Of a DNA stretch of 64,000 nucleotides, positions 1 to 64,000 are shown in pieces. Source of the stretch: Roridomyces roridus (lineage: Eukaryota; Basidiomycota; Agaricomycetes; Agaricales; Mycenaceae). How positions within the stretch are numbered: position 1 is the stretch's first letter; every line of letters begins with the position of its first letter. The DNA lies in the NCBI GenBank assembly GCA_029378245.1, contig JARKIF010000037.1:124001-188000 (forward strand). Direction: 5' to 3'. The notes below the pieces were generated by a model. It made no database searches and was not told where the DNA came from. It saw nothing but the letters and a program-made list of their open reading frames with translations. The position numbers and the translations under genes were made by a program.

Positions 1-2913
1 GTGCAACTCCTCGAGGAAACTGTACATCCACATAGCTTGTTTTGCGCTACGTGTCTGTGCAACATATTCGGCCTCTACAGTCGACAACGCGACCGTTGCT
101 TGCTTCTTTGACGACCAAGAGACGGGACCACCGGACATCATAAACACCTCACCCGAAGTTGAGCGGCGCGTATCCAGATCTCCGGCATGATCGGCGTCGT
201 ACCACCCAATGGGACGAATTCCGTTTGGAGCACCACGGCGGTAGATAATCTTGTAGTCGAGTGAGCCTTTGAGATACGCAAGTAAGTGCTGAACAGCCTT
301 CCAGTGGGCCGGGCCGGGGTTGGACAGAAATGCAGAAAGTCGGTTAGCGGCAAACGCAATATCGGGACGAGTGGTGTTAGCCGCATGTTGAATGGACCCG
401 ACGGCCTCGCGGTAAGGCTTGTCCGACATGAATGCATGGTCTGCGGTGCTGCTCGGGCATTGGGATTTTGTCAACTCGATGCCAAGAGGAAGTGGTGTTG
501 ATTTAGGATTGCAGTCCGACATTCCGTAGCGCTCAAGAACGCGCTCAAGATACCCACGTGAAGACACAGAAATGATACCGGCCTCGGCGTCGTAGTGGAT
601 TGTCATGCCGAGGGAGGTGGAGGTGCGTGGCACGTCAGTTACATCGTAGACTGACTTGATTCCTGCTTGTGCCTCGTCTGCAGCGGCCTGAGTGGAAGAG
701 ATGCCGTCTAAGTCATCCGTGTATACACCAACGATTGAGACGCCAGCGTCGGACGACCTAATTCGGATGGAGGGATCAGCACGCGAACGAATCCAGTTGA
801 GCCCAGAAAGGGACGACTCGAGGTGTTCGGCCCAATTGCGCCCCGACTGCATCATGCCATAGAGGGAGAGTTTCATCAAGCACACCTTGCCTTCTTCCCC
901 AGGAATGAGAAAGCCGGGCGGCTGACGCATGTACACAACCTCCTTCATCTCGCTGTTGAGGTATGCGCTGACGACATCCATCGCCCACATAACCCAACCC
1001 GGCTCATTGACGCAGATGGCCCACAACATGCGCAGGGACTCGTATCGCACCACTCCCGCGTATGTCTCGAAGAAATCGACACCGGGGAGCTGCATAAATC
1101 CCTTGGCAACGAGACGAGCCTTCCATTTTATCACCTCGCCCTCGTTGTTGTATTTGACGGCGTAGACCCATTTGCAGTCGATAATATTTGCGCCCATCGG
1201 AGGTTCAACAAGCTCCCAAACCTCTCTGCCCACAAGCGACCCATATTCCTTCTCCATGGGTTCCAACCAGATCTCAGGATGCCTCATAGCTTCCGCAAAA
1301 TTTCTGGGAACCTCGGGAGTGGAAACGGCAAAGGCTGAAGTTGAAGCAACATAGCCGCGGGGGTTCGGTGTCTCTCTGTCCGTCGCCCAATTCTTCCCAG
1401 CTCGTTTGGCCGCAGCTTCATCAGCAAGTGATTGTTTTGAAGCTTGGATCGCTTGGGTCGGCACGGGATTGCGAGTGGACCGACGAATGACGGGTGCAAC
1501 GGGTACCGGTGGTGCAGCAGGTATTGGCGCAACGGGAACCACAGGAATGACAGGAGCGGGCAAAGCAGGAGTAGGATTAGTCGTCGCGTTCGATGCGTCA
1601 GGAATTGGAACGTGCGGTTCTCCCTCTTCCTCCGAGTCCTCTCCTCCAGCTATTTCCACATCTCCCCCTGCTGGAGGAAGGGTTCGATGACCGACTCCCT
1701 CCTCGAAGATCACGTCGCGAGCGTTGATAAGTTTGCGTTGAGCGGGAATCCAGAGTCGATAACCAGCAGTTCCGTTGTAGCCGACAAGCACTGCCTTGAC
1801 AGATCGTGGGTTCAGCTTGCCTCCGGCCGCTTCGATGGGAATAGTCTTGGCATAGGCCGTTGATCCGTAGGCACGTAAGTGCGACACGTCTGGCTTCTTC
1901 CCATGATACATCTCATGGGGCGTCTTTCCTCCTGCGCGCCGCCGAGGATGGAACCACTGCAAGTACCTCGCAGCATCGAACGCGGTCGGCCACATGCTTT
2001 TCGGAAGCCCTGCATTAAGAAGAAGACAACGACCAAACTCCACGGTAGTCCGGATACCGCGTTCCGCGACGCCGTTCTGTGAGGACGAATGGGGTGTCGT
2101 TACTTCTATGATGATTCCCGCTTGCCCACAGAACTCTTTCCACAGATCATTTATCCACTCTCGCCCTCCATCGACTCGGATACGCTTGAGCTTCCTCGTC
2201 GTTTGGGTCTCGATCTCAGCCTTGTACAGCTTGAACGCTGCGAGGGTCTCCTCCCCGGTTTTGTGCGCAAGATAATAAGTCCAGGGCCCGCCCGTATGAC
2301 CTTCAACGATATGGAAAAGCCAGCGTTTGCCGCCGACGGATGTAACTTGTGCCGGGCCCCAGAGATCAAGGTACGAGCGCTCGCCTATCTCTTTCTCGAC
2401 CTCATGACCACCGTCGAATGGACGACGCGCGTGCTTTCCGAGGATGCAATCCTCACACATGCCATTCATCTCCTTGCCTCGCACGTGGCCGCCTGTTATG
2501 AGCGCATCTAGAGCTGTATTCCCGAGATGGCCAAGTCGGCGATGCCAGGTCGCCTTGTCGGCGGGGATGTCGCGGGATTTCGCGATCCAAGCAGCAGCCG
2601 GTGGTGCGTCATCGAAATTGACCACATCCATTCCGTTTGTCAACACTCCCATTAACAGGATTGAGCCATCTTTTCTCTTGAATATTGCCTCGTTGCTGCC
2701 AAACTCGACCGAATATCCGCGTGAATCGAGCTTCGAGACGGAAATGAGATTGGCACGAATGTCGGGGGTATGAATGGCATCGAAGGAAATTTCCAGTGTC
2801 TGGCCACGGTATGTCAATGTTTTGCGCACGACACCTGTAGCTAAAATCCGAAATTTAGAGCCTTCTGCTGCGTTGCCTTCCCGGGATTCAACTGGATGGT
2901 ACTCGGTAAAATC
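1..2913 (-). CDS. Copia Pol: integrase, reverse transcriptase, RNase H (partial)
   Basis: One frame is open from about 2913 to the window edge (971 codons, no stop). In order it shows the GAG-pre-integrase motif (WHRRLGHLG), an HxxxC-CxxC zinc region, the integrase core with D in YLDLWGP, D in RVDGGREW and E in NGVAERG, then a proline-rich linker. The reverse transcriptase follows with KWVYAVK, KARLVAKG and the YTDD active site, and then RNase H with DADHAGD and VEAEYV. All integrase and RT catalytic acids are present. The C-terminal end lies outside the window. Relative to the upstream Gag frame it is shifted, equivalent to two missing bases near 2914-2918, which probably makes this copy non-functional unless frameshifting occurs. 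Confidence 0.9.
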
Positions 2914-4426
2914 CTCGCGTCTCGAAAAAACAGTGTTCCGTGGCACCCGAATCAACTACTGTTATACCAGTGGTTGAGGGTGGAGAATCCACGGCCAATG
3001 CATGGACGACAGGTGAGTGAGTCTGCGGGCTATCATGGCCCTCACCATGACTGTCCGAATCATCGTCATCCTCTGAATCGCGTGCATCCCAGTCCTCAGG
3101 GTCATCGTCGAGGGGAACACCCAGAACCCGGCGCCGATGTTCAGCATACCACGCAGCGAGGTCGTACTCAGCATTACGGATGAAACACGTCGCAATAGGT
3201 ACGTCCTCGTCAAGCATGTTGTCCATGATAATATGCTGACTGTCGGATATTTGATAGACGAGGAATCGTTGCGCGTCTTGAACATCTATATCGCCGGGAT
3301 ACGGCTGCCCGGCTTGAAGAAATGCTTCTGCCGCAATCTGGGCAATTCCGTGAGATTCGTCATACGGTGCGTCGTCTACGATTCCGGTTGTGATGGAAGA
3401 CGATAGGTTGGCAGGTGTATCCGGCAGGGTGATAGTAATGGTCGTCTCTGCAGCTTCAGTCCATGCCATGAACGACTTGGGGGACGTCAAGACCTCTTCG
3501 CCACCAAAATCCACGGTCTGGATACCTGTCTCATCATACACGTCGACGACAGCCTCGGGTATCGTCCAAGCCGTAAATGCGATGGTATCAACGGTGTTCA
3601 CAACCACAGGTGCGCGTTTGCCTTTCCACCATGCGGGCCACTGCCCTTCCTTCCCTCCACCAGGCCGATTGAGGCGATCCGCGTGCATGGTGATGAAGCT
3701 GATAACCTCGGCAGAGGTTGGGAATCTGTATAACACGGGGACAACATTATCCCATTCTTCACCCAAAAGCGACATGAAAATAGTACGGAATCCATTGTCG
3801 TCGATCGATGCACCCATGTCGTTCGCCGCTTGCCACAGCGTGCGGACACGAGATATATGCTCGAGCATTGGGGTGCCAGGCACAAGGTAAGCAGTGTGCA
3901 AGTCTCGTAGCGCATTTACGAGTCCAATACCGGTTTTCTTGTTGAAAATGTCATCGAGGGACTTGAGCGCCGCAACGGCGGTCCCATCACTGTTCAAGCC
4001 GAGCCCGACGGGGTTCTTTACATTCAACACAAGCAACGCGATGGCCATAGCGTCGCGATGCATGAATTCCTCATGCGAAGGACTCGTCGAGAATATCGAA
4101 GTGGGCTCGGGGGGAAGGGAAACTGCAGCGGGCTGCACGGCAGCCGTTTGCACTGTTCCGGCAGTCATTGCCGGAGGCTGCGTAGTACCCGCAGTACTGG
4201 TTGTCGTCTGTGTCGTACCGGTAGCTGCCGTAGCTGCCGGTTGAGTCGGTTGAGTCGGTTGGGCCGGCGCCTGTGGCCCAGGGTCTGTGATCGTGCCGTC
4301 AAAGTAGCCACCCAAGCCACGGGCTTTAGCAAGGGCCAAGATCTTGGTTCTAAAACCACTGTATCCACTACCGTCGAACTTCTCCCCATCTGGAAGCATT
4401 GGTACGCCAGTAGAATTCGAAGACAT
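2888..4426 (-). CDS. Copia Gag and start of the protease
   Basis: The first ATG of the open frame is at 4426 (MSSNSTGVP); the frame continues upstream without an ATG. The N-terminal part, about 270 residues, is a gag of the fungal copia type. It is followed by an acidic, low-complexity stretch, and near the C-terminus comes the aspartic protease active-site motif DSGAT. A zinc knuckle is not apparent. The frame ends at TGA 2888-2890, just after the protease motif. The continuing protease-integrase homology is in another frame from about 2913, so translation of a full polyprotein needs a frameshift here. Confidence 0.85.
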   Translation of the reverse strand: MSSNSTGVPMLPDGEKFDGSGYSGFRTKILALAKARGLGGYFDGTITDPGPQAPAQPTQPTQPAATAATGTTQTTTSTAGTTQPPAMTAGTVQTAAVQPAAVSLPPEPTSIFSTSPSHEEFMHRDAMAIALLVLNVKNPVGLGLNSDGTAVAALKSLDDIFNKKTGIGLVNALRDLHTAYLVPGTPMLEHISRVRTLWQAANDMGASIDDNGFRTIFMSLLGEEWDNVVPVLYRFPTSAEVISFITMHADRLNRPGGGKEGQWPAWWKGKRAPVVVNTVDTIAFTAWTIPEAVVDVYDETGIQTVDFGGEEVLTSPKSFMAWTEAAETTITITLPDTPANLSSSITTGIVDDAPYDESHGIAQIAAEAFLQAGQPYPGDIDVQDAQRFLVYQISDSQHIIMDNMLDEDVPIATCFIRNAEYDLAAWYAEHRRRVLGVPLDDDPEDWDARDSEDDDDSDSHGEGHDSPQTHSPVVHALAVDSPPSTTGITVVDSGATEHCFFETRGFYRVPSS

Positions 4427-4530
4427 GTCTATTAGAATAAACAGGTATTGATGCAAGTATTTGCTAGTAGTCGTGAGTCGCTAGTTCGAAAGTGTGCGTT
4501 CGAGTATTTGGAAGTAAGATTTAGGCGACG

Positions 4531-4542
4531 GGGCCCATAACC
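4531..4542 (-). other. Primer binding site, initiator-tRNA half-molecule type
   Basis: Directly inside the LTR the plus strand reads GGGCCCATAACC, which matches the anticodon arm of eukaryotic initiator tRNA-Met (anticodon CAU in the middle). The retroelement RNA would therefore pair with an internal part of the tRNA rather than its 3' end. This is the half-tRNA priming known for Drosophila copia. The tRNA comparison is from memory of the conserved initiator arm. Confidence 0.6.
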
Positions 4543-4844
4543 TGTAAACAGAAATACTCAGTCGGGCACACAAGAGGGTGAACGGTTGTATTCAATACCT
4601 GTAAACAGAAATACTACATGCCTCGTAAGTAAGAGAGAAGAGAGAAGAGAAGAGAGACAGACCTCAGTCGGGCACACAAGAGGGTGAACGGCTGAGGTCT
4701 GCTCAAGGAATGGGGGTTTATATAGGTAGGAGCTCCGCAGCATGATGCTGCGCCGTAGTCCTGCGGCGCAGTATCCCGACCAGCGAGATTAAGCCGAAGA
4801 TACGGAAAAGGAAAATAAAAGACATGTCGAGCCACCTTCCAACA
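4543..4844 (-). repeat. LTR (5' LTR of the copia element)
   Basis: This is a 302-bp segment that begins TGTTGGAAGG and ends TGTTTACA in the element's sense, so it has the TG...CA ends of an LTR. Its inner edge abuts the primer binding site. A TATA-like box (TATATAAA in sense) lies at about 4717-4725, some 120 nt inside, as expected for a U3 promoter. Two internal direct repeats are visible: CCTGTAAACAGAAATACT occurs at the inner end and again near 4599, and a 27-bp block starting CAGTCGGGCACAC occurs near 4559 and near 4664. Confidence 0.8.
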
Positions 4845-4919
4845 CCGGTGGCTTCGGGAGCGGGGCCGAGTGATTACCGTTGACCATTCGCTTCACATCT
4901 GATCTCTGAGGATGCCAAC

Positions 4920-6155
4920 CCACATGATTTTCATCCTAGGGATCAATCTATCATAGGTTGGAAATCAGTGGCGTGTAGGTTAGTAGTAGGATGAAGTTCA
5001 GTACATCGTAGGTTGATTGTGATAGGATAGTTTTCAACCTAATATGGCCAAAAGTATCCTATGGTTCTCTGCCTGTTTCCACATGAATATCAACCTGCCG
5101 TAGGTTGTTTCTCGATTCCACCAACATCAACCTAGCGCAGGTTGTTTTTCATTCAAACTTAGATTGTTTCTCATGTCAATTTAAGGACCCGGTAGGTTTA
5201 AAAGGAACAATATATTAGCAAATAATACAATGGATATACAATAGGAGGGCCGATTGAGAAAGCTGACACGATGGAGCAAGTCAGAAAAGTGGAATGCGAG
5301 GGCATATCATACGCACCGTGGAAACGCAACTCCCCGCAGGTCACATGCGCACGCTTTGAAAGCGAAGGGGTGGGAGAGGGTAGGAGAGGGTATGCACATG
5401 TGGAGCTCAAACCGGTCGCGGCAGTGCAAGGGAGCAGTGACTTGGAAGGTGCTGGTATCTTGACACACGCGAGGAAGGCCTGTGTAGAGATTGAAGGGAG
5501 AGGGTCTTGGAGAGGGAAGAGACGGAGCAGGAAGAAGGCCACAAGAGGAGCTTGAGGTGAGGAGCTTGAGGAACACCTTGACTGTGTCTTCGACAGCGCA
5601 GAAGTCTTGATCCGGATTCGGAGTGCCTTCAATCTTGGGGAACGGTCGTGTGTGATGAGTCTTGAGTGACTTGCTTGACTTGAGAGGGTCTTGGTGGCTG
5701 GAAGGGCTTCGTCGTCGAGGGGAGGGAGGGGGGAGATAGGGAGAAGATGGAGGGAAAAGACAAGAGGCGACATCCACATGATCACGCCATCGCTAGGGCA
5801 AGTGAGTCATGTGGAGTCTGGACCCGGACTGATCTATGATCGCCCTGAAACATCCAGATTCGAAACCGCAATGGTCCTTTGGTGCGCGCCGTGGGGTTGG
5901 GTAGGACCAACATAAGTACTAGTTTGAACTTCATATATTCCGGCTACAAACATATAATTCATGCATTCGTCGGATTTCTGCTTGGAAATGACATCAACCT
6001 ATGGTCAACCTATAGGTTGATCATCCCGGACCGGAGATTCAACTGAACATCAACCAAGCATAGGTTGATGGCGGTAGGTTGAATCCCAACCTACCATCAG
6101 TGGAAGATAGGTTGATCTGCCTCTATCAACCTATGCTAGGATGAAAATCATGTGG
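4920..6155. mobile_element. Non-autonomous DNA element with 20-bp terminal inverted repeats
   Basis: The left end CCACATGATTTTCATCCTAG (4920-4939) is the exact reverse complement of 6136-6155. Just inside both ends are many copies of a CAACCTA...TAGGTTG motif, several as palindromes (for example 5091-5107, 5128-5144 and 6009-6026). The interior is CT/GA-rich and holds no recognisable transposase. Its open frames (the longest is 195 codons on the minus strand, 5198-5785) look like low-complexity artefacts. A clear target-site duplication was not found. Total length is 1,236 bp. Confidence 0.7.
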
Positions 6156-6675
6156 ATTTGGCTTCATAGTGGATGTTCGGCCGGATTTCGGCCGAATCAG
6201 TGCGACCCCCGATACATCGATCTACGACCATAGAAAGCCGATGGGAGACCGAAAATTCCGAGTCGTGTCGAGAAAAAAGGGGCGGTCCAACCATCTATTG
6301 TCAGCCAGTGGAATCGAACCACGAACATCGGCGACACTGTACACATGCTCCTAACCATGACGACCGACGCTGCTTGTGAAAGTGACCTACTCTCAGGGAA
6401 TTGGCACACTCGGTAAGTCAGTGAGTAAGTTTTCCAATCCGACACTCCACGAAAAAAGTGACAGGTGAACAGCCATACCCAGGAATGGAGTGAATCCGAA
6501 TCGAACGGAACTGCTCACTATTTCGTACTCTGAGTAGGTTTACTAAAGCATTTGAAGGCCAAGGTGGTCACAGTTTAGCTGAAGAGAGGCGCATAATGTA
6601 GGATTCACACAAATACAACCAAAAGAAAGGGTCGGAGACCTCTCTCTCCCATCGTTCCCAGAAGCATGTCCCTAG
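6156..6675. other. Intergenic, with a tRNA-like relic
   Basis: No gene is seen. At about 6301-6372 on the minus strand there is a tRNA-like stretch. It has a seven-pair acceptor (two G-T wobbles), a CATG/CATG D-arm with GG in the loop, and a T-loop with GGTTCGATTCC. The anticodon arm is three bases short and does not pair, so this is a pseudogene or a tRNA-derived SINE head rather than a working tRNA. Confidence 0.4.
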
Positions 6676-6845
6676 GTGGTCCCGAAATGCTCGACCTCGT
6701 CGGATTCGGAGAGCAGGATGACAGACTTTCCGTCCTTCTGACTTCCAGTCGGAGCTACATCGCCAGAAGGGAAGGTAAACATGTCGGAGAAGAGGACGCC
6801 GACGGATGCGAAAGCGAGGATTTGGCAGCTTCCGAACTATTATCT
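6676..6845 (-). pseudogene. BTB/POZ gene fragment
   Basis: On the minus strand this stretch reads as about 50 residues of a BTB domain (core FSDMFTFPSGDVAPTG, then a LLSESDEV motif). It aligns with residues 40-90 of the intact BTB protein at 22,095-23,185. Homology stops on both sides, so only an internal piece survives. It lies beyond the 3' end of RING copy 1, which is the position and orientation the intact BTB gene has relative to RING copy 2. It is therefore probably the eroded partner within the inverted duplication. Confidence 0.75.
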
Positions 6846-7099
6846 GTCAAGCCCTTGCAGCGCTCAGTATCCAGCAGCAGTAAGAGGTCCCAAATAAAGA
6901 TCGGGCCGAAGGTAGCCCACAGAGACTTGAGGCAAAAAATTGCGTTACGAAGCCAGTGTGCGGAGTCGAACCACCTACGACCGGAACGAGTAGAACGTGA
7001 AGGGACGGGGTGAATGCTCAAGGTTTTCTACTCATTGTCGATAAGTAACAGAGACTGGCAGTGTACCGGCGGTATCGCGAAGGGAATACCGAGGCCGTG

Positions 7100-9750
7100 A
7101 AAACATGGAGGTAAAAGTGATATCTGATTCTCGACTGTGGACGCAACGAGCGGGATGAGGCTTGAGCTTGAGTGTGACTGCCCAGCTCCGTGGGCAGAGT
7201 GTGCAGGAGTTCGACTCAGCAGTCCGCGTCTCAAACCCTACCTCAGCGACCCCAACCCTCTCCTTGTACCCCATCTATTTCAACCCCAGTATCCTCCCTC
7301 CATCGCCCATTCCCCGCCAACATACCAAGAACGAGGACCAACAGTGCCGCTCGCGACACACATATGAGCATTCCCCGCAGCCCCAGCAGCGATCCGAGCG
7401 GATGCGCAACGTGTCGGCGTGTTTGGAGTGCACGCGCCCGGACGAGTGCGGGGAGGGAGAAGTCCGTGTGTTCTTCATCCTCGGACAGAACTTGATCCGA
7501 ACTGGAGCTCGAATCGCATGACAACGAGGGAGATGGTAGGGAGGGAATGGGCACGGAGGGGTACGACGCGTAGACAGCGTGTTTATCGGGAAAGCACGGT
7601 GAGCACGAGCGTGAAAGCGGGGGAGTTCGAGGCACGGGACGGAGGAACGCGGGGTGACCTAGTGCGAGGAGATCCATGCCTGTTGCGGCCGACGGCGAGC
7701 CACACGATGGGCAGTGTCCGTCGGCAGCGGGTCCCTCGAGCCACTAGAAAATGAATACCGGAGTATTGGATTCGAGGGGTGCTTACAGAGAGGATATGTT
7801 CTACACAGAAGATGTGGGCGCAACAGAGTGTGCGGACAGGCGAGACGGCGAGCTCGAAGCTGGTGATAAGAAGCAAGAAGGTATCGATATCAGTCACGGG
7901 CCATGGAGAATACGAAGCAAAGGATGACGCACCAGATCCCACACTCACGCTCGGCGGTCTTCCCCCTCGTCGTCCGCGTCCTCGTCCGTGAGGTCGATGT
8001 CGTGCGTTTCGTCCCCTCAGATCGGCGTGGATTCCAAGTCTCCCTCGGCCCCACTGGAATCGGCGTCTGGTACCCAGACTGGGTAGCTCCTGATCCGAGG
8101 TCGAAAAAGTATTCAGGGTCGTCATCGCCCTTGGTGTCAAACAATAGCGACGGGGGCTCTTCTGGGATGGCTGCTAGCAGACAGAGTGACGATGAGGATC
8201 GTCGGTGCATCGACGATGCAAGAGGAGAAGACAAGAGAGCACCGTACCTTTTCAATTGATTTCATTGTGTAGCCTTGCTTGCGGCGATCGTGGTGGGGGA
8301 GACAAAAAGCCACAAGAGGTGCGTCGATCATGCGAATTGTGAGTGATACGGAGCTTATCCAAAGTTAGACCGATGGTAGTGCATGCACATATGGTAGATC
8401 GACGCTCCGGACGGTGAGGTGGGACGAAGAGAAGCTGATTGGAAGGCGATGTGCTCACTGCTGGCAGTGGTGCAGTAGGGATGACGTCGACTCCGTGAGA
8501 TGGAGCCAGGGAGGAGTTCGATGTATCTTCGGGGCCATGGTATCAGCATCTGTGTTTTCTAAGTCGTGACGAAGGCCGTCGCTGCTGGTGGCCGGAAGAA
8601 GAGCATGACTCAGCTGATCTGTGATCAACACATTGTTATCCCACGCTGCCATCAAAATTCAGTCTTTGATGCAACTTTGACGACTAGTCTCTGCGCTTCA
8701 GCTTTAGAGAAGTACAAGTGATTATTCATTCGGAGCTAGGAAGTATTTTCCATATCTCCCTGTCAGTCTCACGAGAAATACATTCTCCCGAGGAATCAGG
8801 ACTAGGAGCGCCACTGCTCGTCCGCCATATTTTGCTTCCATTTTCCTGAGCCACTCCGGTTAACCGTCGAGTGACAATACCGCCAGCTTGTTAAATTCAT
8901 GACCGAGCACGCTGCCACGCCGCTGTTCAGTGGAACCGACTCGCCCGCTCGGGGTAATTTTAGGTGACCGTGTCGAAACCACCAGTGAGCATACCCAGAC
9001 CATCTCTGAGGACTCGATTTCGTTGGAAGCCTTCGTGGAGAAAATGCGGGGAACGCAGTTCTCGCACCCGGGATTGGATATTGATTCTTGAACAGGGGGG
9101 ATTACTATGATGGAGAACTCTGCAAGTACTTGTTGCCAGGTGGATGGATGGATGCTTCGAATTCTCCTATGTACTTCAGTTTCTCCTTTTCCGGGTAGCG
9201 CGATTCCCCTCTCCCGAAAGGTGGCGGCTTGGATCTTGGTCTTTTTTCTCCCACGGAGTCCACCTTCCCGCGATGGGTTAGGACCCCGCGTCGGATTAGA
9301 AGGACAACCTATGTTCTTGAGTCATGACTCATGAGCGCGCCACACACACATGGAAGACTTGGAGAATGTTTGGTACTTGGATCAAATCGACATGTCATTC
9401 TCACCCCTCCTGCAGCGTCCGTTGACACGGTTGTGACACGGCCATCTTTTCATTCTGTCGACGGCGCAACGACGGCGCAATCACATGGATTAGAGAGGAT
9501 GCCGCTATCGAGAACGGCTCGGACATCCAATCTTCAGACATAATTTTGGACTAGCATCCATCATCCGATTCCATCAAGTTTATTCATTGAGCCTCGACCA
9601 TGTTAGGTACTTTCATTTAGCGGGCATTGACCGGAAGCCAGAAACCTGAGCCGAACTTTGAATCACAGGAGGTTTGTGCCGGTCCCGTTCCTCCTGTCCC
9701 CAGGAGGAAGTCGGACACGTAGGCGAAGAGTTCAACTTCGCGGTGGAAGA
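7100..9750. repeat. Inverted segmental duplication, arm 1
   Basis: The reverse complement of this segment aligns along its length with 18,330-21,460. Shared parts are the RING gene, its upstream region (8331-8660), and further non-coding sequence near 8920-9130, 9300-9460 and 9640-9740. Similarity is patchy with indels, roughly 70-90% by eye, so the duplication is not recent. The BTB fragment at 6.68-6.85 kb probably extends this arm. No gene other than RING is convincing between 8,400 and 9,750. Confidence 0.75.
7243..8210 (-). CDS. RING-finger protein, copy 1 (3 exons)
   Basis: The model is exons 8210-7933, 7859-7787 and 7743-7243, giving 283 aa; the introns are 73 and 43 nt with GTGCGT/CAG and GTAAGC/TAG borders. 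Splicing the first intron creates the pair CGIC, which completes a RING domain: CGIC, then CCAHIFC, EH, and CPSC (ligand order C3HCHC2). The N-terminal part is Ser/Arg/acidic. After the RING come Ser/Pro and acidic stretches and one hydrophobic segment near the C-terminus that could be a membrane anchor. RING domains of this type usually belong to E3 ubiquitin ligases. The ATG chosen (MHRRSSSS) is in frame in both copies. An upstream ATG at 8331 is out of frame here because of two single-base deletions relative to copy 2. Copy 2 keeps the same exon lengths. Confidence 0.7.
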
Positions 9751-9834
9751 GGAGTCAGTGATCATCAATTTGATCTCTCACGCAGCCATCGGGAACTGGT
9801 TTTTCCGTGATTTATCGAGTGCGTCCGGGAGTTG

Positions 9835-10614
9835 AGATAACAGGACCACCGGATAACAGGACCACCGGGATTCTGGTGATGGCGGTGATGTGCCGATCGG
9901 CATGTCAGCGATGTCGTCATCCTCATCAAATGATCAATGATCACACTCCTGTCTGACGCTCCTGTCTCTGCCCTCCTAACCCTGCGTAACCCGACAAGCT
10001 TGCAACAACCCGACCACCGTACCCCCTGCGCGCAGCGGCCCTGCTGCCACAGCAGCTGCCGCCCTTGACGCCACGCAAACGTCACCGGCACGTCGCCATG
10101 TCACCCTAGTACCGTGTCACCACCACGGCCCACGTACGAGGCCCCTCGATGAGCCTGAGATTGTGTGTGCCTTTCTTCGCTCGTCAACTGACCTCGCCCT
10201 TCTCGCCCTTCTCGCCAGTCGTCGCTCTCGAAGCCTTGACCACGCTGCCTCCTTAGCAGCCGTTTCCCGCTTCGAAGCCCGACCTCGCAGCGTGCACGCC
10301 CCATCGCACGACGCAGGCGATCCGTCGCAACCTTTTGTCCCAGCGTTCGACAGCCCCCTCGTCCCTCACCCGCCGTGTGCTCACATTACACTGATGTGCG
10401 CTCCACCCGTGTTGCCCTCATCTTCTTTTCCATGCCTTACCTACCATCTACTGTTGTAACACATTCTGTCCGCCTTGCAATAATACTTTCTAATTCATTG
10501 GCGCTCTGAGTCAGTCGTGAATGGTGATATCAGGCGGGGATGTTGGCCGCGATGACAGCCGAAGCGGCAGATCACCGCAACACAGCCATCAAAGTCCCGG
10601 TGGTCCTGTTATCT
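9835..10614. mobile_element. Small non-autonomous inverted-repeat element
   Basis: The left end AGATAACAGGACCACCGG at 9835 is matched in reverse complement at 10,596-10,614, and looser similarity continues inward for about 60 bp (a GTGATG-rich region). The first 17 bp are repeated in tandem at the left end. The 780-bp interior is rich in CCTCG and codes for nothing recognisable. No clear target-site duplication was found. Confidence 0.55.
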
Positions 10615-11169
10615 ACTTGTTTCAAATTGCCCACCACTCCACTTCCCGATGAGGAAGGTGATGAGGCAGTGTCTTTTGGATCATTGTGATCAGAACAGTC
10701 TGCAGATCGATTGCCGTCGGCAGATAATTGTAAAATTTACAAGTCCGCTGACAATGAAAATCACAAGTGTTAGGCTAGCTATTGGATACATTGTGTGTAC
10801 GCGGGAACGGACGACGGGAGGGGGACGGGGTATATGATATACTACTACTGTAAGGTGTGAGGCATGGTGCGCTCGGGTAACGTCAGGGGCGGGGCAGCTT
10901 CGAGTGCGCGCAAGCTGGTCAGACCTAGGAGGACGGCGTCAACAGCCGTGGTGCCTGGGCCTACTGAGCTGAGGGCGGGGCTTGACTGTCAGCGGCTGGA
11001 CGATCTCAATGTCGCTGTGGTCGGGGCGAGATGGGCGGGAAGGGGCACGTGCATTCGGGGTGAGAGGGGCAGTTCCTTGAGCGCGAGCCGACGTATTCCA
11101 GGTCGTGGTGGGCGACGGAGGCATGAGGAAGGTCAACGCGTCGTGGGGTGCTGCTGGGCGGAGTATTAT
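10615..11169. other. Intergenic, no gene seen
   Basis: The open frames here (for example 10,864-11,196 plus) are overlapping antiparallel GC-rich frames without domain features. I see no promoter or repeat that I can name. Confidence 0.5.
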
Positions 11170-11355
11170 ACAGATGCGACGCACACAGCACATTGATGTA
11201 CGACACATTGGCAGCAGGTTTCCGTCAGATGCGACACATTGATCACGCAGCTGATCAGAGTGTGTCGCACTTGTCAATTGCCGAGAATTTGCACGGTGTG
11301 TCGCAGATTGCGGTGATTTCGCTTGCCATCAATGTGCTGTGTGCGTCGCATCTGT
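11170..11355. repeat. 186-bp inverted repeat (MITE or long hairpin)
   Basis: Positions 11,170-11,197 and 11,328-11,355 are perfect 28-bp inverted copies (outer sequence ACAGATGCGACGCACAC). Between them is further palindromic sequence built on GTGTCGCA/TGCGACAC and an AGCTGATCA core near 11,250. Transcribed, it would fold into one long hairpin. No target-site duplication is evident. Confidence 0.7.
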
Positions 11356-13933
11356 TCAAGCCCGTGCTGGGCGTGCTTGAGTTAGCGATACTGAGTGTGG
11401 CGTGGGTGGGCTGTCAGGCTGCTGTCCGCTGGGGAAGGTGTAAAAGAGCTTCCCATGGCTCTTCTCTAACATGATCGAGGTACGAGATCACAATGTTATT
11501 GCGTCTGTCTACGAGAGACTATGGCTCTTCGTGCTCTAAGGAGAGAGTTTGGTCAACGGCGGGAATGAAATGGAGGGGATACTAGTCTCTTTTACAGACC
11601 CTCGACGCTCCGCAAGCTCCACGAAGAGGGTCTGTTGGTAACCACGCCCCTTGTTCCGGTGGGTTCCGTTATTACATAAGCTTGTCATGTGCAAGCGTGT
11701 TTTCTGCGCGTTTTGACGCGAATTTTGAGCTGGCACCAATGAGAATGCAGTTGAGGCATGACTGCATTCCTCGGAATGCGATTTTGGATTACTTTTCATC
11801 TTCAAAGCCGCTCAAAGGGACAGTGCCGTGTTGTGTTTCATGACCAAACAACATGCAAACAGTTGGCTGAGAGGTCATTCCTTGCCATACGTACCCAAGA
11901 GCTATCCAATGTATATACACACTGGCTTTAATCTATCCAAAACCCCAGCAAACACGTCTTTGCAGAGCCAGAACACGTCGGGACATATGCAAAAGCAACG
12001 GCTGTCAAATGCACGTGCTTCACCGTCGGGGATATTACATAATAAGGGAACCCTCCTGCACTGGGGGCGTGGTAACCGCTAGACTAAGGGGATACTGCGA
12101 CGCACGAGTCTCGAGAGTACACCCTTTGCCCTTCAGCAACAGCCGCAGTGTCTCGCTCACACACAATAGACAGTAGAAACAACGCTCGCGGCTCAAGCGG
12201 TCGTTGATATCGTACATGGCTGGCGGGAGGGTGGCGGGGACGTGAGGATGGAAGCGACAGGCAAGCGAGCCACAACAAAGGGCGGCGAGAATACGGCAGC
12301 ACGGATGGCCGAAGAACTGGCCGAGGACAGCGCCACCATCACCTTCCTCATTGGGAAGTGGAGCTGGGGGCAAATACCAACAGTGCTGTTATCTCAACTC
12401 CCGAACTTTGTGGATTTATCCGGATCTTCCACTTCTGGACCAACTTACCGAAAGTGCGCCAAGCTCGAGATTCAACCGTCCACTTTGATGTCTCACTCTA
12501 AGTAAGTCGCACACAATAAAAGTATAACCAAACAGCAAACCTAAGGCCGTCCCAAGGCCGTCCACCGGTTTGAGTCAATGGCACGACCTGAGAGTGTGGC
12601 GCAGCGAGTGCCTCCCTTGTTTGAACTGTGTTGTCCCTCACCTGGTTAGTGGTTCACAACGCGATAGGGTAACTATAAGACCGGATCGTCGGCTTTGCAG
12701 GAAATCAAAAACTGCCCGGACATCTAGGTTGAATCGTGGTATTCAGCGGCCAGGCTCTCGAACACCCAAAGCCTGCATCAATTCTCCCCTGGCAATTGCC
12801 TGGCAACAGATCTTCCTCGATCACTGTTAGTTTTTGGTTCGTTTTCCTGACAGCGAGCGCCGAGCGCGTTCGGACGGTTTGGCTCCGCAAGGGGAAATTA
12901 CATGGGAATGCACAAGGAATGCATAATTACTTGCAGTCTCCGGTGTCGTGAAGCCTCGGTCCTTTTCATTCAATTGCAATTGAAGCACTGGGCTCGCCGA
13001 TAGGCCCTGCGGAGTTCCGAAATCGATGCCGACGGAAGGAGATTCGGCCTCTGCCTGGGTAATCTGCGTTCGGCTAACAGATCATAAATGATGGTGATTA
13101 GTATCGCAGAGTTCAACTTCAATTGAATCTTGAACCCACCAACTGAATAAGTGAGCCATACATTGATTTCACGCAGCGAGTAATGATGGACTACTTACCT
13201 CCTTGGATCCCGCGCGCGGGCACATCCGGAGTGTAAGTAGAGTCGATGCATGCTTACCACCGGTGCTCGAGGTTCGCCGTGGGCGGTGTGAAATCCGCGG
13301 TACTCGTAAGTAAAAGGTAGGTACGAGGATGGCGCACTACTCCCCCGCCCCTCTCCGCTGTCGGCGCAAATGTGCTCCAACTTCCGACGTGCCCCTCTTA
13401 CCCGGGGTTCAATTTCCGTGAGCGTGTGGTTGGCGCGTGGAATGTATATGGGCGGTTTTTGGAATCATGGCTGTGCCGCCACCAAAGTTCCAAACTTCGC
13501 AAGTTGCCGAACTCTCGACTGATACTTACTCAACATCCGATTGATTGGACTGTCGGTAAAACAAACACATACATTGAATCACATTTCGTCAAGAAAGCAG
13601 GCTCATATACAAGGTGTTGAGAACGGAACAATGATCGGGTTCACGAATCAAGCTACCGAAGTACAACAAGTGAGCCCGTATTTAAGTAAACTAGAAAATA
13701 GTAAGAATCTTGAAAGAAGGTCGCATCTAAGTCTATAACGCGGGAAAGTACGGAAATGTGGAGGCCGTAAGAGTCTAAGTATAAATCGTCAAGAATCAAT
13801 ATCAAGATGTTGAATACGCAACGGGCCCCGTTTCCAACACAAGGGTATGTAGTGCTGATAGAAATACTTAGTTGTCTTATGCGACAATGAAATTAGATAC
13901 TCTAGCTTGGGTGTCAATCTAGCATGACTCATC
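11356..13933. other. Gene-poor stretch with tRNA-like and repeat traces
   Basis: I see no supportable protein gene in these 2.6 kb. At about 12,057-12,115 on the minus strand is a good Pol III A-box (TTAGTCTAGCGGTTA) like a tRNA 5' half, but the 3' half does not fold. A second A-box-like TGGCGCAGCGAGTGCC is at about 12,597 plus. A 45-bp segment near 11,580-11,622 (CTAGTCTC...TTACAGACC...CGCTCCG) recurs in reverse complement near 25,212-25,256. These look like tRNA-derived SINE remains. Confidence 0.45.
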
Positions 13934-14979
13934 TCATGACGACGGAGGAGCGAGAGTCTGCGCCTGAGTCTGTGCCTGTGTCTGGGTCTGCACCAGTTCC
14001 CTCGATGCCTCCCGATCCCCAACTCTCCGCCCGACAGCAACCGCCTTGCACCGATGCTTCTTGAACGTAACATCCGACGAGAAGAACCCCTGGCACGAAC
14101 TGCACTCCCATTCGCACAGCCGACCGTGCTGCGCGACTTCATGGCGAAGGCGGTCGTGTTTGCGAGAGAAATCCATGCGGCAGCCCATAGTGCAGGGGAA
14201 TTTATGGTGTCGGCCCTGTCCCCGCCCGCGTGAGCGAGGTGGTGAAGAGGGTACCGGTGTGAGATCGGGCGCGCTGGAGGTGACGGCCATCCAAGTTGGC
14301 TGTGGTTGTTGTTCGAGATCTTCGAATTTATTTGAGTCCAGACTCGCGTCGGGGGATGAAGGTGACGACATACCACGTAAAGGAGCGGCGGGCGAGTCGG
14401 AGGGCGTGGTAGCGGTACTGTCACGACTGAAAGCTGAATGAGGGCGGGCTGTCAATCTACGGCCCTAAGAAACACGAGACCGACGACGTACTATCAAGAA
14501 AATCATCAAACCCAGACTGACCAGACGTTCCATCCAACAGTGAGGGGTCGGAACTGGACGATTCGCAATATGACGTCGCAAAGGGAGAAGGGGACGGGAC
14601 AAAGTTGTGTACTGAGGGCAGATGGTCATTTTGTCTCCGTCTGAGAGAAGGACGACGACTCACAATACAGGTCGTCCATCGGCGTCGGGGAAGGCATCGC
14701 GGACGTACTGGCCCCTACGTCTACACTGGCTTGAACCGACGGCAGCGGCGTATCTCCGCCAGAGGCAAACAGGGTGAGGGTGACACCGCTAAAGTCGTGA
14801 CTGGTGAGGACGTGGAGTTTCATTCCGCCCATCCCAGACGCGTTGAAGCTAGGGTCTACGGCCGAATGGTTCCCCGACACCGAGGGGAGCATCTCAAAGG
14901 CAAAGAGTCCATCGGGGAGGCCGACCTTGAAGGAGATCTGCATGTTGGCCAGCGCTGCCATTGGAAGGGAGAACGACAT
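13934..14979 (-). CDS. C2H2-type zinc-finger protein (3 exons)
   Basis: The model is exons 14979-14664, 14611-14492 and 14448-13934 (introns 52 and 43 nt, GTGAGT/CAG and GTACGT/CAG), giving 316 aa. The ATG chosen gives MSFSLPMAALAN; the frame is open a little further upstream without an ATG. The first two-thirds is Ser/Pro-rich and low in charge. Near the C-terminus a finger C-X3-C-X12-H-X4-H (about residues 231-253, with CTMGC and HEVAQH) is followed by a shorter C-X2-C-X12-H-X-C unit (CSSC, KKHRC). A Gln/Thr repeat tail follows. Paired fingers suggest nucleic-acid binding, possibly transcriptional control. A TATATAG motif lies about 65-70 nt upstream of the ATG. I do not recognise a named orthologue. 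Confidence 0.7.
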
Positions 14980-16032
14980 GGCGGTATGAAAAGAGGTGGA
15001 GGAGCAGAAAAGCAAAGGTAGGGCTCGAGATCAGGGTTCCATCTATATAAACTTGTTCTGTCAAATCGTAGATCGGTTCGGTGTCGAGATTCAAAAGGGG
15101 TCAACTAACACTTAGTCCGCGCTTATTTAAACTTGGTTTAAAAGGAATGCAACGTTTGGCGCTACCAAGAATGCTCCCTCAACCCCGCTCGTCCAGGTAT
15201 ACAACAGGTATACGATGGTTGAATTGTGGAAAATAAAGTCTGCAAGACGGCAATTGATATCAATCAACCGGTTGTGAATCAACCGGTTTCGCCGTCCAAA
15301 TGCCGATTATTGCGTATGAGATGCCAGGCACCTGCTACGCCGCAATAGGAACGTTGGCCGTATGCGATCCATGACAAGCGACATTATCGGATTCGCAAGA
15401 AGCTCGCCCGACGAAAGGGTCGCGAAGACAAAGAAAGCGAGCAAGCTTTTTTGCCATCTGTCAACCAAAACGAGATTGAATTGCAGGCGTACCGCCTACC
15501 GTCACGACTAATGCATATCACTTCACTTGAACGACGAGCGCTGCCAGTAAGGGATGACATTTCCTTTGGGAGGACGGTAAGAACGTGAGATGATGGGGGT
15601 AGATAAGTGTCTTCTTCTGCCCTCTTGGCGTGTTGCCAAGACCGCGCTCATTGGTATTTCCGCGCAGAAATTCGTTCCCGAAACCGAAACCGAACAATGA
15701 CTGCAATCTTCGACTTAAGCGAAGCGTCACTGGTCGGTCGGCTGAATGGTACTTGTGACGAGCTTTGAGCGAAACACGGGCGAACCCTCCGTGAATCGCC
15801 GAAATACTGCCTTTTCATCACGTCATTAGTGCGCTAGCATTTTTGGTGGGGGGACGCTGACATTGAGAATAACGGGCCAACTGCGCCTATTCATATTCAT
15901 ATTCATATTCATCTCAAACAGCGCGCGATGGTATTAGGAGCAAAAGAAAGTAAGTAGCGTGCTCGTATCAAAAAGGAGTGTCCGTGGAATCGGTGGGGTA
16001 TCTGTACAATCAATCGCCAGCCCGCCTCGTTT
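14980..16032. other. Intergenic between zinc-finger and dehydrogenase genes
   Basis: No gene is seen. The stretch contains the likely promoter of the zinc-finger gene (TATA-like at about 15,045), a 12-bp direct repeat AATCAACCGGTT twice at about 15,261-15,287, and an (ATTCAT)4 microsatellite at 15,889-15,912. Confidence 0.5.
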
Positions 16033-17488
16033 CTACTGCGCCTCAACCTTGGCAACCTGCTCCTCCATCCACTCCCACACGGCCTTGTTCAACGCAGCGT
16101 CTTGCGATTGCGGCGGAACGACACCAACGCGTGCCCAAGGGATGAGGTACTGCATGAAGTAGCGTGTCGTTAGTGGCCGCAATTTTGGCTTTAATCGAGC
16201 TCGAGCTCGACTCACCCCTCCGTTGTGCTTAACCCCCTCCGACGACGTCCCTCCCCACAGCTGTGTCAACGCACCGAGTGGGACGGGGTGGCACATCATG
16301 TACTAGGGAATAAGCTTGTTAGATCATCGGCGAAACGAGGAGTCGAGGAGCGAGATGAGACTTACGATAACCTTCTTCTTGACACCCCCGATGTGACGCG
16401 TCAGATCGCTGCGCAGGTTTCCAGGGTTGCACGAGATGTTGACGAGTCCCTGGTCGGCGTAGCGGCGCGCGAATTCGTTGCTGAGGATCACGTTGCCCTG
16501 TAAAAAGATCAGAACGTCGTAGAAGAAAAACCCAAGACGACTACGAACCAATTTACTCTGCCCGTAAAGAACCTCCGTCGTACGCTTTTTGCGTTCCGGC
16601 CCATCGGAAAACGTCTCGATCTTGACGCCCTCCGTGGCAGGGTGGGACTGGGCCGCAGAAGAAGCGGTGTGGATGATGCGCGAGGGTTTGCCTTGCGCAG
16701 CGGCGGTAGCGATCATTGTAGGGGCGAGGAGTTTCGTGAGGTAAAAGTGGCCGAGCACGTTGGTACCCCATTGGAGGTCGATGTTCTGCGCGGTGACCAT
16801 CTCGACTGCGGGCCACTGGGGAGGATGAGAGGCCGAGAACGGGGCGAGGATGTAGACGTACCATGACGCCGCTGGACGCAGCATACGCTTAGTTACGCAC
16901 AAGCCACATTCGCACGAAACAACGCACGCGTTATTGAAAAGGACGTCAAGCCGGCTTTCCTTCCTAGAAATTCACGTCAAGGCGCGAGCGAGGAAGATTG
17001 GACGGGCGAAACGCACTGAACGAATTCATCTACACCCTTCTTGATGGAACGCAAGTCGCTGAGGTCGACTGGCATGAAGAACGCCGTCTTGCCTGTCTGC
17101 GTCTGCAGCTCCTTGATCGCCTCGTTGACCTTCTTCTCGCTGCGTCCTGCGATGTAAACCTTGGCGTTGTGAGCCAGAAGAGCCTGGACGAGCGCATAAG
17201 TGACCCCGTCTGCGAAAGAGAAGCGCCGCTGCCTGCCTTGACGGTCTCGAAGCCGACACCTGTAAAAGCCGCTCAGAATCCGCCCCTCCCACCAGCTCAC
17301 AAGCAGGATAGAAACTCACCTGCGTTACCTCCCGTAACAATGATCACCTGCACGAGAGGACCTCAGAACGGATTCCAGACGATGGATGCCAGCAGACTGA
17401 CCTGTCCAGAGAGGTCTGGAATGTCATCTACACCCCACTTGGCCTTGGGGGGGAAATACTGGCTGAACATGGCTGAACCTTTCGACAT
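16033..17488 (-). CDS. Short-chain dehydrogenase/reductase (10 exons)
   Basis: The exons are 17488-17402, 17347-17320, 17259-17237, 17183-17017, 16963-16928, 16871-16862, 16815-16549, 16497-16366, 16302-16216 and 16149-16033, giving 317 aa in one consistent frame. The NAD(P) motif TGGNAGVG is near residues 34-41. NNAG is split across a 10-nt microexon, and the catalytic Ser region (HTASSAA) is followed by the catalytic YGQSK motif. The length and motifs fit classical SDRs of the fungal retinol-dehydrogenase-like or WW-oxidoreductase-like group, which reduce or oxidise small carbonyl or hydroxyl substrates. The substrate cannot be told from sequence. The third intron (17184-17236) uses a GC-AG border (AAG/GCAGGC). 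All motifs are intact, so it is probably functional. Confidence 0.88.
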
Positions 17489-18329
17489 GGTGGCGTGCGT
17501 TGGGACGGAGAGGGATCGAAGAAAGTACTGTGGAAGACGTTTATAATGGCAATCGAGGCACCCGGCAAAGACGCGTGTGCCAGCGGCGGCCGCCGTGAGG
17601 CGTTACGTACATCTGGATCTTCCCGCTCAGAAGCCGCACAAAAAGCGCTTCGAGAACACGAGCGGGAACGAGGCAGCTGAGTAGCTCGCTAGCGCGGCGA
17701 AAGCCCTACAGCGCGGGGTGTTCGCCTTCTGGTTGGCAGCATATCAGTGTCTGCCAAACCGAAATGCCAGCGACAGACAAGGACCAGAGATTGGGCTCCC
17801 CAAACCCGAGTGGGCCACCAATACACAAAGAAGCACGAATGTCAAACGCAAATCAAGTAGAATTCAGATGAGTACCAAGGGAGCGAGAATTCCGAAATTC
17901 GGAACTTTAGCCTAATTCATCTCCCGTCCACCACTCACGCGCCCGACCGTAAACGCCGGCAGGGCACAAAAGGTGCAGGTCCAATTTTAATTGATTGCCA
18001 TCATCCACGTCGATGTGAAGCATTGCACACATAGACGCCGCTGCTTCGAGTATTCTTAGTCTGACTCGTTGAATAAGATTTACCGAGTCTGCCCGTCGAG
18101 TCGGAGTATCTCAAACGCGCCGGAAGGCCCGTCTGTCCCCTTCTAGAGAATTCCCGTTTGGGTGTAGGCGGGCATGTATTTATTTCCGCCACTAACGGTT
18201 GCCTTCTCATTATTGTGAATGTTGGTGGTAGACTCGTACCTGTTTTTACTGGGGTCCGATACGAAGTCATCGGGGAACTTTCCGAGCGAGATGTCAACCG
18301 TCGAGACCTCTTCCGAGTCTTCCCCGAAC
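17489..18329. other. Intergenic upstream of the dehydrogenase
   Basis: No supportable gene is seen. It should contain the dehydrogenase promoter, but I see no clear TATA box. The inverted duplication arm 2 begins at its right side. Confidence 0.45.
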
Positions 18330-18603
18330 ACGCCGACGCGAAGTTGAGCTCTTCGCCTACATATCCGAGTTCACCCTGAAGACACAGGGAATGGGACTGT
18401 CACGAACCTCCTGTGATTCAAAGTTCAGTGTGCCGGCGTCCGCTCAATGGCCGCTAGATGAAACTAACATGGTCGAGGCTCAATCAATGAGGTAAATGGA
18501 ACCAGACGATGGATGCCAGTCCAAGCTTATGCCTGAAGATTGCATTTCCGAGCATTCTTGATGGCGGCGTCTGCTCTATCTAATCCATGCGGAGAAAGAA
18601 CAT

Positions 18604-18626
18604 TATATATATATATATATATATAT
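18604..18626. repeat. (TA)n microsatellite
   Basis: About eleven TA units are uninterrupted. They are absent from the matching place in duplication arm 1. Confidence 0.95.
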
Positions 18627-19790
18627 CGCCGCCACAGGCCCTTGGTCGCAGGGTGATGATTGCGCTGGAAAGATGGCCTTGTCAGCGGTCGCTGCAGGAT
18701 GAGTGCGAATAAGCCTGAGATGTGTCAACTTGATCTACCAAAAACATTCTACAAGTCTTCCATGTGTGTCGCTGTGGGGCGCGCTGATGACATGTTCGCT
18801 CCTAATCCGACGCGGGTCCATACGCATCGCGGGAATTCCGATGGTGGGAGAAAGCACAGACAAAGATTCAAGTCGCCACAGCTCGGAAGCGGAGAATCGC
18901 GCGATCCAGAGAAAAAAAATGTACGGGAGAATATTTCCATCCGTCCACATGGCAACAAGTACTTGCAAAGTTCTCCATCATAGTGATCCTCGGGTTCAAG
19001 AATCAGCAATTCAATTTCGGACAACTCCTTTGCCCGCAGTTCCTCCACGACGTCAACGGGCTCTAACAAAATCAAGTTTTCGGAGGTGGTCTAGGTATGT
19101 CAGCTGCAGTTTCAATGAGATCACCGTGAGCTGGCCTCGAGCAGGCTCGTCGGTTCCACTGAACAGCGGCGTTGCGCTCGGTCATGAAATTAACCGTCGG
19201 CAGACTCGGCACGGCGCCTTGGCGCGCGGCTCAAGCCTCAGGATCAGGCCGGTTGCGCATACGATGTATTACTCGAAGGCTGTCCTCGCTCAGCCGGAGG
19301 GGCTCTTTGAAGAAGAATGGACCTGAGACTTGAAAATACGGGGTGTTGGAAAAGTGAGTCCGGGGACGAGCAGTGGCGTTTCTATTCCTAATTCATCGGG
19401 AGAGTGGATTTTTCGTGAGAGTCGGTGAGGCTGATGGAGATACATACTTATCAAAAATATGCCAACTATCTCCCGAATGAACCGTCATTCCACTTCCGTC
19501 GGCGGTCACCGGGCATCGCCCTGTGCCTCGAAGCCGACCATCATCTTGATCAAAGGCTGGTGATGCCATTGATTGATAGGTGCTGGCGTGGAACAATGTG
19601 CTGATCACCAATCGATCAGCTGAGTCATTGATGCAGATGTCCCTCCCTCTCTTCCTTCCCGCCACCAGCACCATACTGTCTTGTCTTGCTAACCGAAACC
19701 ACAGATGCCCATACTTCGGCTTCAGAAACCTTCAACTCCTCCTTGGCTCCGTCTCACGGAGTCGACGTCATCCCCACTGCGACGCCAATT

Positions 19791-20204
19791 CAGTGATGGC
19801 CATAGGGGCCCTATTTCGACCCCCGCCGACCGATAGGGCCCTATTAGGCCCTATGGCCCTATAATAGGGCCTCCAGCATAGGCCCTATTTCCAAAAAAGG
19901 AAATACTCCGAACACCACAAACACCAGTGATTGGTTCTTGGTTGGTTCATTTCCACAGCACTCTTCAATCTTTCAGCTTTCCATGGACATGGATGGGCCC
20001 CCTGAGCTTGCAGACCACGTCCGTGTGCCCACTGGAGCCCCATCGGAGGAGGTGAAGAGGCTTCGGCGGCGTTTGATCCGGTTTTGATGGCATCAATAGG
20101 GCCTAGGTAGGGCCTACCGCTGAAGGTCATGACCTGTAGGGCCCTATTTTAGGGCGTGGATAGGCCCTATCGCGTAGGGCCCTATCCCCCCTAGGCCATC
20201 ACTG
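19791..20204. mobile_element. hAT-like MITE in the 5' region of RING copy 2
   Basis: The ends are CAGTGATGGCC (19,791-19,801) and its inverse GGCCATCACTG (20,194-20,204), resembling hAT family termini (CAGTGNTGG). Both subterminal zones carry many GGGCCCTA/TAGGGCC repeats. GACGCCA stands close to both ends (19,781-19,787 and 20,205-20,211), a likely imperfect target-site duplication. The matching place in arm 1 (about 8,430-8,480) lacks the insert and so acts as an empty site. No coding capacity is seen. Confidence 0.72.
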
Positions 20205-20334
20205 GACGCCATGGCCAGCTGGCCGATATCAGCTTCTCTTGTCCCACCTCTCCCTCCGGAGCGTCGATCTACCATATGTGCATGCACTACCATCGGTCTA
20301 ACTTTGGATAAGCTCCGTATCACTAGCAATTCAC

Positions 20335-21428
20335 ATGATCGACGCACCTCTTGTGGCTTTTTGTCTCCCCCACCACGATCGCCGCAAGCAAGGCTACACA
20401 ATGAAATTAATTGAAAAGGGTACGGGTGCTCTTTTGTCTTTTCCTCTTGCATCGTCGATGCACCGACGATCCTCATCGTCACTCTGTCTGCTAGCGGCCA
20501 TCCCAGAAGAGCCCCCGTCGCTGTTGTTCGACACCAAGGGCGATGATGACCCTGAATACTTTCTCGACCTCGGATCAGGAGCTACCCAGTCTGGGTACCA
20601 GACGCCGATTCCAGTGGGGCCGAGGGAGACTTGGAATCCACGCCGATCTGAGGGGACGAAACGCACGACATCGACCTCACGGACGAGGACGCGGACGACG
20701 AGGGGGAACACCGCCGAGCGTGAGTGTGGGATCTGGTGCGTCATTCTTTGCTTCATATTCTCCATGGCCCGTGACTGATGTCGATACCTTCTTGCTTCTT
20801 ATCACCAGCTTCGAGCTCGCCGTCTCGCCTGTCCGCACGCTCTGTTGCGCTCACATCTTCTGTGCCGAACATATTCTCTCTGTAAGCCCCATTCCCGAAT
20901 CCAATACTCAAAAAATTCATGTTGTAGTGGCTCGAGGGACCCGCAGCCGACGGACACTGCCCATCGTGTCGTTCGCCGTCGGCCGCAACAGGCATGGATC
21001 TCCTCGCACTAGGTCACCCCGCCTTCCTCCGTCCCGTGCCTCGAACTCCCCCGCCTTCGCGTTCGTGCTCACCGTGCTTGCCTAATAAACATGCTACATA
21101 TGCATCGTACCCTTCCGTGCCCATTCCCTCCCCACCATCTCCTTCGTTGTCATCCGATTCGAGCCCAAGTTCGGATCAAGATCTGTCCGAGGATGAAGAA
21201 CAGACGGACTTTTCCCTCCCCGCTCTCGTCCGTGCACGTGCACTCCAAACACGCCGACACGTTGCGCATCCGCTTGGATCGCTCCTTGGGCTGCGAGGGA
21301 TACTTGTATGTGTGTCGCGTGCGGCGTTGTTGGTCCTCGTTTTGGGTGTGTTGGCAGGAAGTGGGCGTTGGAGGGAGGATACGGATGTTGCGATAGATGG
21401 AGGGCAGGCAGATGTTTTGGGAGGCTGA
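20335..21428 (+). CDS. RING-finger protein, copy 2 (3 exons)
   Basis: The model is exons 20335-20735, 20809-20881 and 20928-21428, giving 324 aa; starting at the conserved ATG 20,458 instead gives 283 aa, the same as copy 1. Introns are 73 and 46 nt, and the first has a CTGAT branch-like site. With numbering from 20,335, the RING ligands are C131 and C134 (created by the first splice), C147, H149, C152, H155, C169 and C172. A Ser/Pro-rich, acidic middle and a hydrophobic segment near residues 280-300 follow. It probably is a RING E3 ubiquitin ligase, perhaps membrane-anchored. Compared with copy 1 all exon lengths from 20,458 on are equal and substitutions are mostly mild, so both seem under constraint. 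The MITE at 19,791-20,204 lies 130 bp upstream. Confidence 0.72.
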
Positions 21429-22094
21429 GGTCGGCGTGGTACGTGGAATGGCAGCCAGCTGAGCCTCGCCATACGTTCGGGTGAACACTGGGCGGGTTGG
21501 GATTGGATGAATTTATATAGAAGTTTGCCAAGTGTGATGAAATCCGTCAACCAATCGCAATTTCTTGCTTTGAAGGACGGATATTTGTGCACAGGGTAGA
21601 CCGCCAAAGAACCTGAACAGTAGCGTTGTGCGAGACCATGGTTGGCCCTCGAGGTTCGAATCCGTCGGAGGACTTGCTTCGGGAAGCTTCGCCAGACTTA
21701 CTAGACGCCAGTATAATACTTTTTCTGCTATATGTCCGCTGAAAAGCTACACGCTCCAACACATTCGTGGCGGACGGTTTCAGAATCTAAGTTCAGCGGT
21801 TGAACGCCCAGCTGCGCTCGGTGTGGTTCGCGAGAAAGAAAGAAACTCGCCTGAACCGATACAGGCTGAGTACTTATCCTTGGAATGGCGCTGCCACGCG
21901 AGAGTTTTGTTTTCCCCTCTTCTGGCAGTAGCCCTGGCTCTACGCGCTGTAACGCTCGAGAAATGGACCGACAATTTCAAAGACCAGCTGCCAGCAAGCT
22001 CCAGCCATTGTGCCCTCTGGTGATCGGGATCCGGCAGAACCATCATTGGATCAGATCGATCATGTCTCACACCAGCTCCTTTCTTCGTACGACC
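21429..22094. other. Intergenic with a tRNA-derived repeat trace
   Basis: At about 21,622-21,665 plus, an A-box-like TAGCGTTGTGCGAGACC is followed 30 nt later by an exact Pol III B-box GGTTCGAATCC. The surrounding sequence does not fold as a complete tRNA, which suggests a SINE head. The open frame upstream of 22,095 extends the BTB gene without conserved residues and is not taken as coding. Confidence 0.4.
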
Positions 22095-23185
22095 ATGTCT
22101 GCTACCCATCCACCCGTCAATGAGGCCCCCGTGCCCTTCTCTGGCGAACCAGACTCTGGCTCAGTCAATCCACCGTGCGATTTGATTCTGCGATCCAGCA
22201 ATCACGTCGATTTTCATGTCCACAAGCAAATGCTCGCTTTTGCATCTGTCTTCTTCTCCGACATGTTTGCCTTCCCCGCTGGCAATGTACCTCCGACCGA
22301 GACGGACCGAGACGGCAAACCGGTGCTCCTGCTTCCCGAATCTGACGAGGTCCTCTATCGACTCCTGCGCCTCGCCTACCCCGGTCGCTCGCGTCAGCAG
22401 TACTCATTCACTGCTGCGGACCTCGATAGCGTCACCGCCGTCCATGAAGCTGCGCAGAAGTACCAATTCATCGACGCGCAGCAGCTTATTGTCGAGATGC
22501 TACTCGACGACGCCTTGCTGCAAGAGCATCCCCATCGCCTCTTCGCCATAGGCCTCCTCCGCAATCCCCCGGCTCTGATTCAAAAAGCGGCGCTTCAGAC
22601 ATTGAGGAGCCCTATCTGCCCCATCGACCTGAACTTCCCCGAATTCCATCTCATCAGTGGGGCGAATCTACACAAGCTTTACGCCTTCCATCGCTCGCGT
22701 GGTGCTCGGGCGTGCGAGTTCTTGCAGGGCCTCATTTGCCCTCAGCACAAGGAGGTAATTGACCTGGTCCCGCATTGCTTCACCTATGACCGCGAAGATG
22801 GGTCTCCCCGCGCTTTCGTCTGGTGGCGTGGCAGCAATCACGACGCAAAGTGTGGTGGTCCGACGGAGGACAACTGGGATTTAGTGACAGTCACACCTGC
22901 GAAGTGGTTCTTCACTCACATCGAGCGGCTTGCCCGCAAGGTCTCTGCCATTCCCGTCGGCCAGACGGTTTTGAACGGTATCGGTGCATTTGATGAGGAT
23001 GTGGCGTCCATGATCAAGGATTGCGGTCCTTGCTCTGTGTGCAAGGATGGGCAGCTTGAGGAGTTGGCGGAGAGTGTAGCGCCACAAATCGACAAATCTC
23101 ACGGCGAGTTTTTTCATTGCTTGATTTGCAATGTACTTACAGTGATGATTCAGAGGAAGCCGTGAAGAAATGGGTGTTCTGTTGA
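22095..23185 (+). CDS. BTB/POZ domain protein, intact copy (2 exons)
   Basis: The model is exons 22095-23103 and 23154-23185, giving 346 aa. The start (MSATHPPV) is chosen because the paralogue at 24,627 begins the same way; an in-frame ATG at 22,062 is possible. A BTB fold spans about residues 25-135 (SSNHVDFHVHK, then FFSDMF and LLPESDEV). The rest resembles the C-terminal part common in large agaricomycete BTB families, including CxxC (CGPCSVC) near the end. BTB domains mediate dimerisation and often link targets to cullin-3 ligases; the role here is unknown. The intron uses GC-AG (CACG/GCGAGT...CAG), chosen because it matches the GT-AG intron of the paralogue in position and phase. A GT-AG alternative (GA/GTTTTT...ACAG) exists. 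Confidence 0.8.
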
Positions 23186-23551
23186 GGCTCCGATGCGGTC
23201 AAGCCGCTGGGTACCAATATTTTCTTGTATCTGGCCCGGAAATGCTAATCTGGAACAATGCTTTGCCTCGATACCGCGATGGTGGTCATCTTATTCCGCG
23301 CTCAATTATTGACGGTGTCGAGGATGACCACGACAAGATGTGCTACGTCGCTTGTCGCCGGTGTTGAACGACACCCGAAACGTCAAGAGGCTGAATCCAA
23401 CCGCAAATTCTGGAACACTTCGGAGCCATTTTTACTCGTCAATATGTCTGCAAGTTCGATTTGTCGAGACGATTACAAGAAAATATTGAACATCTGGGAG
23501 GCGGAAAGAGACCTGATTGCCCACTTTTGACAGGCAGTATTGAAAGCCATG

Positions 23552-24627
23552 TCAAAACACCCAATTCTTTACGGTTTCCTCTGAATGTTCATCGTACATG
23601 GGACAACGCAAGGAAAAGCGAGACTCACTGTGCGAGGTATTGATACGGCGCGCCAAGTCCTCCGCCAAGTCCTCGAGCTCGTCATTCTTGCGCCGGGAAC
23701 AAGGTTCGCAATCCGCGATCATGGTCGCCACATCGTCGTCGAGGGCTAAGATGCCGTCCAATACCGTCTGGCCCACGGGAACCGCAGACACCTTGGCTGT
23801 TAGTCGGTCGATCTGAGTGCAGAACCACGTCGCCGGTGTGACTGTGTCGAGTGCATGCACTATCGCCCACCGCACCTGGCGTCGTGGTCGTGATCAAGCC
23901 ACCAAACATAAGGAATACTATCCCCATCCTCGTTGTATGTAAGACAGTCCACAAGCCTTGATATATCCATCTTGTGCTGCGGCAAAATAACGCCCTGCAG
24001 GACTTCGGACGCTTGAGCCCCGCACGAGCGATGGAAGGCGTAGAGCCGTTGTAGATTGGCACCGGTGATGAGCTGCAATTCGGGGAAGTCGAGGTGGAGG
24101 GGGCAGACTGGAAGTCTCAGCGTCTGGAGCGCGGCTTTTTGAGTTAGCGCTGGGAGATTCCGGAGCAGGCCTATGGTAAAAAGACGATGAGGCTGGCATT
24201 GCACCAAGGCGTCGTCCAGCAGCATCTCCGCGATAAGCTGCTGCGCGTCGAGGAACTGGTACTTCTGAGCTGCCTCGTGCACGGCTAGCACGCTATCCAG
24301 GTCCGCAGCAGTGATTGAATACTGCTCGCGCGAGCGACCAGGGTAGGCGAGGCGCAGGAGGCGACACAGCACTTCGTCGGATTCGGGAAGCAAGAGTACC
24401 GGTTTACCGTCCCGCTCAGGTTCGGTGGGAGGTGCCTTGCCAGCGGGAAAGGCAAGCATGTCGGAAAAGAAGACGGATACGAAAGCGAGAATCTGCTTGT
24501 GGACGTGAAAGTCGACGTGATTGCTGGATCGCAAGATAAGGTCAGATGCTGGATTGGCTGAGCCTGCGTCGGGCTCGCCGGAGAAGGGTGCGAGGGCATC
24601 TTTGACGGGTGGATGTGCGGCGGACAT
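23552..24627 (-). pseudogene. BTB/POZ paralogue with a frameshift
   Basis: This gene is convergent with the intact BTB gene and about 75% similar in protein. Exons are 24627-23629 and 23580-23552, with a 48-nt GTGAGT...CAG intron. The first frame runs 255 codons to a TAG at 23,860. Homology then continues in another frame (from about residue TVTPATW) to the shared C-terminal ending KNWVF. One missing base near 23,862-23,880 explains this. The BTB domain itself is intact, so a shortened protein of 255 aa could still be made. Confidence 0.8.
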
Positions 24628-27439
24628 GGTGGTACGGAAGAAAGGCGCTCACGTGTCACATGATCTAGCCCTGCCGACATTCTGCCGATCACCAAAGAAG
24701 CCCAAACAATACACACCGACGATGGACGGCTCGTCCCATTCAGGTTAAGCTAGGGCCTTGATTCTCTAGGAATGCACACGTCGACTCTTCATCTCTTCCA
24801 CGGCAATACAGCTGTTTGACCATATCCAGCTAGGTTCGAATCCACCCAGAGACATAATCATGGTTGCGGGTGCTCTTTTTACTGTATACAAGACGTACCT
24901 CCGCTTCGCTCCGGCAGTATGCGCATTGTGAACAGAACAATGGATTATGCATAATTGGAGTTCAGTCAAGTAGTACATTCAAAGTATATACATCCACTAG
25001 ACGGTTGGAGACTTGGAGAACGGAGGGCGGCGACCCAGTCAAATTGAGCTACACATCTCGGGACTAATCAGACGATGCATGAGCAGTGCCAAGAATCACG
25101 ACGATTGAAGGTAAGTTGATATTTGTGCGGAGGTGCCCAATGCTGATACACAGAGCTAAAGCCTAAGGTGGCGTGTTCTTCGAGACCCCAGATTGTGGGC
25201 CACTAGCACTTCTTAGCGGAGGTTACGGAGCGCGAAGGTCTGTAAGAGAGACTAGGCAGATGGGGAGGGACACATTGGAACTGTCGAAGCACGGGTCGAA
25301 GACCAAGGCAGCAGCGGACCAGCCGAGATTTCGCAGCTTTGAGAGCGGTGTTCGGACGGCAGGTAAAAGAAGCCAGTCGATAGCAGAGAGTAAAAACCAG
25401 GAGTGAGGGTTGTGAGGTTCCAGGAACGGCGGGAGGAAGGACCGGATGGAATGGGGGTGAGATGGGTTCGGAGCAAGTTTATATGGGACAGCTGCCGAAA
25501 GCATACGTAGGCACGGCCAACGACTAAACCCCCCGAGAAGATCCTTTGTGGTAGAAACTGCAGTGGAAAACAGGTGGGCCCGAGAACGCGCGTTCTCGCC
25601 GAGTTGATTGTCAGTCGATAAGGGGCGGTAGGCAGTGCAACGACACGTCGACTGGGCCGAGGAAACCCAATCTGAGACAATTTTCTCAAGTTCAACGGCG
25701 ACACGCATGCATACGTCCCGTCGAGCCGGCGCTGCATGGCTTGAAAGGCTGTTAAACCGCGGCTTCGATCGAAGAATGGAAGGAGATATCGGTGGCGCTC
25801 GTGGGAGAAATGCACGAGACACTCAAGAGAGCTGTAGAGAGGGGATTGCGTCGGCGGCACAGTGAGGGAGGGAAACAAAAGGAGATTGGACAAATGGGGA
25901 AAGAACCAAACAAAATCCAAAGAATCGAGAGACATCTCGTTAAAGAACGGATAATTATTGCCTGTGAAGATTGAATCCAGGAGGTACACGAGTACTCCGA
26001 TTCGTATTCGTGCTTTCGGGACATCTCACAACTCAATGCACTCTTGTTTCGATGACCATGCACTCAAACACTGAAGTTTCAACCTGTGGTTCGATTCCAC
26101 CGCTTTACAATGTCAGCAGCCGCTTCCCAGTGAATTCTCTTTCTTTTTAGCCCACATTTGGCGTGGGGTCATGAAATGGACGAAAGTGGTATCCTCATTT
26201 TGCATCCCAATGTCACTCCGAATCCCATGCCCATTCACTTCTATGCACCAGGTTAAGCCGCCGCGCCCTTCCAACCCCTTCCACCGTCCCTCCGCGCCTT
26301 CCCTCATACTTACTCCTTCCTGCTTCCTCCAAAATATCCCCGATCGAAAATCCCCCATGCAAAAGTTGGCCCGCTCCCATCCGAGAGTTGTCCAAAAGCT
26401 GAAGAAAGAAGGCGAACGGCCAGGACCGCCAATCATAGTGGTGATACACGCGACGCGGAATATGGATCTGAGGAAGGAGTGGGAGGTGAGGCCTTTGTCA
26501 CCTCAGGTGACAAAGACGCGGTAGAGGATGGTGGCAAAGGGAAGGATGATATCGCGCTTGGGGGAGTGATAATGAGAATGTAGGAAGGAAGAGAGGAAAG
26601 GAAAGGATTTCGGGCGCACATCAGAGAAATTTGATGCTCCAATTCCTCATTCCTCGAAGTGCTGATCGTGATAACATTGACAACGTGCCCACCGCCGTAA
26701 CGCACTCCCTTGCTATTCCCCATCGTAACAGTGACACGCGAACCGCTGTACGACGTGTCAAGCCCGGCAGTCCTCGCAGGGACGCCCTACACCGCAAAGA
26801 TGAGAACAACGGACCCACTCGGTGTGATAGTCGCGCCTTAACGATATGGTGGTTTCCGCGGCGGTTGACGTGACCTCATGTAGGTCGGTACCGTTGTACC
26901 TGCTACCGTAGAGTTTTCGCAAGAGAGAAACAGAACAGTTCGAGGATGTGGAGTTTGATGAAAAAGGCGAGTGGAGACTACGAGCTCGGTGTGCGGTGGC
27001 AAGACGGAGATGGAGGCTAGAGGGAACTGTCTGATGTGGTGGTGATCGATTGGAGGGAACATGTGCCGCGACGATGTTTAGTTCCGCGCGAAAAGAGTCT
27101 TCCAAGCCATTTCCGTGAAGTGTCTCTGCAGTGTGCGGCGGTGCGAAATTGGCGTGAGGTCCTTCCGCCGCAGCGTGTTAGTTTGAACGCAGATCGTACG
27201 ACCAACTGAATAAACGGTGCTGCGCCGCAGGGAATATACCACGGCGGCCAAGGGACACCGGACATGCCACATGTACACCGTGGGTGGACGAATACTAGGA
27301 GCGTCGAGGGTTATAGAAGAGACTAGACCAGTACTGCGGTCTAAGACAGGAAGATGGAGCGACGGCGGAAGATGTCGACCGTGACGGACTGCCTCGGGTT
27401 GCAGTGAGATACGCATGGGAATCGCAGCAAGAGACTCAC
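24628..27439. other. Gene-poor stretch
   Basis: No gene is recognised in 2.8 kb. It holds an exact B-box GGTTCGAATCC at about 24,833 and a GGTTCGATTCC at about 26,091 without convincing tRNA folds. There is a perfect odd palindrome TTTGTCACCT-C-AGGTGACAAA at 26,496-26,516. A TATA-like CATATAAACTTG in minus sense at about 25,474-25,486 stands upstream of a 245-codon minus-strand frame (25,252-25,989 overlaps it). That frame is serine/leucine/proline-rich without known motifs, and I do not call it a gene. Confidence 0.45.
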
Positions 27440-28324
27440 CTATTTGCGATACGCAAATGTGAATCCATCAAGCCCCTTCTCACCCACTGTATGTATCGTC
27501 GTCGCTTCCACCTCATCGTCATCCCGTATATACCTCAACAGCTCACGCACACCCTCGACACCGGCGCCTGTCCGCGCTGGGTCGGCTGGGTAGCCTTTTC
27601 GACCGGTGTTGTCTACAATCTGCAATCACAATCGAATGAGTAAAAGAGGGGCAAGAGCCAACGACGCACGATAATCCCACCACTCCTTACAAGCCTCTTC
27701 GCCTCGACAAAGTAGTTGGTATTGTTCGGCTTGTCGGCGTCGATGAAAGCCAGGTCGAAGGGTTCATCCGAGGGAAGGCGCTTCATCGACGGGTGCGCGG
27801 GGCCGAGTATTACTCTGATTTTATCCGAGAGTCCGGCGGCGGCGACGTTCTCCTCGATGACCTACATTGCGCGTCAGCGAACGGATGGATTGAGAGTCCT
27901 TGTGGCACGCAATTGCGCGTTGAGAGCAGAAATTTCCAGCGCTACGAGCTCACCGTCGTCAGGCAAGGCCCGAGCCATCCAAATAGCCGAGTACCTGTCC
28001 ACTTCAGAGTCGAGTCCCACAAGACACACTGAAAGACACGCACCCGCCAAGACTTCCTACTTCTAACACCCTCTTCGCATTGATTCCTCTCAGAAGGAGA
28101 TGTAGGAATTTGCCCTGTGCAGGGCTCACTGCGGCTGTCGCGGCGTTCTTGCCCAGCTCACGGGTGCGGTGCTGCGTGGCATCGAGAACGGGGTCTGACT
28201 TCAGGAGGAAGGAGTTGTGGTATGCGTCTGCGCGAGCCCAGAGGTCAGACTCGAGTGAGGCGCGGTGGATGGCGCGGAACTTGAGCTTGAAGGAAGAGCG
28301 GAAGAGAAGGCGGGAGCAGAGCAT
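27440..28324 (-). CDS. SAM-dependent O-methyltransferase (4 exons, odd second donor)
   Basis: The model is exons 28324-28044, 27994-27913, 27861-27670 and 27619-27440, giving 244 aa. It matches the class I cation-dependent O-methyltransferase family (caffeoyl-CoA/catechol type): helix with AQGKFL, SAM motif I VLEVGSLGG, DGELVALEIS, metal-binding region FIDADK, and a C-terminal VDN motif. Such enzymes methylate hydroxyl groups of small aromatic compounds; the substrate is unknown. The start is the first in-frame ATG at 28,324, and a further upstream exon cannot be excluded. The second intron (27,912-27,862) fits perfectly in phase and homology, but its donor reads TTGCGT instead of GTGCGT. The nearest GT (+4) would shift the frame. 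The gene may thus be damaged by a single change, or be spliced non-canonically. Confidence 0.78.
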
Positions 28325-29020
28325 GCACGTGGCGTGACAGGCGTCATTGATGGAATGATTTGATCGGCCGAGTGTTTTCGAGAAGCATCTGATTGTTCCT
28401 CTTGCCGGGTGCTCCGGCAACGCGCAGGATCAACTTCTTGCTCTGACTCCAATTCGGCTTGTGCGGCATGGCGGGGATTTTGTGTGTAGCACCAAGTACT
28501 TGACCCAAATCACCAAGGACTTAGTCTCTGTAACAAGACATCGGTGACGATCAAGATGTACTGATATGATCCAAGGACTTCCTCAAACTGAAACAGTGCC
28601 CACTGCCCGCGCCTTCCAGGCCCAATCTTGCTAGCGCTCTAAGCCTACAGATCCGGCAGATGCACACCGGCAAGAAAACAACCCAGTACGGTTCAAGCAT
28701 GGCTGCATGGTAAGGGATGGCAATATGTCTACAAGAAAGCTCAAATTTCCGTGTGAACACTGAAACCGGTGCTCACTCGGTACTCAGCCGTATCTCTTTG
28801 GTGCAGATATTTCGTGGTTCGAATCCACTGCGCCGTGTCTCGGAAGGTGTAGTTGACCGAGTGAAGTCCATCTATGTCATATGTCGACCGACGCCTGGCC
28901 AAGAGGAGAATCCGGATGGAAGGCTTGATTCACAAATCAAGCCCCTAATCATCGACTGGAAACTTGGTTGTATCGTGAATCCGGCAATTATTTCACCTGC
29001 ATCACCAAAAATGCCAAACC
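28325..29020. other. Intergenic, with a B-box relic
   Basis: No gene is seen. At about 28,760-28,835 plus is GTGCTCACTCGGTACTC (A-box-like) followed by GGTTCGAATCC (exact B-box), probably a tRNA-derived SINE remnant. Confidence 0.4.
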
Positions 29021-29190
29021 CATACAAGGGCTATGGGAGGGGTGTAGGAGGCCCAAAAGGCGGTAGGAGCCCTCAAAAGGCTTGTACAGTCTCACAAGTC
29101 CCTCAACCACGTCTTCTCAAACTCAAAAGTTGTCCCAAGCCCCCAGCAGGCTTCTGGCCCTTGTATGGGCTTTTGAGGGCTCCTGAGGCC
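29021..29190. repeat. Foldback repeat
   Basis: Nested inverted pairs are present: CATACAAGGG (29,021-29,030) with CCCTTGTATG (29,158-29,167), and GGAGCCCTCAAAAG (29,066-29,079) with its exact inverse at 29,170-29,183. GGAGGCC-type motifs recur around them. It looks like a decayed MITE, without a clear target-site duplication. Confidence 0.5.
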
Positions 29191-29906
29191 GTAGGAGGCC
29201 TCCCGCCGCCCACCATTACTGCCCCGCTCCTGCTTTCCCAATTCAACCACACATAAAATTCAAAGTCAAATAAAATTTATTGGTCTACACACGAGACATG
29301 CGAATCCGGGCTACAGGACGAATACAATGATTCTAAAAACATGGAGTGAGGACACGAAACGTTCGGGAACCAGGAAACACTCACTTGCGAGGACAATGAG
29401 TGAGACAGGACTGGAATATTATCAGCATGAGTTCGGAGCAGACTGAGGAGGACGAACAAGTGCAAGTTTCAATGATACAGAGTCTGTGGAATTGAATGAG
29501 TACAAGCGCTAGGAAACGATGAGACACGCACGCGTTGTTTCGAGTTGCAAAGGAAAGAGTGAGACTGAAGCAACATTAGCGCGCTTCGAAAGAATATAAG
29601 GACGTACGAGTGGGGAAATGAATAACGTTGGGATACGGGAACGAGTTGCGGTCTTGAATAATGATTCCCAACGAGCAGAGAGGAACTGCGAAGAAATGTC
29701 AGAGCCGCACCCAGTGCACGAGGGTTCACATACAAAAAGAACGACGGATACGACCATGAGCCTGAAGATGGATCAATCATCCGGCCAGAAAAAAATGCGT
29801 AGTATCATACCGAATGCAGGGAACGATGAGAATCAAATCTGGAAGGAGAGTCAGCTCCGTGTGCATGACAACTAAGACGGCGTACCACGAGTAAGGACCG
29901 GTAGGG
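29191..29906. other. Intergenic, no gene seen
   Basis: Only short antiparallel open frames are present (for example minus 29,469-29,780). I find no repeat or motif that I can name. Confidence 0.45.
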
Positions 29907-32382
29907 TTACTGAGTCCGCATCAGCGTCGATACCTTGCAGAGTTGAGAACTCACGGAGGCGCTCGCTCCAGAAGAACCAGCGGTCGAAGACCCGGAGGGA
30001 TTTGCAGGTGTCGTCGAGTCTTCCTGCTCCTCGTCATCACGCTGTGCAGCCTCGCGGGCAGCTTTGCGAGCGCGGCGTTGGGCGAGGATGATGTTCGTAG
30101 CACTTATGTCGTCGTCTTCCTCCTCCTCTTCGTCACCGCCGTTGATCGAGTCCGCAGGAAAGACTCGTCTGGAAAATTGGGTCAGAGAAGGAAGGGATCG
30201 AGCGCCAACACGCACTGGGTAAGCCACTCGAGAGTCTCCACCACCCAAGGCTCCTCTGGATCCTCCTCAAACAACTCGACGATCTGCCGGTGCACCCTCA
30301 CATAATCGTATCCTCCAGCATTCCGGCCCCAGTCTTTGGTAGTCAACGCCGTGCGTCCCTGCTGAGCAGTCAGCCAGAGAACAGACCATGAAGACAATCT
30401 CACTGCACCTGTATACATGCATACGCCACCATCCGACCCGTCACCGTGAACTGACCGTGCGCGCGGGCGTTGCACGTCGGATGCAAGGATTCAGAGCTTT
30501 CCAAAGCCGTGTTGGGACCCGTCCAAATCCGACGCAAGCTCTGGATATGTGAGTAGAACAGTCAGTTAATGAACACGTACTCGAACAATGAACGTCGACT
30601 TGAAGAGGCCCGCATCCACGTCAGCGGGGTCGAAAACAGTTCCAGGAGCGTAGAAAATGGAGGGGTAGTCACGGTCGGAGAGCTTGAGCTTGTAAGATTT
30701 GAGCTCGTCACGTAGCCTGTTGACAGATTACATCAGGAAAAAGTAAATCCCATGTAGCCGAGGCGCGGATCATATCATCCATACGATGACATGTGGCAGC
30801 CCGGCTGGAAGTATGACACTGCATACAGTCGTGTATCCGATCGCGGCTTCACATTGACCATGTAGCAGCTGTATCCGAGGTGGGGACAATGTGGTTCATG
30901 TAGCGGATGTGGGTGTTGTGGCCAATGGGACTGGAAGTGTAAAGTATTCGAGCAAAGCCATGATATGACATGTCCATGATGTAATTTGCCTTGACTTCTT
31001 CTACCCATGGAACTTGACATCATTCAAAAGCTCCAATCCACCTCAAATTCCTTGCAGATTCCCGACACCAATGAGGGAAGAGCAAGCATCCAAGAATCTC
31101 ACTGAGTCCATTGCCGATCGGATCTGTTCCGAGCGCGGCGCCCGTCGGACATGTGCATTGATTGATTGATGACCCGCACGACCGCATAAATACTGACACT
31201 TTGACAGATATCGGAATGCGTCTTTCTTCCACCCACCATCCCCTCGCTCTCTCTCCCTCTACCGTCTTTCCTTCTCCTGCCCCTCAGATCTCAAGTCTTT
31301 CCAGTCAATGGACTGTCCTCATGACTCCTGGTGAGTTCTCCCTCCATCCTTTTGGCTTTGGCTCATTGTCAGACCCCGTGGGCATCTCAGAACTCTAGTC
31401 GTGCGGTCTCTACCCTCCTCACCAATGCACCTCGCTGCCTCTCCAACATTCCAGCTCCATCCTCTCTGCTTTCTGCCCTCTCGCCTCCCCGAATCCTTGT
31501 CTCGCTCCCACTTCCCTTAGCAACCGCGTAGCTCTCGGGTGGCCATCACGGTATGTCCATCACAATTCCTCATGGTCCACTAACCGACGCTTACTTACAG
31601 CATCCGTGCCCCGCCATCGCGCAGCTCTATTCTTTTCCATCTCCCCCTGCCGACACTCTCCCTGGTATGTTCCCTTCCATCCGTGTTCCACCTATGCTAA
31701 TGTGGATTGTTCAGCATGGTGGCAGAGAAGCTTGGGAACCCCGCTCTGTCTCTCTTGTTGTTGTAGATCCATCATGTATCTTAATGTAGCTTGAATGAAT
31801 ATTTCTTCTTCTAGCTTTGTTCTGTCCCAATTTAAGGAAGCAAGCCGGGGTGGAGGGAATGCAGCAGTATTTTAGGTGTGCGCCGGTGGGCCTCTATGAG
31901 CCACAGAGGGCTACATGATCCCACGGAGCTGGCGGCACGTGGGTATCCATAGCGCCGTGCCAAGGACACATGGCGCTACGCGCAGTCACATGTCACCCGC
32001 GCATGGCTACAGATGCCTACGTCAAGGGGTACTTTACAATCCGGCTACAGCTGCTACATGGCATCTGTATTGCTCTGTGGTAGTGTCACTTATTGCTGAT
32101 GTACATGAGTATATGCGCGCGAGAGTTGAGCATGACTCACTCCAGGGCCTTGGCCGTGGGCTGCTCCACACCCTCTACAACCTCGACCTCCTCAAGCTTC
32201 GTCCGAAGAGGCCACGGGGCCAAGTACCGCTGGATCGTCAGGTTGTGCACGCCGCGCTTGGACTTGTTGCCGTCGTCAGGAATGGGAGGCATAAAGGCGT
32301 CGCCGGCTTCCAAAGCGTAGGAGGGGTGGGTGCGGATACCGTTGGTGTCGTGGTGTCTTGCGCAGGTGGCTGCGGACCGTAG
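29907..32382 (-). pseudogene. DUF6698-like gene with a transposon in an intron and a frameshift
   Basis: Exons are 32382-32141, 30716-30581, 30540-30408, 30358-30216 and 30168-29907. The reading joins in phase except at one place. Diagnostic stretches of this fungal family of unknown function are LSDRDYPSIF, FDPADVDAGLFKSTF, RRIWTGP, HPTCNARAHGQFTVTGR, TALTTKDWG and the acidic tail after WLTQ. Family assignment is from memory. A single extra T near 30,420 (GCGTATTGCATG where family members read VAYA) puts exon 3 out of the frame of exon 4. The first intron is 1,424 nt instead of about 50 because it contains the repeat element at about 30,751-32,110. The N-terminus is not seen; upstream sequence is a Plavaka transposase. 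Confidence 0.65.
30751..32110. mobile_element. Non-autonomous element inside an intron
   Basis: CATGTAGCAGCTGTA at 30,859 recurs inverted at 32,042-32,060. Both ends are dense in variants of CATGTAGC/GGCTACAG (30,751, 30,776, 30,859, 30,898; 31,908, 32,004, 32,041). The interior (31,160-31,790) is CT-rich with short frames on the plus strand but no transposase. Outer limits are approximate, since I could not fix the target-site duplication. Confidence 0.55.
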
Positions 32383-32429
32383 CTGTAGACAGCGATGAGA
32401 GGGCATAATGATGAAGCAACGACGACGCA

Positions 32430-34483
32430 CCAGCTGGATAGTGATTTCCAGGTTCCAAGCTCAACCTCATGGAGAAGATCAGGAACGAAGAGGCTGAATA
32501 AATTGAGACCGTGTTCGGCGAGCTTGGAGAATGCATTCTGAAAATAATAGTGAGATTGTGTGTTCGTGGATCATGAAACACTTACCCGTGTGGGCACCCA
32601 AGACTGTGGTTTCAACAACTTCTCCACGTCCACTCCGGTGATTACTCGACCGAGCTTGTAGATGAAGTTGCGAGCGGACTCGATCATTCTGCGATACCGT
32701 GGGGTGTCCTCGCGTGTCTCCTTGCGGCGGCGCATGTCGTTATGGGTCCCCATGTCGTCAATCTTGTCTTTGGAGATGAAACACCGCGGGCACGGGCAGC
32801 CGCCAAAGTTGCGAATGGTCGCGAGAATGATTCTATGAAAATTCAGAACCAGGAAGCGAGAAATGAAATTGCTTACTTTTCAGGATAGTCGGCACTGTAA
32901 GAGAAAAATCGCGGAAATACCAAACGCTCGACGCCGTCAAAACATTTGACCAGATGGCCATGGATGTAGGCATGTATGAACTCGGCAGTGATGAGCGTGT
33001 CCCAAATGGCATGCATCAACTCGCGCTTGAGATGTGTGAGGATAGCGGCACTCGGCGCCACATTGAAATGCTGCCGATAAAAATCCTTGATGCTGTCGGG
33101 TAACTGAGACACTGTTAGTATACAGACCAATGAGCCCGGGAGGAAACGTACCGATGGAAAATAAGCGGTGTGATGGCATGCATTCGACGTGGGACGAGCG
33201 CGCGGGTACTTGGACTGGTTACCGAAAAAGGTGTACAGCGGCCAAAGAGACGCATTCCCAAAGTTTGCAAGGTGAGTAGCGTCCGACCAGAACATATACG
33301 CCGCAATTATCGTCTCGATATTGGGTGTGGGAGACGGAGGAAGTTCGCTATGCATTTTCCCGAGCCGCTCCGAGGCAAAAACCTCGCCGTACACGGGGGT
33401 GTGATCGTCAGGGAGAGGGGGAAGACCAGCATGATCAAGGGGCGCATCGGGCAGGTCCGTTGTATCGGTCGGATCGTAGGCTGGATCCAGGCGGTAGACA
33501 AACGGCGTGGTGTGGTACTCGGAAAACGCAGGCCCGGAAAAATTCTTGACCATCACGTCGAGGAGGTCGCGATAAACAAGTCCTCCCACCTCAAACTCGA
33601 CCGCTTCCTCCTCGGCCGTGCGAACATTCTTCCCAGGCACCTTGATGCGCACGGAGGTGCGCTTCCAAGTGTTTGGGACTGGCATACCATCCGGAGACGA
33701 TTTGAAGTCGTCCAGAATCTTGTTGCCAAGTGCGGCGCGGAATCCAACAAGTTCCTCGCGGTTGAAGTCGTCCTGGAGCAAGACATTGGTGATGAGCGCG
33801 TCGAGGTCGTCAATGGATTTGAGACTGGAGCCGAGATGAAACCACATCATGAGGCGAGCCACGGTTGCGCTAGCGAAGGGAAACCACCAAGGTGTATTCG
33901 ATGGCTTTGCGAGCAGGGGGCGTTTCATCACAGATAGCTTCGATGATTTGCAGAGATCATCGAGCGAGGTAATGTCGTCCGGATCGTGGGTCGTAGGCCG
34001 AACTAGGACCTTGTAGACGCCGTGTCGATTCGGGGTGGTGCGTACCCACGTAGCTGGAGGAGTATCTCCGCCGTCAGGATCAGCAAAGTCCTCATGGGCG
34101 GGGGCAGCGGCAGCAACAACCGTTGAGACGGGCTCCGGAGCAGCGTCGTCGTTGTCATCTTGGCGGTAGGATGATAGTCCGGCGAGGACGTTTATCAAGA
34201 CGTGGGGGCAGAGCAGGCGGGGACGGAGGTGCGGGAGTTGGCGCCGATTCATGAAGCTAGCAGAAATAAATGGGCATTAGTCTCCGATGGTGAGCATGAA
34301 GCGCACTGGTTCAGCAGCCAAGGCCGCCACAGTAGCCGCCGTGACCGCCGCCTCGACAGTTGAGGCGTGCTCGACAGTCTCGGTGTGGGCTTGCCGCTTC
34401 CCCGTACACTTCCGCGTGTGAGCGTTCATAGCTCGCCCAGCGTCGAATTCTTGTTCGCACCAGAGGCATAATTCTTTCGGCAT
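32430..34483 (-). pseudogene. Plavaka-family transposase, decayed
   Basis: It starts at ATG 34,483 with a CLWC...H...C zinc-finger-like exon (34483-34307). The next coding segment reaches 32,873 and contains one in-frame intron (about 33,149-33,105). The Plavaka signature is strong: RIKVPGKNVRT, GPAFSEYHTTPF, LYTFFGNQSKYPRARP, HAIWDTLITAEFIHAYIHG, FPRFFSYSADYPEK, then in the following exons NFGGCPCPRC, SWVPTRNAFS and VPDLLHEVELGTWKS. Plavaka are basidiomycete DNA transposons. Decay is seen as a frame change near 34,155 (the proline-rich linker ends in TGA in the first frame). Homology also ends abruptly after the ELGTWKS motif at about 32,432, where a DUF6698-like gene begins. No terminal repeats were identified. 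Confidence 0.8.
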
Positions 34484-35279
34484 GAAGAGAAGAAGAACAG
34501 CGAGGAGGAATAGCCAGAGGACTGGCCGCATACGAGGACGAGACGAGACACCCGTGTCCAATGAAGGGTGATGTGTCGACTGAGATCGGCAAGCTGGGGA
34601 CAATATATATTGCATAGACGAGGTATTACAGCTTTGTGCACGAGGTCGGCCAGAAGGGTCCATTGGAACGACGATTTAGACGTTGGACGTCACAAAAATC
34701 ATTGTCCGAAGGCGATCGCACCCTGAAATGCAGTCAGGAGCCAGAGCAATAGAAAGGCGTAGAACTCATGGCCTTTGAGACCGCGGTAAAGTCGCGAGTC
34801 GAGCGCGGTGTTAAGTTGGCGTCGAGGCGGACGTGCCTGGCAGAAGGCCCGAAGACTGCATCCAGGGTGCGGGTAAAGCGGGAGACCTGCGGATGTGGAT
34901 AAGCTGGCAGGTAAGAGGGTCTTGATGGATGTATATGGCGCTTGGATGACGGCTGGAAGGCTTGTACGAGGTTGTGAGAGGAGGAAGAGGGTTGTGGGCG
35001 CTCAGAAGCCGCTGACAAGCCGATCAAAACTCTGATAGCCGCTCAGAAGTGTCAAAAGTGCTTACATGCGTTTGACAAATTTGGTGATGTGGCTCTGAAT
35101 CCCATGCTGAATTGTGTAACGAGTAACTGTCAGGTTCTTTGAAGTAAATATCCTCTGGATCTACGTGTTGGTGGAATTCTTCGCATGTCATTTCGAAATT
35201 TCCTTTGCAACAACCTTGCAATCCTCATGTGGCAGACAGAATGAGTGAGGTTATTGCAAACCTACTGCTCTAGCAGAAT
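34484..35279. other. Spacer left of element A
   Basis: No firm gene is present. On the minus strand 35,024-35,221 a 65-codon frame with a balanced, protein-like composition (motif TCEEFHQHVDPEDIY) may be part of an exon interrupted by element A, but no partner was found. The remainder is low-complexity GA-rich sequence. Confidence 0.35.
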
Positions 35280-35602
35280 CACCTCTGGGACCTATATATG
35301 CCCTCTAATAGGAGAGGACATTCCATGGCGATGTCCATTCTAATTGGAGGGGATAGAGGCCGGTTCCCTATGGCGCGATAAAGAGCGCGACAAATGCTGC
35401 AATAAAGTCGCGATATACCAGTATGGACTTACCAAGTACAAGTCCCATGTAGTAGAGTCGCAATAAAGTCGTGCCGACTGATCCCGCATCATGATCTTAG
35501 CTCAAAAAGGAAGTCCAAGAAAAAGGCAGTCAATTCAAGTCACTATATAGTACAAACACGTTACTAAGGCCAAGAAAGCAGTATATACAGTAGATGTAGC
35601 AT

Positions 35603-38600
35603 TCAGTCTTCCTCCACCTCCGGCAAGACAACGTCGCATGCACGAACACCGGGAGGGCCGACCCTCTTCCCCCGAGTCGCATTAGGCGCCCCATTCCAAG
35701 CAGCCCTCGGCCGCGGCAGCTCCACGACAAGCTTGGCCTTCTTGGCGACGGGCTGCTCGTCCTCATCCTGGGAGTCGTCCCGCGCATGCTTGTTGACCCT
35801 CTTCTTTGTCTTTTTCACCGCCTGCTCCCCAGGTTCCTTGGCGGTGCGGCGGCGCTTGGCGGGAGGACCTCACTTCGTCGACACCACCTGCTCCTCGCCC
35901 TCGTCGTCGTCATCACTCCTGTCATCGCTGCCACCCTCGCTCCCGCCCATGAGCTCACGCATCTGCCTCTCATGCTTCCCCCGCTCCTCGATCATCCGTC
36001 TAGCATGCTCATCCACAGCAGCTCCGTTGGGTACATACTTTCCGTTTTTGAAGATGTACTTGGAGGGTGCCTCCGTCGGGACGAAGGGCTTGGGAGTTGC
36101 CTTGGACTTGGCAGACGGTTTGGCAGGCGGCTTGGACCTGGGAGCGGCGGGCGTGGGAGTCGTTTTGGTGGTGGACTTGGAGGCGGCAGCCTTGGTAGAC
36201 TTGGAGGCAGCGGCCTTGGTCGTTTTGGTGGTGGACTTGGAGGCAGTGGCGTTGGTGGACTTGGAGGCAGCGGCCTTGGTCGTTTTGGTGGGTTTGGTGG
36301 CAGCAGCCTTGGTGGACTTGGACTTGGCCGGTGCCTTCTTGCGTCGAGCGGTGTTGTCGTCCGAGTAATCCCCGTCGTAATCTACGAACGGCCGATCCTC
36401 ATTGTCGCTGGGCTCTCCGTCGTCGTCACCCTCGCCACCGCTGACCTGCACCCCATCCTCCGCGTCGCTCTCGAGCTCTCTACCCTGCGTCCGATGTGTC
36501 GCTCCAAGGTCATCCCGGACCTTGCGTTTCTTCCCCGCCGTCGCCAAGCCCTTGCTAATCAGCTTGTTGAAACGCCGCTCCTCGTCCTCCTCGTCCTCCT
36601 CCGTCCTAAGCTTCTTCCACTTCATCGATCCGTCCTTCAGCGCCTTGTAGATGCGGCGGACATCACCCGTGATGCTCTGCTTGGAAAGGCGCTTCCAAGG
36701 GACGCCACTGGGCCACCCGACGAGTGCGACGTGCTTCGCTTGCACGATGGACTTGACATAGTTCTCGAAATTCATGGCAACATTTGGTTTGCCGGTGACT
36801 TGGACTGGGAGCTCGATAAATATCCAGTAGCAAAGGCGGCTGGTAAAATGACTTACCCAACCCGGACTTGATCATGGCAGCGCTGACGATGCGCATCTTC
36901 TCGACAGAAGGCGCGGTGATGGCCCCTGGAAATGGTCAATACATGAACAAGACGAAACAAACGAGCAGCTTACCTTCAACCCGTTGAATCTGCCACAGCT
37001 CCAACATTGCGTTGATAACCTCCGGCTCGCGGTTGAGCATCTCCGAGCAAAACCCCAGTGCCCCGCCGGAGTGGATGGCGAGCGGTGCCGTGATGTCGCT
37101 GAAGTTGCCGCGAGTAAAAAAGGCAAATCCCACGATCCCTGTGCGCCGGTACAGGCCCGCAACCTGCGTTGGCAATTTAGAAACGAGGGATGAAGTAAAG
37201 ACGAGAAAAAAACTCACCAGCTCGGAGATGACAGCCAATGTACGCTGCGCGTCGATTGCAGCAGCGACGTTGTCACCCCGCACCCCCGTCCGCTTTACCA
37301 GCCGCTGCGCCTCCAACTTGGTGATCATCTCCTCGAGGTGATCGGGGTCAACGTCGGTGAGGAGCGAAGGGTCCTTCTTGATCATTTGCTTGATCTCGGT
37401 CATATTGAAACGGTCCCCCAGCATTAGCCCTGGAAATGATCAATACAAGAAGAAAGGCATGAGGAGACGACTTACCCTCGTTTGCGATCTCCATCACGCA
37501 GGCAACCTTGGCGTTGTAGACGCTCAGATTGCGCTTGGTCTTGATACCAGCACCGTTGTACACCCGCCGACGAAGCTCTTTGAGCGCGATATTGTGCTTG
37601 GCAGCGACAGCAGGGAGTGCATCATCAAGGGCCTGTCGAAGGTCCCTGATATCGTCGGCGAGGTCTTGCGCCTTGTTAACGCGCATCTGCCGGCGTAGAC
37701 GCGTCATCTGCGCGCCGTTCTTCTCCTTGGGCTTACGGTACCGCGCACGAGCAGTGATGATCGGGAGATGAGGGTTGCGGCGGGCATGGGTATTACCCGG
37801 CAAGGCAGGCGGCTCTGGACCCATGTCGACCTCGGGGACGACGGGGTGGACAGCAGGCGGAGGGAAGGCAGGCGGCTCCGGACCCATGTCGACCTCGGGG
37901 ACGACGGGGTGGACAGCAGGCGGAGGGATGGCAGGCTCGTTGGGTGTGGGCACGATGGGCGGCGTAGTGCCAGCAAGAGGGTCTGGCTTTTGCATGAGGA
38001 CATTGTTGGTAAGACTCGAGTGGGTGACGATGAGAGGGGTGAGGACAACAAGAGGGTCAGGCTCGCGCATCAAGACGTCCTTGTTAAGGCTCGAGTTGGG
38101 GATGAGAGGCGGGGTGATGATGGGAAGAGGGTCAGGCTCGCGCATGAGGATGTCCTGCGAGTCGGGGACGACTGACATTTTGAGTAGAGTAACTGGATAA
38201 AGAAGCGGTAGCGGCTGCTGGACGACGACGTCAGCCACGGCGACGAAAGAGAGAGAGAGGGAATACTTGCCAGAGAGGTGGACCAAAGAGGGCTACAGAC
38301 GAACCACCGGGCTGACCACCATAAACAATCGAGGGTACTTGTACACCAACAAAACACGTCCGTCACGCTGCACGTAAGAGCCGACAACGAGTCCAAGAAG
38401 CTTCCCTAGCGCTGTTCAGGACTATATTGCAACTTAATCGCAATACGTACCTCACAACGCCCGGAAAGCCAAAGTCCTATGCCGAATAAGCTGAGCCACT
38501 GTCTTTCTGTGAGTCTGGTGCTTGAGAAAAGGGGAAGAGAGGGCTCACCACCCATAGTTTGGAATGCAGTCGATTGGAGGGAGAGGACAGTGTACGGGGC

Positions 38601-38767
38601 GTTGGGATGCAAGCTGGAGACTCTCGCTGCGCCCTCGGAAACGTCGACTGACGTGTACACGTCACTGTGGCGCCCTCCGCCCTTGCCGCACGCTTGTCGA
38701 GGCCATGCTCGTTTGAGGTAGTAGAGCGGCTTGTCGAAATGGCCGTTGGGTCGAGGCTGCGGAGCAT
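35603..38767 (-). pseudogene. Element A cargo 3: membrane-anchored conserved protein, premature stop
   Basis: Exons are 38767-38549, 38498-38451, 38405-38271, 38217-37476, 37429-37218, 37163-36974, 36925-36857 and 36798-35870, giving 847 aa up to TGA 35,870-35,872. The same frame stays open and homologous to the element B protein down to 35,603 (KKAKLV, GPPGVR), so the TGA (probably CGA before) is a true interruption. The N-terminal exons give hydrophobic segments (WLSLFGIGLWL; LDCLWWSARW). Next are MREPDP repeats, a duplicated 21-residue Pro/Val unit, and the conserved region with RRRVYNG, KRTGVRGDN, FAFFTRGNF and ALVGWPSGVPWKRL. The C-terminus is Lys/Ala/Thr and acidic. The third intron uses GC-AG (CTG/GCAAGT). 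The family is widespread among agaricomycete hypothetical proteins as far as I recall; the function is unknown. Confidence 0.7.
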
Positions 38768-39009
38768 GACTGCTCAGGTGGAAACGGGACCATTCGAGGA
38801 GGAAGAAAGAGGAAGCTGATCACATCAGTCATATTATTCCCAATTGGGACAACATTTTCATTCGCTGTTTACAGGAAGACAATCTATGTACAGTAGCTAA
38901 TATACATTTTTTTTCGACAGTGCGACATGTAGCAAACAATCAAACCAAGAAAAATGGGACTCGTTCCCCGCACAACACACCACAGAACCAAGAAAAACCC
39001 GCCCGCCCC

Positions 39010-39800
39010 TCAGACACTGCCGCCGTCAACGTGAGTCCAGAACGTGAACTCGAGCAGTTTGTCGTGGTGGTTGTGGGCTACGACGGTGGGCTTCAGAATG
39101 CCTCGGCGCGAGGCAGCCAAGATAGCCTGACTCTGGTATTCAAAAAGTCGACCACGCACACCGGCGACGGCGTAGAGAAGGGGAGCGTTGGGGCGTGGGG
39201 CACTGTGGAGGTCCAAACGCGACTGCAGCACTGCGAGTTCACCCTCGGAAGGGTCGGCGTCCCCAAGGAGGAGCCTGATGTCGTCAAAACCAACGGCGGG
39301 GACAACGGAAGGGAGTGCAGCAGGGCTGGAAGCAGGAGCTACCACCGTTGATTGCGACAGCGATGCAAACAGCTCCGGGGACACGTCAGGCATTGACGAG
39401 ATGTTGGAGAATGACGAGGAGGAGGAGCCAGACAACGTGCGCGAGTGCGAATGGGAGGACATCGCCGACAGCTGCGAGGAGATGTCCGTGGAAAGCTGCT
39501 TGCGCTCACGCGAACGAGGGCTGGGGGATATCTCGGCCAGGTGCAAGGAGATGGCGGTGCGGATTCGAGAGCGACGGCTGGGACTGGGGGACGACATTGT
39601 CGAGAGCATGGAGGAGAGCTCCTTCATGTCCTGCCCATCATACTCCAACTTCAGCCCAGCCGACTGAACGGCAGCGGCGTAACGCTGCTCGTACCCAGCA
39701 CCAAGCTCAGCGTAGCGTTGGTCGTAGCCACGCTCATCGTCAGAGACATTGGGGAGGTCGACAAGGGATGTTTACGTACCCACCAGCGAGGCGGCTTCAT
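39010..39800 (-). CDS. Element A cargo 2: unknown protein
   Basis: The model is exons 39800-39780 and 39732-39010 (47-nt intron with a CTGAC branch site), giving 247 aa. The start region (GGAAATGAA, then a GTACGT donor) matches that of the element B counterpart. The rest of the N-terminal half differs: here it is a short Gly/Tyr/Arg then Ser-rich region, and the viroplasmin-like region of the B protein is missing. The C-terminal 75 residues are shared with B (LLLGDADPSEGELAVLQSRL; VRGRLFEYQSQAILAA). The function is unknown. Confidence 0.5.
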
Positions 39801-39883
39801 TTCCAGGGACGTATTTCGCGTCCTTGCAGGCAGTGGCTGGCTAGAAGGCTCTGGAAGGGAAGTTTATTGCAGAAATGTACTCA

Positions 39884-40693
39884 TTAATCAGCCCAAAAAT
39901 ATTCGCCATTGTCAACGCCACCCTGATCGTCATCCGCCGCGTGCCCGACGAGGACAGCATCCAAGTGCGCCATCTCCTGCGCCCATTCCAGTTCTCCCAG
40001 ATCACTTAACAGGCGTACCTCCTTCCTCCGTCTGTAATGCTCCAGCTTGCATTGCTCCAGGTCCTCCTCCACATCCTCCTCTTCATCGTCCAGCGCCGCA
40101 AGCTCAGCCATCCCCTGCTGCCATTCCAATCTCTCCAGATCGGCCAAGCGATGCCTCTCCTTTATCCGCCTATACCGCTCCAGCTTCGCCCCAGACAACC
40201 GGCTCTCAACAGAGATCTCGAGTTTGTCCCCATCATTGACGGAGAGAGATGGAGCGGCGTCGTCAGGGTTGTTGTCGGCATGGACATACGGTGGGGGCTC
40301 GTCGGGGTGTCGTCTCTGCCATGTTTGTAGCCAGGCATCGTAGCCAATTTTGTCAATAGATTTCCTAGAAAACGAATGAGATGGCGTGCAGATATGCAGA
40401 GCTAGCAGACGCACCGACAGCGCCGTATCATCTCCTTGTGAGCCAGCCCAGCACGATTGGTCTCCCTGTATCCCACAGCGTATTGATTTGCTTGGATTTT
40501 GGCGGCAGCATGAGAGGCGGGGTTGTTCTTGCACTTGGCGCGTCGTTGGCCCGCATAAGATCGACCTTGAGCAAGAACGTCGTCCCGATGGCTTGGAAGA
40601 GTTCAGCGAGGCGAGAAGAATCAGAGTGAGAACTAACCGCTGCCTATATGCAGCTTGGCGTTGCACTCCAGACAGTCGGCCATTGGACGACAT
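39884..40693 (-). CDS. Element A cargo 1: small charged protein
   Basis: Exons are 40693-40638, 40591-40415 and 40364-39884, giving 237 aa. The first two exons have exactly the same lengths (56 and 177 nt) as in element B. Shared motifs are RHRDD, RRAKCKNNP, KEMIRRCR and KSIDKIGYDAW. The C-terminal half is rich in Glu, Arg and Leu with two copies of a LERYRRIKE/LEHYRRRKE helix, probably coiled coil. No known domain is recognised. The Cys/Arg pattern hints at nucleic-acid binding, but this is a guess. Confidence 0.6.
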   Translation of the reverse strand: MSSNGRLSGVQRQAAYRQRLVLTLILLASLNSSKPSGRRSCSRSILCGPTTRQVQEQPRLSCCRQNPSKSIRCGIQGDQSCWAGSQGDDTALSVRLLALHICTPSHSFSRKSIDKIGYDAWLQTWQRRHPDEPPPYVHADNNPDDAAPSLSVNDGDKLEISVESRLSGAKLERYRRIKERHRLADLERLEWQQGMAELAALDDEEEDVEEDLEQCKLEHYRRRKEVRLLSDLGELEWAQEMAHLDAVLVGHAADDDQGGVDNGEYFWAD

Positions 40694-41152
40694 TGGAGGG
40701 CAGAATTGGCCAGTAGTGAAGCTCAGAAGGCCGTGAGTGGGGTTGGGAGGGGATGGCACAGATAAAAGCAGAGTTGGTGGCCCGATGGGGCGGTTGTGAG
40801 GAAGGGAGGATGATGAGGGTGGTGGTCTGGAGTAAGATATGACACTTGATCTAGCGGCGATTCCTGCCCAGGTGCATTCTCGACCACAAAGTCCTCAGTT
40901 AATTCCCAGAAAATTTAATTCTCTTCAGAATTCTATCAAGACATGGCTTGAGGCAGCACCAGTGGAAAGTGAGGTTTGTGAGGAGATGGAGAAAAAGAAT
41001 CCGTGGCGATCGGACCGTGGTAGGTGAGTAACGCGCGTGGTAGGTGAGTAACAAGTCTCGTATCAGTGCTCGTCAAATCTTCGTCAAGCCTTGACCAGAG
41101 GTGTAGATGCAGGAGAATGTATTGGAGAGGTTAAGAAAACATGTTGTGTAGT

Positions 41153-43096
41153 CTACTGAGTAGCGTAAAGCGATTCGAGCTCGTCTAAGGTCGTGAAAAA
41201 GGAGAGTCCATCCTCCCACCGAGTGCCTGCCGCCTTATCTCTCTCCGCCTTCTGCTCTGGCGACGCGCGCTGGAGAAACTCTTCGTCCGTCATATTACCA
41301 TTTGCCACCCAACGAAAGAGCGATCCCGAGGTGAACTGGGTGAAGGAGTGGCGCTTTTCGCCAGGCTGGATGGGGGTGTTGGAATGGGTGATAATGGAGG
41401 AAGGAATGAAGATGGTCGAGCCGGGAGGGAAACGTATGATGAGCCGTAGCTCCCAGAGTATGATGTGGCCGCCTAGATCGGGGTCATAGTCGCCGAGCGC
41501 TGTCACAGGGCACCAACCCGCCGCCAAGTTCCCAAAATCCCTGTGCGGACGAGTCACTGCACGCCCAAAGTTCCAGGTGCACGCTGCGTACACCCCACCC
41601 TCGAAATTCCACCTCATCTTCTTCCAGGCCAGAAGATCGTCCTTGCACTGTTGATAACGAGCGAGTAGTCGATGGGCGTATATGGACATTAATACTGCGA
41701 TGGTGTCAACAAAGTCTACGTCAAGGTAAGGGACGGTACTTACGCATTGTAAATCCCACAATTCGGCCAAACCAACGGTGGCTCATAAGCTCGTCAGTGA
41801 CCTGAGTGTTGGCGGGGTTGGTGTGAAGTTCGCCAGGCTCCTACAGGACCGTGATGAGCAGAAGGAAAGAGACAGCAGGGAAACACGTACCGTCTGACCA
41901 GTGCCAAAGGATGGCCCGCGCGTCAAAGCCGCATATTCCTCCTGCGCCCTGCGGTGTTGGTACTCCCGGGCAGAAAGGCGAATGCGCTCCTCGCGCAGCT
42001 CCATCTCGTGAGCAGCGCCATCCATAGCCACCTTCCACCCCTCGATATCCCGGGGTTGACCACCCAGGAGCGCGATAATTCGTCTTTTCGAGTCAACGAT
42101 GGGAATAGTAATCCTGGAACGAGGATGAGCGGAGGTGGCTGCGGAGATGAGAAGGAGGACTAACCAACCAAGCCAGGGAACGTATCGGAAGCCCCGTTTG
42201 CCCACCAACGCGTCAACCTGCTCTTGCGTGTACATGGCAGGCCCCATCCCCGTGTCACCGAGGGTGAGCTCGCTCAGCTCGTCCTCGTACTCCCATGCAC
42301 GAACGTCCTGACCTTTCCGCACTCCAATCCACCCAGGCTTGGAGTGAGGGAGGTCATCGGCGTCGACGTTGACATGTATGGCGGATGACGTGGCCTCGTT
42401 CACTCGTTTGAGATGGATGTGCTTGAGCTTCGGGTTGGTGGTGGACGCAGGGTTGAGGCGACGTTGGAAGTCGCGTTTGACCTTGGACTTGAGCTTGTGG
42501 TGGACTTTTGCTGACTGCAATGGCTTTTGGAGTCGATCACGGTAGTGGGGGGTGGAAGTGGATGCAGCTTGGCGAGCTTGAGCGCGCTTGAATGTGAATT
42601 TGGTCTTGCGATGGTCGGCAGCAGATACACCAGACGCGATGGGAGGTGAGACGGGGGTGGGGACGGGAATGGAGGCCTCGGGGTCAGCCACTGGCACAGC
42701 ATCAATATGTGGCCAGAAATGGAAAGATCAGCCACGCACCGGTCAAAGTCAGAGACAAAAGGGCAGGGACGATGATATCCTCCGGCTCGTCAAAGTTCCC
42801 GCTCGTCTGCTGCTCCTCAAGACACACCCTCAGCTGTTCCTCCGCGTCAAAGTAGACGGCAGGCTCAATGGCAAGACCCAGGGCGAGGTCAAACGGGGAG
42901 TACTCCTTGTTGGAGCGAAGACGACGCCTTGGCAATTGGAGGAAGCCTGTGGCTGAAGGAGTCAGCATCTGGAAGAAAAGCGGAGGGAGAAAGGGAAATG
43001 CAGCGCCAAGTTCCACAAGGGAGCTCTTTGCAGCCTGCGCCGGGTTCCAAGGTCGGATCCCCTTGCATGACAGAAGGAAATGTACTTACCATTCAT
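41153..43096 (-). CDS. TET/JBP-like Fe(II)/2-oxoglutarate dioxygenase, element A
   Basis: Exons are 43096-43090, 42952-42740, 42690-42165, 42113-41891, 41840-41744 and 41694-41153, giving 535 aa, the same length as the element B protein. The catalytic double-stranded beta-helix is in the last exon: HRD (metal-binding H and D) in VTRPHRDFGNL, then DYDPDLGGHIILWEL, FPPGSTIFIPSSIITHSN with the second metal-binding His, and RHSFTQF with the Arg expected to bind 2-oxoglutarate. This architecture is that of fungal TET/JBP proteins carried by KDZ transposons, which are thought to oxidise 5-methylcytosine. The middle part is basic (KLKSKVKRD, HLKRVNEA), fitting DNA binding. The first exon encodes only seven bases. 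No defect is seen. Confidence 0.85.
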
Positions 43097-45746
43097 GTGA
43101 ATGGGGCCCGAGTCCAGTCAGTGAGGGAGAGGGAAAGGAAGGGAGGACGTGAGGACAAAGAGACGGGATTTCCGTAAGTGACGAGATTTCCGTAAGTCTA
43201 TTGCTCCCGTGTCCTGTACGTGACTTTGTTGATCATGTTCCCGTGTCTGCTCCCGTGCCTGGATCTCGACTTGGCTATTTTCCTCCTCACTTCCTGTCCA
43301 TGTCCATCAGGCGCTTCAAGGGTCGATCGCGGACATGGCAAGTCCTGGGCTCTACCACCGGCGTCGACGACTGCGCCCCCGCCCCACCAGTCAAGAAACT
43401 CCGTTTGGGTCCCATGAAACTTGCCCAGTATCAAGACAATCGGGCCATACAGCGTAAGGAAACCTGGGATGGTCAGTGGATGCAACGAAACGACAAGCTT
43501 TGGGCTGACGCTGGATAGTCATGTCCACCACCAATCGTCAAAATCTTCTCGCCCTCCAAGAAATGGCCGCCGCCCCCGAATTCGATGCATCAAATGCACC
43601 AGATCTGCTGACGGTCGCAGGCGTGCTGGATGGGACACATGAAGCTCAAATCAGTCATGCTGGTGGGGACCATGGGGGTGAAACGTTGGAGGACATCATT
43701 GAGCTTACAGAACGGGCAAGGTGAGTTTCTTTCGCTGGAATAGCACACCAATCTAATAACTTGTGTCAGGACTCGATGCAAGGATACAAGAACCCGCCGT
43801 GACCGTACTCAGAAAAGGAACGATGCTTTTGCCGCGCAGATGCCCAGCATGCTCAAGGCGTACTCGGCTTTCCGTGCGCGCGGCAAGCCAGACGAAGGGG
43901 ACGAAGGCCAGCCAGAGCTTTACCAGGTCACGGTCATTGATCTTTTCAGTGCGTGCCTCGTTTCTTTCTTTTCATTTTCGATCTTACCAGAGGTCCAGCG
44001 GAGCAAAGTGAGACGCTATCTCTTCCCCTGGGTTGTGGGGGTTTTTCAGCCGCCCTTCTTAGACTCGGCCTTGTGCCGTCTGCGCCGTGGACGCCCACTT
44101 TCGTCTTTACCATGGCCACCCTCGACTTCTATCGTGTCTCCCATGCCCGGTGTCCTCAGTTTTCGATATACGCCTTTACTAAAACCCTGGCTGATTTACA
44201 CGGGGTGCGTGGGTTTTATTGCGCTCCCTCAGGCTGTTAGCTGACTTTTTTTTTACAGGTTCCTGTTCGTTCGACCATGCATCAACACTTCTCCATCGCC
44301 CTCGACCTCTACCTCGACCTACGTCGACGTACGGAACTTCAAGTATTGACACACCTTGGCCGCGAGGATCCCGCCTGGCGAATGAAGAATTGTTGTCCGG
44401 CGTGCAGCTACAGGCTCGAGGGAGAAGACGAGTTAATTTTCAGCATGCTGGTCACGATGGACGGGAATGACTCGTTGAAGCGGGTTCTACGACGCGGGCC
44501 CGGTGATGATGGCCCTGGGGAGACGAATGAGCGCTGGGATGATCGCGATGCAAGTGACGGGTATTACCTGCCGCGCGCGCAAGTCGATGAGTGGGCGAGG
44601 CGCCGTCTGGCCAATATTTTGCCTTCGGATGACAATGTGAGTTTTTCATTTGATGAGTATTGTTTTGAAGGTTAATGGCTGGGCAGGGAGCGGAAAATCC
44701 GTGCAAGGAGCGTTGGAAGAATATGCTGAACGACGTGACAGCAAAAATGTGGGGCATCTTCGACGAGACGGGTCTGTTTCTATGCCTGTGTCGACACGGG
44801 TTTGCTCTGGTTATGGTGGACATGCTGCGCAGCGGGGAGCTGTAAGTCTTTCTCCTCTTGAGCTTCAAATCTTACTGAATGACTTTGTCAGGTCTAAATA
44901 TCCTCTGGCTGTGGTCGAGCACCTCCTCAAGCATTTCGGGGTCGATATTGGGGTCGGCTACGATATCGGGTGCCACTTCTGCACCACTCTCGACAAGAGC
45001 GAGCTGGGACCCAAGGCGCGCGAGGCTCGACTGCGGTGCCTTGTCGGATCGTTCCACGGGCACGCCCACAATCGACTCTGTCAAGTCTGCTTCTTGGCGT
45101 TATACGTCAAGGGGCTTGGGATTGAGGATCTGGAGGGGTGTGAGCGCCGCTTCTCCAGAAGCAATGCACTGGCGGGTTGTTCTCGCCGTGCGAGTCGGTT
45201 CCATCGTCAGCAGGAGATCACCGGGTATTTCAAGCACATGGACGACTACGACGTGTACGCTTCCCTCGGTATGTCGACTTCTCTCTCTCGCTGCGACATG
45301 AACGCTGATCTCATTGCTTAGCGACGTTCCTCTGCTCCAATTATGAGCAGTCTTTGAAGATCTTGGACGACGAACCGATTGTTAGGCAGATGATGAGGGA
45401 CGAGGACGTTGTGGATGGAGAGGAGTTCGTCCAGGCGCTTGCGGACGAGACGGTATATTTGCAGGAGCTGTGGAAGAGCTCCAAGAAGGCGGAGGATACT
45501 CCCGAAACCCGCTACGTTGCTTGCCTGGTAGCAGAGAGCGCTGACTTGTGAGTCTTCAGCCCATCTCTTCTGCCTGTATCTGACACGGGTGTGCAGAGCC
45601 AAAGTCACGGCTTGCAGGGCAGCCGTTCGCCAATCGCGGTCGGACGATGCAGCTTTCACGCCCGGCAAGACCAAGGCAGACATGGCGCTTCGGCATGCGT
45701 TGGAGAAGAGGGAGCGGAGCGCGATGGCGCTGGCGGATATCGAGCA
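42545..45746 (+). repeat. Palindrome, left arm
   Basis: This is an inverted, nearly identical copy of 46,691-49,891; positions sum to 92,437, or 92,436 left of a one-base indel near 43,275. I counted about eight substitutions, mostly transitions, in 3.2 kb. The arm covers exons 1-3 (part) of TET and exons 1-9 (part) of the transposase. Confidence 0.93.
43097..43299. promoter_or_regulatory. Divergent TET/transposase promoter region, element A
   Basis: The ATG codons of TET (minus) and transposase (plus) are 203 bp apart, so one region must drive both. A GACGAGATTTCCGTAAGT-type 16-bp direct repeat (GATTTCCGTAAGT twice, 43,167-43,199) lies in the middle. No TATA box is evident. Confidence 0.4.
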
Positions 45747-47119
45747 GGAGCTTGGAATCACAACGCGCTGGACCCCGACGAGCCCAAGTTACATTGCCGC
45801 CGAGGAGGAGGCGCGCTCGCTGGAGTATCAGCGTGCCCTTGATCGACTGGAGCTCCTCGTCGTGGAGCGTCTGTTCGAGCTCACCAAGATGAATCAATCC
45901 GGCACCGGTGAGTTTCATTCTATTCCTTCTATTCCTCTTGCTGATTTCAATCCTAGGCTACAAGATGCGAAAACACATTGCAAAATCTCTACAGGCTCGC
46001 TCCAAGGCTGTCCGATCCGCGGTCGCAAAGTACAACGCCGCTGCCGCTGCTGTCACCCCACCTCGGGATCATGTCGACATCGAGCAGGTCCTCGAATATG
46101 CGTTCCTCGCCGATTTCGACCTACTCCGTCACAGCCATCACGAAGTCCACCGCCAATACTGGGCCCGCCCTGCATATCGCGCCGTTATGAACCGCTGGTT
46201 CCGCCTGGAGCGTGCACGAGAGGAGATCAAGCGACTAGATGTCGAAATCCGACGTTTCGTCACCTGGATGCGGGACGAGAGCGTGTTCCTCCATAAACGG
46301 GAGAGGGAGCTGCGGTGGACGGAGGGGAAGACGGAGCAGCAGGTGGAGGATGACCACGCCTTGGCCGTCCATCTTGCAGAGTACCGGGAGCGGAGGGGTA
46401 GGTTTGAGCAGTCGCACATGATGCGGCTGCACACGTTGAAACGAAGGTGGGGCACACGGTGTACTGCGTCCTTGACACCCGGCGTCCCGCTGCAGTCCGT
46501 TTCGCCCGATGAGGATGAGGAGGACCAGATGCTGGTGGACGCGGAGCGGGAGGTGGGGATGGCGGGAGGGGAGGAGCCCACGCGGCAAGCAGATGATGAT
46601 GAGGACCACTCGGAGGGCGAGGATGATGAAGCGCATGATGAGCAGGTTTCGGACTTGCTCTTCAAGATCGCCAGCCTTGGGATTGATGCGTGCTCGATAT
46701 CCGCCAGCGCCATCGCGCTCCGCTCCCTCTTCTCCAACGCATGCCGAAGCGCCATGTCTGCCTTGGTCTTGCCGGGCGTGAAAGCTGCATCGTCCGACCG
46801 CGATTGGCGAACGGCTGCCCTGCAAGCCGTGAATTTGGCTCTGCACACCCGTGTCAGATACAGGCAGAAGAGATGGGCTGAAGACTCACAAGTCAGCGCT
46901 CTCTGCTACCAGGCAAGCAACGTAGCGGGTTTCGGGAGTATCCTCCACCTTCTTGGAGCTCTTCCACAGCTCCTGCAAATATACCGTCTCGTCCGCAAGC
47001 GCCTGGACGAACTCCTCTCCATCCACAACGTCCTCGTCCCTCATCATCTGCCTAACAATCGGTTCGTCGTCCAAGATCTTCAAAGACTGCTCATAATTGG
47101 AGCAGAGGAACGTCGCTAA
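43300..47119 (+). CDS. KDZ transposase, element A, chimeric C-terminus
   Basis: Exons are 43300-43471, 43519-43720, 43770-43948, 43999-44204, 44259-44636, 44687-44841, 44892-45268, 45322-45547, 45597-45907 and 45957-47119, giving 1,122 aa. The KDZ core has a zinc-binding CCPAC, then MDGNDS, GYDIGC and EGCERRFSRSN, which supply the presumed D, D and E. A histidine/cysteine cluster HGHAHNRLCQVC lies between the last two. The C-terminal third is charged and helical. From about 46,690 the frame enters the inverted copy, so the last about 143 residues are antisense of exons 8-9 and foreign to the family. Only the last about ten native residues are lost, so activity may remain. Confidence 0.8.
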
Positions 47120-49137
47120 GCCATGAGATCAGCGTTCATGTCGCAGCGAGAGAGAGAAGTCGACATACCGAGGGAAGCGTACACGTCGTAGTCGTCCATG
47201 TGCTTGAAATACCCGGTGATCTCCTGCTGACGATGGAACCGACTCGCACGGCGAGAACAACCCGCCAGTGCATTGCTTCTGGAGAAGCGGCGCTCACACC
47301 CCTCCAGATCCTCAATCCCAAGCCCCTTGACGTATAACGCCAAGAAACAGACTTGACAGAGTCGATTGTGGGCGTGCCCGTGGAACGATCCGACAAGGCA
47401 CCGCAGTCGAGCCTCGCACGCCTTGGGTCCCAGCTCGCTCTTGTCGAGAGTGGTGCAGAAGTGGCACCCGATATCGTAGCCGACCCCAATATCGACCCCG
47501 AAATGCTTGAGGAGGTGCTCGACCACAGCCAGAGGATATTTAGACCTGACAAAGTCATTCAGTAAGATTTGAAGCTCAAGAGGAGAAAGACTTACAGCTC
47601 CCCGCTGCGCAGCATGTCCACCATAACCAGAGCAAACCCGTGTCGACACAGGCATAGAAACAGACCCGTCTCGTCGAAGATGCCCCACATTTTTGCTGTC
47701 ACGTCGTTCAGCATATTCTTCCAACGCTCCTTGCACGGATTTTCCGCTCCCTGCCCAGCCATTAACCTTCAAAACAATACTCATCAAATGAAAAACTCAC
47801 ATTGTCATCCGAAGGCAAAATATTGGCCAGACGGCGCCTCGCCCACTCATCGACTTGCGCGCGCGGCAGGTAATACCCGTCACTTGCATCGCGATCATCC
47901 CAGCGCTCATTCGTCTCCCCAGGGCCATCATCACCGGGCCCGCGTCGTAGAACCCGCTTCAACGAGTCATTCCCGTCCATCGTGACCAGCATGCTGAAAA
48001 TTAACTCGTCTTCTCCCTCGAGCCTGTAGCTGCACGCCGGACAACAATTCTTCATTCGCCAGGCGGGATCCTCGCGGCCAAGGTGTGTCAATACTTGAAG
48101 TTCCGTACGTCGACGTAGGTCGAGGTAGAGGTCGAGGGCGATGGAGAAGTGTTGATGCATGGTCGAACGAACAGGAACCTGTAAAAAAAAAGTCAGCTAA
48201 CAGCCTGAGGGAGCGCAATAAAACCCACGCACCCCGTGTAAATCAGCCAGGGTTTTAGTAAAGGCGTATATCGAAAACTGAGGACACCGGGCATGGGAGA
48301 CACGATAGAAGTCGAGGGTGGCCATGGTAAAGACGAAAGTGGGCGTCCACGGCGCAGACGGCACAAGGCCGAGTCTAAGAAGGGCGGCTGAAAAACCCCC
48401 ACAACCCAGGGGAAGAGATAGCGTCTCACTTTGCTCCGCTGGACCTCTGGTAAGATCGAAAATGAAAAGAAAGAAACGAGGCACGCACTGAAAAGATCAA
48501 TGACCGTGACCTGGTAAAGCTCTGGCTGGCCTTCGTCCCCTTCGTCTGGCTTGCCGCGCGCACGGAAAGCCGAGTACGCCTTGAGCATGCTGGGCATCTG
48601 CGCGGCAAAAGCATCGTTCCTTTTCTGAGTACGGTCACGGCGGGTTCTTGTATCCTTGCATCGAGTCCTGACACAAGTTATTAGATTGGTGTGCTATTCC
48701 AGCGAAAGAAACTCACCTTGCCCGTTCTGTAAGCTCAATGATGTCCTCCAACGTTTCACCCCCATGGTCCCCACCAGCATGACTGATTTGAGCTTCATGT
48801 GTCCCATCCAGCACGCCTGCGACCGTCAGCAGATCTGGTGCATTTGATGCATCGAATTCGGGGGCGGCGGCCATTTCTTGGAGGGCGAGAAGATTTTGAC
48901 GATTGGTGGTGGACATGACTATCCAGCGTCAGCCCAAAGCTTGTCGTTTCGTTGCATCCACTGACCATCCCAGGTTTCCTTACGCTGTATGGCCCGATTG
49001 TCTTGATACTGGGCAAGTTTCATGGGACCCAAACGGAGTTTCTTGACTGGTGGGGCGGGGGCGCAGTCGTCGACGCCGGTGGTAGAGCCCAGGACTTGCC
49101 ATGTCCGCGATCGACCCTTGAAGCGCCTGATGGACAT
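46691..49137 (-). pseudogene. Truncated KDZ transposase copy (right palindrome arm)
   Basis: It has the same exons 1-8 and part of exon 9 as the element A transposase, starting at ATG 49,137. All core motifs are present. After the LADIE motif at 46,691 the frame continues into antisense sequence of element A exon 10 and ends at 46,138. The C-terminal third is missing, so it is not expected to be active. Confidence 0.88.
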
Positions 49138-49339
49138 GGACAGGAAGTGAGGAGGAAATAGCCAAGTCGAGATCCAGGCACGGGAGCAGACACGGGAACA
49201 TGATCAACAAAGTCACGTACAGGACACGGGAGCAATAGACTTACGGAAATCTCGTCACTTACGGAAATCCCGTCTCTTTGTCCTCACGTCCTCCCTTCCT
49301 TTCCCTCTCCCTCACTGACTGGACTCGGGCCCCATTCAC

Positions 49340-49891
49340 ATGAATGGTAAGTACATTTCCTTCTGTCATGCAAGGGGATCCGACCTTGGAACCCGGCGCA
49401 GGCTGCAAAGAGCTCCCTTGTGGAACTTGGCGCTGCATTTCCCTTTCTCCCTCCGCTTTTCTTCCAGATGCTGACTCCTTCAGCCACAGGCTTCCTCCAA
49501 TTGCCAAGGCGTCGTCTTCGCTCCAACAAGGAGTACTCCCCGTTTGACCTCGCCCTGGGTCTTGCCATTGAGCCTGCCGTCTACTTTGACGCGGAGGAAC
49601 AGCTGAGGGTGTGTCTTGAGGAGCAGCAGACGAGCGGGAACTTTGACGAGCCGGAGGATATCATCGTCCCTGCCCTTTTGTCTCTGACTTTGACCGGTGC
49701 GTGGCTGACCTTTCCATTTCTGGCCACATATTGACGCTGTGCCAGTGGCTGACCCCGAGGCCTCCATTCCCGTCCCCACCCCCGTCCCACCTCCCATCGC
49801 GTCTGGTGTATCTGCTGCCGACCATCGCAAGACCAAATTCACATTCAAGCGCGCTCAAGCTCGCCAAGCTGCATCCACTTCCACCCCCCAC
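49340..49891 (+). pseudogene. Truncated TET/JBP copy (right palindrome arm)
   Basis: The seven-base exon 1 (49,340-49,346), exon 2 (49,484-49,696) and the start of exon 3 (from 49,746) match element A TET almost exactly. Exon 3 is cut at 49,891, where the terminal repeat of element B begins. The dioxygenase domain is absent, and the missing part is not found right of element B. Confidence 0.9.
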
Positions 49892-50125
49892 CACCTTTGG
49901 GACCTGTATATCCCTTCAAATTAGAAGGGACGTATGGGGGGGGTGTCCTTTCTAATTTGAAGGGATATAGCGAATCTTCCCTAGATGCAATAAAGGTTGC
50001 AATAAAGATTGCAATAAAGTTGCAGAATAGTATGTAGGACTTACCAAGTACAAGTAAGTAGACCTTCATTGCAATAAAGTGTCGCCGGGTGATCTGCCAT
50101 TGATGCAATCATGATTTTACCAAAA
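49892..50125. repeat. Left terminal inverted repeat of element B
   Basis: It contains a foldback: 49,907-49,931 pairs with 49,945-49,969 around a G-rich loop. Several TTGCAATAAAG units (about 49,987-50,090) follow, then an inner GATCTGCCAT/ATGATTTTACC part. The repeated AATAAAG units are candidate transposase-binding sites. Confidence 0.88.
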
Positions 50126-50141
50126 AGGGAACTAAGACAAT

Positions 50142-53100
50142 CTAATCTGCAATGCTCTCACCCCGCTCCTCGGCATCAATTCCAAGGCCGGCGAGCTTGA
50201 AGAGCATTTCAGAGACATGCTCATCATGCGCCTCATCACCCTCGGCGTCTGAATCATCCTCATCCGCTGATCCGTGTCCGTCTCCCTCCTGAGTGGACAA
50301 GTCTCCCTGCTCCTCTCCCGCCATCCCCGGCTCCCTCGGCAAGTCCACATCCATAGTCTCCGGCTCATCTCCGTCCACCGCAGGCCGAGACACAGGCATG
50401 AGTGGGACTCCCGGCGTCAAGGATGCAGTGCACCGCGGGCCCCATTTCCTCTTCAGGGCACGGAGGCGCATCATGTGCGACTGCTCGAACCTGCCTCGCC
50501 GCATACGATACTCCTCAAGATGTACGGCCAACTCATAATCCGCCTCCACCTGCTCCTCAGACTTGCCCTCAGTCTTCCGCAGTGCTGCCTCGCGTTTACG
50601 GAGAAAAACGCCTTCGTCCCGCATCCAAGTAACAAAACGACGGATTTCGATATCCAGTCGTTTTAACTCTTCACGTGCGCGCTCCAGTCGAAACCACTTG
50701 TTCATGAGCGAGCGATAGGCGGGGCGGGCCCAGTACTGTTGGTCGACGCCATGATGGCGGTGGCGGAGGAGGTCAAAGTCCGCCAGGAAGGCGTACTCGA
50801 GAACCTTCTCGATGTCGACGGGTTCACGGGGCGGGGTGACTGCAGCAGCGGCGGCATTGTATTTGGCCACCGCACTCCGCACGGCCTTGGAACGGGCTTG
50901 CAATGACTTGGCGATATGCTTTCTCATCTTGTAGCCTGTATCCGGTCAGCAGATGCAGATAAATCCAGCATCGTGGACGCACCTGTTCCCGACTGATTCA
51001 TTTTCGTCAACTCAAAAAGCCGCTCAACCACGAGGAGCTCAAGCCGATCCAGAGCTCGTTGATACTTCAGCAGGCGTGCCTCCTTCTGCGCGGCAATATA
51101 TCGTGGATGCTCGACAGTCCACCGGGTAGTAATATTGAGGCCCCGCTCAACCTCCGCCAATACCATGGCCATGCGCTCCCTCTTCTCCAGCGCATGCCTC
51201 AGGGCAATATCGGCCTTGCTCTTCCCGGGGGTGAATGCTGCCGTGTCACTCTGCGCTTGACGAACAGCAGCTCTGCACTGGGTCACTTTGGATCTATACC
51301 TCAAAGGTCAGATACAGGATTGAGATGTGCGGGGAAACACTCACGCATTGGCAATGTCATTGTCGAGGCAAGCCACGTAGCGCGTCTCGGGCGTCTCCAC
51401 CGTATTCTTGGAGCTCTTGTACAGCTCCTGCAGATACACTCTCTCGTCCGCAAGTGCCTGTACAAACTCGTTCCCATCCACAATATCCTCCTCCCACATC
51501 AGCCTCCGCACAGCTCCCTCGTCGTCCAGAATCTTGAGGGATTGCTCGTAGTTGGAGCACAAGAATGTAGCTATATGCGGTGTCAGTCCACAGATTAAAA
51601 CAAGAATGGCTGCACTCACCAAGAGAGGCGTAAACGTCGAAGTCGTCCGTGTGCTTGAAGTAGGCAGTGATTTCCTGCTGGCGGTGGAAACGACTTGCAC
51701 GGCGACAGCAGCCCGCCAGCGCGTTGCTGCGAGAGAACCTCCGCTCGCAGCCTTCCAAATCCTCAATGCCCAGCCCCTTGACATATAATGCCAAGAAGCA
51801 GACTTGGCAGAGGCGGTTGTGGGCATGCCCGTGGAACGCCCCAACAAGGCAGCGCAGTCGTGCCTCTCGCGCCTCGGGTCCCAGCTCACTCTTGTCGAGG
51901 GTGGTGCAAAAGTGGCACCCGATGTCGTAGCCGACGCCGAGATCGACACCGAAGTGCGTGAGGAGGTGCTCAACGACGGCAAGGGGATACTTGGAGCTAA
52001 AACACGTCAGGAAAGGAATCAGTCAAATAGAAAGCAGACGCACAGTTCCCCACTCCGCAACATGTCCACCAGCACCAATGCAAACCCGTGCCGACAGAGA
52101 CAAAGGAAGATCCCAGTCTCATCAAAGATACCCCACATTTTGGCCGTCACGTCATTGACCATATTCTTCCAATGTTCCTTGCACGGATTCTCCTCCCCCT
52201 AAGCCTGATGTCAGCATACATCCCCAGCAGTGAAAGGCATACACACGTTGTCATCCGTTGGTAGAACATCCGCCAGCCGTTTCCGTGCCCATTCATCCAC
52301 CTTCTCGCGAGGCAGATAATATCCATCACCTGCGTCTCGGTCGTCGTATCGCTCGTTGGAATCTCCCGGGCCATCGGGGTCAGGGCCACGCCGAAGCACT
52401 CTCTTCAGAGAGTCGTTGCCGTCCATGGTCACGAGCATGCTGAATATGAGCTCGTCCTCGCCCTGCAGCTTATATGTACATGCGGGGCAGCAATTCTTCA
52501 TGCGCCATGCAGGGCTGTCGCGACCGAGGGAGCGAAGGACTTGCGTCTCTGTACGGCGGCGGAGGTCGAGATAGAGGTCGAAGGCGATAGAAAAATGCTG
52601 ATGCATTGTGGATCGAGGAGGAACCTAATAAGCAGAGTCAGTGTCCATGCATCACAACACGGTGAGGAGGAACATACCCCATGTAGATCGGCCAGAGTCT
52701 TGGTGAACGCGTAGATGGAAAATTGAGGGCATCGTGCATGCGATACTCGGTAAAAGTCCAGAGTGGCCATTGTGAAAACGAATGAGGGCGTCCACGGTGC
52801 TGAGGGAACTAGCCCGAGTCTGAGCAGTGCCGCCGAAAAGCCTCCGCATCCCTTGGGGAGAACAAGTTTCTCACTATGCTCCGCTATGTACGTCAGAATT
52901 CACGAAGAAGAACTTTGCGAGCATTACTCACTGAACAAATCCACCACCAGAACATTGTAGTATTCTGGGTCACCATCCTCCTCCTCTGCAGGCCTCCCTC
53001 GTGCACGGAAACTCGAGTACGCATTGAGCATATCCGGCATTTGTGCAAGAAACGCGTCGTTACGCCTTTGAGTACGGTCGCGCCGGGTTCGTGTGTCTTT

Positions 53101-53571
53101 ACACCGAGTTCTGGTTCAAGGTAAGTTGAAGAAGCATGCATGTGGAATAGCAGTAGCACTTACCTAGCACGTTCAGTCATCTCAATAATGTCCTCCAGCG
53201 TATCAGCCATTTCCCCACCCGCATGGCTTATTTGAGCCTGCTCCCTCCCATCCAACACGCTGGCGACCGTGCTGACTCCAGGAAAGTTGGCTGCATCGAA
53301 GGTGTTGTCGGCTGCCAGGTTTTGCAGTGCCTGCAGATTCTGGCGGTTTGTCGTGGACATAACTGGCCGAATTCAGAGCAAAGACAAGGATGGAATCTGT
53401 GTACTCACCCTCCCAGTTTTCCTGTCGTGTTATAGCACGCGCATCTTGAAACTGCGCCATGGTGCGGGGTCCCATTCGCATCTTCTTGACGTGCGGGGCT
53501 GCACACGGGTCTTCAGTCAGAGGCGCCGAGATGAGCTGCCATTTGCGAGGACGTCTCTTGGCTCTTTGCAT
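50142..53571 (-). CDS. KDZ transposase, element B
   Basis: Exons are 53571-53409, 53362-53164, 53110-52932, 52883-52678, 52624-52247, 52198-52044, 51996-51620, 51570-51345, 51293-50983 and 50935-50142, giving 995 aa with all phases consistent. Eight of the ten exons have identical lengths to element A. A CxC zinc-type cluster CCPAC is near residues 294-298. The presumed catalytic acids are D317 (MDGNDS), D451 (GYDIGC) and E511 (GCERRFSRSN), with HGHAHNRLCQVC at about 482-493. The last 260 residues are charged and acidic at the end. It belongs to the Kyakuja-Dileera-Zisupton group, RNase H-fold DDE-type enzymes that cut and paste DNA. The stop lies about 250 bp inside the left terminus. No lesion is seen, so this is the best candidate for an active enzyme in the window. 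Confidence 0.88.
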
Positions 53572-53804
53572 GAGGTGGCGGCACGAGAGGGAGTGAGATG
53601 CAAAGAGGAGTGATGTACAAGGAGGAGTGAGCTTGCAGACCGAGATTGGTGGAATCGAAACGCGGAAGCAAAAACGCGGGTGCGTGATCAAACAAGTCAC
53701 GTCGAGACACGGCAGCAGTTGACACACGGCAACCACGGCAGCGTGAGTGATGTCAATCTCCCTCTTTGTTTCTCTCTCGCCCACAACTTGCTGGCTGGGT
53801 TTCT
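53572..53804. promoter_or_regulatory. Divergent TET/transposase promoter region, element B
   Basis: There are 233 bp between the two divergent ATG codons, the same arrangement as in element A although the sequence has largely diverged. A GGCAGCAGTTGACACACGGCAACCACGGCAGC-like stretch near 53,710-53,740 has short direct repeats. I see no TATA box. Confidence 0.4.
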
Positions 53805-55753
53805 ATGGATGGTAAGTTGAATTCCACCTCCCATGCAAAGGAATCCGACCCTGGAACCCGGCGCAGGCCGCAAAGAGCTCCCTTGTGGAACTTGGGGCTG
53901 GCATTTCCGCTTTCGTTGCTTGTATATAATAGACGCTAACTCCCTCAGTTACAGGTTCCTTCCTTCCGAGGCGTCGCCTCAGATCCAATAAGGAGTACTC
54001 TCCATTCGACCTTGCCCTTGGGCTCGCCATCCAGCCTCCCGTCCACTTTGATGCTGAGGAACAGCTGAAGCGCTGCCTCGAGGAGCAGCAGCTGAGTGGA
54101 AGCTTTGACGAACCGGAGGAAGTTATTGTGCCTGCTTTTGCGTCCATGACTCTGCAAGGTGCGTCACTGAAGCTTTGGACTTTCACTCTCCATTGACACC
54201 CTCGCAGTAATGGACATTCCCCTCGCCCACCCAGAGGCCTCCGCACCCATCGCACCCAGTTCTACTCCCCCGAGCTCATGCGCCGCAGAACATCGCAAGG
54301 TCAAATACAAAGCAAAGCGCATTCAAGTCCGTCAACCCACCCCTCAATCTGTACCCCACTACCGGGAGCGCCTACAAAACGCCTCCCTTTCTGCCAAAGC
54401 ACGCACCAAGCTCAAGTCCAAGGTCAAACGTGACCAGGAGCGCCGCGTCACACCAGCCTCCAGCGACAATCCCAAGCTCAAATGGATTCACCTCAAACGA
54501 GCCCAGGAGGCTGCCACGTCATCGGCTATTCACGTCGATGTGGACGCGAATGACCTTCCGCACTCCAAGCCGGGTTGGATTGGGCTACGCAATGCTCAGT
54601 ATGATGTGTGCGAGTCTGAGGACGAGTTCAGTCCACCAGGCATTGGAGAGACGGGCATGGGACCTTGCATTTACACCCAAGAGCAAGTCGACGCATTGGT
54701 GGGCAAACACGGATTCAGGTACATCCCATGGCTTGGAATGTACGTCTCCCTTGTCGCCTGGATGCTCAACCATGTACTAATGGCTCGCAGATTGTCCATA
54801 CCCATCGTCGACTCGAAACGGCGCGTCATTGCGCTTTTGGGCGGCCAGCCACGGGATAAAGAACGGTGGAAGGTTGTCATGGATGGCGCTGCCAATGAGA
54901 TGGAGCAGCGCGAGGAGCACATCCACTTGTCTGATGAGGAGTATCAACACCGGAGGGTGCAGGAGGAGTTTGCGGCCTTGACACGCGGGCCTTCCTTTGG
55001 CAGCGGTCAAACGGTCAGTCTTTTCCCTTGATGCCTGTTACCCACCGCTCATTTTGTTCCTGTAGGAGCCAGGCGAGCTCCACACCAACCCCGCCAACAC
55101 CGTTGTCACGAACGAGCTCATCACGAACGCCTTTTTCCTCCACATTGTGCGCTTCACCATGCGTGTGTATCGTTTGGCCATGCATATGCTACCGTCCTCC
55201 TGATGTACATACAGTGCTAATGTCTATCTACGCCCCGCATCTGTTTGCACGGTACCAGAAGTGCAAAGATGATCTCCTCGACTGGAGGAAAATGCGATGG
55301 AACTTTGAGTCCAGCGTGTTCGCGGCATGCACTTGGAACTTCGGGCGCGCGGTCACTCGTCCACACCGTGACTTTGGCAACTTGGCAGCGGGATGGTGTC
55401 CGGTCACTGCGCTCGGCGACTATGACCCAGACCTCGGGGGGCACATCATCCTCTGGGAACTACGGCTCATCATTCGTTTCCCTCCCGGCTCGACAATCCT
55501 CATCCCATCTGCCATCGTCACCCACTCAAATACACCCATCCGGTCTCACGAAAAACGCCACTCCTTCACACAATTCACGTCAGGATCCCTCTTCCGTTGG
55601 GTGGCGAATGGGAACATGACGGATGATGAGTTCCTTCGTCATGCGTCGCCAGAGCAGAAGGCGCAGAGAGACAAGGCGGCGGGGACTCGGTGGGAGGACG
55701 GACTGTCTTATTTTAGTACCTTGGACGAGCTCGAGTCCCTATATTCCCGGTAG
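53805..55753 (+). CDS. TET/JBP-like Fe(II)/2-oxoglutarate dioxygenase, element B
   Basis: Exons are 53805-53811, 53949-54158, 54208-54739, 54791-55013, 55066-55162 and 55215-55753, giving 535 aa. The catalytic residues are H407 and D409 (RPHRDFGNL), H460 (IVTHSN) and R471 (EKRHSFTQF). The core is very similar to element A (the stretch GNLAAGWCPVTALGDYDPDL is identical), while the N-terminal half has diverged, suggesting selection on the catalytic part. Residues about 95-160 are Lys/Arg-rich. Related fungal TET/JBP proteins are known to travel with KDZ transposons, and members of the family oxidise 5-methylcytosine to 5-hydroxymethylcytosine. Activity here is inferred. The very short first exon and all splice sites are shared with element A. 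Confidence 0.88.
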
Positions 55754-56178
55754 ATACTTGCTACTTGCTATCTCAACCTATACAATGCATTTTATGGCCA
55801 TGAGAATTGCTGTAAGAACTCGAAGAGGAAAGGATTGCTCACCTGTTATGCGGATCGCCAACTTACCACGGTGCGAGTGTCTCGGATTTCTTTTCTCCCT
55901 CTCACCACAGTGGGGCTTTGCCACTTCTGGCTGTACTAGCATATGTTATAGACACCTCAGGCCATTATTGTATTTTTCCGTAATTAACGAGCATGGTTCT
56001 GGGATTATCTTGAGACGGGCTGAATTTGAGCCAAATCATTCACACATCTTGCCTCTTGACCATCATCTTGCACCGACCGTTTCCTTCAACTCACCTTGGT
56101 GGCTCTCTCATCGGCGACACTCCTCAGTCCTGACGCATGCAACTACTCCTCACCTTGCTACGGCTTTGAAGACTCCCA

Positions 56179-56895
56179 ATGCCGTCCAAGGATGCAGCAA
56201 AACGGAAGGCGGCACAGCACAAGTACAGGCAGACGTGCGCTCACTTGCCTTTCTTCTCTGACCCTCTTACTAACTGAATGCAAGCCATCGAGACGAGCTG
56301 CGTGCCAAGGGCCGGGTACACGCTTCAAAACAACGCGCCAAGACGAAAAGTAATCCGGCTTTGGAGGCCATGTCGAATTCTCAAGCAAATCACCATGCGG
56401 CAGAGTACAGGGCTGGGCATGGGGCGTTGCTGGCACGGAAGGAGATGATGAGGCGCTGCCGGTGTGTTTTACACCAGAGAGTCGATTCCAATTGTGCTAA
56501 TTCTACTGTACAGGCAATCCATCGAGAAAAACGGATACGACGTCTGGGTAGCTCGCTGGACAAAGACGCACCCAAATGAGCACCCACCATACGATCCCCC
56601 AAGTGCCCCCGACAATGTCTGTCATCCACATCGCTCCCCGCCACCTGTCTGCGATGACACTCAGCAGAGGTTGTCGGGAGTCAAATTGGAGCGATACTTG
56701 CGGATTAGAGAGGCGCAGCGATTGAGCGAGTTGCAACGCGAGGAGTGGGCTAGGGGAATGCGAGAGTTGGAGGCACTCAATGATGCACCAGACGAGGAGG
56801 GAGAGCAGCAGGCAGCGGAGGCGGAGGTGGCCGACCAGAAGGCGTATCACCGCGGTGTTAGCAATTTTGATTCAAAGGCGGCGCCGCCTTGGTAA
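56179..56895 (+). CDS. Element B cargo 1: small charged protein
   Basis: Exons are 56179-56234, 56285-56461 and 56514-56895, giving 204 aa. The first exon is Lys/Arg-rich (AAKRKAAQHK) like a nuclear signal. Conserved with element A are THRDEL, RAKTKSNPA, KEMMRRCR and QSIEKNGYDVW. The C-terminal part has one LERYLRIREAQRL helix where A has two, and ends differently. Cargo 2 starts 60 bp downstream on the same strand. The function is unknown. Conservation of exon lengths and splice phases across diverged copies argues that it is a real gene. Confidence 0.62.
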
Positions 56896-56954
56896 TTGAC
56901 CCCGATTTCCTGCAATAGATCATTTTTGAAGAAACTTCCAGTGAGAATGTGGCA

Positions 56955-58240
56955 ATGGAAATGAAAAACGTCCCAATGCCATCAGGTACGTACCGTTTCT
57001 GGAATGGTGGTGCGCCGCATGTACTCATATAACCCGAGCAGGCACCTTTGTCTGCTACGTTCGCCTTCTCATTCCCCCCACCATGGCTCTCATAGGCAAC
57101 GAAGCGATGGAGATTGTTCTCAGCTTGCGCAAACCCTCCAAACAAATATGTCCCATGCTCTGGTTCCCGTCTTCGGGGTATGACCCCCTCCGAGACAATC
57201 TATACGTTGTCGGAGTCGGTCGCCAAACAGCCGTGTACACAAGCCCGTACGTTGTCCATTTTCTCTCTCCTTTAATTTGTACTTATTCATATTTCAGAGA
57301 CGAGGCAAACAAGCAGACGCTGCACTACCCGTGCTCTCAACAGCGTGTTGCCAAGGCGTGGGATGGCACCAAGGGCGCCAGCGCGCACTGGATCGACCAG
57401 TGCCTCAAATATCACGTCGGCCATTGTCCACCGCCCGCAAAGCCCGACGGCTTTGACAGTCCAACTCGCATCCCCGTCCCGATTGACCCCATACCGCGTG
57501 GTCACGACGACAACTACGACATTGTCCCCTCATCTCCGTCGTCGGGTGTTCCCTCCCTCATATCCTGCCCTCCTTCCCCGGATGGCCCACTCCCCCACAC
57601 TGGCCCTCATGCCTCCGACATCACCCAACTCACCAACTATTCAATCTCCCCGTGCGACGCTGGGCCCGAATATGTCTACGACGTCGAGGACCTTGAGGAG
57701 CTAAGCTCGGACTTGGCCTCTCTCTCCTCGCCCTCCTCTTCCCAATTCTCCTCCCTCTCCTCGCCCTCGTCCTCCCAGTTCACAGAGCTTGACTCGTCTC
57801 CCCCTCCATCCCTCTCCCAATTCATCCCCGTCTCGACGTCGAGTGCATCAGCTGCTCAGGAGACCCAAGAAGCTCAACGTGAATACTGGGCGAGGCGACA
57901 GAACCTCGCGACCTGGGCTCGCGAGCAGCAGGCGGGCAATGGAGCGTACTGCCCTATCCCGTCGGTCATCCCACCCGGGTACGAGCGCCTTCTGCCGCTC
58001 ATTGGAGATGGGGACCCCAGCGAGGAGGAGCTGGCGACTCTTCGCGCGAGCCTTGTCCTGGCGCGTATCCAGCCTGCTGCCGACGCTCCCATTCTTTGGG
58101 CTGCAGTGGGTGTCCACGGCCGTCTCTTTGTATCGCGGCCTGCTGCGGTCGCCGCAGCCCACCGCCGGGGGAATCGTGGGGCGACCATCGTCTCAGGTCA
58201 GAACTATGATGCACTCCTGGATTTGACCTTTGAGCATTGA
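56955..58240 (+). CDS. Element B cargo 2: possible viroplasmin-like protein
   Basis: Exons are 56955-56985, 57042-57246 and 57298-58240, giving 392 aa. After a short N-terminus, residues about 60-120 (LYVVGVGRQTAVYTSP followed by QQRVAKAWDGT) resemble the RNase H1 N-terminal/viroplasmin domain that binds RNA-DNA hybrids. This resemblance is by eye and weak. A Ser/Pro-rich linker follows, with a tandem SLSSPSSSQFS repeat near 57,720-57,790. The C-terminal 75 residues, shared with element A, could be a second copy of the same fold (ILWAAVGVHGRLFVSR). No catalytic RNase H domain is present. The start could also be the second ATG two codons later. Confidence 0.55.
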
Positions 58241-58573
58241 GTAGTCGTGGTGGCTGGCAGGGTTTCTTGATTTTTCTTGTTGTTTACATGACGCACGCAT
58301 GGAGTTGATGTCGAACGATGTACACTAGTCAGTTCTCGAGAATAGTCGCCAAAATGTACATAGTAGCAATCCCAATGTCGAATGAGATTTCTCATCGCGT
58401 TGTCCCAATTTGGAAAAGGGAGGTGACGCCTCTCTCGATTTGGAAAAGGGAGATGACCACTTGATTTGGAAACAGACCAAACAACCCAAACAACCACCAT
58501 CTCTCTCTTTCTCTGACTCGCTTTGTCTCAATTCCGGTCCTCCTCTCCATTACTCGGATGCGTGCAAATCGCG

Positions 58574-61500
58574 ATGTTGACGGCCACCTTGCCTGCCAGT
58601 AATCACTCATGCCAGGACCATTCTGCAGCGGAAGGCGCCACATTTACGTGCACACGTCACACGTACAATCCTCCCTCCGCGCAGCAAGTGGGACGTACTA
58701 CCTACACCACAGGATCTCAGTCCTTTCCCTCTGCATTGGATTCAAACTCATGGCTGGTAAGTAGCACCTTGTCTTCTCTCCGGAGCCCACTGACCAGAAA
58801 ATAGTGGCTCAGCTTATTCGGACTCTCATTTTGGCTTTGGGGGCGTCGCGAGGTGCGTTTTGCAATTAAATTGCGGATGGTGTGTACTAACAAAGCCTAG
58901 TGGACATTCCTGTTGCTGGCTCTTACGTCTGACGCGGTGGCCACGGGCACGTCTTGTTGTTATACACGACACGTTCTGGATTGTTTGTGGGGATTCGCTC
59001 GTTGGGTTTTCCTTTTCCCTTTTGCTTTCATTCTCTTGGTGAGTGCGGTCACTCTGATTTGTGTGTAAGACGCTCATGATTTGTCGACAGGCTCTAGCAT
59101 TCCTGCAGCCTCAATATCTACCAAAAATGTCGGAGGGTACTGTAGTTGTGCCTGTCGTGCCAACTCCAGCCGTCTTGCAGACCCCTACTCCTCCTCTCGT
59201 GACGACCACCACTCCCAATCCACTTGATTTGGGGACGCAGCCGCCTACTCCTCCTCTCGTGACGACCACCACTCCCAATCCACTCGATTTGGGGACGCAG
59301 CCGCAGACTCCTCCTCTCGTGACGACCACCACTCCTAACGTACCAAATGGAGAAGAGCTCGACTTGGGCGACACTCCCCCCGAGCTGCCTGGCAATACCC
59401 ATGCCCGTCGTAATCCCGACAGACCTGTCATCCCTCCCCGTGCACGCTACCGGCCCAAGGAGAAGAACTCGGCAGCACTGACGCGTCTGCGGCGCCAGAT
59501 TCGCGCCAACAAGTCCCAGGCCGTGGCTGACGACATCCGCGAGATACGCCAGGCTGTGGAAGATTTGGTCCCGGTGGTAGCGACCCGTCATAACATGAGC
59601 ACGAAGGAGATTCGCCGTCGCGTCTACAACGGGTCTGGTCTTACAGCAAAGCGCAACAAAGTCAGCATCTACAATGCTCAAGTCTGCTGCGTAATGGAGT
59701 CCTTGAACGAGGGTGCGTCTCCTTTTGTTTCTTGTCATCTCTTTGTACTTACGCAAGCTCAGGGTGGGAGTTCGGGTCTCGGTACACGATGGAACAAGCA
59801 AAGGCGATGATGAAGCAAGACCCTGCCCTCAAGGAGGACATCGACCCCGAGCATCTCAAGCGCATGATTGCTAGGCTTGAGGCAGAGGGTGTCCTCAAAC
59901 GGACAGGCGTGCGGGGAGATAATAAGGCGGCGGCTGTAGATGCTCAGCGTACGCTGGATGTATTGGGCGAGTTGGTGTGTTTCTTCCCTCCTTCATCTCT
60001 CTTCGTCGTTACTGAATGACCTCGGCAGATAAGGGGCCTTTATCATCGGACTGGCATTCTTGGCTTCGCGTTCTTCACTCGCGGCAACTTCAACGACATC
60101 CTCGAGCCTGTCGCCTTGGAATCAGGGGACGCTCTGAAGTTCTGTTCCGAGATCCTGTGCCGCAAACCCGAGCTGATCAATACGATGCTGGATTTGTGGG
60201 CGATTCAGCGGAGCTCAGGTTAGTTTTTCCTTTCTTTTCTGTTGTTCCTGCTCGATGCTTATTCGTACCCAGGAGCAATTACTGCCCCGACGACTGAGAA
60301 GATGCGTTCGTTTGGCAGTGCTATGATCAAGTCCGGTCTCAGTAAGCCGTCCCTTTCCCCATGCTGCCCTGATACTTATGTCTTTCTTTCAAGTCCAGAT
60401 TACCGGCAAAGCGAATGTCAATATGAGCTTTGAAGGATACATCAAGTCCATCGTCCACGCCAAGCAGGTTGCCTTGGTTGGCTGGCCCGTTGGTGTTCCT
60501 TGGAAACGCCTTGGCAAGCTGACTGGTGCGGGGGATGTACGTGCCGTGTACAAGGCGCTGAAGGATGGGACTTGCAAGTGGAGAAAGTTGGCAACGGATG
60601 CTGAGGTGGATGCTGAGGAGCGCCGGTTTAACAAGCTCATCAAGAATGGCCTCGCGGAGCCAGCGAACGAGCGCAAGATCCGGGACGATGTCGGGCGTAA
60701 GCACCAGACGCAGGGGACGAAGCGCAAACGCAGAGCTCGGTGTACACAGAGCTATGCTGAAAGCGGTGACGACCAGTCTGACCCCGAGCCCGAGCCCGCG
60801 TCTGACCCCGAGACCGAGCCCGAGCCCAGCGACGACGAGGATCGCCCATTTGCAAACTACGACGGAGGGTACTCGGACGATGACAGGCACGCTCAGCGCA
60901 AGAAAAGCAAGTCGAGCAAGCCCGCTGCCAAATCTGCGTCCAAGTCTGCCTCTGCCTCCAAGTCTACCACCAAGTCCGCCTCTGCCTCCAAGTCCACCTC
61001 TGCCTCCAAGTCCACCAAGGCCAAGCCCGCCGCTACCAAGGCCAAGCCCGCCGCTACCAAGGCCAAGCCCGCCGCTACCAAGGCCAAGCCTGCCGCTACC
61101 AAGGCCAAGCCCGCCACTACCAAGGCCAAGGCCAAGCCCGCCAAGCCCGCCTTCATCCCGACGCCGACTCCGCCTCGAGTGGTGATGAAGGGCGGCAAGT
61201 TCGTGCCTAACAGAGCTGCAATAGCAGCGCATGAGAGAGACATGATAGCAGCGCGGGGGAGGCATGAGCGCGAGAATCGGGACAAAGGTGGCGGCAGTGA
61301 TGGCGAGGACGGTGACGACGATGAGGATGCACAGCCGAGAAAGAGGCGCCGTGGCACCAACGACGGCGAGGAGGAGGAGGAGGAGGAGGAGGAGGAGCCA
61401 GTCGCAAAGAAGTCGAAGAAGAGCAGCGCGGTGAGAGAAAAGCGCGGCCGTGACGATGATGAAGAGGAGCAGGAGCCGGTTGCGAAGAAGAAGAAGAAGG

Positions 61501-61664
61501 CGAGCGGGGTGGGGGAAAAGCACGGCAAGGTCCTCGAGCCCGAGGTGGTGGTCTCGCGCCCCGTCCCGAGGCCTGCACACAAAGGCGCACCCAATACGGG
61601 CACCCGCCGGCACGGCCCTCCTGGTCTTCGCAATATAATCCCACCCGCTAGCGATAATGAGTAG
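58574..61664 (+). CDS. Element B cargo 3: membrane-anchored conserved protein
   Basis: Exons are 58574-58756, 58805-58852, 58901-59038, 59091-59712, 59763-59974, 60029-60218, 60273-60341 and 60394-61664, giving 910 aa. Exons 2-3 encode hydrophobic segments (LSLFGLSFWLW; ARWVFLFPFAFILL) joined in frame to the large conserved part, and element A shows the same joining. A 20-residue repeat (PTPPLVTTTTPNPLDLGTQ, about 2.7 copies) follows. Then come ELPGNTHARRNP, RRRVYNG, KRTGVRGDN, TGILGFAFFTRGNF and ALVGWPVGVPWKRL. The C-terminus alternates basic (five copies of a 7-residue KAKPAAT unit) and acidic runs. I recall similar proteins as hypothetical in many agaricomycetes. A shorter product starting at ATG 59,127 (775 aa without the membrane part) is possible. 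Confidence 0.68.
59186..59338 (+). repeat. 60-bp tandem repeat in cargo 3
   Basis: There are about 2.7 near-perfect copies of a 60-bp unit starting ACTCCTCCTCTCGTGACGAC, encoding a Pro/Thr repeat. Element A has different repeats at this place (MREPDP units and a duplicated 63-bp unit at about 37,808-37,930), so the region evolves by repeat turnover. Confidence 0.9.
61018..61125 (+). repeat. 21-bp tandem repeat in cargo 3
   Basis: There are five copies of AAGGCCAAGCCCGCC plus GCTACC, encoding KAKPAAT units in the basic C-terminal domain. Confidence 0.92.
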
Positions 61665-61749
61665 TAGTGCAGATGAGTTTCTTGGGCTTGACGATGTATG
61701 TGTCTTGTATATAGTCTTGAATTGACTTGAGTTTTTCTTGGACTTCCGT

Positions 61750-61974
61750 TTTGGGTAAGATCATGATGGCAGATCACCCGGCCGCACTTTATTGCAACAA
61801 AGGTCTACCTACTTGTACTTGGTAAGTCCTACATACTATTCTGCAACTTTATTGCAACCTTTATTGCAACCTTTATTGCATCTAGGGAAGATTCGCTATA
61901 TCCCTTCAAATTAGAAAGGACACCCCCCCCATACGTCCCTTCTAATTTGAAGGGATATACAGGTCCCAAAGGTG
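61750..61974. repeat. Right terminal inverted repeat of element B
   Basis: It is the inverted partner of 49,892-50,125, with the same foldback (about 61,897-61,959) and three to four CTTTATTGCAA units at 61,788-61,880. The two ends differ by a few bases and small indels. Confidence 0.88.
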
Positions 61975-62321
61975 GAATATACAGCCCTGGTCCGCATTAT
62001 AATGCACACCCAACCGGCACGCACGGCACTACCACCACCCTGTCAGCAGGCATTCGCTTATTTCGGAAGCTCCCGGCACCTCGGCAGAATCTGAAGCGGT
62101 TGGTAGCGTTCACCCCTTTCGGTTAGCTGTGCTCGGCTTGACGGCAAGCCGCTTAATTATTTCAGATTGATCGCAAAAGCAATTGAAGTCAATTCTGTCG
62201 TGATCATACAGCAGATAGGAGACAACAACACTACGCCTGAAGCTCAAAAAGGCAATTCGAGACTTGGAAGCGACATTACAGTTCAGCATGTATTGAAAAA
62301 GTCCAAAATAGAAAGAAAACA
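61975..62321. other. Spacer right of element B
   Basis: No gene is seen. The sequence right of element B does not continue the TET exon interrupted on its left side. A run CCACCACCCTGTCAGCAGGCA near 62,030 and AT-richer sequence follow, with nothing that I can name. Confidence 0.5.
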
Positions 62322-64000
62322 TCAACAATCATTTCCCCCCACGTATTCCTCCTCCTCGTTGTCTAGATCCGCATCAATATCCTTTTCAATCTCCTCCTCT
62401 GCGATGCGCCTTTGTTCCTCTGTCATCCCCGCAAAGGTGTCGTAATTGAATGGATCGAAAAGTGGATCCTCGGGCCGCTCATCAATATTCAGCATGAGCA
62501 CATCGCCATCCAGGACCTCTTCTGCTGATGGGACGGTAGATTCCGAGACGGAGACGAGAGGGTCGGGCTTCTCGGGTGCGGGGGAAGTTTCCGGAGGAGG
62601 GGTGTCTGGTGGTGCACCGACACTGGGTGAATCCTCCGTGTTGATGGCAGAATCACCGGTGGGAGCGGAGCTGTCGTTGTTGGCAGGGGGTGCAGTGCCG
62701 CCGGATTGCATGACATTATTGAGGACGGACACATTGTTGGCAAGAGCGCGGGTGTCATCGGGTGGGACATTGTCGTTGGCAGACCGAGCAGGGATTGGTG
62801 TAATCTGCATCTGCTTGTCTTCGGAGCTGGTGCTTGTAGGTGGGGCGGATGAGGTGGAGGCGACGTCTTGAGGCATTTCGGCTGCCACGGCTGTCGTCCT
62901 GTGAGGTTACAATTAGCAAATGCTGCCGTGAGTGCTGTACATGTGGGATATACCTTGCACGCGTTATACGCCGCGGGACTGGACGTCCCTCCTTTGCTGC
63001 CGCTGCCTTCTTTGCACTTGGCTCGCCTTCGCCTTGGGCTTCGTCTTGGGCCTCATCACGTTTGCTGAGATAGGATCAGTGACAAATATTGGACAGACGG
63101 AAAGTAAGTAACGTACCGCTTGGGGGCAGACTTCTTCGTTCCCTTCTTCCCCTTCCCTTTCCCTTTCCCTGACCCCGCCTCCTGCTCCTCCTCCTGCTCG
63201 TTCTCGTTCTGCCCCGCCGGGTCCGGATTCTCGTCCATCAACTCGTTGTAGCCGTGGATCAGGTCGTCCAACAGCTCACCAAACTCCTCGTTGGTCCAGA
63301 GCGCGCGGAGACCTTCACCCATCCCGCGCCCTTCATTGGTGTTAATGATGGACTGCCCCCACCACGCCGTAGCCCGCACCAGCATCATAACACCGTTGGT
63401 GCCTGACCTGCGGATGTCATCCCAATCCATCCACGTCACCGGGGACCCTGGCGTCTTCCACGATGTCCGCAGTGCCGCTTGATGCTCTGGCATGAACGGT
63501 CTGACAACGCCACCACCCGGAAGCTCGCGTCGGGATGTGGGTCCAATCGTGCGCCACCAGCGAAGCATCCGCTGCCCGAATTCAGGCTTGAGCCCCTTGT
63601 CGACCGGCTTGCGGTGTTCCTTCATCCACTGCCCAACCTCCTCGGGGCGGCATGCCGTCGGGATACCACCAGCCTGCGACTTCCAGCGCCCCTCAAACTC
63701 GACTGCTAGAGAGAGGAGGGTGTCCCAGCGCGGCCCCCACTGCTTTGACCCCACATACTTCCACAGGTCCTTCAAATCATCGGACCAGGAGTCCTGGGGC
63801 TGGGGGCGCACGTCAGGACCATCCTCGAAGGAGATGGGATGGTCGAAGATCGGGGGAGTGGGCTGCAAGTTGCTCGTAGCATGATGTGTGGTGGTGGAGG
63901 TGGTGGCGGTGCTCGTCGTCAATCCGCGCTGAGACGTTGTTGTGCCGGGTGGTGCAGAGCTTGTTGTGCGAGGAGTGGAGGTCGACGTAGAGGGCGCGGA
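62322..64000 (-). CDS. Unknown agaricomycete repeat-associated protein (partial)
   Basis: Exons run from the right edge to 63117, then 63064-62954 and 62898-62322, about 540 codons inside the window. The start lies beyond 64,000, because the frame is open to the edge without an ATG. The first part is Ser/Thr-rich; then comes a Trp-rich globular region (DLWKYVGSKQWGPRWDTLL; QRMLRWWRTIGPTSR; TWMDWDDIRRSGTNGVMMLV; TAWWGQSI). A Gly/Lys run and a Ser/Pro/Glu-rich C-terminus follow. Similar Trp-rich proteins occur in many copies in mushroom genomes near transposons, as far as I recall. No function is known. It may belong to another mobile element that continues to the right. Confidence 0.6.

Follow-up and report, generated by a model that had tools for sequence, protein, structure and literature searches.

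A KDZ DNA Transposon of Roridomyces roridus Carrying a TET/JBP-like Dioxygenase Gene and Three Cargo Genes

A 12,083-bp segment (49892–61974) of the window, meaning the whole 64,000-nucleotide stretch of Roridomyces roridus DNA that was analysed, raises the question of whether a KDZ transposase gene, a TET/JBP-like gene and three further genes travel together as one DNA transposon and what the additional genes contribute to it. TET-bearing KDZ (Kyakuja, Zisupton) transposons have been described in Agaricomycetes (Kojima 2025, PMC12730594). Elements that combine KDZ and TET are thus already known, and what is new here is a variant rather than a kind. The explanation preferred as a whole, to which a probability of about 60% is given, is that of a cut-and-paste KDZ transposon in which cargo 3 aids the transposase, the TET-like protein and cargos 1 and 2 counter silencing, and segments have been exchanged between copies. 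The coordinates of the features are collected in Table 1.

Table 1. Features of the R. roridus element and of the adjoining DNA, in window positions.
Feature	Position	Strand	Description
Second element, W2	35280–46690	-	KDZ, TET, cargo 1, cargo 2, cargo 3, in the order of the window element
Inverted duplication of W2 42541–45746	46691–49895	+	3.2 kb; forms the left flank and reaches the left end of the window element
Left terminal inverted repeat	49892–50131	+	End comparison
KDZ transposase gene	50142–53571	-	Gene model, 10 exons, 980 aa
KDZ exons	53409–53571, 53164–53311, 52932–53110, 52678–52883, 52247–52624, 52044–52198, 51620–51996, 51345–51570, 50983–51299, 50142–50935	-	
Region between divergent KDZ and TET start codons	53572–53804	.	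233 bp, putative promoter
TET/JBP-like dioxygenase gene	53805–55753	+	Gene model, 6 exons, 533 aa
TET exons	53805–53811, 53955–54158, 54208–54739, 54791–55013, 55066–55162, 55215–55753	+	
Cargo 1	56179–56895	+	3 exons, 204 aa, basic N-terminal region
Cargo 2	57083–58240	+	2 exons, 368 aa
Cargo 3	59127–61664	+	5 exons, 775 aa
Right terminal inverted repeat	61744–61974	-	End comparison

Ends and Mobility of the Element

The element reads 5'-CACCTTTGGGACC...GGTCCCAAAGGTG-3' from its first base to its last, and the ends share CACC..GGTG, that is, CA..TG termini. The original prediction that the ends match is borne out by terminal inverted repeats that are 240 and 231 bp long and 92.5% identical. 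An imperfect palindrome, seen as self-inverse matches, lies at 49907–49969 within the left repeat. The left end is matched 61 times in the genome, some of these matches being one repeat read in both senses, and these matches together with the recurrence of the gene order indicate that the arrangement is more than chance.

Perfect 8-bp target duplications are present at seven of the ten two-ended loci whose flanks were read, including the copies at C485, C491 and C179, the last of which has a deletion. The three loci without a duplication are the window copy (left flank ...CCCCCCAC, right flank GAATATAC...) and the short copies at C124 and C90. Uninterrupted sites were identified for the C491 copy (at C224, 95%) and for the C179 copy (98% and lower), while the site for the C485 copy is weaker (80% over 227 of 300 bases). 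The target duplications of the related copies and these uninterrupted sites elsewhere indicate that the element moves as a unit. Judged from these comparisons of sequence, everything from one inverted repeat to the other, genes included, is inserted together, and a target duplication of 8 bp is left behind.

The window copy itself is set among rearranged repeats and adjoins W2, an element of like design whose KDZ-side end is missing at this locus and whose cargo 2 was detected only in its C-terminal half. The arms of the inverted duplication (43279–45746 and 46691–49158) are 100% complementary over 2468 nt. This perfect duplication (46691–49895) and the missing target duplication could both be explained if near-identical elements had been misjoined and the locus were partly a product of assembly, and the exact abutment of unrelated flanks on the element ends would fit such a misjoin as well. 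This account is rather unlikely, however, as C485, C491 and C179 also hold the element, flanked there by genuine target duplications; consequently, the existence of the unit is independent of the window locus.

Gene Models and Protein Domains

All introns of the five gene models are GT-AG, with lengths of 45–54 bp except for one of 97 bp and one of 143 bp, confirming the consistent splicing of five open genes. The Pfam profile search that had been proposed for the five proteins gave a mixed outcome. The KDZ domain (PF18758) far exceeds its cut-off of 26.6 bits in the transposase (E 9.5e-76, 254.7 bits, aa 293–527, profile positions 1–217 of 217); the CxC1 profile stays under its cut-off of 26.9 in the same protein (E 0.08, 13.5 bits). 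The Tet_JBP profile reaches E 0.0014–0.0025 and 17.5–18.3 bits in the TET-like protein, under the curated cut-off of 34.9, and cargo 1 gives no Pfam match above cut-off and has no known domain. Cargo 2 matches only as an isolated segment, where Cauli_VI (PF01693) scores 22.2 bits against a cut-off of 21; the full protein scores 18.2 bits, under the cut-off. The same match is seen in four of five members of the cargo 2 family at E up to 1, and the domain, which resembles the hybrid-binding N-terminal domain of RNase H1, is located near aa 41–69. A second similar repeat lies near the C-terminus of cargo 2, as judged by eye. Cargo 3 consists of a conserved core (approximately aa 108–455) and a charged, repetitive tail, and its relatives are P0001–P0008 and P0011–P0015 (the last from Mycena vulgaris).

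The acidic triad of the transposase (D300, D434, E494) falls in the motifs TMDGN, GYDIG and GCER, which, in agreement with the original prediction, we take to be the catalytic motifs. The TET-like protein contains an HxD...H iron triad (H405, D407, H458) that is invariant in seven aligned copies. The catalytic residues expected of both enzymes are therefore present; the numbers first given for them (D317, D451, E511; H407, D409, H460) differ by 17 and 2 due to other choices of splice site or start. A predicted model of the dioxygenase exon (pLDDT 35) yielded no confident fold, and a sequence search of this exon for solved structures returned no match. Taken with the ends, the gene models support an apparently intact KDZ element with a TET gene and three conserved cargo genes.

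The public gene models P0009 and P0010 join cargo 1 with cargo 2, and the donor site used in these fused models overlaps, by eye, the stop codon of cargo 1. If the two were a single gene the element would have four genes, but this is doubtful: the shared upstream coding sequence is seen, by eye, only between the window and C412 copies, and the divergence to C412 differs between cargo 1 and cargo 2. Five genes are favoured because every one of the six copies that can be read at the beginning of cargo 2 has retained a start codon there.

Distribution of the Module and Selection on Its Genes

Gene order, which bears on the suggestion of a distinct lineage, was compared within the R. roridus genome, which has 75 merged TET places, 55 of them with less than 84% identity. 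The order TET-cargo 1-2-3 occurs at 13 of the 20 close TET places, and C124, where cargo 1 was found by local search, is a fourteenth. The original prediction held that the module would be accidental if the cargo genes lay mostly outside KDZ elements or were lacking from other copies. The former is not the case, as cargo 1 is near TET at 16 of its 17 places in the genome, cargo 2 at 18 of 21, and 27 of the 42 cargo 3 places have TET or KDZ close by. The latter is true in part. A direct search detected cargo 3 at only seven of the 55 diverged TET places, leaving 48 without it, and the related W2 family has deletion forms without most of TET and without cargos 1 and 2; however, a closer query located diverged cargo 2 beside TET at C460, C201 and C480, all three among the places of less than 84% identity. 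Where TET and cargos 1 and 2 have been deleted, cargo 3 remains beside the transposase; the short element C124:1108258–1115874 retains KDZ, cargo 3 and roughly 142 aa from the start of TET.

Ratios of dN/dS were obtained from tblastn blocks, which may include misread intron ends, for the window element against diverged families with finite dS only. The values are 0.06–0.13 for KDZ, 0.03–0.26 for TET, 0.15–0.19 for cargo 1, 0.13–0.32 for cargo 2 (0.54 against C460, on 55 codons), and 0.19–0.32 for cargo 3. By this measure, comparison between diverged families shows purifying selection on all five genes. The close pairs are in places not below neutral, which is counted against the preferred explanation: window and C485 differ at 10 non-synonymous versus 1 synonymous codons in TET and have a ratio of 1.06 in cargo 3, and C235 and C124 have a ratio of 1.01 in KDZ. 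Individual copies also carry lesions, namely a 1-bp insertion in KDZ at C485 (which could be a sequencing error), a stop codon in cargo 2 at C491, and the deletion of 2.3 kb at C179. It could be argued from the near-neutral changes between window and C485, the W2-family deletion forms, and the lack of detectable cargo at most diverged TET places that the cargo genes are passengers, retained only since deletion has not yet taken them. The low ratios of all five genes between diverged families and the close association of cargos 1 and 2 with TET make this improbable.

The divergence of the genes differs according to the pair of elements compared. Between window and C491, dS increases from KDZ (0.65) and cargo 3 (0.70) to TET (1.10), cargo 1 (2.72) and cargo 2 (3.06), while between window and C412 it is lowest for cargo 2 (0.42) and cargo 1 (0.66) and higher for TET (1.52) and cargo 3 (1.69). 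Because the ranks differ between pairs, the five genes do not have one shared history and, as read from dS, internal segments must have passed between copies of the element.

CpG Decay and the Possible Role of the TET-like Protein

Transposon-borne TET is thought to shield elements from silencing based on methylation, a function described as not experimentally validated (Kojima 2025, PMC12730594). CpG transitions account for 74/104 in three young pairs versus 7/40 in the control, a single allelic host flank region (Fisher p 5e-9); in the pair of W2 and a short copy alone they account for 11/21, a weak excess. The host genome contains matches to C5-methyltransferases. The excess of CpG transitions indicates that host methylation probably marks young copies and that a shield provided by TET would be incomplete, and the decay at CpG suggests that protection is less than complete. 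Self-protection from methylation by TET nevertheless remains plausible. Alternatively, TET may not demethylate the element for its own protection, and may instead write oxidised cytosine as a mark of silencing or dosage, or alter the outcome of mutation at methylated CpG. Such a role would agree with the CpG transitions in young TET-bearing copies and with the enrichment of oxidised cytosine on transposable elements of Laccaria and Coprinopsis, discussed as a mechanism of regulation or suppression (PMC8889193). It is considered the less probable role, as TET is under purifying selection inside a selfish element and CpG observed/expected is still 0.89.

The preferred explanation, with TET acting against silencing, suggests the following mechanism. 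The KDZ transposase would work on the long inverted repeats, assisted on DNA by cargo 3, a basic protein that is still found beside the transposase in the shortened element. The TET-like enzyme would oxidise methylcytosine placed on the element by the host, which would keep the divergent transposase/TET promoter usable, and it may act in trans, allowing TET-less derivatives to persist. With its RNase H1-like domain, cargo 2 is a candidate binder of RNA-DNA hybrids or of double-stranded RNA, and it may cooperate with TET against silencing, with cargo 1 as a putative basic nuclear partner. The conservation of cargo 2, together with this domain, suggests that a route through RNA or RNA-DNA hybrids may also take part. 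A more speculative proposal is that TET and cargos 1 and 2 make up a cassette against silencing, bringing an RNA-DNA-hybrid-binding protein and a methylcytosine dioxygenase together, which recombines between co-resident KDZ elements to give a shared pool that also serves TET-less derivatives. Shielding by TET is directly testable here, since one genome offers almost identical copies with TET, a form from a related family in which TET is deleted, and an allelic host flank. The element merits follow-up for the combination of genes it carries, for the exchange of genes among its copies, and for the scars resembling those of methylation in young copies.

Relation to Known Elements

Additional proteins in KDZ-TET elements, among them one with a divergent HMG domain, were reportedly noted by Iyer and co-workers in 2014. 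Like the TET-bearing KDZ elements of Agaricomycetes, the R. roridus element unites a KDZ transposase and a TET/JBP gene with an HxD dioxygenase motif in a single DNA transposon with CA..TG ends (PMC12730594). No description of the set of cargos 1, 2 and 3 was found in the available part of that text. The element agrees with Kyakuja as described there in its CA..TG ends and departs from it in two other features: Laccaria Kyakuja lacks terminal inverted repeats and has target duplications of 7 bp, whereas the R. roridus element has its 240/231-bp repeats and related copies have 8-bp duplications (Kojima 2025, PMC12730594). Target duplications of 8 bp and inverted repeats are Zisupton/KDZ1-like features, found together in the related copies and not in the window copy itself. 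KDZ1 of Cryptococcus neoformans, which has been shown to move, is approximately 11 kb with 241-bp terminal inverted repeats and 8-bp target duplications, and is thus similar in transposase, size, repeats and duplications; it is described with KDZ and CxC1 domains, TET appearing only in a cited title in the portion available (PMC12810828).

The rust IS3EU and PHISTA elements are likewise DNA transposons with TET and a third gene, but their transposases are unrelated and the third gene encodes an alpha-kinase in IS3EU and, in PHISTA, a protein that lacks the Myb/SANT domain (PMC12730594). Finally, helpo1.3 of Pleurotus differs in being a Helitron that captured capE in one longer copy, with TET unmentioned in the part of the report available, and is similar in being a mushroom transposon with a PF01693 (viroplasmin/RNase H1 N-terminal) gene (PMC4289320).

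Structure and Gene Content of the KDZ-TET Element

The KDZ-TET element of the window is bounded by terminal inverted repeats of 240 and 231 bp that share 92.5% identity, and its left end contains an imperfect palindrome (49907-49969). The gene models of the KDZ transposase, the TET/JBP-like dioxygenase (TET) and the three downstream cargo genes are all open (5/5), with GT-AG introns.

Features of the window locus, with related domain matches elsewhere in the genome
Feature	Location	Strand	Description
KDZ-TET element	49892-61974		12,083 bp
KDZ transposase		minus	980 aa; PF18758 match, E 9.5e-76
W2, second element of same design	35280-46690	minus	all five genes detected
Inverted duplication of W2 42541-45746	46691-49895		
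DNA_methylase (PF00145) matches	C153, C268, C480, C46, C113, C455, C491		

For the TET-like protein (533 aa), the Pfam match to Tet_JBP is weak (E 0.0025, under the cut-off); its HxD...H triad is present and is invariant across seven aligned copies. The Pfam search gave no match above the cut-off for cargo 1 (204 aa) or cargo 3 (775 aa). The additional proteins mentioned by Iyer et al. in 2014 reportedly include one with a divergent HMG domain, which could be cargo 1 or cargo 3. Cargo 2 (368 aa) contains an RNase H1 N-terminal like domain that scores 18.2 bits in the full protein and 22.2 bits as an isolated segment against a cut-off of 21, and four of the five cargo 2 family members match this domain at E up to 1. 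Comparison of a profile of the segment with known structures places the yeast and human RNase H1 N-terminal domains at the top ranks (E 0.11 and 0.2), no more than a hint of such a likeness. A second, similar repeat can be recognized by eye at the cargo 2 C-terminus.

Kojima 2025 (PMC12730594) describes complete Kyakuja and Zisupton elements that carry TET; the terminal features of the Laccaria Kyakuja differ from the long repeats and 8-bp target duplications of the present element family. The latter instead resemble those of Cryptococcus KDZ1, which has a length of about 11 kb, repeats of 241 bp and 8-bp duplications (PMC12810828). A PF01693 gene is noted within a mushroom Helitron (PMC4289320). 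The cargo 1-2-3 set was not found among the listed results of searches of open-licence papers.

Insertion Sites and Mobility

Comparison of insertion sites across the genome (90.8 Mb, 501 contigs; window at G000:C301:124001-188000) indicates that the KDZ-TET element is mobile. Perfect 8-bp target duplications flank the copies on contigs C485, C179 and C491, as well as four elements having only the repeats in common (two on C1, one each on C456 and C13); these duplications occur at 7 of the 10 two-ended loci with inspected flanks. The joined flanks of the C491 insertion give an uninterrupted match at C224:61927-62228 (95%), the C179 flanks have five matches elsewhere that are unbroken or almost unbroken (88-98%), and the C485 flanks align with C223 at 80% over 227/300 bases. 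The window copy differs from the C485 copy by 48 substitutions in 12,060 aligned bases (99.6% identity). Inspection of the flanks revealed no target duplication at the window copy, the short C124 copy or C90; the latter two share an identical 12 bases beyond their right ends and may represent one locus.

Loci L024, L025, L026 and L027 are 4.2-5.9-kb elements with 8-bp target duplications whose similarity is confined to the outer 130-150 bp of the repeats; they are probably non-autonomous and moved by the same transposase. L024 and L025, both on C1, differ at 38% of aligned sites.

A rearranged window locus would explain the absent target duplication of the window copy. The neighbouring W2 is about 71% identical to the window element in the KDZ half, and its cargo 2 is detected over the C-terminal half only, the N-terminal half apparently being missing. 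The KDZ-side terminus of W2 is missing from its window site and is found on a separate piece at C301:197351-197825. The inverted duplication has arms of 2468 nt (100% complementary) around a 944-nt spacer, extends to the left terminus of the window element, and reflects either a fold-back rearrangement or an assembly error. Partial misassembly of the locus is a plausible, though less likely, explanation. A 187-bp direct repeat (99%; 46504-46690 and C301:197351-197537) lies on either side of the 26.6 kb parting the two pieces of W2. The right flank (61975 onward) opens another repeat that is also present at C12 (C12:20247-21775; 98% over 1.5 kb, about 93% over 9.5 kb), and the start of this repeat has an inverted copy at C301:197169-197279.

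Conservation of the Gene Module

After merging of fragments, the genome contains 75 TET places (87 matches), 17 for cargo 1, 21 for cargo 2 (28 matches), 42 for cargo 3 and 33 for KDZ (50 matches), with two fragments and 15 matches of 29-38% identity excluded from the KDZ count. At 16 of the 17 cargo 1 places, cargo 1 and TET share a strand and are 1.06-1.35 kb apart; the remaining one (C368) is in a row with cargos 2 and 3. Cargo 2 is within 15 kb of TET at 18/21 places, the other three being in a row with cargo 3. For cargo 3, TET or KDZ occurs nearby (within 15 or 20 kb) at 27/42. All three cargos occur in order at 13 of the 20 TET places with at least 84% identity, and cargo 1 is present by local search at the C124 place. 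Five of the other six, all but C79, were inspected: C436 is cut off by the contig end, C235:166745 and C13 seem to be interrupted, and C469 and C179:437756 have the appearance of deleted or cut copies. The remaining 55 TET places have their own cargo 3 at seven by direct search, which misses diverged cargos. When the cargo 2 of C460 (which has both repeats, beside a cargo 1-like stretch seen by eye) is the query, cargo 2 adjoins TET at C460, C201 and C480, the last containing a stop codon. Some counted places are likely alleles, so that the module counts are not independent; for example, C235:160259 and C436 have the same 20 flanking bases (those shown) and 100% identical KDZ, TET and cargo 1 blocks. 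A distant TET locus, L038 (C323:271000-276900; 54% identity), contains a basic stretch resembling cargo 1 and a relative of cargo 3; a clear cargo 2 was not seen there.

Deletion forms suggest which genes are dispensable. The short copy (C124:1108258-1115874) corresponds to W2 lacking cargo 1, cargo 2 and the greater part of TET (beyond about aa 142), and keeps KDZ and cargo 3. C90 has the same breakpoints, and the KDZ-cargo 3 distance in C151 is almost identical (4356 vs 4386 bases). The deletion in C334 is another one and extends into cargo 3, and C179 has lost 2,317 bp spanning the starts of both KDZ and TET, with cargos 1-3 still open. Together, the deletion forms point to KDZ and cargo 3 as the probable core, from which TET, cargo 1 and cargo 2 can be lost.

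Selection and Probable Segment Exchange

Nei-Gojobori dN/dS values (window copy against diverged families, finite dS only, by a block method that can misread intron ends) are 0.06-0.13 for KDZ, 0.03-0.26 for TET and 0.19-0.32 for cargo 3. The values for cargo 1 (0.15-0.19) and cargo 2 (0.13-0.32) include several with near-saturated dS; against C412, where dS is usable, they are 0.175 and 0.131, respectively. Cargo 2 gives 0.54 over 55 codons against C460. Close pairs are noisier, with dN/dS near or above 1 in places (1.01 for C235/C124 KDZ), and the window/C485 TET pair has 10 non-synonymous vs 1 synonymous codons.

The ranking of gene divergence reverses between comparisons. In the C491 comparison, dS is lowest for KDZ (0.65) and cargo 3 (0.70), higher for TET (1.10) and highest for cargos 1 and 2 (about 3). 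With C412, cargo 2 (0.42) and cargo 1 (0.66) have lower dS than TET (1.52) and cargo 3 (1.69). Since a gene-specific mutation rate cannot yield both rankings, segments appear to have been exchanged between elements.

CpG Mutation and Probable Host Methylation

CpG accounts for 30/38 transitions between the window and C485 copies, 33/45 for C491/C401 and 11/21 for W2/short (binomial p 0.013 for this pair alone), or 74/104 pooled, the CpG share of G/C sites in the compared sequences being 24-29%. The control, a single region of allelic host flank (C491/C224), has CpG in 7/40 transitions (Fisher p 5e-9 vs the pooled pairs), and a neighbouring, more diverged repeat has 120/312. The host genome contains seven C5-methyltransferase domain matches. 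The simplest reading, on the thin evidence of one control region, is that host CpG methylation would mark the copies and that TET has not averted the resulting mutations. The DNA_methylase (PF00145) stretches matched on C113, C455 and C491 contain three stop codons each, which are possibly read-through introns.
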